Positions 1-64,000 of a DNA stretch of 64,000 bases are shown here, piece after piece. The DNA is from Schoenoplectus triqueter (taxonomy: Eukaryota; Streptophyta; Magnoliopsida; Poales; Cyperaceae). A program made the translations under genes and the position numbers. The stretch spans positions 186,001 through 250,000 of the forward strand of contig CAXKVV010002148.1 of NCBI GenBank assembly GCA_964058805.1, in the 5' to 3' direction. Positions within the stretch are counted from its first letter, which is position 1; each line of letters begins with the position of its first letter. The notes under the pieces were generated by a model. That model had not been told where the DNA came from. It ran no database searches and saw only the letters and a list, made by a program, of their open reading frames with translations.

Positions 1-289
1 ATCTAATCATAGAAGGAAAGATGCTCTGGAATGGTGTTGAGTATATTTTCTGTGGGCAATAATATTTTTCTCTGAATAGATTAGATTTGATGTATGTAGC
101 TGAGCTGTATAGGATTGAATATAGAAAAAAATATTTGTGCACATCAATGGTATTCGTACAAGATAAAAAGAGGTGTTGTGTCTTCCTTAGTTTTTACACT
201 AATGATAATTATCTTGTAACATGATATTTGAGATTAAATAAAATTTGGGAGGGTAGGGAGTTTTTTTGGGAGTCCTTGTGTTCTTTCAT
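1..289. other. AT-rich flank 3' of the NLR remnant
   Basis: No gene or repeat recognised. On the minus strand this lies just after the stop of the LRR fragment and would be its 3' flank. Confidence 0.4.
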
Positions 290-1549
290 TCACAAACTTA
301 TTTCAGTCAATTTCTCGATAGCTTGTAGATCAAGGTCGCATTGCTGTAGAAACCCATCCATGGATATTAACGGGGGACACATTTTTATTTCTAATTCTCT
401 GAGTGATGATTTTAGGGATAGTGATGTGGGAATATTATTACCAGAACTTTGGTACAAACATGGAAGAGAAGTCAGGCCCACGTTCCAAACTTGAAATTCA
501 GTTAGAGAAAGTGGCATATCAGGCAACTTGTCTAGGTTTGGATAATAAAAAATAACAAGAATTTTCAAATATGGCATTTGACAAGAAAATAGTTGGTCTT
601 TCCACACTAGACAATTAAGTAATGTGAGAGATGACAGGTTTAAAGGGGGCGAAATATCTGCCATCCAATTAGGAGATCTTTGGCCTTTATAATTCACAAT
701 TATTAATTCCATTAGATTTGGATTGTGTTGGAGATTGTCAATGATGCACTCATGATTACTAGGATCACTATCTATCGTCCATCTCAGGAAAAGTGACATG
801 AGATTTTCCTTTTTCAATAGGTTCGCACTTTTAGCCTTATCTGGATATATTATGTTCTCAGTATCAGAAATAAAAAGTTTGCGGAGATTGATTAGTAGTG
901 TACCTTGTTCGTTTATAGAAAAATCTTTCTCCTGTCCAACAATGAAAGTTAACTCTTGAAGGGATGTCAGCTTGTGAATTGAAACAGGGAGCAAACATTT
1001 AAATGACTGAGATGCATAGTTTATATTAACTGATAGGTAGCGGTGTACCAAACAATTTATATCCTCCAGCAGTTGACAGCTACGATATATAGATATTTTT
1101 ATCAAACGTAAATATTTCTTAATTAATTTGTTTGGAAGAACAAATGGATTCGGGATAGCACCAGAATTTGTATTAGTAATTATAACCAAACTGTGCAAAT
1201 TCTCAAGCTGAGAGGCCCTTCCAATTTCACTTTCATGAATGGATATGTGTCGTATGCTGCTAGGTATCGCAACCAACCTATCATTAGATTCTACTCTACA
1301 ACATTCCCCCTAGGAAATATTTTTGGGCCAATTCATGCATCAAATCGTGCATAACATAAAACTCTTTGGCATCATATGAACGTGAATATTCAAAGAATGA
1401 TTTTCTCAATAGTGCTTGAAGTAATCATCTCCGATATCCTCCAACCTTTCTTCTCGACAGGATTGTTGTCAGAGAAATCCAGAAGTCATCCACATTTTGA
1501 TCAACTCATTTTTTTCAAACAAATAGTCTTGAGGAAATATGCTAAAGCA
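290..1549 (-). pseudogene. CC-NBS-LRR pseudogene, 3' half (RNBS-D, MHD, LRR)
   Basis: This is the C-terminal half of a plant intracellular immune receptor. Just inside the copia LTR boundary the minus strand reads CFSIFPQDYLFEKNELIKMW, a clear RNBS-D motif, followed by an in-frame TGA. After frame changes it reads FYVMHDLMHELAQKYF, the MHD motif that ends the NB-ARC domain. A 328-codon open frame (1,276 to 290) follows, with irregular leucine-rich repeats (for example LTSLQELTFIVGQ and SSLRELEIKMCPPL) and a stop. RNBS-D, MHD and LRR come in the normal NLR order, but stops and frameshifts in the first 270 bp make it a pseudogene. The matching N-terminal half lies at 35,335-35,969 on the same strand, which is expected if transposons split one gene. 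Family membership rests on motifs only. Confidence 0.85.
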
Positions 1550-2200
1550 TGTTGGAATTAATTATTATTAATTACAACACGTATGGGCTTATATGTAATG
1601 AATATATATTATATAATGGACTGTCAAATTATACCAATAATGAAGTGATCAAATTCTATATCGGATTTATTATATGTCATGAGAAGTGGGTCATTTAATG
1701 TGTAGAATGCGTATTAATGACTTTATGATTTAGTGATGGTTTGAATTATATAAAGTCTGATAATAATACAATTATGCTATTAATCCCTGAAGAACACAAC
1801 TATAGACAGTTTTCTGATTAAGCAGCGAACCCGTTAAGAGAGAATCTGGATCCGGTATGGACCCGTTAAGGTATAACTGCACTCTGTTATATGGACGTCC
1901 ATATATATGCAGGGATACTGTTGGTTTTGGCACAACACTCATTTCCCCACTTTCTGTCACCCTTTCATTTTCAACAGATCCAGATCTCTCTCTTAACACT
2001 GTTCCAGAAGAGAAGAAACTGTCGACGCCGGTCCTCTCAATCACTCCATCGGATTAGAGGAAGATTATTGGAAAGGCTAAAGGAGTCTGGTGATCAACGG
2101 GGTTGTGTCTCTCTGAAAGACTGACAGCATAAATCAAGGTAACTTAATATATGTTTAGGGTTCACTAGAGGATCATGGCCATAACAGTAAATTTCTATCA
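1550..2200 (+). repeat. 5' LTR of the outer Ty1/copia element (copia-1)
   Basis: A 651-bp LTR beginning TGTTGGAA and ending TTTCTATCA, followed after two bases by a TGGTATCAGAGC primer site. A TATA-like box (TATATAAAG) lies at 1,747-1,755. A perfect 16-nt palindrome centred on GACGTC lies near 1,889-1,904. No partner LTR exists in the window, so both borders rest on the TG...CA ends, the primer site, and the abrupt end of NLR coding sequence at 1,549. Confidence 0.8.
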
Positions 2201-2202
2201 AT

Positions 2203-2214
2203 TGGTATCAGAGC
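2203..2214 (+). other. Primer binding site of copia-1
   Basis: TGGTATCAGAGC matches the 3' end of initiator methionine tRNA, the standard primer of plant Ty1/copia elements. It lies two bases after the LTR. Confidence 0.9.
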
Positions 2215-3463
2215 CTACTCTAGTTGAATTGTTAAGATCTAATGACCGATTCAAAAATTTCTCAGAAATTTATATTTTTATAATTGGATCTGTTATTTTA
2301 ATCAAATAGTTTATGAATAGTTCGGAAATTTATAGATCTGTTTGTTAGATATGAAATTTTCATAAATTTCAATCAAGATTGACAATCAGTTTCGAAAATC
2401 AAGTTTATCAGAATTCAGAAATATTTCAGAAACTGTTTGGTCAACACAGTAGTTTCCGAATTGTATAATATTTACTGTTATATTATATGATTCTGTTAAG
2501 AAAATATGAATTTCTGATCTGTATTCCGCTGCGGTTATTTTTGAAGCAGTTGCCAATTAATTATTGCAGAAGGATTTGTAGGAAGGAAGCCCGTTCAGTA
2601 TTTTCATGCCTAACTCTTTTTTTGTAGAAGGATTATGAGATAGTATGACCATGTTGCCTTGTGTGAAACTTGTAATGCATGAATGAATGATGTGTGTAAG
2701 CGGCCTAAAGTGCCAATTAATTATTTTTATTTTGGTGGCTTGCATGTCACATAACATATGTATCATCCTTAGGATTTGTATAATTTTCATTTATTATTAG
2801 GCTAGTAATTTTGATAAGAATGAGAGATTTAAATTTAGAATAGGATGATGGCTTGTGAAGATGATTCTTACGAAGGAGATCATCATGCCTTGGGTCATAC
2901 TATCTCGCTTATGAATTGATTATGTTGGTTGTTGTTTATTCGGTATTGATTGCATGAACTCATGAATTGATTGCATGAACCCATGAATTGATATTTAGGT
3001 TAAGCCAACATATTTGAGAAATTTATTTGGATAATGTTAAATCATTATTAAGGCTTCAGATAAAATACATTTTTTAAAATAATTAACAAAATTATTATCT
3101 TACCAAAGTAAGCTCTTATATTGGCGTTAATTATTTTTCAAGACTTGTATACGGAGGATATACATATAATATTTGATTTTTGGACTATCCCAAAGGAAAG
3201 ACAACAATCACTTATTATATGTAAACAGATTGTAGTAATATATAGGTAATGGTCAATAAGTTTTAGGTGTGATTAGTTGATTGACCCAAAGGAAGGTTGA
3301 CTAATTGACATCAAATGGACCGTTATATATCATTATTACGCCTAATTATCTTAGAATAATAATTGATTCCAAAGAACACTTATTATTTGAGGATACTTAG
3401 TTGATGGAATATGCCTTATTTTGATTTAATATTATAATTCAGACATTTGATTCGTTATATTAC
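2215..3463 (+). other. Untranslated leader of copia-1
   Basis: About 1.25 kb of AT-rich sequence between the primer site and gag, without a supported reading frame. Leaders of this length are common in copia elements. Short imperfect direct repeats such as catgaattgattgcatgaa occur near 2,950-2,990. Confidence 0.6.
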
Positions 3464-3686
3464 ATGTATTTTTCAGCAAAAACTACTGATCTTACTGCCG
3501 GCATCAATAGCATTCCGATGCTGACGGGTTCTAGTTACAAGGAATGGAAAGATACCTTAGATATTATTCTTGGGTGTCTTGATCTAGACATAGCGTTACA
3601 GCAGGCTAAACCACCTGTACCTGCTCCAGAAAGTCTTGACAATGTTCAGAATGCGCATGCACGGTGGATGAGGTCAAATCGCTTGT
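3464..3686 (+). pseudogene. copia-1 gag, 5' part, cut by the Tat insertion
   Basis: The frame starts at ATG 3,464. It reads TDLTAGINSIPMLTGSSYKEWKD and on to ARWMRSNRL, the typical N-terminal copia Gag domain. It is broken inside the Arg-Leu-Cys stretch by the giant gypsy element. Removing that element and one CTTGT copy rejoins the frame exactly to 33,071 (NRL then CLKVMQR). The frame itself was therefore intact here when the Tat element landed. Confidence 0.9.
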
Positions 3687-4002
3687 TGTGCGACCCTTTT
3701 TCGCGCGCCGCCGCACCGCCGCCGGGCGATGGGTTCTGCGGAAGAAGGACACGGAGATCCCTCCCGAGCGTGCATCTGATAGGTGTCGGCTGATTCTGCC
3801 AATTAGAGATATTTGGATGCACATTCAGGGGGTTTTTTAGTGATTGTGAGTTCTTGTAGATTCCGGTGGGCGCAAGCCCCCACCGTTAATTACCCTGGGC
3901 TACGAACCTCGAGGCACCTCTGGATCTTTGAAAGAGAGAAGCAAATAGTATAGTTAAGAGATGGGCAAGTGGTCGTCTAAGTTTATAAAAACGGATCTAC
4001 GG

Positions 4003-4545
4003 AAGATGAACCTACCAACAGACCGGTTCAATCTAGGGAAGACAAAACCTACAAACAGATCGGTTTTATCCTATGGTGGACGAACCTACAAACAGACCGG
4101 TTCAGTCCATGCCTCCTCGAGATGTAACCTTACCAACAGACCAGGTTAATCTCTTCATAGGGGGCTTGAGGTGAGTCTACATACAGACCGACTCGACCTC
4201 CGTTGATCTAGAAGATAAACCTACAAACAGACCGGTTCAATCTTAACTAGTCAACAACCAATCACACAAGATACAACTCAAAGCGCTGAGCCGGTTGATC
4301 TTGAGGTTGGTGAATCAGGAGAAGGGTGGATATGGCCCACGTGTTTCTTCTCACCGATCTTCTAGATCATGAATTCGTAGCACTAAGCCGATTCATAAAC
4401 CTAGGAAACACAATTGCACACAATGTCAAACATGAAGCGCTGGGCCAGTTCAACATTGAGGCATGTGTTAGTGAAGGAACCTACCTACAGAACGGTTCAC
4501 ATTCACTGTTTTGTGGATGAATCTACCAACAGACCGATTCAATCT
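4003..4545. repeat. Degenerate interspersed repeat, core CTACAAACAGACCGGTTCA
   Basis: At least seven imperfect copies of a roughly 20-bp core separated by variable spacers, for example near 4,010, 4,047, 4,085, 4,130, 4,172, 4,220 and 4,528. They are mirrored in the other LTR at 26,015-26,557. Variable spacing rules out a simple tandem array. Function unknown. Confidence 0.75.
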
Positions 4546-4744
4546 CACATTCTCGGGAAAATGAGTCAGGAGACAAACTCGTCGACGGACGAGTTCAGTC
4601 TTGCCAGCTCAAATGGTCATGAATTACTTGTTCATGACACCGAGTCATTAAGATGTCACTTCGTTCGGACATCGTAATGTTCTTCATCTTCAAAGTCGAC
4701 ATATCTCTCCATGCTGATGTCGTAGCTTTGGTCAATCTTCAACG

Positions 4745-5240
4745 AACGTCAAGATGTTCTTGTCTCGACTAATCATTCTACGTGTTGCATTACTTGTGCA
4801 AAATTACTATGTAGCCCTACACCCCTTGTGTGAGCGTATTCAATCATGAGTTACTTGCTCATGGCAGCGAGTCATTAAGATGTCACCTCTCTAGGACATC
4901 GTAATGTTCTTCTTCTTCAGAGTCGACGTATATCTTCATGTTAGTATCGTAGCTCTGGTTATTCTTCATCAAACATCAAGATGTTCTTGTCTCGATGTGT
5001 CTTCTCAGGTCGCTATCGAAGCCTTAATCTTCTCACGTCAAGATGTTCTTGTCTCAATGCATCTTCTTCATATTGCTATCAAAGCCTTACTCTTCTCACG
5101 TTGAGATGTTCTTGTCTCAACGTATCTTATTATTATTCATCAAATGTCAAGATGTTCTTGTCTCGACATATCTTCTCATATCACTATTAAATCCTTAATC
5201 ATCTTACATCAAGACGTTCTTGTCTTGACTAATCGTTCTA
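4745..5240. repeat. Six copies of a small hairpin repeat, core CAAGATGTTCTTGTCTC
   Basis: Copies lie near 4,750, 4,976, 5,037, 5,100, 5,146 and 5,209. The core holds the hairpin CAAGA-TGT-TCTTG. In several copies the flanks GTC and GAC, or GTT and AAC, extend the pairing with compensating changes. The same array is in the right LTR. It lies in the part of the LTR close to its element-sense 3' end. Confidence 0.75.
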
Positions 5241-5330
5241 AATGTTGTGTGAATATTCTCATGTGAGCATTTTTATTCATTTCAAAATATGCAAAGCCTA
5301 TATAATACTTTCTATTATTATGCATTTATC

Positions 5331-5370
<40 letters not shown>
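5331..5370. repeat. (ATT)n microsatellite in LTR
   Basis: About 13 ATT units inside the AT-rich part of the LTR (5,280-6,480). The same run is in the right LTR at about 27,342-27,381. A tyrosine-run reading frame here is an artefact of the repeat. Confidence 0.95.
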
Positions 5371-6872
5371 TTATTTATTCTATTTATCTATGTAGAAAAT
5401 TATTTACAAAAATAATAAGAAAAGGGGTAGCTATTAACTTAGAACTTTATTTATATTTTTGGGATTTTTATAATAGCTAAAATAGTAGAATTTTATTTTT
5501 ATTACCACTTAAAATAATAGAAAATAAAATGGCTATGATTTTTATTTGTATTTTTTTTTTAAAATGTTCATAATAGCTAAAGTAATAGGATTTTTATTAT
5601 TATATTCTACTATTCATTATGTAAGAATCATTTACAAAATTAAAAGGTAGTTAGCTATACTATTTTACCATTATTATTTTTATTATATTTTTTTTATTTT
5701 TAATATCTATAATAGCTAAAAAGAAATCATTACTAATATTCTATTCTATTTATTATACTATTCATTATATCTATTTCTATTATTTCTATTTATTATCTAT
5801 ATAAAAGTACAAGATTTTTTATTACTAGTCATAAGAGGTGAAATTCATTATGTTTTTATTATAACTATTATTTTATTACATTTTATTCATCAAAAGTATA
5901 TTTTTGTATATTTGTATAAAAATAACAAAAGAAATACAATTCATATTATAAAACTATATTATCATTCTTTATTATGAAAGAAAATGCATTTTACTATTTA
6001 TTACCATGGTATTATATTTTTGTATTTTTGTGCTATTTATTTATTATTCTTTTTACAGGAAAATATCAAGAAAATATCAATATGATATCTATTATTGCAT
6101 ATATATTTTTATCAAAGAATATAGCTAATCTCATCATTTATTATAGTATATTACTATCACTATTATAATTTCATGGAAAATCATTTGAAAAATTACTAAA
6201 ATATATCTAGTTATTATTTATGATTTTTATTTGTATTTTTGGAATTTTTGTAGTATTTAAAATGACAAATCAAAGCTAAGTCAAATATACCAATATATGT
6301 AATGTATTTTGCTTTTAAATTGTTTTATCATGATTATATTTCTAAAACTGGAATATTATTGTATAGAAAAATAGTATGAAAAATAAGAAAATTTTAGAAA
6401 CAAATTCGAGTCAATTTGGAGTTCAATAGCATTTTCAAATCATTTATTTACTCCATATTATCACTATTCTGTTATTATTTAATTAATGGGCTTAATCTGG
6501 GCCGCCAGATCTGCTCCAAGATTGGCGCCTAGTTTATTCAAATGTTTCATTTATATGTGGGCCGTTAGATCCAGTTGAGATACGTATTTGATATATGTAA
6601 GGCCCAGATCCTTTCTTGGTTTAATAATTGAATTTCCCGATGGATCCTGTCTGTTAATAGACCTCAAGATTAGTGCGCGCTTCAAGGTTCGTGCCAACGG
6701 ATCTCTCGTCTCTTCCAAGCCGTTTCCATGTCAGGATTCGCGCTGAGCAGCGCTTCCGGCGATCGGAGTACCTCTTCTACGATCAGGTCAGTACCTCTGC
6801 ATCGTCTTGCCTTGTAGAGTTCCTTTGCGGTTCTTGATCGAGAATCCATACGGTGAAAGATGTCGCACAGTG

Positions 6873-7172
6873 GTACCGGTCAATGCATCAATTAGAATTG
6901 GTACCGAGATGTTTCATTCACCAAATTCAACAGAATTAATCGTAGTTTTTAACAATTACAAGATCGATGAGCATCGCCTTGATATATTATCATGTTTTGA
7001 AGCAATTTGATTGACTCCTCTTGAGCTAGTAATGGTGCAGGACCACCTCATCATTTGTCAATGCACAGTACCAATTGGTACCGAGTCGTTTTTTTGCCAA
7101 ATTCGCTAAACTTAATCGGTTTCTTTCATAATTACAAGATCAATGAGTGTCGCTTGAATGTAATAAGCTGAT
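6873..7172. repeat. Direct duplication around GGTACCGAG in LTR
   Basis: Two diverged copies (about 6,873-7,000 and 7,050-7,165) share, in order, the blocks CAATGCA, AATTGGTACCGAG, CCAAATTC, TTAATCG and AATTACAAGATC(G/A)ATGAG. This is one of several duplications that enlarged the LTR. Confidence 0.7.
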
Positions 7173-7233
7173 CTTAGATGACTATGAAGGATATCATTCA
7201 GTGACAATTGTGTTGGAGCACTTGTGATTCAAG

Positions 7234-7255
7234 AATGGTACCGATCGGTACCATT
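7234..7255. repeat. Perfect 22-nt palindrome with two GGTACC sites
   Basis: The two 11-nt arms are exact reverse complements, meet in CGATCG, and carry GGTACC on each side. The palindrome is identical in the right LTR (29,245-29,266). It lies just beyond the GGTACC-containing duplicated blocks, so it may be a protein binding site or a structural element; neither is shown. Confidence 0.9.
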
Positions 7256-7313
7256 TTCAATTTCTTACCAACTTGAAGCATTCACTAACCATAATTATTC
7301 AATTAACACCCCT

Positions 7314-7650
7314 CAGGCCTAAAGGCACACCCAGCTTCAGCTAGGGCCAGTGGCTCACTGAGATTGCAATAGTGTTAATCGATTTAGCAATATACTGTTC
7401 TATTATCAGATTAAACAATTCCAATACAAAATTGCAAAGCCTAAGTTCCTAGCTGAATGAATCATGCAATTGAAGTGATTAAGAGACAGCAAGTTCATAC
7501 CTTAAGTCATTATGTGAATGGATACAAAGAAATTAATCAAGAAATGAAAATTTACCATGGAAACTCTATAATTATGCATTCTTAGCATTTGTGATCAATC
7601 CAGGCCTAAAGGCTCACCAATTACTTTGTAATTGGGCCAGTGGCTCACTG
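7314..7650. repeat. Paired hairpin modules with conserved flanks in LTR
   Basis: Two modules (7,314-7,360 and 7,601-7,650) share the left flank CAGGCCTAAAGGC(A/T)CACC and the right flank GGGCCAGTGGCTCACTG. Their centres differ: CCAATTAC-TTT-GTAATTGG in the second, and CCC-AGCT-TC-AGCT-A-GGG in the first. Both centres fold into hairpins although the stem sequences are unrelated. The same pair occurs at 29,325-29,371 and 29,612-29,661. Confidence 0.8.
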
Positions 7651-8397
7651 GATATTATGATATTATTCAACAATTAATTCTAATAACAAGAAATGGCAAA
7701 ATCAGAAAAGAAATAAAGGAGATTTTAAGAAAATAGACCCCAATAGCAAAATTGGTCAAGAAATTCTCATAAAATGTATCAAATAGCAAAGATTCCAGAG
7801 GAGATAACAAAAATATATGCTAATTAACCCAATTCATACGATTGATTACCTCAAGCTTTGACAGAAATTTCAATTATTCGAATTCTTCTTATTAGCTCTT
7901 AATAAAGACTCTCTCTTTCCTCTGTGATCACTATTGGGTGTATATAGGTGTGTGTATACTCTTGATTGCTCTTCTAATGACCTCTCCCTTCTACTGTTGC
8001 TGATTCTCCATTTATATAGGCTAGAACCGGCCAATTGAACCCAATTGCGATTGGTTGAGTGCCTTTCATCAGGATTGCCACCTTGGATGAATCTCTACCC
8101 TCCATTCTACTTCAATTAATGGCTGAGATTGATTTGTGTTTGTTGTGAAAACCGCCCAACTGCTTTCTGTTATGGTTTGACTGTGCCGCAACTCGTTTGA
8201 CTCCAATTCAACAGCTACTTTGATTGATAAGCAAGCCCTCTTATCAATAATTCATATTTAAATACCTCTGCACCATGGTTAACATTTTCTCTCTCTCAAT
8301 TTCACTAAATTTCGTTTATTTCAAAAGCCGGTTTCTGCCTCATTTCTTCTCTTGGCGCAATTCACTTCTTCCACTCAATCACTCACTCTTTCCATGC

Positions 8398-8615
8398 TAA
8401 TTGGCGTCGCCTTGATCTGAATAAGCTCTCTGATCGTTCAATTTGGCCTTTGAAGCGCCTATCAAGCTTGCCTCTTTATTACTATCTCCGGCGATTCTTC
8501 ACATTTGCACCTTCCTCTAACTCAATTGCTTCACAATCACCTCTCAATCGGCGTCGCCTTAGCTCAAGGAAGCTCCCTCTGTGCTCAATTTGGTGCTTGA
8601 AGCCTTCAATTACAT
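8398..8615. repeat. Direct duplication around GGCGTCGCCTT in LTR
   Basis: Two diverged copies, starting near 8,402 and 8,550, share GGCGTCGCCTT, AAGCTC, TCAATTTGG and CTTGAAGC in the same order, about 150 bp apart. Confidence 0.6.
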
Positions 8616-9269
8616 CTCCTTAGAATCGCTCCATTACTGTCTCAACTCAAACTGTGGTAATTTCACTATTCAACCCTTCCTTCACTGTCATCCCTTTGTT
8701 CTTACCCTTCTGACTGATGCATTGATGTTTATTGAATGCTTTTAAGTCTCTAAAATGGTGAGGCGCCATGGAAGGAAGATGATGATCGCGCGCGGGGAGA
8801 AGAAGAAGGAAGAGGGAGAGCGGGGAGAGTGTTCGGCTGGGATGGATGGCTCAGGCGCACGCGCACCAAAGCGCCAGAGGGGAGTAGGTCAGCGACTGGG
8901 GGAGCATGCACCAGGTTCATCTTCTTTCCATCTCTTGTTTTAAATTGAATTGCGCTGTATTGGATAAACAGGATGAATGGACTTGGTTTACATCTTTAGC
9001 TTATGATCCTAGCCTTATTCACCTGACTACTGGGTCCCACCTGTAAGGTTTTAAGCGTTTAAGGCTGTGAGGTTAGCAACTGATTAATGCTAATATGCTG
9101 AGGTGGCTCTTCCTGATTGGTTGATTGCTTGTTAAACAAATCCTTAACACTAATGACCTGTAAATGGTGGGTGATGTGGCTCTGCCTAGTAATGCCATGT
9201 GTGTTGTCATCTGCTGACCTGTACCAATCATAGGAAGCCATTTGTCATTCTTTATATACACTATATGAT

Positions 9270-9600
9270 GACATGGCACCAGTGAGTGCATGCCATGTGG
9301 CACTCAGTGGGGCCCACTTGTCAGTCGCCTTATAGCATAGTGGGATTCACAGTGGTGAGGTGGACCAATAAGGGTAGGCCACATGGCACCTGACTGTTGA
9401 AGTGGCCCTATAGCATGCTGCCATTTGTCCAGCTGTTGAATGAGATGGCTGCTGATGTGGACCAATGGCTGACCGCCATGTGGCATAGGTGGGACCCACT
9501 TGTCAGGTCTGTAGGGGTGTGGGGCCCACATGGCTGAGGTGGACCAATGGGGTGCTGACACGTGGCATGAGGTGGCCCAATGAGGTGCTGACACGTGTCA
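9270..9600. repeat. Cluster of GGGACCCACTTGTCAG and GCCATGTGGCA motifs in LTR
   Basis: Repeated short blocks such as GTGGACCAAT, CCATGTGGCA, GGCCCAC(A/T)TG and CCCACTTGTCAG alternate here and reappear at 10,430-10,765. The cluster ends with two GTGCTGACACGTG blocks. CACGTG is a G-box core, the site bound by plant bZIP and bHLH factors, so a regulatory role is possible but unproven. Confidence 0.6.
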
Positions 9601-10013
9601 CACCCTCTCTCTTCTCTGATTCGGTATAGGTGTGTTTAGGATCCCCAGTTTGCACCCAGATGAATCTCTGTCCCCAGATTGCACCCAGATGAACCCTTGA
9701 TTGAATCTCAGCCTTTGATTAATCTATTTATTCTGCCTTTATCTTCCCTGAATTTATTCTGATAGCTCCACTTATCCAAAAATTATGAAATTTTCACCAA
9801 AAATCCCTAAATTCATGATGATCATCCCTGTAATTTTTAATTCCATTTTTACCCCTCCTTCTCTGAATTAAAAATTCTTTTATTCATAAAACCCTATTAT
9901 TCTCTCTGAATTAATCCCTGATCTCAGTTGTAGCTCTGTGTCTCTGCCAATTATCTCCCTCTTGCAGAAACCACCCTAACTAAATACCAATTAGACTTAT
10001 ATTGATATTCATT

Positions 10014-10250
10014 AGGGCTTGATTTGATCAAATGCTGACTACTTATCAGCAATTAATACAAATCTAGACTTGATCAGGTGGTTGCTCCCAGCTTTGGCAC
10101 CTGATCAGTCTTGTGAAATTGACTTTCAATCCCTTAACATGAGGGTGACTTGGTCAAAGAACTGACTACTTATCAGTAATTGACACAAATCAAAGCATGG
10201 TTAGGTGGTTGCTCGCAGCTTTGGCACCAAGTCAGCCTTGAAAGTAAAAT
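10014..10250. repeat. Direct duplication (period about 128 bp) in LTR
   Basis: Copies at about 10,014-10,125 and 10,142-10,245 share CTGACTACTTATCAG, then AGGTGGTTGCTC(C/G)CAGCTTTGGCACC, and a closing CAGTCTTG or CAGCCTTG. Confidence 0.8.
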
Positions 10251-10487
10251 CACATTTGGAATTTCTCATGATTAGTTGCATCAAAATGCTAGCTTGGCAT
10301 TGACATCATTTCATGTAGTATAGGGATTACACTGCTTCAGCTCCTTCCTAGGGTTAGCTTCAAAGGCAGATTTCTAGGGTTCAATTCTGACCCTCTTCAA
10401 TAGGTCACTGAGGTGTGGGGTCCACCTGCCAGTGAAAATGGTCACATGGTGACTCATCAGATAGACTATGCTATTAGGTTCATCTAC

Positions 10488-10921
10488 AAGGGACTGCCAG
10501 GTGGGTCCCACTTGTCAGATAAAAATGTAATCAAATGGCTGACCCATCAAGAGATCTTCTCTCTCCTAAATCTCCCGAGGGTCAGCCACCTCGAATGAGT
10601 AGGAGGTGGCTGGGTATTTATATCCTTGCTCCATATTTAGGATTTCCTTGTGGGATTAATGCTTAACCTCTGTTCCGGGTTGGTTAGCTTTCTTAACAAA
10701 AATAGGCTAGGTCCATGTCATTGGAGCTGCTCATAAGGGACTGCCATGTGGGTCCCACTTGTCAGAAAAGATAAAATCACATGGTGACACCCAAGAGGTC
10801 TCCTCTCTCCCTCGATCTTCTTGGGTGTCACACATGCTGAGTGGATAGAGAATAGCGGGGTATTTATACTCTCCACTTGCGCCCAGCATTCCGTTGTGGG
10901 ACTAATGGATTTGTTCCGGGG
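10488..10921 (+). promoter_or_regulatory. Duplicated TATA module in the LTR, facing the mobile-domain gene
   Basis: Two copies of an about 190-bp module (10,488-10,680 and 10,735-10,921, period about 247). Each holds AAGGGACTGCCA, then GTGGGTCCCACTTGTCAG, an inverted-repeat block, GGGTATTTATA and finally TTCCGGG. The TATA-like boxes are at 10,615-10,623 and 10,861-10,868. They read rightwards, opposite to gag-pol and towards the mobile-domain gene that begins 0.4-0.7 kb downstream. I infer an antisense promoter pair. The same modules in the other LTR (32,499-32,691 and 32,746-32,932) would fire into the copia-1 remnant. Confidence 0.55.
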
Positions 10922-11054
10922 TTATGCAGCGACTTTTCCGATCAGTGGGCCACCTTTCTACTGCTCCCTCTCTTCTTCCCCTTTCTTATGATTTATCATC
11001 AATTTATTTCATTTATTCATCTATTCATCCTTGAAATTTTTTCAAGGGTAAACA

Positions 11055-11070
11055 AAGAGCCACCCACCAA
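11055..11070 (-). other. Possible polypurine tract of the Tat element (weak)
   Basis: On the minus strand the bases just before the 3' LTR read TTGGTGGGTGGCTCTT. This is G-rich but not a clean purine run. It is placed here because plus-strand priming must occur next to this LTR. Confidence 0.3.
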
Positions 11071-11330
11071 GACGAGTCTTGAACGCTCGAAAGGCTTGTC
11101 TTGGTGCATTATTCCTTATTATTCATCATTTCATTTCTCATGACGTCTTCTCTTCTTCGGGTATTGTAGTTTTATCTCATGACGCCATTCCGCGTCGCCC
11201 CTTGAGTCATTATCATTCTTTTTACGAGGATCCTAGCGATTGGACTCCTCTCGTCTCAGCCATTCGAGCGACTCCTGTCTACCCGCGAGGCGGCGGTTTA
11301 TTCTTCAGGGATGATCAGCCTCATGACATC

Positions 11331-14300
11331 ATGCCCCTTCAGCCCTTAGGCGTTGCTTCTACAGCTCCTCTGACACATCTCCTGGGCAAGGAGATTATTG
11401 ACGGGGAGGCTCACAGGTGGACTACTGCTCCCTTCATCACTCCCTTGGAGTGCCATGGATATCAGCTAGAGTGGACCCGGTATGTGCTCATGCGGGAGGG
11501 GACTCTGCTCAGGCGAGCCGGGATATATGACTCGGTTTTCTTGTCGATGTTTCATTATCATATCGACACACCCTGGCTACGGGCCTTTTGTGAGCGGTGG
11601 AACTATTCTACCAACACTCTGTTCATCGACGATCGGGAGCTGACTCCGACCCTCCTAGAGATACAGCAGTTGACCGGGCTGCCGATCTTCGGTCATTTCT
11701 ATGACGAGTTCATGGTCTCGCCCGCTGACTCGGGGGACTTCACTCGATTCCCGCCTTCTTTGCATAGGATTTATGAGATTTACCATTATTTACGGAGGGG
11801 GCATCCCGGAGTTCCGTTCAGACATTGGATCGCCTATTTCACCGATCGGGTCCATACTCGCCCTACGGGTCTGGCTTCCACCAGAGATCCATTTGGTACA
11901 GGTCGGCTCGAGATTCATTATGACGGCCCTATCCCATCTCAGGATACCCTGTGTTCACATGACGTGGATCGGGAGACTTATCTGACCGCCTTCATCTCTT
12001 GGTGGATTTGCTATTTCTTATTACCTAGCTCCCCCGCATACACCATTCGGCCTTCGGTGTTCATTATGGCGAGCCTGATCGCGCGTGGCGACAGGATTTC
12101 TTTGGCCGTGCCTGTACTGGCCAACATTTATAGGTGCCTCCGTGGTCTGACTTCATCTCGTAGTCCTTCACAGTGCCAGGAGCTGATCCCGTGGCATCTG
12201 ATTAGCGGATGGCTCCATTTACACTGGTCTGGCTCATATGATCCCGGCATGGCGGTCACGCTACGAGATCGTCTACCCTTATTGAGTGACCTAGCTGGGG
12301 TGCAGCCAGCTTCATTGACTCCGGAGGCTGCTCGGTATAGATTCTTTAGGAGCCGAGACCATCTGCGCTTCTCTCGAGACAGATCAGTGGCCCGTGGGGC
12401 AGCTAGGGTTGCTGACAGGATGGTGATTGACAGCAGGGTCCCCTCTTCTGACTCTTCTAGCATTCGAGCCAGGCCTATCGACTTGGAGTACCTGATCAGT
12501 ATTCGTCAGGGCTTTCTTCCTCTCAGATTGGGCGATTATATGTTCATCGAGCCCTATTCGCCACATCGATGCGCACATCAGTTTGGCTTGGATCAGGATA
12601 TTCCAGCACCTCTTCTCCGCCCTATATCACTGGCGGCTGATTTAGAGGGTATCGGATGGTGCTACACTCACCTCTTCCGACTAGGCACGGGCACTCGCTA
12701 TCAGATGGTATCCACCTCTAGGACTTCCACCTTCACGAGGCGTTATCAGCAGTGGTATTATGAGACCATTCGCTCCTACCAGTCGTATACTCCTCCGGTG
12801 GTCGTCCGGAGTACATGTCCGCGAGATGGCCAGCCCCTATTAGATGGCACCGTTTCGCGTGATCGCAGCCCTTTCCCGGCCATTGCTGCAGAGCCTGTCG
12901 ACTTTCAGGGTTTAGACAGCCGGTTTTCTCACGCTCCTGTTAGGACCGTTCTCACAGGTATGCTTCATCATCCCTTTAGGTTATTTCTTTTCGATAAGCC
13001 TTATCTCATTTCGACCAATTCTTCTTTGATTCAGAGCTGGCTTATGAGTATGATCACGCGGAGCCCGGGTTCTCGGTCCCTCGTCCACGAGTAGTCGGCG
13101 TTCATTTCCAGCCATATGTCGAGCCACCGGCTCCAGCTACCATGGGGAGAGATCGAGACGGCGCCTCTCAGCCGTCTTCTCCATCTTCTTTTCCTTCTCT
13201 CACTCCGGGTGATTTTCTTTATTGACTCGCCTATCCTTATTCGGGCGCACTTCATTTATATCTCTGATTAGGGTTTATTTTTCAGCCCGCGATACATCTC
13301 CTGTAGAGGTAGCCCGAGACGACATCATAGCAGATCTATCGGCGCCTGCGAGCACTGCCATTTCAGGGTTTTGCACCGACCTTGCCGTCGCAGGTTCGTG
13401 TGCTTCATTTAATACTTAGTTGCCATCATGCACTAGTATTTTCATTCTTACATGCAGATTTTACAGATCCTGAGGCCGATGACATGGCGTCTCCTCATCA
13501 CTCGGAGTCTTTCTTTTACGACGGTCCTGCCTCACCGTCGATCTTATTGGTGCCTACCGGGGATGGTGACTCCTTTGATGTGGTTCTGGGGCCAGTGCTC
13601 ACTCTTGCACGACCAGATGAGGCTTCTTCAGAGCAGGGGAGTCTATTGGCTGTCGAGCCCGCAGGCGACGAGCCACTACTGATCGAGGGAGGGCCATCTC
13701 ATGCTTCTTCATCTCCTGACGGGCAGCCTCTCATGGCCACAGATGGCAGAGTCTCGACTGAGCGGGTTGCAGTCGACTACGACTCAGGGTTGGATGAGAG
13801 CTGGCTGGTGGAGCAGCTATTCCACAGCCCAGAGATGGGGGTTCCAGCTAGCGAGGGTCTTGCCGAGCCTCATGCTTCTCCCGGTACCTTACATTTCCTT
13901 TTGTCATTTGCCCGTATTTTTCTTTTCCATGTATTTATGCTTTTCATTTTATTTTGTAGCCGGGTCTAGTGCACCTGCAGGTCCTCCTGAGGCGACCGAT
14001 ATCCCTGCCCCCGATTCAGTCCCGCCGGTCTCAGACGACGAGGCGATAGGTTAGATCTTCTCTTCCTTCTATTTCTTCTTAGGTTATAACAATTTGTCTA
14101 ACCCATTTATTTTACTTGCAGATGTTTCATCGAGGGATGTGCAGCTCGCCTTGGCCGCGCTGGCGGATGCACTCCGGGATACCTTCTTCGGAGGCTATCC
14201 GCTAGATTTCGAGATCCTGGACTCTCTGCCCAGCGGCTTCTCTTTCGATTGGTATAGGCTGATGCGGGATACCATCGCGCCAGCTCTACTCATTGCACCT

Positions 14301-14732
14301 CGTCTCGAGAGCACTTTCATTTCCAGGAGGTGTGAGGAGCTGCTCAGGGCTTACCAGGATGCGAGCTCTCTCGTATACCAGCACGAGTTGGAGATTCATG
14401 AGCTGCGCAGGCATTTGGAGGCCGCTCGACTCCACTATCTTCAGCGGCTCTCTTCTTGTGCCACTCTCCGCTCCATGGGAGTTAGTGGTGGGCCCGCTCG
14501 ACTGCTCGTGCAGGAGCTAGAGGACCACAGATTATCGGTGGAGGGCTTCTCCCGACATTTGGCAGGACGTCTCCCGGAGTTGCAGATTCATTCGAGTGCC
14601 CGAGATAGTGCCTTCACTCAGTTCTTGGACTTCGAGGCAGCTTCGGAGGAGGATAGGCACTCTCTCCATACTCATTTAGAGACCATCAGCACCGTGCTAT
14701 TAGAGTTGGAGTCCCGCTTTTTGGGCCCATAG
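11331..14732 (+). CDS. Plant mobile domain protein, six exons, antisense to its host retrotransposon
   Basis: Exons are 11331-12957, 13035-13208, 13286-13393, 13458-13883, 13960-14049 and 14122-14732. The introns are 77, 77, 64, 76 and 72 bp, all GT...AG and all phase 1. Internal exons are multiples of three, and the joined frame gives about 1,011 residues with a single final stop. Exon 1 carries a plant mobile domain: AGIYDSVF (residues 63-70), ERWNYSTNTLFI, LTPTLLEIQQLTGLPIFG (104-121), YLTAFISWWICYFLLP (217-232) and LANIYRCLRGL (263-273). Exons 3-5 encode an acidic Ser/Pro-rich linker. Exon 6 encodes a Leu/Glu/Arg-rich, probably coiled-coil, tail ending FLGP. Mobile-domain proteins occur as host nuclear silencing factors (the MAIN/MAIL group) and inside transposons. 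The start is uncertain: 11,331 is the first in-frame ATG, but the frame is open back to 11,052, so a 5' exon in the LTR is possible. Confidence 0.82.
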
Positions 14733-16468
14733 ACTGTACTTTCATTTTTTTCTTTCTCCCTTTCTTTTACTATATTTGATATAGGATGCATTGACATTTA
14801 TCATTTTGATCTCTTGTTGTGGATGACGCTTGTTTCTATTATTATCCTTTCGTCGCTTCCTCTGCAGCGCGAGGAAGTGTTCTATTGATTTCATGTTGTG
14901 CACCTCCAATCTTATTTGCAAAAGCGCCCTATTACAACTGCTTCGCAGCGTCTAAAATAAAAGGAAAATCTTACAACATCCTATTACATTGATTCTATAC
15001 ATCATTTCTTTTTATTTATGGCAATACAAAACTCAAGTAACCGTGGTATTTTACGGATACCGAACCTGTCTGTATTGACCTCTAGGCCGGGTACAGAATA
15101 AACCCGTTTATCCCTTTATTACTGATGGATAAACTTACCAGTATCAATTGGATTATGGATGCAATTGATAACACCATTTTGTGGATGCTCCTTATATATT
15201 TAATTGACATTTATTTGTGGAAGCTCACCCACTCTCCCCTCATTTATGCACCGTTGCGTGCTAAAGTGGAAACTCACATTCACTCATCTCCACTCAATTT
15301 GTTTTGTGGGGGTACTACCCTCAAACATCCATCACGCATCCCTGCGAGACAGGCTTTCATCGGGTAGGTTCGCTCTCCATGACCTGAGTCACTTCTTTAA
15401 GCGAATTACTTTATTTGACACTGCATGTCGGGCAAAAGCATAAACCCTTATTCTGACCCCTCCATGATCTATTTTGGGATTAGAAACAGATCACCTCCTT
15501 GGGCGTGTGGTACTTTTGCGGATGAATGTACCCAACCTAGTTTCTTTATATTTTAGCTACCCTCAAACATCCATCACGCATCCCTGCGAGACAGGCTTTC
15601 ATCGGGTAGGTCCGCTCTCCATGACCTGAGTCACTTCTTTAAGCGAGCCGCTTTGTTTAACATGAAATGTCGGGTACAAGCGTAAACCCTTGATCTGACC
15701 CCTCCATGATATGTCGTGGGATTATGACACACCATTTCTTCGGGCGTGTGGTGCTTTTACGGATGAATGCACCCAACCTAGCTTTGTATAACACTCATGG
15801 TGTCGGGGACAAAGGTGGCAACCCCTTATTGAAAATGTTTTATTATTTTTATTTATTTTCATTTTTTTTATTTTTTATGAGTATGAAAATAGGTTTTTAT
15901 TGTTTTACATATATATCCTTTTATTTTATTAGAAGAGGGCAAATTTTTGTTATTAGTGATACATGTTACTAATAATACGAGAGTTATTTATTCACATGCC
16001 CTCAGAAGCGACTATTTACTAGCCACCAATTTGCTCGACCTATCCCTTGGTTTGCGCCGCGGGCGACCAATATGAGCAACTTTCGTCATTGGGCAACAGA
16101 TGGTTTGAGGGACAAACTGCAAACCCTGCCCATTTTTGTGTTTATTCTGTATCAAATGGACAAACCCAGTGGTATTTGTATTGTGAGCCCAAACACCAAA
16201 GCTCTCGCCTTACATTCTCGCGTGGTTTTGGCGTTGAATTCTCTTATTCTATATTTTTTATTTTTTTTTTTATAGGGCTAAATGTGTTTGTGTGGTTTTG
16301 GATTTTTGGATGCATTCTATTTACAGATGCACAAGTAGGGTTTTGGGATTTTTATGCAAAAGTGGAGGTTAGACATGGGTTCGTGTTTCGTGCACGTGTG
16401 TGTAAACGAACACTTATTCCCTCCTTATTTATTTATAATAGATACTACTCGGTTGGCCCCGCTCCGGG
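14733..16468. other. Spacer between the 3' ends of the mobile-domain gene and pol
   Basis: The two genes converge on this 1.7-kb stretch. It holds no supported reading frame. It contains a 242-bp tandem duplication (separate entry) and T-rich runs near 14,745, 15,840 and 16,255 that could hold 3'-end signals. Confidence 0.6.
15315..15791. repeat. 242-bp tandem duplication in Tat spacer
   Basis: Unit 1 (15,315-15,556) and unit 2 (15,557 to about 15,791) begin with the same CTACCCTCAAACATCC. The first 60 bp or so are almost identical and the rest has diverged (for example GTGTGGTACTTTTGCGGATG against GTGTGGTGCTTTTACGGATG). Confidence 0.9.
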
Positions 16469-19400
16469 CTATGTGTAGTACTTCTTCAGATATCGCCCAT
16501 TAATCGGTGGCATGGGCCTTTCACCTTCATGGTCTATGAGTTGGTATGCGCCGCCTTCGTATACCTTCTCAATTACATATGGCCCTTCCCAGTTCGGGGA
16601 GAATTTTGGGCCGATGTGCCGGCCAATGATCGGCCTTTTAAGGACAAGAACAAGCTCCCCTTGTTGAAATGCCCTGACTCGCGCCATTTTATCATATGCC
16701 CTTGCCATTTTTGCCTGATATATCTCGAGGTTCTGTTGGGCTATTAGTCTCTTCTCGTCCATGGCATCCAACTCGTCCAGTCTAAGTTGTTGGCATTCGT
16801 CCATGGCCATATCATTTTGCATAGCCACCCGCAATGATGGTAATTCCACCTCAAGAGGGAGAATGGCTTCAACCCCAAAAGCCAGAGAATACGGGGTAGC
16901 TTGCGTAGGCGTTCGGTACGTGGTCCGATAAGCCCATAATGCCTCCTGTAGACGATTATCCCAGTCCCGTTGGTTGCCGTCTACGGTCTTCTTCATGATA
17001 TTTATTAGGGTTTTGTTAAAGGCTTCGGCCAGGCCGTTGGCTCTCGGGTTATAAATGGACGAGAATCTCCAGTCGATGTTAAATTGCTCCGCCAGGGCAT
17101 AGACTTTGGAGCTCTTGAAGGCTGTCCCGTTATCGGATATTATCCGTCGTAGGGTACCGAATCGGTAAAGGATGTGCGTCTTGAAAAACTTAACCACATC
17201 GGATGCTTTGACTTCTTTAAGCGGGACAGCTTCGGCCCATTTTGTAAAATAATCCGTTGCCGCCAGGATGAACCGGTGACCTCTCGACGTCGGAGGGTCT
17301 ATGGGCCCCACTATGTCTGTGCCCCACATATTAAATGGCCAAGATGCTACCGTGGGGTGCAACGGGTTTGGCGCTTGATGTATAAAAGGGCCATGTATCT
17401 GGCACATGCGGCACTTCCTTGCGTGCTCTTCACAATCAGCCACCATCGTGGGCCAATAATACCCCATTCGCTTGATCTTTAATTTCATCTTTGGCCCAGA
17501 CTGATGTGCTCCGCATAGCCCAGAATGAACTTCTTTCATAACCTGTTCGGCTTCAGGCCCTGATACACATCTTAGCCACAACTGATCATAAGACCTACGG
17601 TATAGCGTATTGCCCACATATGCATACCGTAGTACCCGTTTTCTTAGTTGATCAGCGATTCTTTTATCTTTGGGGAGGGTGCCATGCCGGAAGTATTCGA
17701 CGAACGGCTGCCTCCAATCATCGTCTTCTTCAGTCATCATTGTCTCTTGGCACTCTATTTTTCCTAGCCCGGCATTTTCATTAATCGCATCATCTGTTAT
17801 CTGACACAATGATAATGGCCTTCTATTGCGGACGATGATGTGGATTTCCGGCTCTGTCGGTTCACCCAGCTCCTTGGCGAGTTTGGCCAACGCATCTGCT
17901 TCACCGTTCACAGCCCTTGTGACCTTCTCGATGGACACGTACGGGATTTTCTTCATTAGTTCCATGGCCTTCTGGTGATATTGTATTAGTTCCGGCTTTA
18001 AGACCTTGTATTCGCCAATTATTTGATTTATTATCAGCTGTGAATCCCCAAAGATGCGTACAGCCTTGATTCCCAGCTCCAGTGATAGCTCTAGTCCGGC
18101 GATGAGTGCCTCATACTCTGCTTCATTATTTGTACATGGTTCGGTTAAGGCTAGAGAATGTCGTATTATCCCGCCCTCCGGGGTTACGAAGACTAGTCCT
18201 GCGCCAGCTCGCACAGTTGGGACTCCCGGGCCCGCAATTGGCTTGATTGAAGAAGCACCATCAAAGTACAATTCCCATATAGGGTCTCCTTCTTCAACAT
18301 GTAAAGTTTCCTCGTCGGGAAAGTCACATTTTAATGGGGAGTCATCTTGAATCGGGTGTGCAGCCAAGAAATCTGCCAGTGCCTGCCCCTTGATCGCCTT
18401 TTGAGGTGTATAGGTGATGTCGAACTCGGTGAGAATAATAGCCCACTTGGCCAGCCTCCCCGTCAGCATTGGCCGAGTCATCAGATACTTGAGAGGGTCC
18501 ACTTTGGATATTAATATGATTTTGTGGGCTAGCATGTAGTGCCTCAATTTCTTCACCGCGAAGATTAGGGCTAGGCAATGCTTCTCGATTGGTGAATACC
18601 CGTGTTCTGCCCCTACCATCATGCGACTTAGATAATATAGCGCATTTTGATTACCATCCTGGTTTTCTTGTGCCAATAGGGCTCCCAAGGATCCGTCCAG
18701 GGCGGTTGTATATAGGATGAGCTCCTTCCCGGGTATGGGCGCCGCCAACACTGGAGGGTTGAGCAGATATGCCTTGATTTCTTCAAAGGCTCGCTGGCAC
18801 TCGCCATCCCATTTAAACGGGATATTCTTCTTAGTCAGCCGGGTGAAGGGTTGGATTTTACCCGATAGGTTGGCTATAAACCGCCTAATGTACGCCAATT
18901 GCCCTTGCAAAGATCGCAACTGTTTTAAATTCTTTGGCGGGGATAGTTCAGTGATTGCTTTGATCTTGCCCGGGTCTATTTCAATTCCCCTGTGGCGTAC
19001 TACAAACCCCAGAAATTTACCGGATGATACCATGAATGCGCATTTCAACGGGTTTAATTTGAGCGCATGTTCTCTTAGGCGGTTGAAAACGACCTCAAGA
19101 TATTGAAGGTGTTCTTCATATGACATGGCCTTGATGACTAGGTCGTCCACATAGCACTCAACTATCTTGTGGATTAGATCGTCAAATATCTTCGTCATCG
19201 CCCGTTGGTAGGTGGCTCCCGCATTTTTGAGCCCAAACGGCATGACTTTGTAACAATATATGCCAATCGGCGTGCGGAATGCCGTGTGCCTCTCATCTTC
19301 TGGCGCCATTTTAATTTGATTATAGCCCGCATAACCGTCCATGAAGGAGAAGACTTCATAGGAAGATGTATGGTCAATTATGATTTCGGTTACTGGGAGC

Positions 19401-22400
19401 GGGAAATCATCTTTAGGGCACGCCTTATTTAGGTCCCGAAAGTCCACACAGATGCGGATCTGCCCATTTTTCTTCTTAACCGGGACAATGCTAGCCACCC
19501 ATTCTGGTGTTTCTTCTTCCCGTATGAAACCGGCGTCGATGAGTTTCTTTGTTTCCTCCACGACCTTTTCTTCGAGTTCTATTCTCATTCGCCTCGGCGC
19601 TTGCTTAATCGGCTTGAAGGTTGGATCAATTTTCAAGTAATGGACCGCCACGTTGGGATCTAATCCAGGCATTTCTTTATAACTCCAAGCGAAGCAGTCC
19701 ATATAACTTCTAAGGAATGCCTTCAACCTGTCAGCCACCTCTTCTGGCAATGACGCGCTTATGAAAGTTGGTCGTGGGTCTTCTTCTGTCCCCAGATTAA
19801 TTTCAGCTAACTCATCAACCGTGTTAGGCTCCTTTTCTAGCTGCTTCAAAGCATTTTTCAGGACCGGGGTATTGTCCTCTTCTGTTTCATTATCCGGCAT
19901 TTCAACAGAAGTCATGCAGCAGCTCTCTTTCATACGGTATTCGTTGAGAGACCCTTCAAAACATGCTGCATTATCGCAGTCATACCCTAACCCCCGGGTA
20001 TATTTTATTTTACCGTCCAGGCCCAGGACTTTATTCTGGCCGCCATTCCAGAGTTCATCAAAGCGCTTAGCCTCGGCCTTGGATATGTCTCTCAGACATT
20101 TTGCCCTTTTTGCCAATTTATACAGCTCCTTTCCAAAGGGATGAGATGCAGCGTCATCGCTCATTGCATTCTCTAATTCTTGTTCTATCACCCACTTCTT
20201 CCAAGTGTTGTGATCAGGGTTCTTCAGAGACTGGGTTGAATCGCTCTGATAGAAAATTATGGCCTTGTGGATGATAGTCTTCCCTTTGAGGCGCTCTACC
20301 TTTGCCGGCACAACAAAGGTTTTTAGGGTTTGAATGTGGTTCACCTCCCTTGGTATAAGGTCTTTAAAATGCCTTTCAGGAACCACAGTAATCTCCAGCG
20401 CTGCCATCTCCTCTTCTATCTCAATGTTCATGACTGAGTTGGAGCGATAGATTTCTTTAATCGGCTTACGTCTCGCAACCTTAGGTTTGCTAGGTACAGG
20501 AGTGTGCGAGATCGTATAAGCCACCCCTTTGCCCTTGCTATTCAGGTTATGCGGAGCTGGGTCTTGTTGAAAGCTCTTCGGGAGTTGGATCGTCCCATTT
20601 CTGTGCCCTTCTTCTATTAGGTCTTTGAATACCCAGCATTCTTCAATTGTATGGCCTAATATGCGATGATAAGGGCAGAATTCGCCTTCACCGGCTCTTT
20701 CTATGTCGGCGGGTCTCTTACAGACGGGAAGTGTTAACCCATTCTTTAGGGCCTGTTCAAATATCCGAGCTGTCTTATTTCTCAGAAAAGAGTATGGTTT
20801 ACTCTTCTTGACCTTGAGGGTTTGCATGACGGTCGGTTGCTTAGCTTTCATTTCTTCCCCCTTTGATTCATCTACTATAACAATTACCCGTTTGCCGCTA
20901 TCGGGTGCTTGTCTTTCGGGGGTCCCGGAACGGGGTTCGCTCGTCACTTCCTTGAGTAGCTCGGAGTTATAGATCGCGTTTTGCAGGTTTTCAATCATTA
21001 CCATGATTTCATTGTGTTGCGTCTTGATATCCTGCGTCACTTCCCATTGTTCAGACACCTCTCTTCTGTTATTTTCAACTTGGTGCCTTATTTCATTGAT
21101 CGCATTCCAGACGCGACCTTCAAAATTTTCCCGCCACGAGCGCTCTTCATTTATAGGCCTTGGCCTAATCGGGTTATCCCTTCCGCTACCGGGTCCTATG
21201 TTGATCATATATGACTCCTCACTTTCATTGTCTGTTTCGGGCCCTTTATATGGCTTCTTGAGGATGTGATAAATGATCTCTTCGTCAGACTCCTCTTCCC
21301 AGGGTTGACGATCATGGCCAGATTCTTCTCCCGAGGTGGTATCGCCCGAGTTGTTAGAATCTTCGGAGTCTTCTCCCGAAGTTGCCTCTATGATCTGAAT
21401 TTGAGGGGTGTTGGCTGGCTTAAAATTGAAAATGACCTCCTCTTCAGAATCACTTGCATTGATTTCGCTCGGTTTTATTTGGGCCTTATACGCAGCCACC
21501 TGTTTGAAGCGGAAGGTTGCTTCTTCACCCGACTTTCTTCCGGGTCTTTGGGCTCGAGCACCTCGGAGTTTAATATTAAATTTGACCTCTTCTTCTTCTC
21601 CGGATGAGGTATCAAATTTAGGGCCTTTGTTGAAGGGTTTCTGATCTGCTTTAGTTATAGGCCGGCTCGGCGTCACGGCGGATTTAGGCAGAAAATATTG
21701 GGCGTCATTGAATTTAATCTCATGCACCCCGAATGGTTTGACATCTCCGTCAATTCTCTTTTGCTTACCATTCTCGATATATTTCAGGCATTGGTGCAGA
21801 GTAGAGGGTATGACCTGATTGCTGTGAAGCCACGGGCGACCCAGCAACGCCCGATAAGAGGTTTCAGCGTCAATGACATAGAATTTAGTAGGCGCTCTTA
21901 GGCTTCCGCATTGCAGGTTTAGGGTTATAGCTCCCAGGGCCTTTTGGGAGTTTTGATTAAAGCCATGAATAATCACCTTTTCATCAGATAGGTTCTTCAC
22001 GTCTAAGGTGATAGTTTTTAGAGTTTTGAGCGGCATGATATTGATCGAAGACCCTGCGTCGACCAAGATGCGGCCAATCTTTTGCCCTCCACAATTTCCT
22101 GTGATGTACAGTGGGCGGTTATGGTCAACGGTGCCTATTAGGAGGTCATCGTCTGTAAAGTTTATACAGGCGGCCCGCTTGGCGGTGAATAGGGCTTCTT
22201 GCATATTTTGCTCTATGAAGTATGACTTGTACTTCTCAGGATCTTGCAAGGCCTGAATTAGAACCTCCCTTAGGTCTTGTGACATCATCAATGCGTCAAA
22301 TATGCTTAATAGCGCTGGGATCTTACGCAGATGTGCCAACACATTATATTCTTCGCCCGTCGACCGGGTCCTTTCTGGGTTCTTGCTTGGATTCTCGACC

Positions 22401-23773
22401 TCTTTTCCTTTATTCTGGACCTTGTCCTTTCCTTTATCGGAATCCTTGGGAGCCTGTCTCTCGGGTATATAAGTCCCGGACCGGAGCACGGCTTTGCATT
22501 CTTCACTCTTGGTCCCAGAGGTGCTTGCTTCTCCTTCATCATTCGGGAAGAACATCTCCTCTAATGTTGGCATATCTTCGTCGTGAGAAGAATATACCAT
22601 GTTGCACGAAGCACCCCAGATCTCTTCGCTTTCTTCTTTATTTATTTCTTCATCTACATTTTCTTCCTTTTGACCTAGGGTTAACTTCTCCCAGTCTTCT
22701 TTGGAGATGAAATGTTGAAGGGTGATCGTCTCGGGACTGCCCTGCTCATATTCTTCAATCTTGTTCTTTCTGGACTTGTTATTTCTATGCTTCTTTCTTT
22801 TCTTAAGAACCTGGTCTTGGCTCTGGTCCACCTTATAGTATATCCTGGGTTTTGGTGGGACCACTGGCGTGATGTCGTCTTTCCATTTCATGCCAGGTTC
22901 TTTCTTAAGAGCTTTAAGCATTTTAATCGATTTCTTCGATAAGTGCGTAGTCCATTGTTCTTCTTGTTCTTCGCTTAACTGGCCCGGGACTTTCTCTTCC
23001 TCATGAGAGATCGTGTTGGCCTGCTCATGGGCTGATGGGCTTTGCAAGAACCCTTTAGGTAAAGTAATTTCACCATTTTTATACGCCTTCTCGACCCAAT
23101 CTTTGAAGACCCAGCAATCTTCAATTGAGTGCCCTATTATTCTGTGGTATGGGCAAAAGTTGGGTTCGTCCGATTTATCGGCATCTTCCGGGCGTTTACT
23201 GGCCGGCAGGGTTAGGCCATTCTTCAGTGCCCCTCTGAAGATTTGGGCAACTTTATCTTTCCTGAAGGAGTACGGTTTAGATTTCTTTTGTTTGAGAGAT
23301 TCGAAACTCCGTGAACTCCCTCCTGGGTTGGGCCTGGGTCCTTTGTTATAATTGTTGCCATTTATGCCACTGCTGCCGCCTTGGGTGTCTGCGTTGGCAA
23401 CCATCTTATCTTTTAGCGAGGTGAATGCCACTTTAGTCTCGGCTCGGGCTCCTCGTTGCGGCCTATTATTCATAAAGTTCGGCATGGTATGCGGTGACAT
23501 CCTTTCCATATTGGATACCGATCTGAGCAAGTCTTTGAATGTGTTGACCTTTGTCACACCAAGAAGCATGCCCATCCACCCGTCAATGTTCTTCATGATT
23601 AGGTTGACGGCCTCATCTTCGGTTAATGTGCGGTCGCATTTGATGCTGAGGTTCCGCCATCTATTGATAAAATCTGTCATTGACTCCCCTTTCTTGGGTT
23701 TAGTGCTTGCCAGATCGGCTATATTTATCTTATCAGACACCATAACAAATCGTGCCCTGAACGAGTCTGCCAT
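16469..23773 (-). CDS. gag-pol: Tat gag-pol polyprotein, main open frame (2,434 codons)
   Basis: This frame encodes the Gag C-terminus and all Pol enzymes. Domains in order: the rest of the retrotransposon Gag domain (1-110); a CHHC knuckle (C207, H210, H215, C220); protease with VDAGSS (about 571-576); a long acidic linker; a second CHHC knuckle (C1033, H1036, H1041, C1046); reverse transcriptase with YVDD (1541-1544); a degenerate gypsy RNase H (YTTALDGSLG near 1688, first Asp lost); an archaeal-type RNase H (YFDGAS near D1838, GDSQ D1910, EAD near D1960); and integrase with HHCC (H2083, H2090, C2114, C2121... C2124) and D2153, D2214, E2250. There is no chromodomain. The annotated ATG is only the first after an in-frame stop at 23,819-23,821. 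True translation should start upstream at 25,558. Catalytic residues of protease, RT, archaeal RNase H and integrase look intact. Confidence 0.95.
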   Translation of the reverse strand: MADSFRARFVMVSDKINIADLASTKPKKGESMTDFINRWRNLSIKCDRTLTEDEAVNLIMKNIDGWMGMLLGVTKVNTFKDLLRSVSNMERMSPHTMPNFMNNRPQRGARAETKVAFTSLKDKMVANADTQGGSSGINGNNYNKGPRPNPGGSSRSFESLKQKKSKPYSFRKDKVAQIFRGALKNGLTLPASKRPEDADKSDEPNFCPYHRIIGHSIEDCWVFKDWVEKAYKNGEITLPKGFLQSPSAHEQANTISHEEEKVPGQLSEEQEEQWTTHLSKKSIKMLKALKKEPGMKWKDDITPVVPPKPRIYYKVDQSQDQVLKKRKKHRNNKSRKNKIEEYEQGSPETITLQHFISKEDWEKLTLGQKEENVDEEINKEESEEIWGASCNMVYSSHDEDMPTLEEMFFPNDEGEASTSGTKSEECKAVLRSGTYIPERQAPKDSDKGKDKVQNKGKEVENPSKNPERTRSTGEEYNVLAHLRKIPALLSIFDALMMSQDLREVLIQALQDPEKYKSYFIEQNMQEALFTAKRAACINFTDDDLLIGTVDHNRPLYITGNCGGQKIGRILVDAGSSINIMPLKTLKTITLDVKNLSDEKVIIHGFNQNSQKALGAITLNLQCGSLRAPTKFYVIDAETSYRALLGRPWLHSNQVIPSTLHQCLKYIENGKQKRIDGDVKPFGVHEIKFNDAQYFLPKSAVTPSRPITKADQKPFNKGPKFDTSSGEEEEVKFNIKLRGARAQRPGRKSGEEATFRFKQVAAYKAQIKPSEINASDSEEEVIFNFKPANTPQIQIIEATSGEDSEDSNNSGDTTSGEESGHDRQPWEEESDEEIIYHILKKPYKGPETDNESEESYMINIGPGSGRDNPIRPRPINEERSWRENFEGRVWNAINEIRHQVENNRREVSEQWEVTQDIKTQHNEIMVMIENLQNAIYNSELLKEVTSEPRSGTPERQAPDSGKRVIVIVDESKGEEMKAKQPTVMQTLKVKKSKPYSFLRNKTARIFEQALKNGLTLPVCKRPADIERAGEGEFCPYHRILGHTIEECWVFKDLIEEGHRNGTIQLPKSFQQDPAPHNLNSKGKGVAYTISHTPVPSKPKVARRKPIKEIYRSNSVMNIEIEEEMAALEITVVPERHFKDLIPREVNHIQTLKTFVVPAKVERLKGKTIIHKAIIFYQSDSTQSLKNPDHNTWKKWVIEQELENAMSDDAASHPFGKELYKLAKRAKCLRDISKAEAKRFDELWNGGQNKVLGLDGKIKYTRGLGYDCDNAACFEGSLNEYRMKESCCMTSVEMPDNETEEDNTPVLKNALKQLEKEPNTVDELAEINLGTEEDPRPTFISASLPEEVADRLKAFLRSYMDCFAWSYKEMPGLDPNVAVHYLKIDPTFKPIKQAPRRMRIELEEKVVEETKKLIDAGFIREEETPEWVASIVPVKKKNGQIRICVDFRDLNKACPKDDFPLPVTEIIIDHTSSYEVFSFMDGYAGYNQIKMAPEDERHTAFRTPIGIYCYKVMPFGLKNAGATYQRAMTKIFDDLIHKIVECYVDDLVIKAMSYEEHLQYLEVVFNRLREHALKLNPLKCAFMVSSGKFLGFVVRHRGIEIDPGKIKAITELSPPKNLKQLRSLQGQLAYIRRFIANLSGKIQPFTRLTKKNIPFKWDGECQRAFEEIKAYLLNPPVLAAPIPGKELILYTTALDGSLGALLAQENQDGNQNALYYLSRMMVGAEHGYSPIEKHCLALIFAVKKLRHYMLAHKIILISKVDPLKYLMTRPMLTGRLAKWAIILTEFDITYTPQKAIKGQALADFLAAHPIQDDSPLKCDFPDEETLHVEEGDPIWELYFDGASSIKPIAGPGVPTVRAGAGLVFVTPEGGIIRHSLALTEPCTNNEAEYEALIAGLELSLELGIKAVRIFGDSQLIINQIIGEYKVLKPELIQYHQKAMELMKKIPYVSIEKVTRAVNGEADALAKLAKELGEPTEPEIHIIVRNRRPLSLCQITDDAINENAGLGKIECQETMMTEEDDDWRQPFVEYFRHGTLPKDKRIADQLRKRVLRYAYVGNTLYRRSYDQLWLRCVSGPEAEQVMKEVHSGLCGAHQSGPKMKLKIKRMGYYWPTMVADCEEHARKCRMCQIHGPFIHQAPNPLHPTVASWPFNMWGTDIVGPIDPPTSRGHRFILAATDYFTKWAEAVPLKEVKASDVVKFFKTHILYRFGTLRRIISDNGTAFKSSKVYALAEQFNIDWRFSSIYNPRANGLAEAFNKTLINIMKKTVDGNQRDWDNRLQEALWAYRTTYRTPTQATPYSLAFGVEAILPLEVELPSLRVAMQNDMAMDECQQLRLDELDAMDEKRLIAQQNLEIYQAKMARAYDKMARVRAFQQGELVLVLKRPIIGRHIGPKFSPNWEGPYVIEKVYEGGAYQLIDHEGERPMPPINGRYLKKYYT

Positions 23774-23818
23774 CTCGTCCCAGGTCCTGATGCTGTTGTT
23801 TTCTAATGAATAGTACCA

Positions 23819-23821
23819 TTA
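23819..23821 (-). other. In-frame stop codon inside the Gag domain
   Basis: TAA followed by TGG, in the same frame as both flanking open stretches. The next frame opens 15 codons later at its first ATG. This is the only stop between 25,558 and 16,469. Confidence 0.95.
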
Positions 23822-25558
23822 GAAAGCGGTTCCCACCAAGCTCTGAGGGAATTGTCTTAACAACAGTGCATCATTGCCACCCGTGTTACCGCACGAGGCT
23901 ACAAAGTGGGCCAGGTGTTGTTCGGAGTTCAGGTCTTTATTGCCTTCCCCTGAGAAGGTCCTGAAGCGAGGGATCACATACCCTTTAGGATATTCTTCTA
24001 AGTCGTATACGGCGGGGTATGGATGTCCACAGTTTTTAACGGGAGGGATAGCGTATCCACCTCCAGCTATTTGCATTTGCTGGGCAATCATGGCTTGAAT
24101 CTCTTTCCGGGATATTCCCGTTGGTTCAGCCTCCACATCTATTGTTCTATGTGGATGGGGTTTAGAATCGACCGGTTGTTTCCCCTTATGATTGCTTTTG
24201 GTACTGTGGACCCCTTCTTGACGGGAGCTACCAGCTTTGAAATTGGCGTCTTGTGATTCCTGTAATGACTTGACCGCCTTAATCAGTTCTTCATTCTGCT
24301 TCAGCATGGTAGCGATTAGCTCCCGTTGCCTAATCAGCTCTTCGTCCCGTGCCTCGATGTGGCCTTTTAGTATTTCAATTTCATCGATAGGCATTTCGGG
24401 ACGTGTTTCAACGTCATCTTCGTTATCGAAGAGATCAGGATTTTCGTTGTGGTCTTCCCCTTCCCTGCTGTTGCCTTCGGGGTTGACTCTCTTGGGTGGT
24501 CTCCCTTTTCTACCATTATTTTTGTTGGTGTTTGTGACGTGAGCCTGATTAGGCGGGGACTGGTCATCCTGGACCATATTCACCTCACCATCAGTGTCTG
24601 GGTCAGTGTCATAGCTTATACTGATGGTGTTGACCGAGAAGTGCTCTTCATAGCGAGCGGTTCTTCTCTTCTTCTTTGTTTGGTCAGGGGTGGTTATTTT
24701 CAAGTTGTTGAGTGGTATTCTCGAGCCTAATCGGCTGAATACACTCTTTTGGCCCAAGCGGCTGAACACGCTCTCGGACGGAGCGTTGGACTTGCCGGCC
24801 TTGCTGGGCTGGGTTTGAGACTGGGGTTTTATTGGCTGGGAACCCTTCGGGACCCACACCTGCTGGGTGCTAGGTGTTGCCTTTGATGTAAACCTCCTTG
24901 AGTTCGGAGTGGAGGCAATGGCTTGCGGCTGAGCCATGCCTTGAGATTGATTGGGGCGGGAGACGTATTGTCTCGACCTAGCGTTTTTAACGCTTCTCCT
25001 CTGTTTGAGGGCCCTGTGAGCCTTATAGATGGCTTCTGCAGGGGTTTGAGACTTATCCTGGCGGCGCTGAGACCTTTGAGTCGGGCGAGGTGTGGGCTTA
25101 GGCACCTCCCATGCCTGGCGGAGTTGGCCTGTGGCCGAGTTCTTGGCCACTATGCGGAGTGCCGTAAATTTGTTGGAGACTGGGATAGCTGGCCTAGCCA
25201 CCAGCTGATTCTGGTATGCATCCAGGGCCCTCTTCCTGGACGCTTGAGAGTTGCGGGCAGTTTGGGCTGTTGCCTTTGGGGCCGTCTTCTTAGACGGGCG
25301 CCTTCTCCTCTTTGGGGAGGTAGTAGGAGAGGCCATGACGTTGTTCGAGATCCCCTTGGGAGTTAGGGTGACCGACTCCTCCTCTTCGTCCAGGATGGAG
25401 ATCTGGACGGTCGCGGGAGTGAAGGCGGCCACTGGAGCTGGGCCGTAGATAGTAAGTTCTTGCGGGATGGTCCCGAAAAACATGAATAGTTTGCCCTCTG
25501 GGCTCTGAGCAGGAGTGACGGTGTAGGGAGCAAGGTTGAAGTTTCCGAAGAATGCCAT
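23819..25558 (-). CDS. gag: Tat Gag N-terminal part, ended by an in-frame TAA
   Basis: This 579-residue frame starts at ATG 25,558 (MAFFGNF), about 140 bp after the LTR. A basic, Gln/Pro/Ser-rich region comes first, then a likely coiled coil (EARDEELIRQRELIATMLKQ and on), then the start of the Gag capsid-like domain (GYVIPRFRTFSGEG, HFVASCGNTGGNDALLLRQF). It stops at TAA after SLVGTAF. The next codons, WYYSLENNSIRTWDEMADSF, continue the same Gag domain in the same frame. The stop therefore splits one domain, most simply a nonsense mutation. The frame is also open upstream into the LTR (another ATG at 25,597). I prefer 25,558 because a strong 3' splice-site signature ends three bases before it. 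Confidence 0.88.
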   Translation of the reverse strand: MAFFGNFNLAPYTVTPAQSPEGKLFMFFGTIPQELTIYGPAPVAAFTPATVQISILDEEEESVTLTPKGISNNVMASPTTSPKRRRRPSKKTAPKATAQTARNSQASRKRALDAYQNQLVARPAIPVSNKFTALRIVAKNSATGQLRQAWEVPKPTPRPTQRSQRRQDKSQTPAEAIYKAHRALKQRRSVKNARSRQYVSRPNQSQGMAQPQAIASTPNSRRFTSKATPSTQQVWVPKGSQPIKPQSQTQPSKAGKSNAPSESVFSRLGQKSVFSRLGSRIPLNNLKITTPDQTKKKRRTARYEEHFSVNTISISYDTDPDTDGEVNMVQDDQSPPNQAHVTNTNKNNGRKGRPPKRVNPEGNSREGEDHNENPDLFDNEDDVETRPEMPIDEIEILKGHIEARDEELIRQRELIATMLKQNEELIKAVKSLQESQDANFKAGSSRQEGVHSTKSNHKGKQPVDSKPHPHRTIDVEAEPTGISRKEIQAMIAQQMQIAGGGYAIPPVKNCGHPYPAVYDLEEYPKGYVIPRFRTFSGEGNKDLNSEQHLAHFVASCGNTGGNDALLLRQFPQSLVGTAF

Positions 25559-25561
25559 TTC

Positions 25562-25600
25562 CTGCAAAAACAAAAACACTTGAAAATTATTAGTCATTTT
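25562..25600 (-). promoter_or_regulatory. Possible 3' splice site just before the Tat gag ATG
   Basis: The minus strand reads ATGACTAATAATTTTCAAG, then TGTTTTTGTTTTTGCAG, then GAA-ATG. That is a branch-point-like CTAAT, a T-rich tract and a CAG acceptor three bases before the start codon. No donor was identified. A spliced leader is an inference. Confidence 0.45.
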
Positions 25601-25675
25601 AGCACATAGAAGACCACTTGTATCTCTTAAGTATTCTATTTGCCTCTCTCTTCCAGAGATAAGAGGAGAATCTAG

Positions 25676-25693
25676 GTCCCACTGGGCGTGCCA
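25676..25693 (-). other. Primer binding site of the Tat element
   Basis: Five bases inside the right LTR the minus strand reads TGGCACGCCCAGTGGGAC, an 18-nt TGG-initial sequence of the type seen in plant Ty3/gypsy elements. I cannot name the tRNA with certainty. It confirms that the element runs on the minus strand. Confidence 0.8.
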
Positions 25694-25698
25694 GATCC

Positions 25699-27341
25699 TG
25701 TGCGACCCTTTTTCGCGCGCCGCCGCACCGCCGCCGGGCGATGGGTTCTGCGGAAGAAGGACACGGAGATCCCTCCCGAGCGTGCATCTGATAGGTGTCG
25801 GCTGATTCTGCCAATTAGAGATATTTGGATGCACATTCAGGGGGTTTTTTAGTGATTGTGAGTTCTTGTAGATTCCGGTGGGCGCAAGCCCCCACCGTTA
25901 ATTACCCTGGGCTACGAACCTCGAGGCACCTCTGGATCTTTGAAAGAGAGAAGCAAATAGTATAGTTAAGAGATGGGCAAGTGGTCGTCTAAGTTTATAA
26001 AAACGGATCTACGGAAGATGAACCTACCAACAGACCGGTTCAATCTAGGGAAGACAAAACCTACAAACAGATCGGTTTTATCCTATGGTGGACGAACCTA
26101 CAAACAGACCGGTTCAGTCCATGCCTCCTCGAGATGTAACCTTACCAACAGACCAGGTTAATCTCTTCATAGGGGGCTTGAGGTGAGTCTACATACAGAC
26201 CGACTCGACCTCCGTTGATCTAGAAGATAAACCTACAAACAGACCGGTTCAATCTTAACTAGTCAACAACCAATCACACAAGATACAACTCAAAGCGCTG
26301 AGCCGGTTGATCTTGAGGTTGGTGAATCAGGAGAAGGGTGGATATGGCCCACGTGTTTCTTCTCACCGATCTTCTAGATCATGAATTCGTAGCACTAAGC
26401 CGATTCATAAACCTAGGAAACACAATTGCACACAATGTCAAACATGAAGCGCTGGGCCAGTTCAACATTGAGGCATGTGTTAGTGAAGGAACCTACCTAC
26501 AGAACGGTTCACATTCACTGTTTTGTGGATGAATCTACCAACAGACCGATTCAATCTCACATTCTCGGGAAAATGAGTCAGGAGACAAACTCGTCGACGG
26601 ACGAGTTCAGTCTTGCCAGCTCAAATGGTCATGAATTACTTGTTCATGACACCGAGTCATTAAGATGTCACTTCGTTCGGACATCGTAATGTTCTTCATC
26701 TTCAAAGTCGACATATCTCTCCATGCTGATGTCGTAGCTTTGGTCATCTTCAACGAACGTCAAGATGTTCTTGTCTCGACTAATCATTCTACGTGTTGCA
26801 TTACTTGTGCAAAATTACTATGTAGCCCTACACCCCTTGTGTGAGCGTATTCAATCATGAGTTACTTGCTCATGGCAGCGAGTCATTAAGATGTCACCTC
26901 TCTAGGACATCGTAATGTTCTTCTTCTTCAGAGTCGACGTATATCTTCATGTTAGTATCGTAGCTCTGGTTATTCTTCATCAAACATCAAGATGTTCTTG
27001 TCTCGATGTGTCTTCTTAGGTCGCTATCGAAGCCTTAATCTTCTCACGTCAAGATGTTCTTGTCTCAATGCATCTTCTTCATATTGCTATCAAAGCCTTA
27101 CTCTTCTCACGTTGAGATGTTCTTGTCTCAACGTATCTTATTATTATTCATCAAATGTCAAGATGTTCTTGTCTCGACATATCTTCTCATATCACTATTA
27201 AATCCTTAATCATCTTACATCAAGACGTTCTTGTCTTGACTAATCGTTCTAAATGTTGTGTGAATATTCTCATGTGAGCATTTTTATTCATTTCAAAATA
27301 TGCAAAGCCTATATAATACTTTCTATTATTATGCATTTATC

Positions 27342-27381
<40 letters not shown>

Positions 27382-30300
27382 TTATTTATTCTATTTATCT
27401 ATGTAGAAAATTATTTACAAAAATAATAAGAAAAGGGGTAGCTATTAACTTAGAACTTTATTTATATTTTTGGGATTTTTATAATAGCTAAAATAGTAGA
27501 ATTTTATTTTTATTACCACTTAAAATAATAGAAAATAAAATGGCTATGATTTTTATTTGTATTTTTTTTTTAAAATGTTCATAATAGCTAAAGTAATAGG
27601 ATTTTTATTATTATATTCTACTATTCATTATGTAAGAATCATTTACAAAATTAAAAGGTAGTTAGCTATACTATTTTACCATTATTATTTTTATTATATT
27701 TTTTTTATTTTTAATATCTATAATAGCTAAAAAGAAATCATTACTAATATTCTATTCTATTTATTATACTATTCATTATATCTATTTCTATTATTTCTAT
27801 TTATTATCTATATAAAAGTACAAGATTTTTTATTACTAGTCATAAGAGGTGAAATTCATTATGTTTTTATTATAACTATTATTTTATTACATTTTATTCA
27901 TCAAAAGTATATTTTTGTATATTTGTATAAAAATAACAAAAGAAATACAATTCATATTATAAAACTATATTATCATTCTTTATTATGAAAGAAAATGCAT
28001 TTTACTATTTATTACCATGGTATTATATTTTTGTATTTTTGTGCTATTTATTTATTATTCTTTTTACAGGAAAATATCAAGAAAATATCAATATGATATC
28101 TATTATTGCATATATATTTTTATCAAAGAATATAGCTAATCTCATCATTTATTATAGTATATTACTATCACTATTATAATTTCATGGAAAATCATTTGAA
28201 AAATTACTAAAATATATCTAGTTATTATTTATGATTTTTATTTGTATTTTTGGAATTTTTGTAGTATTTAAAATGACAAATCAAAGCTAAGTCAAATATA
28301 CCAATATATGTAATGTATTTTGCTTTTAAATTGTTTTATCATGATTATATTTCTAAAACTGGAATATTATTGTATAGAAAAATAGTATGAAAAATAAGAA
28401 AATTTTAGAAACAAATTCGAGTCAATTTGGAGTTCAATAGCATTTTCAAATCATTTATTTACTCCATATTATCACTATTCTGTTATTATTTAATTAATGG
28501 GCTTAATCTGGGCCGCCAGATCTGCTCCAAGATTGGCGCCTAGTTTATTCAAATGTTTCATTTATATGTGGCCCGTTAGATCCAGTTGAGATACGTATTT
28601 GATATATGTAAGGCCCAGATCCTTTCTTGGTTTAATAATTGAATTTCCCGATGGATCCTGTCTGTTAATAGACCTCAAGATTAGTGCGCGCTTCAAGGTT
28701 CGTGCCAACGGATCTCTCGTCTCTTCCAAGCCGTTTCCATGTCAGGATTCGCGCTGAGCAGCGCTTCCGGCGATCGGAGTACCTCTTCTACGATCAGGTC
28801 AGTACCTCTGCATCGTCTTGCCTTGTAGAGTTCCTTTGCGGTTCTTGATCGAGAATCCATACGGTGAAAGATGTCGCACAGTGGTACCGGTCAATGCATC
28901 AATTAGAATTGGTACCGAGATGTTTCATTCACCAAATTCAACAGAATTAATCGTAGTTTTTAACAATTACAAGATCGATGAGCATCGCCTTGATATATTA
29001 TCATGTTTTGAAGCAATTTGATTGACTCCTCTTGAGCTAGTAATGGTGCAGGACCACCTCATCATTTGTCAATGCACAGTACCAATTGGTACCGAGTCGT
29101 TTTTTTGCCAAATTCGCTAAACTTAATCGGTTTCTTTCATAATTACAAGATCAATGAGTGTCGCTTGAATGTAATAAGCTGATCTTAGATGACTATGAAG
29201 GATATCATTCAGTGACAATTGTGTTGGAGCACTTGTGATTCAAGAATGGTACCGATCGGTACCATTTTCAATTTCTTACCAACTTGAAGCATTCACTAAC
29301 CATAATTATTCAATTAACACCCCTCAGGCCTAAAGGCACACCCAGCTTCAGCTAGGGCCAGTGGCTCACTGAGATTGCAATAGTGTTAATCGATTTAGCA
29401 ATATACTGTTCTATTATCAGATTAAACAATTCCAATACAAAATTGCAAAGCCTAAGTTCCTAGCTGAATGAATCATGCAATTGAAGTGATTAAGAGACAG
29501 CAAGTTCATACCTTAAGTCATTATGTGAATGGATACAAAGAAATTAATCAAGAAATGAAAATTTACCATGGAAACTCTATAATTATGCATTCTTAGCATT
29601 TGTGATCAATCCAGGCCTAAAGGCTCACCAATTACTTTGTAATTGGGCCAGTGGCTCACTGGATATTATGATATTATTCAACAATTAATTCTAATAACAA
29701 GAAATGGCAAAATCAGAAAAGAAATAAAGGAGATTTTAAGAAAATAGACCCCAATAGCAAAATTGGTCAAGAAATTCTCATAAAATGTATCAAATAGCAA
29801 AGATTCCAGAGGAGATAACAAAAATATATGCTAATTAACCCAATTCATACGATTGATTACCTCAAGCTTTGACAGAAATTTCAATTATTCGAATTCTTCT
29901 TATTAGCTCTTAATAAAGACTCTCTCTTTCCTCTGTGATCACTATTGGGTGTATATAGGTGTGTGTATACTCTTGATTGCTCTTCTAATGACCTCTCCCT
30001 TCTACTGTTGCTGATTCTCCATTTATATAGGCTAGAACCGGCCAATTGAACCCAATTGCGATTGGTTGAGTGCCTTTCATCAGGATTGCCACCTTGGATG
30101 AATCTCTACCCTCCATTCTACTTCAATTAATGGCTGAGATTGATTTGTGTTTGTTGTGAAAACCGCCCAACTGCTTTCTGTTATGGTTTGACTGTGCCGC
30201 AACTCGTTTGACTCCAATTCAACAGCTACTTTGATTGATAAGCAAGCCCTCTTATCAATAATTCATATTTAAATACCTCTGCACCATGGTTAACATTTTC

Positions 30301-33065
30301 TCTCTCTCAATTTCACTAAATTTCGTTTATTTCAAAAGCCGGTTTCTGCCTCATTTCTTCTCTTGGCGCAATTCACTTCTTCCACTCAATCACTCACTCT
30401 TTCCATGCTAATTGGCGTCGCCTTGATCTGAATAAGCTCTCTGATCGTTCAATTTGGCCTTTGAAGCGCCTATCAAGCTTGCCTCTTTATTACTATCTCC
30501 GGCGATTCTTCACATTTGCACCTTCCTCTAACTCAATTGCTTCACAATCACCTCTCAATCGGCGTCGCCTTAGCTCAAGGAAGCTCCCTCTGTGCTCAAT
30601 TTGGTGCTTGAAGCCTTCAATTACATCTCCTTAGAATCGCTCCATTACTGTCTCAACTCAAACTGTGGTAATTTCACTATTCAACCCTTCCTTCACTGTC
30701 ATCCCTTTGTTCTTACCCTTCTGACTGATGCATTGATGTTTATTGAATGCTTTTAAGTCTCTAAAATGGTGAGGCGCCATGGGAGGAAGATGATGATCGC
30801 GCGCGGGGAGAAGAAGAAGGAAGAGGGAGAGCGGGGAGAGTGTTCGGCTGGGATGGATGGCTCAGGCGCACGCGCACCAAAGCGCCAGAGGGGAGTAGGT
30901 CAGCGACTGGGGGAGCATGCACCAGGTTCATCTTCTTTCCATCTCTTGTTTTAAATTGAATTGCGCTGTATTGGATAAACAGGATGAATGGACTTGGTTT
31001 ACATCTTTAGCTTATGATCCTAGCCTTATTCACCTGACTACTGGGTCCCACCTGTAAGGTTTTAAGCGTTTAAGGCTGTGAGGTTAGCAACTGATTAATG
31101 CTAATATGCTGAGGTGGCTCTTCCTGATTGGTTGATTGCTTGTTAAACAAATCCTTAACACTAATGACCTGTAAATGGTGGGTGATGTGGCTCTGCCTAG
31201 TAATGCCATGTGTGTTGTCATCTGCTGACCTGTACCAATCATAGGAAGCCATTTGTCATTCTTTATATACACTATATGATGACATGGCACCAGTGAGTGC
31301 ATGCCATGTGGCACTCAGTGGGGCCCACTTGTCAGTCGCCTTATAGCATAGTGGGATTCACAGTGGTGAGGTGGACCAATAAGGGTAGGCCACATGGCAC
31401 CTGACTGTTGAAGTGGCCCTATAGCATGCTGCCATTTGTCCAGCTGTTGAATGAGATGGCTGCTGATGTGGACCAATGGCTGACCGCCATGTGGCATAGG
31501 TGGGACCCACTTGTCAGGTCTGTAGGGGTGTGGGGCCCACATGGCTGAGGTGGACCAATGGGGTGCTGACACGTGGCATGAGGTGGCCCAATGAGGTGCT
31601 GACACGTGTCACACCCTCTCTCTTCTCTGATTCGGTATAGGTGTGTTTAGGATCCCCAGTTTGCACCCAGATGAATCTCTGTCCCCAGATTGCACCCAGA
31701 TGAACCCTTGATTGAATCTCAGCCTTTGATTAATCTATTTATTCTGCCTTTATCTTCCCTGAATTTATTCTGATAGCTCCACTTATCCAAAAATTATGAA
31801 ATTTTCACCAAAAATCCCTAAATTCATGATGATCATCCCTGTAATTTTTAATTCCATTTTTACCCCTCCTTCTCTGAATTAAAAATTCTTTTATTCATAA
31901 AACCCTATTATTCTCTCTGAATTAATCCCTGATCTCAGTTGTAGCTCTGTGTCTCTGCCAATTATCTCCCTCTTGCAGAAACCACCCTAACTAAATACCA
32001 ATTAGACTTATATTGATATTCATTAGGGCTTGATTTGATCAAATGCTGACTACTTATCAGCAATTAATACAAATCTAGACTTGATCAGGTGGTTGCTCCC
32101 AGCTTTGGCACCTGATCAGTCTTGTGAAATTGACTTTCAATCCCTTAACATGAGGGTGACTTGGTCAAAGAACTGACTACTTATCAGTAATTGACACAAA
32201 TCAAAGCATGGTTAGGTGGTTGCTCGCAGCTTTGGCACCAAGTCAGCCTTGAAAGTAAAATCACATTTGGAATTTCTCATGATTAGTTGCATCAAAATGC
32301 TAGCTTGGCATTGACATCATTTCATGTAGTATAGGGATTACACTGCTTCAGCTCCTTCCTAGGGTTAGCTTCAAAGGCAGATTTCTAGGGTTCAATTCTG
32401 ACCCTCTTCAATAGGTCACTGAGGTGTGGGGTCCACCTGCCAGTGAAAATGGTCACATGGTGACTCATCAGATAGACTATGCTATTAGGTTCATCTACAA
32501 GGGACTGCCAGGTGGGTCCCACTTGTCAGATAAAAATGTAATCAAATGGCTGACCCATCAAGAGATCTTCTCTCTCCTAAATCTCCCGAGGGTCAGCCAC
32601 CTCGAATGAGTAGGAGGTGGCTGGGTATTTATATCCTTGCTCCATATTTAGGATTTCCTTGTGGGATTAATGCTTAACCTCTGTTCCGGGTTGGTTAGCT
32701 TTCTTAACAAAAATAGGCTAGGTCCATGTCATTGGAGCTGCTCATAAGGGACTGCCATGTGGGTCCCACTTGTCAGAAAAGATAAAATCACATGGTGACA
32801 CCCAAGAGGTCTCCTCTCTCCCTCGATCTTCTTGGGTGTCACACATGCTGAGTGGATAGAGAATAGCGGGGTATTTATACTCTCCACTTGCGCCCAGCAT
32901 TCCGTTGTGGGACTAATGGATTTGTTCCGGGGTTATGCAGCGACTTTTCCGATCAGTGGGCCACCTTTCTACTGCTCCCTCTCTTCTTCCCCTTTCTTAT
33001 GATTTATCATCAATTTATTTCATTTATTCATCTATTCATCCTTGAAATTTTTTCAAGGGTAAACA
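25699..33065 (-). repeat. Tat element LTR, right copy (5' LTR in element orientation)
   Basis: A 7,367-bp copy of 3,687-11,054, offset by 22,012 before the indel and 22,011 after it. It has the same TG...CA ends and the same internal repeats. It ends against CTTGT and resumed copia-1 coding sequence at 33,066. The substitution at 27,018 closes a meaningless plus-strand frame, so it has no coding effect. Confidence 0.95.
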
Positions 33066-33741
33066 CTTGTGTCTTAAGGTCATGCAAAGGACCATTCCTG
33101 AAAGTTTTAGGGGACCTGTTTCTGATTCCACTCTAGCCTTGGACTATCTTAAGGAACTTGAGCAGAGATTTGTTAGAAATGAGAAGGCTGAAATAGGCAT
33201 TCTGTTAAACAAACTCTGCACAATGAAGTACAATGACAGAAGTAATGTCAGGGAGCACATTCTTGAAATGATGAATACCGCTTCAAAATTAAAGGCTCAT
33301 AAACTGGACATATCGGAAGATATGTTGGTCTATTTATCTCTCAACTCTCTTCCCACTTCTTTTGGGCAGTTCAAGGTGAGCTACAACTGTCAGAAGGAAT
33401 CATGGACAGTCAATGAGCTCATCTCGCACTGTGTTCAGGAGGAAGAGCGTTTGAAGACGGACAAGAGCGAGAGTGCAAATATTGCTTCCACATCTAAAGG
33501 AAAAGGAAAACAAAAACGTAAAATCAATTCAAATGCTGCGACTACAAGTTCGCAGAAGAAACCCACTAAGGACAAGAAACCGGTCATCAAGACAGAGCCG
33601 GATAAGGAAAAGAAAGGATGTTTCTTTTGTGGATCTGAAGGACACATGAAGAAAAATTGTACCAATTATCACGCATGGCGTGCAAAGAAAGATAATTTTC
33701 TCTTATTTGTGAAGAAGTTAATTCAGTTTCAGTTTCAATAG
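33066..33741 (+). pseudogene. copia-1 gag, 3' part with zinc knuckle
   Basis: Continues the frame cut at 3,686. It reads SFRGPVSDSTLALDYLKELE and MNTASKLKAHKLDISEDMLV, typical central copia Gag, then a lysine-rich stretch and a CCHC knuckle (CFFCGSEGHMKKNC). It ends at a stop after QFQFQ, after which the protease begins in another frame. The nucleic-acid binding knuckle is intact. Confidence 0.9.
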
Positions 33742-35225
33742 ACACATGATGAATAGATTCGGGTGCAACAACTCACATATCTGTGTCTATGCAGGGTTGC
33801 CGAAATTACCGTAAGCCAAGAGATGGTGAAAGATACATCTATGTAGGCGATGGCAATAAGGCAGAAGTTGAAGCCATAGGGCATTTTAGATTACTTATGA
33901 AAACTGGTTTATATTTGGATTTGTATGATACTTTTGTTGTGCCGTCTTTTAGACGAAACTTAATTTCTATTTCCGCATTGGACAAATTAGGTTTTTCTTG
34001 TTCATTTGGAGATGGAAAGTTTGGTTTGTATCGACACTCCAATATGGTTGCTTCTGGTTTTCTGTCCGTTATAGATAATCTTTATGCTTTAGATACTATC
34101 GCTTCCTATAATGAGACCTTGAATAATGAAACTCGAAATGTTAGATAAAAATTAAAACATCAGGATTCAGCTGCACTTTGGCACAAGCTTTTAGGTCATA
34201 TTTCTCAACAGAGAATTACACGTCTTGTTCAAAGTGAAATCCTGTGGCCCTTGAACATGTCGGACCTTGGTCCGTGCATTGAATGTGCTAAGGGCAAACA
34301 AACAAGCATGCGTAAATATGCAGCCAATCGTATGACGGATGTTCTTGAGCTGATACATACGGATATATATGGACCATTCCCTACAGCAACTAGAAATGGT
34401 CATGTATATTTTATCAGTTTCATTGATGATTATTCTAGATATGGCTATATATATTTAATTAAAGAAAAGGCTCAAGTTTTGGACACATTTAAATCCTTCA
34501 AGTCTGAAGTCGAGTTACAACTCAACAAAAGGATTAAAGGCGTCAGATCAGATCGTGGTGGTGAATATTACGGTCGCTCTGACGGCTCGGGAGATCAACG
34601 TCCAGGGCCTTTCGCTAAATTCTTGGAGGATAATGGGATTGTGCCACAGTATACAATGCCGGGTTCACCGGCAATGAACGGTGTGGCTGAAAGGCGCAAT
34701 CGAACATTAATGGAGATGATGCGAAGCATGATTTCTCATACCTCGCTTCCAATGAACATCTGGGGAGAAGCACTTAAAACGGCAGCATACATTTTGAATC
34801 GTGTACCGACTAAGGCAGCAAACAAAACTCCATATGAGTTGTGGACTGGACGTAAACGTAGTCTCCAACATTTTAGAATTTGGGGTTTGTCCAACTGAAG
34901 TTCGGCCTTATAGACCACAAGAGAAGAAGTTGAATGAAAGGACTGTTAGCTGCTATTTTATCGGATATGTAGAATGGTCCCGTGGGTACAAATTTTATGA
35001 TCTCACTAATAGAATAATTTTTGAGACAAATACAGTTAAGTTCTTTGAGGATGTTATGGTTCAGAGGGGAAAAATATAAATCAAATTGTCTTTGAGAATC
35101 ACAGGATTCTCCTATACGAGAGGCACTCACATCGGTACCAATTGTAATAAGGATATCTGGAGACTTATTGGTTCCTGAACCCACATCTGTGGTGAATGAA
35201 CCTATAGTCAATGAATTTATATATA
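33742..35225 (+). pseudogene. copia-1 protease and integrase remnant, truncated before RT
   Basis: The protease starts with two TGA codons where copia elements have Trp-Trp, then IDSGATTHIS with the catalytic DSG. A pre-integrase domain ([25 protein letters not shown]) follows, then the integrase core: [18 protein letters not shown] and [12 protein letters not shown] supply the D, D and E. A frameshift near 34,870-34,900 moves the frame into the integrase C-terminal and connector region (SCYFIGYVEWSRGYKFYDLT). Another leads to DSPIREALTSVPIVIRISGD and NEPIVNEFI at about 35,220, where similarity ends. RT, RNase H and the 3' LTR are absent. Confidence 0.85.
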
Positions 35226-35334
35226 TGATCCCTTTAATATTTTTTCTCTGTAGTAAATGTCTGATCATTTCAGTCTCGATTTCTCTCAATCTAAAATCCT
35301 GACTCCGCCCTTGATAGCCTATATTAAACAACGA
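35226..35334. other. Junction filler between copia-1 and the NLR remnant
   Basis: About 110 bp that fit neither the copia polyprotein nor the NLR frame. The minus strand contains GGGCGGAGTCAGGATTTTAG, of unknown origin. It marks the deletion that removed the 3' half of copia-1 and part of the NB-ARC domain. Confidence 0.5.
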
Positions 35335-35969
35335 GCCATGTTCCAAAAACCTTTGCTGCCAACGGGCTGCCTTTGAGCATTCTTACAATCTGATCTCCAA
35401 TTGCTTGTAGATCTGCATGATTGTCTGTGTTTAATCCACAAAATGCATGACTATTGAATAACGGTAGTAACTCTTTCTCTGGCAATCCTTGAAGGGCTAG
35501 ATGTTCCGATTTTATGTTTATCAGTTATCACACAGGCAAGCATGTCTGCCACAGATTTCATTCGTGTTGTAAACAAGATTTTACTTCCTTGTTGTACAAA
35601 CTGCAAAGAAGCAATCAATTTCTTCCAATCACTCCTTTTATCATCATCCCACAAATTATCTAAAACAAGAAAAAATTTCAGATGCTTCCACAGCATTTCT
35701 GAATTGCTCAAACCATGCACTAGAACTTGGGTCCTTCTCCTTCAGTGCGTCGGCAATGCCCATTAATTCTCTGATGTGTGCCAGAGCTGTCTCGAGTCTC
35801 TTGAGCTCAGCTTCACTGTCCCTTGGCAACATTCACTTCCCTAAATATGAAAAGCCTGTGTCAATGATCTTCTCAATAACAGCAGCTGCTGCACCGCCAG
35901 CAATAGCAGAAACAGCAGACACTGCGCAACCAGCAACAGCCGAACAGAGGACCACACCCAGCTAGCCAT
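35335..35969 (-). pseudogene. CC-NBS-LRR pseudogene, 5' half (Rx-type CC, partial NB-ARC)
   Basis: Starts at ATG 35,969 (MASWVWSS). After a frame change it reads an Ala-rich stretch and AVIEKIIDTGFSYLGK, then after a stop EAELKRLETALAHIRELMGI and SSSAWFEQFRNAVEASE, the Rx-type coiled-coil domain. NB-ARC then begins directly at kinase-2 (FFLVLDNLWDD), followed by RNBS-B (GSKILFTTRMKSVADML), the HLALQGLPEKE region and a GLPL-like SPLAAKVFG. The P-loop and RNBS-A, normally about 100-150 residues between CC and kinase-2, are missing. With several frame changes this cannot encode a working receptor. It ends next to transposon junction DNA, and the gene resumes at 1,549. Confidence 0.85.
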
Positions 35970-35989
35970 CCTCAAAGCAAGGTCGTCCT

Positions 35990-38760
35990 TCTCTGGACTT
36001 TTTTTTATTTTTGTAATTTTCTGTGGTGTTTCTTTTCAAATTTTCAAGAGGAACGTAGCTTTTGAAATAATTAATTTTTTTTCTCTATTTATATGTTACT
36101 AAACTTTGTTATAACAGAGAACATGTCAAAACCTCACCAATTCGGCTAAAACATAGTACCGCTGCCAACATCAGCAATTGATATTTCTATGTTGATTCTT
36201 TGGACATAACCTTCTCTTAATATAAAATAAACATCAATTATGGGCGAGCGCATCCAAAATTTTAATATTAGAAATATCTTCATCAAATCATATATTAAAA
36301 CAATCTAATTTCCCCATCAAAATTAAGAATTTTCTCATAAATATATCATCATTCAACAAAATTAGCGAACAATAAAAATAGAAATTCAATCAGCTGAGTT
36401 TTAACAAGAACTTTGACCAACATAGAAAAAGGAATTAATTCTCTATTTCTCTTTGATGACAACAATACACACCCTCCATTGCTTGATTCAGTTATGATCA
36501 ACGGCCCATTTAATTTAGTGAATTTGATTCGGGCTGGTGGATGTATGTATAGTTTTAGTTTGGATTTGAGCCGAGCCTAAGAGACTTCCTCACTAATTTC
36601 TTTCTACATACGTAGTGTCATGCTTTTATTATTTAGAGTGTTATGTTTGAAGCGTACTCAAAATTAACCCAATCCATGTGTGATATTTGTGACTGTCTCG
36701 TACTCGTATATACAATAAGGGACAACACGTGCCAAGATCTGTGTGTGGACTTGTCTCGTGCCCAAATCCAGAGCTAGGCTGCCACACCTGCGATGTTATA
36801 CTTACACGTGCAGACATCTGTGTTTGTGTCATAATTGAATTGATTTACTACTCAACTGTCTTAATTATTGAAACACCGAATAAACACAACAACTACTTGA
36901 GACCAATCAGATGCAGATAAATTGCCAGACCATAGAATGGGATATGCTGATTGGCACGTACCAACAGCTTCAAATTTATGTAGGCAATCATCAGGCCAAC
37001 CATTTCTACTCACGACAAAAATATATCAGATAAAGAATATATATGACTGAGGCTATGTTAGCTGTTGTGAATCTTAAACAGTCTAACCAAATTTTTTCAA
37101 CATTGTGAAGTATACAAATTTTTAAGTTGATCAAATATATATTTTTTATAGAATATTTTACTGCCCTTTTAATATTAAAAAGGCACTAATAAATAAAAGT
37201 GGGTCTACAACAAATTTATAATAATTACTAAAGAAACTATTTTTTTACTTTTCAATATTTGTGAGTGTTTTATTTGATTTTTATGAGCACACAATGAATC
37301 CTAAATTAATTAAAAATATTTAATAATGAGTGATCGATGCTAAAGTAACAAATAAAAAAAACAATCTAACTTATAAATGACGTGTTAAAGTGTTAAATAA
37401 ATTTATTAATTTTTTATTTTATTCCTTGTAAAATGAAGTTGTCAAAATTTGATTAAAATGACTTATTAAGCTTTAGTTTTTACACTACCAATTTTTTTAA
37501 TTAAGTGAAATTAAAAAGATTAAAATTTTAAATATATCACTTATAAAGTAAAATATATTGGTTTCAACAATTTAGGCTTATCGTTAAAAGCAAATTCAAT
37601 ATATTTTGATGCCAAATATACCATCCAACTTACAACTTAATTTAATTCACTCTTAGAGCGTGTCTAGTTGTTTCTGAATTATGCTTATGCTGTTATGCAG
37701 GATAAATTCTACAGATATGGGAATCCACCAATCAACTTTGTTGGAATCCATACGCACAGAAAACACACACAAACAATATGCAAATGTAGAAACTGTTGTT
37801 CATTTATATTGTGGCCTTATGGGAATTTTTTTCTTTCTTTTTGAAAATTTTGATATTAATTCTAATTTTTTTACTAATATATAATAATATTGTTTAAATG
37901 AAATGACTATTCTTTTTATTCATGAAAATATTTTAAATATTTTAAATTATAATAAATACTAAGGAAAGAGTGAAAATAATTAAAAAATGATGAAAAAATA
38001 GTATTATTAATTTAATTTGAATAAAAAATTAATTAAGTGATCTTTAACAAAATTATGTCTTGAAAACAAAATTTTACCGATAATTTGTGATAATTGGAAG
38101 ATTAATAAACGAAAACAGTAAAACATGACAAAGGCATTAATTATATGGGAGATTGAAGTTTTAATTAATAACAAAGGGAGGAGATTATTAAAATGCAAAA
38201 GAAAGATGTGTGTCGTGACTCGTGAGTCAGGAGTCATGACCATAGTGGGGAAAAAAAAGATTTTTGGTCGGAGTGAAAGTGAATGTTTTTTTGTATATAT
38301 TTTTGAAGAAGTGGGACAAGAAATGAGATATTTTATGGAGAATCCAAGCGAATATATATGTATGGAGAATCATCTACTGTTGGAGAAAGTAATACATCAT
38401 GAATTATGACTGTAACGGGAAGAGAAGGAAGAGAAGAGTGCAGAGAGCCTTAATTTTATTGGTTGGATAAATCATAAATGCAGGAGTTATGCATTTTAAA
38501 TTTGACTTTATAGAAAGGAAAGGGATACAAAAACAACAGATTGTCAGAATGTGTGTTTAGATTGCTCGACGGAGAAGGAGAGATGAAGTTGTGGCTTATT
38601 TAATTTTAGTTTTTGTTCTTTTGGTTGGCAGCCGGTGTCAACAGCCAACAGAGACAGGAAAAAATCCACTTTCAACTTTCAAGGCTATGTACTTTTAAAA
38701 ATTAAATTAATTATAAATATACAAGAAACGTATAAATTACACAATATATAAATATAGTAT
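35990..38760. other. AT-rich intergenic DNA
   Basis: No supported gene. The small frames at 36,641-36,920, 37,681-37,884 and 38,125-38,409 lack recognisable domains or codon bias. The part next to 35,990 would be the promoter side of the NLR gene. Confidence 0.5.
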
Positions 38761-38763
38761 CAT

Positions 38764-39172
38764 AATTTAAATATTTCTTCTCTAAGATAGATATTTAAAA
38801 TCTTAAGATTTCTTTATGTATTCTATGTATAATTAAGTTGGTATCAAAATTAATGAACATTTAAGTATCTTTTATTTTTTTATTTACATTAAGACCCGGA
38901 GCAATCTAAACGAGTTGGACGGTTCTACCTCCCTCACTACGACTGGCTTTATTGTGGTCACTCATGACTGAAATTTAAATATTTCTTTTCTAAGGAGGAC
39001 ATTTAAAATTATAATCTATGTATATTAAGTTGGTACCATAATTAATGAATATTTAAGTATCTCTTATTTTAGTTTTTTTTTTCTTTACATCAAGACCCGG
39101 GGCAGTTTAAACGAGTTGGATGGTTTTACCTCCCTCGCTATGACTAGCTTTATTGTGGCCACTCATGACTGA
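38764..39172. repeat. Tandem duplication of about 200 bp
   Basis: Units at about 38,764-38,968 and 38,969-39,172. Both contain TTTAAATATTTCTT, AAGTTGGTA, ATTTAAGTATCT, AAGACCCGG, AAACGAGTTGGA, TTTTATTGTGG-like blocks and CACTCATGACTGA. Clear divergence indicates an old duplication. Confidence 0.85.
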
Positions 39173-39302
39173 ATATTTCGCATAAATTTTTTTTTTCTTA
39201 AACGCTAATTATACTGCCAACTTTTTTATTCTTTTCTTTCATGGTCAGCTAAAGCCGCCTACATTTTTTATTTCTATCTTACGATTTCTTTATATATATA
39301 AT

Positions 39303-39674
39303 AGTGAGATTATGATAATTCGTCAAAATACAAAATCTCTCTAATTCGTGTATGTATCTCAAATTTAAAAGTCCAAATGGCCAATCCAAATAGATAAAAA
39401 TAATTTTTATATTAAAATATCTTTAGAAATAAAATTTTATTTTATTTTTAAATTTTTTTACTATTTGTTGGATAGGTGAAAATTCATTAGTATTGGATGG
39501 TACAAAAATTATTATATAAACAAACTAAAAAATTAAAAAATATATAAATTTTGATCTCCAAAAATATTTTAATGTAAAGAACATGTTCAATGGTTTGGAT
39601 CGGCCATTTGGACTTTTAAATTCGAGAGACAAACATGAACCACGAGAGATTTTGTACTTAGCGAAACACCATAG

Positions 39675-39676
<2 letters not shown>
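39303..39676. mobile_element. Foldback MITE A in a (TA)n run
   Basis: Left arm AGTGAGATTATGATAATTCG; the right arm is its diverged reverse complement (CGAAACACCATAGCT). The arms extend inward to GTCCAAATGGCC(A/G)ATCCAAA on both sides. It is bounded by TATATA runs (39,290-39,302 and 39,677-39,708). It is the diverged sister of element B. No coding sequence. Confidence 0.75.
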
Positions 39677-39708
<32 letters not shown>

Positions 39709-39711
<3 letters not shown>

Positions 39712-40110
39712 TGAGGCTATGGTGCTTCGCGAAGCACAAAACCTCCCGTGCTTCGCGTCCGTATCTCGAATTTGAAAGTTCATACGCTCGATCCAAACGT
39801 TGAACATGATCTTCATATTGAAATATCTTTGGAGATCAAATTTTATATTTTTTTGAATTTTTTTGCTATTTTTTAAATGAGTATAAAATTTGCTGATCTA
39901 ACGATTTCTGCACCATCCAAAACTAGCGATTTTGTACCCATCTAAAAAATAGCAAAAAAAATCAAAAAAATATAAATTTTGATCTCCAAAGATAGTTCAA
40001 TATGAAGATCATGTTCAACGGTTTGGATCGGGCATATGAACTTTCAAATTTGAGATACGGACGCGAAGCACGGGAGGTTTTGTGCTTCGCGAAGCACCAT
40101 AGCCTCACTC
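39709..40110. mobile_element. Foldback MITE B in a (TA)n run
   Basis: 402 bp between two (TA)n runs, with nearly perfect arms of almost 200 bp. The ends read GAGTGAGGCTATGGTG and the reverse complement. Inside each end lies a perfect 16-nt palindrome, GTGCTTCGCGAAGCAC. The arms then run through GTATCTC(G/A)AATTTGAAAGTTCAT and TGATCTCCAAAGAT. No coding capacity. Two small reading frames in the arms mirror each other and are artefacts. Confidence 0.9.
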
Positions 40111-40130
40111 TATATATATATATATATATA

Positions 40131-40505
40131 TTGACTAAAATACAACGCGTTGCACGGATGCACCCGTGCAACGCGTTAAAAATCTCAAAAATTAAGTTAA
40201 AAATGACCGATCCAAACCGTTTAATTTATTCTTCATATAAAATTCTTGTAGAAAATCAAATTTTATATTTTTTTAAAATTATTTTAGTAAGAAGAAAATC
40301 ATCACTATTGGACGATCCAAATTCCTTAAATTAAGCAACTTTCTTCTTACCCAAAAAAAATTCAAAAAATATAAAATTTTATTTTCTACAAGATTTTGAT
40401 ATGAAAAACAAATTGAACGGTTTGAATCAGTCATTTTTAACTTAAATTTTTAGATTTTAACGCATTGCACGAGTACATCCGTGCAACGCATTGTATTTTA
40501 GTCAA
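40131..40505. mobile_element. Foldback MITE C in a (TA)n run
   Basis: 375 bp with ends TTGACTAAAATACAA and the reverse complement. Each end has a nested hairpin whose arms are AACGCGTTGCACGG-like around a five-base loop. The inner arms share the ATCAAATTTTATATTTTTT block with A and B. Flanked by (TA)n on both sides (40,111-40,130 and 40,507-40,523). Confidence 0.88.
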
Positions 40506-40525
40506 CCTATATATATATATATAGG

Positions 40526-40934
40526 GAGAGAGTAAAGATACCGTGAGCTTAAGCTCACAGAGCCCTTCCGTGAGCTTAACTCAAAATCTATTTCAACATC
40601 TCGAAATTTTGATTTATCATTCTCATTAAATTCTTTATATGAAAATCTATTGGGATGTAAAAATTTGGAGTGTTTTGAGTTTTTTAAGTCATGATTTTTA
40701 ATTTTTGAAAATCAGCTCTAAAAAATAATAATATATTTAATATTTGAACATCATTTTTAAAAATTAAAAATGATGACTTCAAAATCTTAAAACGCTCCAA
40801 ATTTTTGCATCCCACGAGATTTTCATATAAAGAATTTAATGAAGATTATAAATTAAAATTTCAAGATAATTTGATATAGTTTTTGAGTTAAGCTCACGAA
40901 AGACCTCTGTGAGCTTAAGCTCACGGTATCTTTA

Positions 40935-40941
<7 letters not shown>
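40526..40941. mobile_element. Foldback MITE D in a (TA)n run
   Basis: About 416 bp with ends GAGAGAGTAAAGATACC and the reverse complement. Next inside is a 16-nt palindrome GTGAGCTTAAGCTCAC, then a second GTGAGCTTAACTCAA block. The right side carries a short (CT)n run before the (TA)n run at 40,953-40,974. Confidence 0.88.
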
Positions 40942-40974
<33 letters not shown>

Positions 40975-41358
40975 GAGTAAAGATACCGTGAGCTTAAGCT
41001 CACAGAGGCCTTCCGTGAGCTTAACTCAAAAAGTACATCAAATCATCTTCAAATTTTGATTTTTCACTCTCACTAAATTTTTTCATATTGAAATCTTATG
41101 GGGTACAAAATTTTAGAATGTTTCGAGTTTTCTAAGTTGCTTTTTTCAATTTTTGAAAATAATGTACAAATATTGAATATTTTATTTTTATTTTTAGAGC
41201 CGATTTTGAAAAATTAAAAAGAGTCACTTAGAAAACTCAAAATATTCCAAATTTTTGTACCCCATAAGATTTCAATATGAAGAATTTAATGAGAGTGAAA
41301 AATTCAAATTTGGAGATGATTTGATGTACTTTTGAGTTAAGCTCACGGTATATCCACT
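40975..41358. mobile_element. Foldback MITE E, sister of D
   Basis: Left end GAGTAAAGATACCGTGAGC, as in D. The right end is shortened and ends GTTAAGCTCACGGTATATCC, having lost the inner palindrome. Followed by (TA)n at 41,357-41,375. Its inner arms (TACCCCATAAGATTTCAATA) resemble those of D and F. Confidence 0.85.
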
Positions 41359-41375
41359 ATATATATATATATATT

Positions 41376-42145
41376 GATCAAGGGAGGGAGATAATTATCA
41401 GATTGTAATAGTTTATCGGATTCAAACTCATTAATTAATTGGGTACTAAATAAAAAAATAATAATTTAATATAATTTTACTCAATAAAAAACTATCAAAT
41501 AATATCCTTTTACATATTAAACATAACAATAAAATAGAAACTCAAAATAATAAATAATTAAATTGATGAATAAATTTTTTCTTTATGAAACTTTATATTT
41601 TGAAATCTTTACATAATGATTTCATTATGTATGACATTAAATATTTTTTCAATAAAAATAGTCAAACAATTCAGGGGATAAAAAAAATTTAAGAGAGAAT
41701 AAATTACTGAAAATATTATTTCAAAGGGACCGCTGTCGACCCTCTTTACATCTAACACTGTAGAATTACTGAAGAATCATAATTATAGCTTGACTGTAGC
41801 ATTATTGTTGAATTTAATACTGTAGCATTACTGTAGAATGACTATGCAATCAATAATGTATAATCATTACTATAGCTTGACTGTGGAAGTACATAGAGTC
41901 TAAAATCTATATTAACATACACTCTAATTATAGTCCGTAAGTAGTAGTAGTCTGTGTAGTGGTATTTATGATATTTATTCAATTATAATTTATATTTTAA
42001 TATGGTTGTTTTTATTTTAATGATTATGATGATATAATATTACTAATAATAGTATTTTTACTTTTCAAAATATAATGATAATACTTAATTTTTAGACGTA
42101 TTAAATTTCATCATGTATATTTATAAATATTTTATTTTTATTGGG
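41376..42145. other. AT-rich DNA with CTGTAG(C/A)ATTACTG repeats
   Basis: No gene. Between about 41,755 and 41,900 short blocks ACTGTAG, AATTACTG, ATAGCTTGACTGT recur irregularly, suggesting an old local duplication. Confidence 0.5.
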
Positions 42146-42543
42146 ATAGGTTATTGTGAAAACGTATGCATTTCGAGTCCAAGTGCATACGGCTCAAATT
42201 TTATCGTAACACATCAAAAATTTAAAATTATCATTCTCATTAAATTCTTCATATCAAAATATTGAGGGATACAAAAATTTGGGGTATTTTGAGTTTTCTA
42301 AGTATTTGTTTTGGATTTTTAAAAATCAGGAACAACAATTCAATATTTTATTATTAGTTTAGTGCTGACTTTCAAAAATCCAAAATAAATACTTAGAAAA
42401 TTCGAAATATCCCAAATTTTTGTATCCCCAAATATTTTGATATGAAGAATTTAATGAGAATGATAATTTTAAATTTCCGACGTGTTACGATAAAATTTGA
42501 GCCGTATGCACTTGAGCTCGAAATGGATATGTTTTCCTAATAG
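42146..42543. mobile_element. Foldback MITE F
   Basis: Left arm ATTGTGAAAACGTATGCATTTCGAG; the right arm is the reverse complement with some differences. The outer 25 bp are followed by the inner hairpin GTATGCATTTCGAG / GTGCATAC and GCTCAAATTTTATCGTAACAC. The inner arms match D and E (TTTTTGTATCCCC, ATATGAAGAATTTAATGAGA). Unlike A to E it is not in a (TA)n run. Confidence 0.82.
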
Positions 42544-42545
42544 TC

Positions 42546-44540
42546 TAACTCATTTTTATTAATATAAAAATTAAAATAATTTAATTCTTTTTAAATTATT
42601 ATAATCAATTTTTGTAATGAAAATTAGAATAAAATACATGGTCTTCCTCTTAAAAAAATCATAAATTCACGTTTAAAAAAGACAGTTTTGAGTCCTCTTT
42701 TATCAAAGACGGACTTACTATTTTAGTGAATTCAGCTCTTTCTATATTCTTTCGAATTTATTTATTATTAACAAAAAATCGGCATCTATGTTATGTTTTA
42801 CCCAAATGTAAAATACCCAATAAAAATGTTCTGTACATTGAAAATGCCTGCTCTTATTAATTGTCATCCCTTGACATCCCGACCGTTTACACGAAGGGTG
42901 AACACTATACTATATTATGTATCTAATGTCTCTATCTCTATGTATGATTGTGTTGTATGTGCGGAGCGGAGCATGCCATTCATTGCGCCGTTTACAGATG
43001 GGCGCGCCTCATGGTCATGGGCTCATGAGTCATGGCCATGGGGAACCCCTTGAATTAAAATTAGACTGTGACATGACATGATCACATGAACCCACTCTTT
43101 CTTTGTCGGTTGATCTCCTAATCTCCTGTTCTCCTTCCTGTAGTGTAGTGTAGGCTGCAAGGGACCAAATCAAACCAGGCTAGGGCTTCTCCACAGAATT
43201 GAACGACCTTTTTCCCCCAAAATCTTCGCATCCCCATCTAACAGAAAACAGATATACTGTATATTACTATGCTTCACGCTTCGGTTGGTCGTTCCATCAT
43301 AAATTAAAATATTTTATTGTTATTGTTAACTTATTTTAATTGAGATTTGATACGGCGATACACAATTTGATATCAAAATAGATATCATTAAGTTGAATAT
43401 AAAATTAGTTTTAATATTAAATTTACTTATCTGAATATTAAATAAATATATTAAAATTAAATTAAATATCAAGTTCACTAACTTGAATATCATATGAATT
43501 AATTTGAATAATAAATTCACTACTTAAATACATATAAATAATATGAATAATAAACTCATTAATATTGAGTGGAAGGAAATAAAAGAAAGAGGAAGGGACG
43601 GAGAGAAATATTGAGAGAACGGAGGAAAGACGAACATTGAAAGAATGGTGATAGAGAAAAATCGAGAGAGAGGTCGAGAAAAAGAGGAGGAGAAGAAGAA
43701 ATAAAGATCGAGAGAGAGGAGGTAGCGAAGAAAAGGATTGAGGCAGGTCGTTAAAAAATGTATGAATTAATTCATCTTATATTTAAATAAATTTAATATT
43801 TAAGTTAATTACAATCAGAAAATTAAAAGTTAAAGAATAAAAATCTCAACATCAATTTTAATATCGATGTTGATATCTTTCAAACATGTCCCATTCAAAT
43901 TTATCTATTATTCTTGGCGGGGATGAACTGTCAATATTTGAAATGGATATATAACTGATTACCGAAATAATTACACTTACACCCAAATTAACGCAGTAAT
44001 CAATTAACAACAACAAATTATCCAACGCATACGGTAAGTAACATGGACGCCTCAATCAATTTTCCCAACATATATATAATATATCAACCCACCTGGCCAC
44101 CTCAACCCAGTACAGTGCTCAAAAAGGTCAAGCCCCATCAATCAATTTAAACATTTGTGGGGCTATTCAATTTCACCAGAAACCAACAAATCCAAGTTAA
44201 ATAGGAAATCAAGTTAATGTGTTCAGATTGCTCCTATTGGGTCGCTCTTTTGGTTTTCTCATATGTATGATGGCATTTTTCATGCACATATATTAACCTC
44301 AACTGATCAACTTGGCTTTAATTTGGTTGCATGTTTGTGTATTACCATCTAGTTGGTTCTTTTTTCACGTATGCCTTATTTTAAATACTATAATTATAAC
44401 TTGGTTTAAATTAAAAAATATATATGAAAAAGGAAATAGAAATCTACCAAACGCAATAAATACAAAAAGAGGGGCCGGAGCCTCAACTATATTTCAAAAT
44501 CATTATAATTAATTGATTGCTATTATTATAATATTATAAT
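42546..44540. other. AT-rich intergenic DNA with a purine tract
   Basis: No supported gene. 43,568-43,750 is a strand-asymmetric purine-rich stretch of GAGAGA-type sequence. 43,015-43,045 is CATGG/CATGA-rich with overlapping short inverted repeats. 43,360-43,560 holds diverged AATATAAATTTAATATTAAA-like repeats. Confidence 0.5.
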
Positions 44541-44931
44541 TCTTAATACACAAAGAGGGTTAAGCTTTCAAACTTTTCAAGCATGCTACATAATTATTTT
44601 CTCTACTATTGATTTTGTTTAAATATTTTCATCTTCTTGATTCCAAGGGTTCATATAAAATAGTGTTTCTCTCCTCATGTAAAATAATGTATGTAATATA
44701 CATAAGGTGAAACTTATCTCTTAAAATGATTCAACTTTTTATATGATAATTTATAAATTATTATGTATTTAATTATATTATTTATTATTATAATTATCAT
44801 TATTACTTAGTTTTTAAAATATTATGTCTAAATTTTCTTTAATGTGAAATTTTATTAAATATATTTAAAATTTTATATTACTAATTATTTATTTAAGCGC
44901 TATATTATTGGGATGAAGTCCGAGTTATAGC
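44541..44931 (+). mobile_element. Helitron-like unit 1 of a tandem pair
   Basis: 391 bp starting TCTTAATACACAAAGAGGG and ending GAGTTATAGCTCTAG, next to a second diverged copy. The start resembles the TC...AAAG ends and the terminus resembles the CTRR end of plant Helitrons. No clear 3' hairpin was seen and no protein is encoded. The unit structure is certain; the Helitron assignment is tentative. Confidence 0.55.
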
Positions 44932-45777
44932 TCTAGTAATATATAAAGAGGGTTAAATTTTTAATATTTTCAAACATGTCACATCATTATTTTTCTCTAC
45001 CAATGATTTTATTTTAATTTTTTTTCTTTTTGAATCCTAGGGTTCATATAAAATAATTTCTTTCTCCTCATTCAAATTAATGTGTGTAATATACTTAACG
45101 TGGAACTTAACTCTTAAAATTGATCCAACTTTTTTATATAATCATTTATAAATTATTATGTATTTAATTATATTATTTATTATTATAATTATCATTATTA
45201 CTTAGCATTTAAAAATATTGTGTCTAAAATTTCTTTAATATAAACTTTTATTAAATGTATATATAATTTTATATCTCTACTATTTATTAAGCATGTAACT
45301 ATCCTGATTCCGCAACGGTTCAGATTTTTTATTGAATTTGTAGATCTAATATAAGTTATCGGATTGAGTTATTCGTCAAATAATGTTATTATCTCTATGG
45401 CCATTTGTGTTGAAGTTATAATTTTCTCTCAATTTTGATTGTTACATGAAATGCTACATAATTAAGGAGTACAATTGCTCTACTTTATTTATTTTTTTCT
45501 TAGATTGCCATCAATTATGAATTTTAATTTTCTTTAAATTCTAAATGTCATTTTTTCTCTCAATTTTATTTTTATTTTATATTAATTATGTATTCATGAT
45601 TGGAATTTATATTAATTACTAAATTATTTTTATTTTTATGTTCTTTTTTTCATATGAATATATGAATTTTAAAAATTTTAAAAAACATCACTGTAAAAAT
45701 GCGCAGACAAAATACTAATTATTAATTATTTATTTAAAAACTATATTATCAAAATGAAATTCAAATTATAGCTCCAG
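44932..45777 (+). mobile_element. Helitron-like unit 2, interrupted by another Helitron
   Basis: A diverged second copy of 44,541-44,931, starting TCTAGTAATATATAAAGAGG. It runs to 45,273, is interrupted by a 445-bp insertion, and resumes at 45,719 to finish ATTATAGCTCCAG. Shared blocks include GGTTCATATAAAATA, GTAATATACATAA/CTTAA and TAAATTATTATGTATTTAA. Rejoining across the insertion restores TTTATATTA(T/C)TAATTATT, as in unit 1. Confidence 0.6.
45274..45718 (+). mobile_element. Short non-autonomous Helitron inside unit 2
   Basis: 445 bp that start TCTCTACTATTTATTAAG, a typical plant Helitron 5' end, and finish ACAAAATACTAA (a CTRR end). It lies exactly between A (45,273) and T (45,719) with no target duplication, as expected for Helitrons. 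The empty site is visible in unit 1. A GC-rich remnant GCGCA precedes the end, but the usual 3' hairpin is decayed. Confidence 0.8.
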
Positions 45778-46042
45778 TATATAATAATTTACCGAATGAA
45801 TGAATTCCTATTTAAAGTCTATTTCAGTTGGTACTCGCAGGCCGCAGCACCAAATAGTCAAATACCAAAAAAGAGATTTCCTTAATTTAATGACAACTAA
45901 AAGAGTAATTCTCACAGAAGGAAAAAGAACCTTTGCAAAATAATGATTTTGACTGACATCTTTTGCAAGTCATTTTATTAATAAATCCCTTCCTGACAAC
46001 TGACAAGTCACCTACAGTAGCATCTTTTACGATCATACATTT

Positions 46043-49000
46043 AGTATATTAAAAACAAGACGGGTTGGGTCGGGTCAAGATGGGGCGGGTTATGGCGGGT
46101 CGGCGGGTTTTGACGGGAAGGATCAACTGATTTTCATGGGACGAGTTAGGATGAGTTTATTTTGAAGGTTTGGCCACGATCCGTCTAAAACCTATCGGCG
46201 GGGCGAGGTGGGTCGGGTCGGCAGAGTTTTTTTTTGTCTAAAATTCAAAAATAACCCAATAAAATCCAACAAAAAATTAAAATAAATGAGTTAGAAATAA
46301 AGTTATCCTCCTCTTTTATTCTGGACTTAGGACCGTCTATATAATACATAGACGGAGTTCTAACTTTTTTGTTAGTAAAGTATATTAAAAAAATAAAAAA
46401 TCAATATAAATGCTAGAAAATATTAAAAATAGAGAAAATTAATAAAAATAATTTAGAAATACTATCTAATAGTTAGGGTTCATATATCATAGATTATTTT
46501 TTGGCATACTATCTGAGTTTTCATCCGCTTATGTCATAAATTCACCGAATGATTATTTTACGGGTGCATGATGATTACGTTGTTCTGTATCAAACCAATA
46601 TTTCAAGCATACGAGTCGTTCGAAAGTCTTTGCACCCAATTTGCTATATTTATCTGTTAGTATCATGTTTGTTGAACTAATACAGAATTAAAAAGAGATA
46701 GTTGATATCGATACGGTAGATATATCACGGGTCATCATGACAAGAGTTGGATATGTAATTTCATTTCTCTTTCAATAACCGAGGATCTCAATGCCGTCAG
46801 ATTTCATGCTTCATAAACAATAGCTAACTAACTCATTTATGTTTGTTTGCATTTATAAGTCATCATCTTCCTCTAAGTCTCACAATAATGCAGACCGATT
46901 ATTGCTCATATCATGATATAAGTCTCACAATAATATAATGAGTTCTAATATTATAAATGTGTTAGATTTTAGTACCCAATGTTACAAGGATTCGAAGAAA
47001 ATGGTTGATTCGTTTGGTTTACATGAAGTTAAGTGTTGTATAGGTTGAATATTTCTTTCAATGCGAAGGTCACTTGTTATTCCTTCTCGGTATATGGTAA
47101 ATTTATATTCTTCTTATACCGTTCAAATAATCTTATGATATACTTCTTCTTGAATGAAGGATGGAGGCAATTGACAAAAATTATTATGAGAGGGATTTCG
47201 TCCCAATATTTCAGAAATTTGTCTCTCATGGCTTCGATAATCGATGACAGAGGAGAGTTACCGTGCACATCCTCTGCGATCCAACGAAGTTCTATATCCT
47301 CCAAGTCATAGTACACCCTAAAAATATAAAATAAATTAGTAATAAAATCGGTATAATATGTCATACTTATTGGTTATTTTTTTTCGTTATGTATCGAACA
47401 AACTCACTTAAAATTCTCTTTTCGTCATATTTGGAAAGTGTTATAGTACCGTCAGAGTTCAAATAACTTTGTACCATACGGGTATTGGGTCTTTCTTGGG
47501 GTTTTTTATTTTTTGCTATGTGTTTATCGATATATTTTTTAAATTGACTTAAACTATTTTTTTATTACATAATTTTATGAAATTTTATAGTTACTTACCT
47601 TGCATCGTGCATTTATTAGAACACTGTCGGGATCTAAAGTTTATTTATAATAGCGTCACTAAGGTGCATCATAAGTTGGAGGAGCTTTCTTCTTTCTCTT
47701 GTCATTTTTAGATTCGACCGGTGATTTCGGGACGCTTGAGTCGGGTGTTGGTATGGAACATCGTGCACTCATTAGATATAGCGATGGAAGTCCAGCACTA
47801 GTTGTTGTATCGGTGTTATATTGAAAACTTAAGAGATATGAGTTCTAACCTTGTCCGGCACTAAAGGAAGTGATTTGCGGGTTGTAATTAAGATCAACCT
47901 GCGGTTGTGATAGATAATATAATTGTGAAATTTATTGATAATAAGGATGCGAAGGGTTAGGATTTTGTTGATAGTATAGGTGCAGAAGATTAGGATGTGC
48001 CATTTTCTCACCAAAAAATTCAACGCTCAACCGATGTGCCATTTCTTCAGTATGAAAGCGATTGAGAGATGTCATTTGATATTGCTAAAAAAATATTAAA
48101 AAAATTAATGAACATTAAAAATATTAAAAAACTAATTATCATAAATTAAAAATAAAACTAATGAAATAAAGAATGCAACAATAAATAACGAATATAACAA
48201 AAACTAATTAAAAGAAACTAATGATGAAAAAATAAAGAATGTAAATATATATTTAAAAAACTAATTATTAAAGAATGTTCAAAATATAAAAAAGAACTAA
48301 TTATTATAAATTAAAAATACAACTAATTTATAGATTGCAAAAAAAAATTATAATGAACTAATTATAAAAAAAATAAAGAATATAACAAAAACTAATTAAA
48401 AGAAACTAATAACAAAAAAAGAATGCAAATATATATTTAAAAAACTAATTATGAAAAAAATAATATAAACTAATGATGAAAAATAATATACAAAGTATAA
48501 CTAACTTTTTTTTATCGGAATAGAAAGATTATCGAAAGCACTAAACTTTAAAACGAATTTACCAGAGATAATATATAACGAATGCTAAATTGACAATATA
48601 AATAAATAACACTAATATAAATATTTTTAAATATTTTTCTGGATAATATAACTGGATTACTATAATAATATAATTAGAGAATTGCTAATATATAATAATT
48701 AATAAATTAACGAGAGAGAGTTTGGTTTGGAGAATTGAGAAGAGAGAGAGAGATTGGTTTTGTTTGTGTGAGATTATGAGATGAAATGGGGTGGTATTTA
48801 TAGGAAATTTTTTGAATGTTTTTGAATTTTGGCCGGTAATGGGTCAGGTTTAACGGGTAAAGGGGGGCGGGTAGGCTAGATAAAGTGGGTCGGGTCGGAC
48901 GGGTTAGATTCTCGGATTTTTCGGGTCAGGTCGGGGCGAGTCGGTCACGAATTTTGACTGGTTAGACAGATCAGATCGGGTCAGGACGGGTTGGATCTAG

Positions 49001-49139
49001 TACGATTTTTTTTTGCCCGCATCCGTATTTGATTCGTCGCTTTTAACGAATCACGAATCTGACGAGTTAAATTACGAATTGAGACAGATCGGATCGCAAT
49101 CTCAAATTCCGCGGCCGTCCGGACTTTTTACAACACAAC
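46043..49139 (-). mobile_element. Decayed hAT transposon
   Basis: Minus-strand transposase fragments lie between GGGTCGGGT-rich subterminal blocks (46,060-46,230 and 48,840-49,100). An ATACATTT octamer at 46,035-46,042 and again at 49,140-49,147 is a candidate 8-bp target duplication. The outermost bases are not a good hAT terminal repeat, so the borders are provisional. AT-rich internal repeats of ACTAATTAAAAGAAACTAAT type fill 48,100-48,500. Confidence 0.65.
46500..48050 (-). pseudogene. hAT transposase remnant
   Basis: Three parts in order on the minus strand. About 48,050-47,640: an N-terminal piece reading AHRLSVEFFGEKMAHPN to a basic KNDKRKKKAPPTYDAP, ended by stops. 47,364-47,077: MRDKFLKYWDEIPLIIIFVN and LHPSFKKKYIIRLFERY, the conserved central region of plant hAT transposases. 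About 46,830-46,560: EITYPTLVMMTRDIS, SVSISTI and ERLVCLKYW, the C-terminal dimerisation domain. Multiple stops and frame changes make it non-functional. The zinc finger and catalytic core are not clearly recognisable. Confidence 0.75.
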
Positions 49140-49147
49140 ATACATTT

Positions 49148-49433
49148 CTCTTCTTTTTTCCATAAACTTAACTGCAGCTCTCGTACCACAAACACATTTC
49201 TCTCTGAAAAATCAATTCAAGGTTGCCTACGGGCCTTCCATCAGAAAATATATAAATCAATCAATTCTTGGAATGACATGTCGGTCTTCTACTGTGAATC
49301 TGTGATCTAAATCCGACCCATTAATTACATGATAAAAGTTGATAAATCCTAGCAATCGGTTGCAAAATGCATAAAAAAAGAAGGGAAAGAAAAAGAAAAA
49401 TAATAGTAAAAGCTTGAAAATATACATTCAAAA
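49148..49433. other. Intergenic DNA, no feature seen
   Basis: AT-rich with no reading frame or repeat that I can support. Confidence 0.4.
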
Positions 49434-49846
49434 GTATTTGAAAAAAGGACGGGATCCGTTGACAATGGATCATCTTGATAAGCTTGAAGATAGATATTCA
49501 AATAAATATTAAAAAATATTAAAAATAGAAAAAAGTTTATAAATATTTTATCTACTTATTGATTAATGATCATTCAAATTTTATATAATTTCATTATCGT
49601 TTGATAGTCCATTAAAGACAGTTAAATTAGAATTATTATAAATTACATGAAAATTTGATAGTCTTTGACGGACTATCAACGATAATAAAATTGCATGAAA
49701 TTATTATAATGACAATCAATCTATAGATAGAAAAATATATCTAGATTTTTTATATTTTTAATTATTTATTAATTTTTTGAATACCCGTTATCAAAATTAT
49801 CAAGATAATTCATTGTCAACCGATCCCTTCTTTTGAAAATAACCAG
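49434..49846. mobile_element. Foldback MITE, about 410 bp
   Basis: Left arm GGGATCCGTTGACAATGGAT, CATCTTGATAAGC, ATATTCAAA; the right arm is the reverse complement of GGGATCGGTTGACAATGAAT, TATCTTGATAA, GTATTCAAA. Inner arms (TTGATAGTCC(A/G)T(T/C)AAAGAC) also pair around the centre near 49,640. No coding sequence. Superfamily not determined. Confidence 0.75.
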
Positions 49847-50182
49847 ATCTTCGAAAAAGAAAAATGCAACAAATATGTACATAACAAATTTAATTTGATA
49901 GGTTGACAAACTTAATTCTTCGTGCCTTCTAAGAGTGTCTGTAGCTAAAAGAATCACTCTGTTCATGTTAATTCAAAAAATAATTAAAAAGTGCAATTAT
50001 TTTACTGATTAAATCAAGTAAATAGATTTTACACCTATTCTTATCTAATAATGTAATTAATATTTTTTTCATGTAACGCATTGAATAAACTGACAACATA
50101 AAAATAATTTATGTCCACAGCCTGTTGCTACAAAAAAATGATTTATGTCCATCTTGTAAAATTTCTGTACCGACCGGGTAAT

Positions 50183-51620
50183 TAAAAAAAGAAAATTCAT
50201 CATTTAAATCAAATTAATCCTTAAATTTTTTTAAAAACACAAAATCAGTCTTTGTATTAAAAAAATCAAATTGATTCTTAAACTTTAAAATACATCAAAT
50301 AAAATTTTAAACTTTGAAAATATAAAAACTAATTTGATTTCAGAATTTTCAAAAAATCTCTGACGATCCATGAACTTTTAAAATTATTATTTTTATTTTT
50401 TAAATTTAAATAAAATAGAAATAAATATACTTTATTAAGAAAAATCATCGGGTCAAGTTTTGGATCAATCAGTATCATCCTTTTTCAGATCTCGAGTAAG
50501 TTTAGGTTGGGTTTTACGTTCATCCAAGCTGCTCAAGTCGTCTCAAATTTTAGGTGTTTCGAGTTTTGATTGAACCAGGTTTTGAATCATTTGATCTTGT
50601 TTACTTTTATATTTTGGTTCGGATGGGTTCAAATGAAACCGATGCAATCTGAGTTCAAAACCTAACCCGATCCAACTCGCAATAACAGAGCTTGCAATAA
50701 AAATAAGAGGAGGCCGACTATTGCCAATTATTAAAGTGAACAAGTTTTAGATCCATAAAACAAAAACTAGCTATATACCCGCGCGTTGCAGCAAACTCTT
50801 TTATTTAAATATTAAAATATTATAAGATAAACAAATTCATATTTATCTAATATTAAATTATAAATTCACCAAATTATAGAGAAAACTTATAATAAAGACT
50901 ATTTAATTTTGGACGAGATTTTTGTAGTATATGAGTCAATGATTCATGATTTTTATGGCAAGAAAAATAAATTATTCTAACATATATTATCACCATTAAT
51001 TTCTTACCAAATATGCACAAGGTTGCTAAATAAAAAAAATATATTATGAAAATAATAGTATATATGGGAAAGAAATGGAGAGAAAGAGGAGATCAATGGA
51101 CGCGATCACAAACGTTTGATCAATAAAAAATAAATATTATCCGTCTAATTAAGGGATAAAATGGGTATAATAAAAAATTATCATGATAAAAAATGGACCC
51201 TCCAATTCTTAGATGCTTTATATAATAGTATAGATATATTCAAATAATTTTGGATTAAAAAAGGAAGGCAACTCGAACTGATTCAATATTGAAAAAAGGC
51301 CAACACCGATTGACCCTGAATTCTGACTAGTGACCCGACATTTTTTTTCCTAATAAAATATATTTATTTCTATTTATTTAAATTGAAAAAATAAAAAAAT
51401 AAAAATAATATTAAAATAAAAACTTTAAGGACCCATTTAGATTTATTTTGAAAGTTACGGGATCAAATTAATTTTTATATTTAAAATTTAAAGATTTATT
51501 TTGTGCATTTTAGAGTTTAAGTATCGATTTAGTTTTTCTGAAGCAGTTTAAGACTTGATATTTTTAAAAAGTTTAAGAATAAACTTGATATAATTAAAAT
51601 TTTATTTTTTTTAAATTGAA
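50183..51620. mobile_element. Long-terminal-inverted-repeat element (Mutator-like?)
   Basis: Arms of roughly 280-320 bp at 50,183-50,500 and 51,290-51,620 are diverged reverse complements. Shared blocks include ATTCTTAAACTTT, AAAATACATCAAATAAA-like, AAAACTAATTTGAT and AAATAGAAATAAATATA. The centre has no transposase and holds a Helitron. Very long inverted repeats without coding capacity suggest a non-autonomous Mutator-like element. I found no convincing 9-bp duplication. Confidence 0.6.
50767..51234 (-). mobile_element. Non-autonomous Helitron, 468 bp
   Basis: On the minus strand it starts TCTATACTATTATATAAAGC, a classic plant Helitron 5' end, and finishes GCAACGCGCGGGTATATAGCTAG, with the CTAG terminus preceded by a GC-rich stretch. 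It lies between A and T on the minus strand (T at 50,766 read in reverse, A at 51,235) with no duplication. No coding sequence. Confidence 0.9.
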
Positions 51621-51808
51621 AAATCAAATAAATATTTTTTCCTTAAAGAACTAACTTTTATTGCGCCACTGTCGTGACAGTTTGGCGGTTGGGTGAGCTC
51701 GATGAAATAGCACGTGCCATAAATAATCAGATGAAACTTGAGAAATACACAAGAAAAAATAGGGGCAAAAAACATATATTATACGCTTACAGCCCAGTAG
51801 TGCGTACA

Positions 51809-52274
51809 TACGGGTGTAAATTCTTGATCCAATTCGATCTGAATCCGATTTGATCCGAATCTGATCCAATCTAATACGATTCAAAAATAAATGGGTTGGG
51901 TATGAGTTCAATTTTTTGACCCAAATCGGATCGGGTCGGGTTCGAGTCAACCCGATCCGACCCGATTAATTATATTTTTTGAAGTAATTTTATGATTTAG
52001 TACTAATTAAAATTTAAATATACACTAATTAAGATTAATTATAAATTAATCAATATTTTATTACTTAAAAAATATATAAAAATATATAAAAATAATTAAT
52101 AAATATTTAATTATTTTACACGGGTCGGTCGGGTTGACCCGTGACCCGTCGGATTGAATATGAATCAAAATTTTTTAATTTAAATTTAATCTAATCAGAT
52201 TCAAATTAAATTAAAAATAATAATAAAATAATATGATCCGACCGACGCGAATAGCCGACCCATTGATATCGCTA
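51809..52274. mobile_element. hAT-like MITE with 8-bp target duplication
   Basis: 466 bp with ends TACGGGTGTAAAT and TAGCGATATCAAT (reverse strand), flanked by TGCGTACA and TGCGTACT (7 of 8 match). Subterminal GATCGGGTCGGGTT-type blocks resemble those of the larger hAT at 46,043-49,139. No transposase remains. Confidence 0.7.
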
Positions 52275-52597
52275 TGCGTACTGCGTACATAACATAAATT
52301 TTCGCAAAACAAAAGAATTAATAAATGGAGGTGAGGTGAGGCCAAGCATCAGCATCATGTTGAATTTGACACAAAGCAAGAAAGCAATTTCTATGCTTTT
52401 TCTCGTCTCAGCTGTTGCTTAGGTTTGAAATCTCAACTGCTATGATAATAATTTTCTCTCGTCAGACCTCAGTTAAATATAAATATATTGCACAATGATT
52501 GATGTACCTGCGGGCTGCGGTTCCATGTGTTCCATCACTGTACTGTTTGTTCACCTTTAGCGGGTAGGAGTCGCTGCTCGTTGCACAATTTGATGCA
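52275..52597. other. Intergenic DNA, no feature seen
   Basis: No gene or clear repeat between the two hAT-like MITEs. Confidence 0.4.
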
Positions 52598-52605
52598 CAG
52601 CACAG

Positions 52606-53059
52606 GGATTTTTTACTTAATCCGTCCAAAATCAAATCTTAACTACAAAGACGTCTTAAGAGCAAACTTATTTTCACAAACGGTCTAACAAATGACACTC
52701 ACGTCCTTAAAACGCTATTTTTTTTGTCCGCCCGCTGCCCAAACAAAAAAAAAAAAACAAAATGACCCAAAGGACGTGAGTTGAACTCACGCCCTTTAAA
52801 TCCACATATCGCATTTGTATTATTTTTTTTTCACTTTCGGTGTTTTTGAAAGGTAACAATCAGAGCACATCAACGTCTAAAGGGCGTGACTTGAACTCAC
52901 GCCCTTTGTGTCTTTGGGCAGTGTTCGGGTAGACAAAATGGAGGTTTAAGGACGTGAGTTGAAGTCACGCCCTTATTTAGGCCGTTTGTGAAAATAACTT
53001 TGCTCTAAGACCGGTTGTGTAGATAACATTAATTATTAGGCTGTTTAAGTAAAAAGTCC
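52606..53059. mobile_element. hAT-like foldback MITE with perfect CAGCACAG duplication
   Basis: 454 bp, ends GGATTTTTTACTTAA and reverse-complement GGACTTTTTACTTAA. Identical 8-bp CAGCACAG copies flank it (52,598-52,605 and 53,060-53,067). The arms pair through AGAGCAAA(C/G)TTATTTTCACA. Three internal hairpins of the form GGRCGTGA(G/C)TTGAACTCACG lie at about 52,773, 52,879 and 52,952. No coding sequence. Confidence 0.9.
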
Positions 53060-53067
53060 CAGCACAG

Positions 53068-54439
53068 CTGGTACGAGAATATTGTCTCCTCCCAGTTTTA
53101 CCCAAACTTGGAGACCTCCATTTCCGGCATCATTGCAGATCAACTTGCAATCCATTTGGAAGACCAATGAAGAGTCTAATAATCAATGTTACTTAAAACC
53201 AATGGGGACTTTTCACTTACTACTTAATTAACTATCATCGAATCCAATGTAGAAAAGTAATTTAGTATGTATTCAATTTTAATTTTTGCTTCAGTTACTA
53301 AACAGACGTTAGTAACTTTTCACATGTGTTTCAACAGTTTTCCCTAACGACAGCTAAATTAATTCTATTTATCTCCTTTTATTATTTCAATAATTTTAGA
53401 TGTAAATACCTCAAGTAATGAGAAAATATTAAAGTATAGACTGGTTAACAATTCAAAAACATCAAAATAAGTAAAGAAAGAGAATGAACATTATTGGAGT
53501 TGAGCAAAAGCATATGTGTGTCACAACCACATCCTACTAACCAAAGCAAATATATAAAAATAAGTAAAGGAAAAAAATGAATATACGAGTTATTAACGGT
53601 ATTCAACAAAAAGAATACGGCTTTGGAATGTGCTACCACTTACTGAAGGTGTGCCTCGTATGTCAAAAAAAGAAGAAATACGACTATACAAAGTTGAATC
53701 TTCAATGTCAAACAATAATTTCACGAGCAACCGTCGGTTAAGAAAAATGAGCACCAGTGGCACTAGAATTAATCACACACAAAAAAAAAACACTCAAATA
53801 AAAACTCTAACCAAATCTATTGAGAGAATGGTGAAGTGGATTTGAAGATAAGACAAGATTTAATATTTGTTTTAAGTTTTATCTAATGGCGGCAAGGTTT
53901 TCGACAAGAAGAGAACAAAATTTCATAAGTAGCAAGAAATTATAAAAAAGTAAACTGTATTGTTTTACAAATCGTAAAATACAAAATTGCTTACAACAAC
54001 ATCAACATATAAATTTAGCAATTACCTCACAAAATTTACCCAAGAAATTTTAAAAGTAATTGAGCAATTTAGTCTAATACTATTGTAAGAAATTCATATA
54101 CAGTCCGGAGGAAATTTTAATGAAAGATGTATGCGCTCTTATTTTATTGTGCTTGTGTGAATGTATGGCATAATTGATATTTTATTAAATGTATAACTTT
54201 CATAATTTTTAATTATATCACATCATCTGTTATTCTAACCATCTAATTTAATTTTGCGCTCATTATTTTAATCAGATGGCTCTAGTTTCATGCTTCTTCA
54301 TTTTCATTAAGATGATGTGCTGCATCGATCTAGACTGCAAAGTGATAGGATCATGTCTTCACTTCACATATTCATATTTGTTCATATTTATCCACATAGT
54401 TAGAATTTAAAAAGTATCATTACTGATACATTTCGACTT
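53068..54439. other. AT-rich intergenic DNA
   Basis: No supported gene. The 71-codon frame near 53,630-53,845 has no recognisable domain. Confidence 0.4.
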
Positions 54440-55331
54440 CTAGTGATGGGCTGTATTCCTAAAGGCTCCTTTATCATAGGTCAACACACTTAACCCTATA
54501 AGGTCTCCTTCATCCAATTTTTATCTCGAATATGTATATCTTGAGCTGAATATTCCCAAGCTCGAGATTATTGTGATGTTCATCTCGAGTATAACTGTCT
54601 AGTAACCGTCCACGTTCAAGTATAGCGGTTATAACTAGTCATGATTCTGTATAGTACATGATTGTACATGATTGTACATGATAACTATATACAGTTAAGT
54701 CCACCGATTTGCCATTACATGCACTTGCCGTATTTACGATTGGTTTTCTGAGATCGTGCCACCAACTGACCATGAACTCCATGATAGCCTTCTCTTATAT
54801 AAGGCATCGCTTGGGAGAAGGGAAGGGGCCATTCTCATTCAGACGCACATAACTTAAAGGTCAGAGTAACTCTCGTGCACCCCTTACACATACTTTCACC
54901 CTTAAACACTAGCACACATAATCTCTTTTTAGCACGGTTTGGCCTCCTAACTCAGAATGTATCATCTACGGTGAGGCTAGCTTAAAAACAGGACCTAAAG
55001 TTTTATAAATTAGTTATTGATATCTGAAGTAAACATGGCCAACAACCCTTAAGAAGACTACGTTTTGGTGCAACTGAAGATTGATCTAGCAGTGGAGGAC
55101 CTCCTAACAAAGAAGGTTCCACATGGAACCCAATTGTGCGGAGCCTCTTCTCTGACAATGCTACTACAGATCTAATTGGACTAACTCTACTAGTAACTAT
55201 ATCTGTACCGGCATTAGTAGCCCGTACCGGTATTGCAAATACGACCCAGCAGCGTGGGGAGCCACCTCTCCGGCCACAGTAGGTTAGACCTCTGCCCCTT
55301 TGAAATATGTTGTTATGTTGCCCCTTACATA
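54440..55331 (+). mobile_element. Ty3/gypsy fragment: LTR end, leader and gag start, cut by copia-2
   Basis: A TATA box (TATATAAG, 54,796-54,803) is followed by GGCATCGCTTGGGAGAAGG and CAGACGCACATAACTTAAAG, a U3-R arrangement common in plant gypsy LTRs. A leader follows, then ATG at 55,036 (MANNP, stop). The following frame reads SSSGGPPNKEGSTWNPIVRS up to LFSDNATTDLIG and could be an N-terminal Gag. The copia-2 LTR interrupts it at 55,332. The left border and the LTR/leader boundary are not resolved. A short TGTACATGAT triplication lies near 54,650. Confidence 0.45.
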
Positions 55332-57431
55332 TGTTGGGATTCTGAATGCCCAAATCCCATTAATGCTCAAGCTGCGGAAAGACCGTAGAACAAAAATTTT
55401 ACTTCTACTTAAGTTAGGGATTAAAGTATGTCGGATAATAACCGAGAGTTACAGACATTTAATCCTTTACAAAAGACGGTAAAATATTATTTTACTTCTA
55501 ACTTAAGCTTAGGGTTAAAGTGATGTGTCGGATGATTACCGAGAGATACACACCTCTTTAAACCTTTATTGATCTACTCCATGATTGATTTCTAAAATAT
55601 TAATCTACTTAACAATTAAATAGATTAATATAAGATGTTATACCTCGCTTCCAAATTTTAATTGGAATGAAAATCGGCTTGTCTCGGAGCACCAAACGTC
55701 TGATGCCTCTGTAGGTTATCCACCAGGACTGACCAGAGAGCGGTTTATTTCTTTTGCCAGAAATACTGTAAACCGCGGTTTTTCGCAAAAACACTATTCA
55801 CCCGAGAAAAAGACGAAATAGTACTATTCACGACTCGCAGTAATTCTGTTTCACAAATGTGCAGAAATACCGCAACTTTCGTAAAAACACTATTCACCGA
55901 TCCCGTGAATTCTGAAACAACCGTATACCGGGAGAGAGAAAGTAGAACTGATTTGGTGGAACTTTTTCTCTCACCCTACCCCTCTATTTATAGAAAAAAT
56001 GGAATTGACAAATTACCAAAATGCCCTCGTGAATAGTAAGGAGGTTTCAAAGTGAAAAGACCAAAATACCCTTAAAGTTCATCCAATTTACCAAAACGCC
56101 ATTGGGCTTTTTGGCCAAATTACCGAAATACCCTTGGGCTTTTGGACAAATTACCAAAATACCCTTGGAGGTCATCATGGGCCTTTTTGGGCTTTTCGGA
56201 TTTTGGGCTTTTTTGGGCTTTTCTGATTTTGGGCTTTTAATTATTAATTAAGACTTTAATTATAAATGGGCTTTGGCCCATAATTCAAATCCATAATTAA
56301 CATTTTAAAATCCAAATCAAATATATATAATTGTCATCTATAATTATATTTTTCTCGGTTGTTGTTTCGGCGAATTTATACGACGTGTCCAACACGTTAT
56401 AAATTCAATCTGATTTTTGCTTTTTGTCATCTCTATGACAAATATAATTATATCATATATAATTAATTATAACCATCTTATTATTAATTATAAACAATTC
56501 ATAATTAATCAATAAGATTCTCCGATTAACTCCTATACGGTGTGACCCGACAGGATCCGTGTTATGTTGGTAAATAGAGTTAAAACCGTTTTAACTTCTA
56601 TAATCATAGGAGGCATCTGGCAGAATGCACTATGACCATCCAATTACACAGATGATGATGTACTGTACAATATCATGATCCAGTAAACTATTTACTTGTG
56701 TTTAATTCTTTTGTCTCATAGCTATCAGATCAGTTTCAAGGTAGGTATGTGTCATCCTTGCAAACTTAATCTTTTCTTGATCCTGAGTAAATTATCAAAT
56801 ATAATTACTCTTGTACTTATACTGCTAGCAGATAATCTTACTCTATCAAGGGGCCCAGTGATGCTATAACTCATATAGAAATATGAGGGACAATAGTACT
56901 TTTGGCAAACCATCTCTTTCTCCGCATAAGTTATGTATACCGAAGAGCTACCTTTATAGCCACCTTTTACGGATAACGTTTGGTAGAAATCACACACATA
57001 CATATCTTATGTAGGAAAAATGAATACCTCATACTTTAGAATTTAATACTGAATGAAAACATTAATGACACGAACACAATTCCATTTAATGTTTCATTCG
57101 GGGTCTATCAAATACGATGTTCCTAGAACATCTATTTATGTGATTAAAATGACAACTCTTTGTCTATGGTCTGTAAAACTTGACCATCATTTAATCCACA
57201 TACTAACCTGATAACGGTTAATTAGTGTTCCTGCTAATTACCTTGGTTAGTGACTTTTAAGAGTATATTCTATATTATGAAGTTTCACAATTCCAGTCAT
57301 GAACTCGGAATGATTCATAAATTCAATAATACTCAAGGAAACAAAATATCGTTTAAATATCCAATTCATGAACAAAGCTTTATATAACAAATTTATCGTA
57401 TTATTGACTTCAAGATTATTACAAACTAACA
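55332..57431 (-). repeat. copia-2 LTR, left copy (3' LTR)
   Basis: 2,100 bp, minus-strand ends TGTTAGTTTGTAATAATC and GAATCCCAACA. A TATA box (CTATAAATAG on the minus strand) lies at about 55,983-55,992, so transcription would start near 55,950. That leaves U3 of about 1.45 kb and R-U5 of about 0.6 kb. Confidence 0.9.
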
Positions 57432-57447
57432 ATCTCCCACTTAAGCT
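57432..57447 (-). other. Polypurine tract of copia-2
   Basis: On the minus strand AAGTGGGAGAT directly precedes the LTR start TGTTAG. It is purine-rich with the usual GGGAG core. Confidence 0.75.
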
Positions 57448-57513
57448 TGGAGTCAATCATATTGAGCCATGCCTTATACAAATCTATAAATCTCTCAGAT
57501 TTAAAAGATAATC

Positions 57514-60270
57514 TCACAGCCAATCTCCTATGTGTCTCAAACCCATAGAAGATGTGTGCAACTGGTGCTTGGCTTGAGGTAGAGGTTTTGTAAGTGGATC
57601 AGCTGTGTTGCCAACTGTGTCAATTTTACAAATCTTTACATCGCCTCTATTTATAATTTCTCGTATGAGGTGATAACGTCGCAGGACATGCTTGGATCTG
57701 GAGTGTGATCTCGGTTCCTTGGCCTGAGCTATAGCTCCATTGTTGTCACAATAGAGGTCTACAGGGCCCTGAACACTGGGAACCACTCCTAGTTCACTAA
57801 GGAATTTCTTGATCCAGAAACCTTCTTTAGCTGCCTCGGAGGCGGCTATGTACTCAGCTTCGGTGGTTGAGTCTGCTGTGGTCTCTTGCTTGGAACTCTT
57901 CCAGCTCACAGCACCGCCGTTGAGTATGAACACGTAACCAGACTGCGATCTTGAATCATCTCGGTCAGTTTGGAAACTTGCATCTGTGTAACCACTCACC
58001 ACGAGTTCCGAGTCACCACCGTAGACGAGAAACATATCCTTAGTTCTTCTCAAGTACTTAAGGATATTCTTTGCAGCATTCCAGTGCTCCATGCCTGGAT
58101 TAGCCTGATATCTACTCGTCACACTCAAAGCGTACGAGACATCAGGGCGAGTGCACAACATGGCGTACATGATAGAGCCAATAGCCGAAGCATATGGCAC
58201 TCTACTCATTATGCTTTGCTCATCAGTTGTCAAAGGACACTGAGTCTTGCTAAGCTGTGCACCATGATTTATTGGCAGAAATCCTTTCTTAGAATTCTGC
58301 ATACTGAACCGATTCAGCACTTTATCAATATATGTGCTTTGACTTAATCCAATAAGTCTTTTAAATCTATCTCTATAGATCTTTATGCCTAGTATATAGA
58401 CAGCCTCGCCCAAATCTTTCATTGAGAACACTTTCTTTAATGAAGATTTGGCTGATTGCAATAAGGGAATATCATTTCCCATTAAGAGTATATCATCCAC
58501 ATAGAGGATTAGAAAAGCGATGGCACTCCCACTAGTTTTCCTGTATACACAAGGTTCTTCTTCGCATTTGATGAAGTCAAACTTTTTGATTTCTTCATGA
58601 AATCAAAGATTCCAACTCCTTGATGCTTGCTTCAATCCATAAATGGATTTGAGAAGCTTGCATATCTTTCCAGCATTTTTTGGATCCTCAAAACCCGTGG
58701 GCTGTATCATATACACGTCCTCTTCCAAATTTCCATTTAGGAAGGCGGTTTTCACATCCATCTGCCATATTTCATAATCATGAAATGCGGCAATTGTTAG
58801 GAGCATCCGAATTGACTTAAACATAGCTACGGGCGAAAAAGTTTCATCATAATCTACGCCGAGAATTTGTTTGAAACCTTTCGCTACTAGCCGTGCTTTG
58901 TAAACAGTCATATTACCATCCATGTCTATTTTTCTTTTAAAAACCCACTTGTTAGCTATGGGTTTTACCCCAACAGGTGGTGCAACCAGGTTCCAAACCG
59001 TGTTGTCATACATGGATTGTATTTCGGATCTCATGGCCTCCAGCCATTTATCAGAGTCGGGTCTATCCACTGCTTCCGCATAGGTCAGAGGATCTTCAGC
59101 ATCAAATACTGAGACTTCATGCAGTCCCATGTACCTTTCAGGTGCACGGACTGTCCTATGTGACCTTCGTAGCACTTGTTCTTCAGGCTGTCGAACTTCA
59201 TCCACATCAGTATGCGGATTTAGTTCTATTTCAACTTGCGTTGAAGTAGATGAGCTCGGGACTAGAACTTCTTCCGCAACTATTTGTGGATTTAGTTCTT
59301 CCAAATGCTCATTAGTCGAAGAATCAAGTGGTGGGTTTATCTGATCAGTATCAGATATTGTATTGTGTGATGCATCTTGAATTTCTTCAAGTATTACATT
59401 ACTCCCACTACTTCCTTTTGCGAGAAACTCTTTCTCCAAAAATATACCATGACGAGCAACAATTATCTTGTTCTCGGACTGATAATAGAAGTAATATCCT
59501 TTCGTTTCCTTAGGATACCCTACGAAAAAACATTTGTCAGCTTTGGGTCCAAGTTTGTCAGAAGTCGGACGTTTGACAAATACTTCGCAACCCCAAATTT
59601 TAAGATAAGACATATTTGGTACCTTACCAAACCATAACTCATATGGAGTCTTTTCTACTGACTTGGATGGAACCCTATTTATTGTTAGTGCAGCAGTTTC
59701 TAGTGCGTGCCCCCAAAACATTTTTGGGAGTGTGGTATTACTCATCATGGAACGAACCATGTCTAACAAAGTTCGATTCCTCCTCTCAGAAACACCGTTC
59801 CATTGCGGCGTTCCCGGAGGTGTGAGTTGTGAGACTATCCCACATTCTTTTAAGTACATTGTAAACTCATAACTTAAGTATTCGCCTCCACGGTCTGACC
59901 GTAAGGCCTTAATACTTTTATTCAGTTGATTTTCTACTTCAGTCTTGAATTCCTTGAATTTTTCAAAGGATTCAGACTTATGTTTCATCAAGTAGACATA
60001 ACCATATCTACTGTAATCATCAGTAAACGTGATAAAGTAGCGATTACCATTTCTTGTACAAGTACTCATTGGTCCGCATACATCTGTGTGTATAAGGGCT
60101 AATAAGTCACTTGCCCTTTCGCCCTTCTTGGAGAAAGGTGCTTTGGTCATTTTTCCACGTAAACAAGATTCGCATGTGTTTATTGTTTCAATATTAAAAT
60201 TACCAAGAAGTCCAACTTCATGTAACTTTTGATGCGTTTCTCGTTTATATGACCAAGGCGACAATGCCAC
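57514..60270 (-). pseudogene. pol: copia-2 integrase, RT and RNase H, with one nonsense codon
   Basis: The first open part (60,270-58,603) has the pre-integrase motif CESCLRGKMTKAPF and the integrase core: [19 protein letters not shown] and WNGVSERRNRTL supply D, D and E. RT follows (KARLVAKGFKQ, WQMDVKTAFLNGNLEEDVYM, YGLKQASRSWN). A TGA at 58,603-58,605 sits where relatives have an amino acid. The same frame then continues to LILYVDDILLMGND and RNase H (GYTDASFQTDRDD, STTEAEYIAASEA, LYCDNNGAI), ending at 57,514. TGA from an Arg CGA codon is a simple C-to-T explanation. Without that stop the enzymes look intact. Confidence 0.92.
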
Positions 60271-61415
60271 ATAAAAGTCGTACTTTCATGAGATGTTTTG
60301 AGTCGTTTATTGATGTTAAATACGGGTTTGTCAATTTCTAGTATATAAAGACCATTCATCATAAAAGAAGATTCATAATATAACTCATCTTTGTATATAG
60401 AACAACTATTATCCTTTATAACAAAAGAGAAACCATTCATCTCTAAACATGAGATTGAAATTATGTTTCTAGAAATACTTGGAACAAAATATACATTTTC
60501 AAGTTCCATTACAAGCCCGCTAGGCAAATACAACTCTATATTTCCGACTGTTACGGCTGCAACTTGTGCTCCATTTCCAACTCGGAGTTGTACTTCCTTG
60601 TTGCGTAGTTTCCTCCTATTATTTAGTGCCTGTATATTTGAACAAATATGAGCACATGATCCAGTATCCAATACCCAATCATAAATAGAGGTAACAACGT
60701 TAACTTCAATCATGAAAATACCTGAGGTTGAAGCTTTGGGAACCTTTCCCGTCCTCACATCCTCCAGATACTTAGGGCAGTTCCTCTTCCAATGACCATT
60801 GCCTTGACAATAAAAGCAGTCAGAGGTAGAAGCTTTTGCCTTGGAAGTGTTCTGATTAGGAACCATCTTCCCTTTGCCTTTGTACTTAGGTGCCATTTTG
60901 GGAGTCGCTTTGCGTTTCATCTTTTTAATCTTCCTCGCACCTTCTTGGATCACGAGGATAGAAGAACTCTTCTTCATGTCCCCATCAGCGATCCTCAACA
61001 TCCCTTGAAGCTCCTGCAAGCTCTTGTCCATTCCCAGCATATGATAATTCCTGATGAAATTAGAATAGCTAGGAGGGAGAGAGTTCAGGATAACATCCGT
61101 AACAAACTCTTTGTTCAACGGACTGTTAAGCTTCTCCAACTGCTCAACATCGCTCGTCATACGGAGCATGTGAGTGTCAAGAGAGCTGCCCTCAGTCATC
61201 TTATGACTCAGCAGAGATTTAGTCACCTTAAATTTCTTGACCAATAAACTTTGTACATCAAGCTCATCTTCTTTGTGCTTGTTGTACATGGTGACTTCAT
61301 TTGCTGTGCAGCCTACTGCAGGCTGTGCAGAGATTGGTGTGTTAAGGACGTACTCGAGTTTCTCATGTCTTAGTATGAGCGCACGGAACGTATTAGTAAG
61401 AGTTTCTTTAGCCAT
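60180..61415 (-). pseudogene. gag: copia-2 gag and protease, frameshifted into integrase
   Basis: Starts at ATG 61,415 (MAKETLTNTFRAL). Gag carries SLQELQGMLRIADGDM and a CCHC knuckle (C200, C203, H208, C213), then protease WVLDTGSCAHIC (D250). After WHCRLGHINEKRI the frame shifts by one near 60,225. Integrase sequence continues in the frame that is open from 60,270. Between DELDVQSL and FKVTKSLLS the protein runs straight on where related Gag proteins have some 40 more residues, so an internal deletion is likely. Gag would still be made, but not fused to Pol. Confidence 0.88.
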
Positions 61416-61861
61416 GTGCTACAACGTAAAATGTAAAGATTTTTAGCTTTGTTCATGTAATGTCTTATTTCAAATAAAACTCCCACTACAAATTTGTTCT
61501 ATTCCCGTTTGTAGTTAGGACCAAGATCCCTATTTTCATTGATAATCAAGTTATCGTTGAATAACTCGTTTATTAATTATCTTAGGTAAGCAACTCTTTG
61601 CTAATCACATCTCTATGTGATTCTTGGTTTCGCTAAACATCATATGTTTTAACGAAACTTTGCCCCAAGCCCAAAACTGTTTTGGAAATCATTGGTAAGT
61701 AACCTCACTCTATTTGATTCGTTATGTCGGACATAACCCTCGAAAACCAAAGGTAAAAGGTGACGCCTACTGAGTAGGTCACGTCTGCCAATGAACAATG
61801 ATATGCGAGGACAGAGTAGGTAGGGCATATTACTTAATTTTTCGGGTTTAACATCGTAAGT

Positions 61862-62326
61862 AGTCAGTTTGTTAAACTGACTTTAGACAGACTTACGAAC
61901 ACGTAAAAGATGTCTGCCAGAAAGACCACTGAAAGTTCCTTTTCCAGTCTTTCTTTGACACAACCTTCCTTCACGGTTTCTTAAAAATGATAAATCTAAT
62001 TTATACATTTATAATTAGTCAGTTTATTAAGCTAACTTTAAACAGACTTATGAACACGTGAAAATACGTCTGCCAGAAAGACCATTGAAAGTTCCTTTTC
62101 CAGTCTTTCTTTGACATAACATTCTTTCACGGTTCCTTAAAATGATAAATCTAATTTACACATTTATAATTAGTCAGTTTATTAAGCTGACTTTAAATAG
62201 ACTTATGAACACGTGAAAAGACGTCTGCCAGAAAGACCATTGAAAGTTCCTTTTCCAGTCTTTCTTTGACATAACATTCTTTCACGGTTCCTTAAAATGA
62301 TAAATCTAATTTACTCATTTATTATC
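61862..62326. repeat. Three-unit 155-bp tandem repeat in copia-2 leader
   Basis: Units start at 61,862, 62,017 and 62,172 with AGTCAGTTT(G/A)TTAA. All contain ACGTCTGCCAGAAAGACC-like, GAAAGTTCCTTTTCCAGTC and TTTCTTTGACA blocks. Units 2 and 3 are nearly identical; unit 1 is more diverged. Confidence 0.95.
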
Positions 62327-62528
62327 AAAGCGGTAAATCCAATTTACCAGCTCATACAAACATTTTGTATATATACATGAATCAGTCACGTATATAACTA
62401 CTATCTATCCAATAGAAGTAGCTTTGCATCTATGATAAGATACATTTCATATCAAAGCAGTAAATTTAATTTACTTGCTCATACAAACATTTTGTATATA
62501 TATATGTGAATCAGTCACATATATAACT
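62322..62528. repeat. Duplicated TATCAAAGC block in copia-2 leader
   Basis: Copies at about 62,322-62,398 and 62,451-62,528 share TATCAAAGC, GGTAAAT/AGTAAAT, GCTCATACAAACATTTTG and CAGTCAC(G/A)TATATAACTA. Confidence 0.9.
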
Positions 62529-62637
62529 ATCAGTTCTCAATTCTTTATTTTGCAACTTCATCTTTGTTCTTTATTTATACCGTAAAAAGCATATAAACAT
62601 TTTATATGATTTCAAAACAGTTAATTCCTTCTGGTAC

Positions 62638-63095
62638 GATAAAGTAATTTGATAACGTGACAAAGTTCCTTTTCGGCCAGTTATCAGGACACGTAAAAGG
62701 GGCTCCCAGGAAAGATCGGGGTCACGAGGACCACTTTAAATTCAATCTTTCCTAGACAGAACCATCTCTTTCGGGTGTGGAGATCAACAGCTCTTACTCA
62801 GGTACTTTATTGCTTCATCACATTCATAGATATACTTTTCATAACTAAAAGTTTTCGAAAAAGCAAAAGAGTTACATTTGCCATGCTTCGAAAGCGTAAA
62901 AGTAATTTGGTAACGTGACAAAGTTCCTTTTGGGCCAGTTATCAGGACACGTAAAAGGGCATGTCAGAAAGAATACCGAAGGTATCCACTTCCCATCTTT
63001 CTTTGACATCACCTTATCTTTTATGTGTGGAGATCAACAGCTCTTACTTAGGTACTTTATTGCTTCATCACATTCTTAGATATACTTTAACACAA
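62638..63095. repeat. Duplicated 250-bp block in copia-2 leader
   Basis: Copies at about 62,638-62,840 and 62,892-63,092 share GTGACAAAGTTCCTTTT, GGCCAGTTATCAGGACACG, GTGGAGATCAACAGCTCTTA and TACTTTATTGCTTCATCAC in the same order. Confidence 0.92.
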
Positions 63096-63308
63096 TCGAA
63101 AGTTTTCGAAAAAAAAGCGTAAAGAAAGCATAAAGAAAGCTTAAATCTAATTTAACTTTCTTAGTCGACAGAGCCGAACCAAGAAAATCCAATTTTATTT
63201 GGTTTGGACTTTAAGCTGCAAATCTAAGAATTAAACCGATACGGGGTATATGCATCTTATTTGCATAAGATATAACCTTATAGAAAATCAATCAGCGGGA
63301 GAGCCTTT

Positions 63309-63320
63309 GCTCTGATACCA
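63309..63320 (-). other. Primer binding site of copia-2
   Basis: Minus strand TGGTATCAGAGC, complementary to initiator methionine tRNA, one base from the right LTR. Confidence 0.95.
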
Positions 63321-63321
63321 C

Positions 63322-64000
63322 TGTTGGGATTCTGAATGCCCAAATCCCATTAATGCTCAAGCTGCGGAAAGACCGTAGAACAAAAATTTTACTTCTACTT
63401 AAGTTAGGGATTAAAGTATGTCGGATAATAACCGAGAGTTACAGACATTTAATCCTTTACAAAAGACGGTAAAATATTATTTTACTTCTAACTTAAGCTT
63501 AGGGTTAAAGTGATGTGTCGGATGATTACCGAGAGATACACACCTCTTTAAACCTTTATTGATCTACTCCATGATTGATTTCTAAAATATTAATCTACTT
63601 AACAATTAAATAGATTAATATAAGATGTTATACCTCGCTTCCAAATTTTAATTGGAATGAAAATCGGCTTGTCTCGGAGCACCAAACGTCTGATGCCTCT
63701 GTAGGTTATCCACCAGGACTGACCAGAGAGCGGTTTATTTCTTTTGCCAGAAATACTGTAAACCGCGGTTTTTCGCAAAAACACTATTCACCCGAGAAAA
63801 AGACGAAATAGTACTATTCACGACTCGCAGTAATTCTGTTTCACAAATGTGCAGAAATACCGCAACTTTCGTAAAAACACTATTCACCGATCCCGTGAAT
63901 TCTGAAACAACCGTATACCGGGAGAGAGAAAGTAGAACTGATTTGGTGGAACTTTTTCTCTCACCCTACCCCTCTATTTATAGAAAAAATGGAATTGACA
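63322..64000 (-). repeat. copia-2 LTR, right copy, partial (5' LTR)
   Basis: The first 679 bp of the right LTR (R-U5 side) match 55,332-56,010 without a difference that I could see, including the TATA box near 63,971. The rest is beyond the window. Confidence 0.95.

Follow-up and report, generated by a model that had tools for sequence, protein, structure and literature searches.

A giant Tat-lineage retrotransposon of Schoenoplectus triqueter carries an antisense, intron-bearing plant mobile domain gene under purifying selection

The element and its antisense gene

The window, a stretch of 64,000 nucleotides from the genome of Schoenoplectus triqueter (contig CAXKVV010002148.1, positions 186,001 to 250,000), contains one complete minus-strand LTR retrotransposon. 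The element is 29,379 bp long with an internal region of 14,644 bp. Its 3′ LTR (3687..11054, minus strand, 7,368 bp with TG..CA ends) is 99.95% identical to the 5′ LTR (25699..33065, minus strand, 7,367 bp), the pair differing by three mismatches and one gap over 7,367 bp, and the TSD CTTGT is present on both sides. At generally assumed substitution rates, this divergence corresponds to a young element of about 16–29 thousand years. The largest element of a 2019 survey is given there as ~24 kb, with LTRs of ~5 kb (PMC6317226).

The pol frame (16469..23818, minus strand) stays open for 2,449 codons, from inside the gag domain through integrase. Pfam matches follow in the order RVT_1 (1447-1606), RT_RNaseH (1696-1799), RVT_3 (1869-1981), H2C2 (2089-2142) and rve (2161-2258), that is, reverse transcriptase, RNase H, a second RNase H, integrase zinc finger and integrase, while a protease-like match stays below the cut-off. 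In this copy an in-frame stop within the gag domain cuts a gag-side frame (23819..25897, minus strand) off from pol. A second RNase H between RNase H and integrase is described as the Tat arrangement of flowering plants (PMC6317226); the element has it and belongs to the Tat lineage (Ogre/Retand) of Ty3/Gypsy. Elements of the Ogre clade are reported to have ~270 bp of sense-strand sequence between the gag-pro and RT frames, which in pea and Medicago is an intron (PMC6317226). No such separation was found here, a single frame of 2,449 codons running from the gag domain to integrase.

Between pol and the 3′ LTR, on the plus strand and so opposite to gag and pol, lies a further gene. Six blocks (11052-12957, 13035-13208, 13286-13393, 13458-13883, 13960-14049 and 14122-14732) join into a single open frame through introns at 12958..13034 (77 bp), 13209..13285 (77 bp), 13394..13457 (64 bp), 13884..13959 (76 bp) and 14050..14121 (72 bp). 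All five are GT-AG and phase 1, and the internal exons of 174, 108, 426 and 90 bp are each divisible by three; the last exon (14122..14732) contains the stop, and AATAAA at 14956..14961 (plus strand) is a candidate poly(A) signal. The joined protein matches the plant mobile domain (PMD, PF10536) with E 6e-26 and 91.9 bits against a cut-off of 34.9, and no other Pfam domain at E ≤ 1. Among the domains thus not found is TRP28 (PF04195), the marker of the Retand clade, where an antisense TRP28 ORF is reported in all but two of 63 clusters (PMC11963269). The preliminary description, made from the same DNA, had proposed an intron-bearing PMD gene placed antisense in a young giant element. The block structure and the domain were confirmed, and the orientation and the three LTR mismatches support the rest.

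Several other features were seen in the window. Directly after the 5′ LTR, frames for a copia gag, Pol_BBD and integrase (33066-34898) place the element inside or beside a Ty1/copia element. A second, copia-type element occupies 55332-64000, with frames at 57514-61418 on the minus strand; its flanking stretches (55332-56010 and 63322-64000, the latter truncated where the window stops) are identical over 679 bp, so it is probably very young. A leucine-rich repeat frame of R13L1/DRL21 type (290-1309) is possibly part of a plant immune receptor gene, large imperfect inverted repeats lie in A/T-rich DNA at 39291-41348, and ARAGORN found no tRNA genes in the window.

Copies, introns and selection

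Copies of the gene were collected from 82 Mb of the same genome, in which 40 of 172 candidate places were scored and 20 regions taken, 19 of them full; together with the window this gives 20 full copies. All five introns are kept in every one of them, and all donors are GT. One acceptor is lost in each of L048, L049, L050, L052 and L054 (that of the 64-bp intron in four of the 19 other full copies, that of the 76-bp intron in one), a single stop is present in each of L043, L044, L048 and L049, and L054 carries a frameshift. The gene is intact in the remaining 13 copies.

Exons and introns evolve in clearly different ways. Distinct indel events numbered one in 3,036 bp of exon against 11 in 366 bp of intron (binomial 2e-10 by length, ~3e-5 when weighted by homopolymer runs, 24:11), and the 55 bp behind the stop had eight. 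Variable sites fall on the three codon positions at 15, 10 and 33%, and over 190 pairs the mean dN is 0.0196, dS 0.130 and dN/dS 0.15. The preliminary description had named a lack of purifying selection across copies, combined with a lack of spliced plus-strand transcripts from any copy, as a ground for giving it up; selection was seen instead. Exon 1 read in the five wrong frames gave 1.1, 3.4, 5.0, 1.2 and 0.19, the last being expected to be low if that frame shares third positions with the true one. By exon, from the first (over 11331-12957) to the sixth, dN/dS is 0.10, 0.28, 0.42, 0.22, 0.40 and 0.09: both ends of the protein are tightly constrained and the middle loosely. Purifying selection on the gene approaches that on pol, whose C-terminal part gave dN 0.008–0.011 and dS 0.16–0.24 between the window and three copies of the B type introduced below. 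Since the sampled copies are those most like the window, these figures describe the young part of the family.

Only one of the five introns has a length divisible by three, and intron lengths, unlike those of the exons, vary from copy to copy, from which splicing of an antisense mRNA in vivo may be inferred. Spliced retrocopies were not seen: among 40 of 150 candidate places scored, no match extended beyond a few bases across the exon-exon junctions. The genomic RNA is the opposite strand; therefore the splice sites go unread in transposition and the copies retain their introns. The proposal that introns are not removed before reverse transcription thus holds at sequence level, and the element appears, judging from selection, to carry a ‘splice-ready’ gene. 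Placing a gene on the antisense strand neatly allows a retroelement to carry introns.

Exchange of the PMD exon and the start of the gene

A search with the PMD profile revealed eight loci at which a cassette corresponding to 11078..13080 (plus strand) is replaced by a version that is only 63% identical over 11090-13080, while the flanks match at 95% on the LTR side and at 91% in the 3′ part. We call the two versions A (that of the window) and B; three of the B loci match the window at ~95% from the last exon into pol. Both versions of exon 1 are constrained (dN/dS 0.10 within A and 0.12 within B), and between them dN is 0.29 and dS ~2.8, the latter saturated and indicating no more than great age. 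A midpoint-rooted tree built from the common 3′ part places the eight B rows together as a single group (98/98) inside the 23 A rows. Three older elements (L064-L066) have a B-like exon 1, ~80% identical to B, on a backbone about equally far from A and from B (~73%). The nested B group and the older B-like elements suggest that, most likely, a single event gave an A element the PMD exon from an older family of B type, after which this element multiplied. After the swap, B-type copies are found in at least 22 places at ≥92%, three of them partial, with 40 of 165 candidates scored. The exon that putatively binds DNA thus behaves as a module exchanged between families.

A hairpin at 11066..11106, just inside the 3′ LTR boundary, adjoins a presumed polypurine tract and the 5′ edge of the swapped cassette. 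It is recognisable in all families, with mismatches in older-B copies, and two of its pairs covary between families, reading ACCAAGAC/GTCTTGGT in A and ACCAAAGC/GCTTTGGT in B and L037; the set comprised 19 distinct sequences chosen by a pattern that presumes the stem ends.

The gene model of the preliminary description, which had 1,011 codons from an ATG at 11331 and included neither a sixth acceptor nor the swapped PMD exon, has to be revised, as this start is not conserved and is a Thr codon in the B version. Among 24 sequences, variable sites between 11169 and 11330 show a coding pattern (9, 3 and 20 by codon position, 54 sites each), which is lost between 11118 and 11168 (7, 7 and 7, 17 sites each). 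The stretch 11060-11330 is free of indels among the 20 full copies, and in B copies the protein alignment reaches back to residue 43, i.e. 11178. Directly before the coding onset stands TATTGTAG|TT in A copies and TTATTCTAG|AT in B copies, with a common phase 1; AG followed by the same phase is also present in older-B copies. Because of this conserved AG and phase and a coding pattern from ~11170, a further phase-1 intron probably ends at 11169 (acceptor AG at 11168..11169, plus strand), or else translation has a non-ATG start. The PMD exon would then extend over 11170..12957 (plus strand), and the protein would comprise at least 1,064 codons plus an upstream first exon or a non-ATG start.

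A first exon, sought as ATG...GT of the right phase, was found neither upstream in 12 LTR copies nor in ten sequences, some more diverged, over 10830-11229. The candidate at 10905 was rejected, its ATG being lost in L035 and three older-B copies, as was a donor at 11048, which is lost in L065 and is not preceded by an in-frame ATG. Three further candidates, one at 10197 that is present in 12 of 12 copies and the others at 10468 and 10535, are located upstream of two TATA-like TATTTATA boxes (10614..10868, plus strand, at 10614 and 10860), a candidate antisense promoter that points towards the PMD gene from within a tandem LTR unit of ~245 bp occurring once or twice among copies. Plus-strand TATA boxes are also expected near the right end of the 5′ LTR (25699-33065); since that LTR is nearly identical, an antisense promoter there would read out into the flank from 33066.

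Predicted fold and possible function

The predicted fold of the PMD exon matches the DNA-bound part of VANC21, so that in the model it has the VANC fold. Sequence searches gave no such link for the exon itself: DUF1985, the VANC profile, was not found in it (only PMD matched at E ≤ 10) and was absent among the matches listed for the other 21 aligned proteins (25 of 36 families), and a PDB sequence search returned no match at E ≤ 1. Seven PDB matches to the PMD profile (E 0.1 or worse, to T-cell-receptor chains and GH3-1) and one to a DUF1985-like profile were taken as chance. Two DUF1985-like frames, L068:1267-2079 and L069:1333-2148, also match PMD weakly and are a possible sequence bridge between the two families.

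When the LTR was searched for palindromes with arms of 5–6 and spacers of 2–6 bases, CAAGA-NNN-TCTTG was the sole near-palindrome with at least three copies that was not purely A/T. Its five copies at 4750..5222 form a candidate binding array. Near-matches were also present in L070 (four) and L072 (six); L071, the far LTR of an older-B copy as guessed from distance, had no LTR match.

The PMD is known from host silencing factors, MULEs and Gypsy elements, and the literature calls its function unknown or yet to be determined (PMC5418596, PMC8616336, PMC9289625). PMD frames are reported in 57% of Ogre elements (PMC6317226), and the PMD-A clades (PMD-A1, A2) as exclusively Gypsy-encoded (PMC5418596). 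Ogre PMD-A genes resemble ours as PF10536 extra frames in Tat-lineage elements; those two sources, where they treat these frames, do not describe orientation or introns, whereas here the gene is antisense with five introns and a sixth acceptor between LTRs of 7.4 kb. The Ogre gag-pro/RT intron likewise belongs to a Tat-lineage element, but is described as sense-strand and only partly spliced (PMC6317226), unlike the antisense introns here. The TRP28 ORFs of Retand and gene23 of Grande share the antisense position between pol and 3′ LTR and a suspected DNA binding (PMC11963269, PMC7264820), but are described there as ORFs, with no mention of introns, and differ in domain and element size. VANC, the anti-silencing protein of Arabidopsis VANDAL elements (MULEs), shares with our gene an intron-bearing accessory gene, the fold and short repeated motifs in non-coding parts (PMC5735166; PDB 9lnj); ours, in contrast, sits antisense in an LTR retrotransposon and lacks detectable DUF1985 in the PMD exon. 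As far as our searches of the open-access literature reach, three points are new: an antisense multi-intron PMD gene under selection (a 2011 survey of Ty3/gypsy extra ORFs, or supplements, may describe such frames), exchange of the PMD exon between families, and the PMD-VANC fold link (whose likeness the authors of 9lnj may have noted). A 2020 review called for study of antisense and spliced transcripts (PMC7264820).

Taken together, we propose, giving it an even chance, that this giant Tat element encodes a spliced antisense PMD gene whose product probably binds motifs in the element's own LTRs and lifts silencing. The gene would be like any other spliced plant gene, with transcription running rightwards from the side of the 3′ LTR, and its protein would consist of a PMD with the predicted VANC21 DNA-bound fold, a loosely constrained linker and a conserved C-terminal part. 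Most likely this protein would bind short repeated motifs in the long LTRs and there lift silencing or activate transcription, as VANC does at VANDAL elements; one lineage would have exchanged its putative DNA-binding exon in full through recombination with an old relative before it multiplied. The predicted fold match lends support to the earlier suggestion that the protein could help the element to evade or use host silencing.

The PMD of the element might instead act as a decoy that takes partners away from the host PMD pathway (MAIN/MAIL1/PP7L) and so poisons it, with no binding to the element's own DNA. The host PMD-C proteins MAIN and MAIL1 share the domain, related to that of retrotransposons, but are host genes promoting silencing (PMC5418596), and a 2021 review proposed PMDs made by transposable elements as counter-silencing factors (PMC8616336). 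Yet what the predicted fold resembles is an anti-silencing protein bound to DNA, and a decoy offers no obvious reason for two very different domain versions kept in one genome; we regard it as unlikely, though the best of the alternatives. At three loci (L009, L010, L011) the PMDs fit the profile much better (E 1e-72 to 1e-52) and gave no match to the element's antisense protein. These are presumably MAIN-like.

Somewhat less probable is a role in replication or nuclear import, unrelated to silencing, as suggested for the Retand and Grande antisense ORFs. Selection close to that on pol would fit it, as would the report that Grande GENE23 is nuclear with its own promoter (PMC7264820), but no domain other than PMD was detected in either the joined protein or the PMD exon, and the predicted fold points to DNA binding. 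Quite improbable is that the antisense RNA rather than the protein matters, pairing with genomic RNA and tuning it via small RNAs: the gene does lie within a stretch covered by genomic RNA on the other strand, and in tea 175 phased-siRNA loci are reported at PMD genes, out of 476 loci of 21 nt and 43 of 24 nt (PMC10673657), but such a role predicts neither the codon-position pattern nor the exon/intron indel contrast, both of which are strong. A captured host gene fragment decaying in the element, for which the seven of 20 sampled full copies with a stop, frameshift or lost splice site might speak, is very improbable given 13 intact copies, a dN/dS far from the value near 1 that would have favoured it and whole-gene relatives in separate, older families.

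The gene is an example of an accessory gene whose putative DNA-binding domain is exchanged whole between families. The fold link to VANC21 makes PMD binding to repeats of its own element and removal of methylation directly testable. More tentatively, and as something we consider possible rather than probable, the PMD in general may be a VANC-fold, sequence-specific DNA binder that LTR retrotransposons of flowering plants use, from an antisense intron-bearing gene, as a self-targeted, module-swapping anti-silencing factor. If this is true, MAIN and MAIL1, which serve silencing in the host, would be related to an anti-silencing weapon and represent its reversal.
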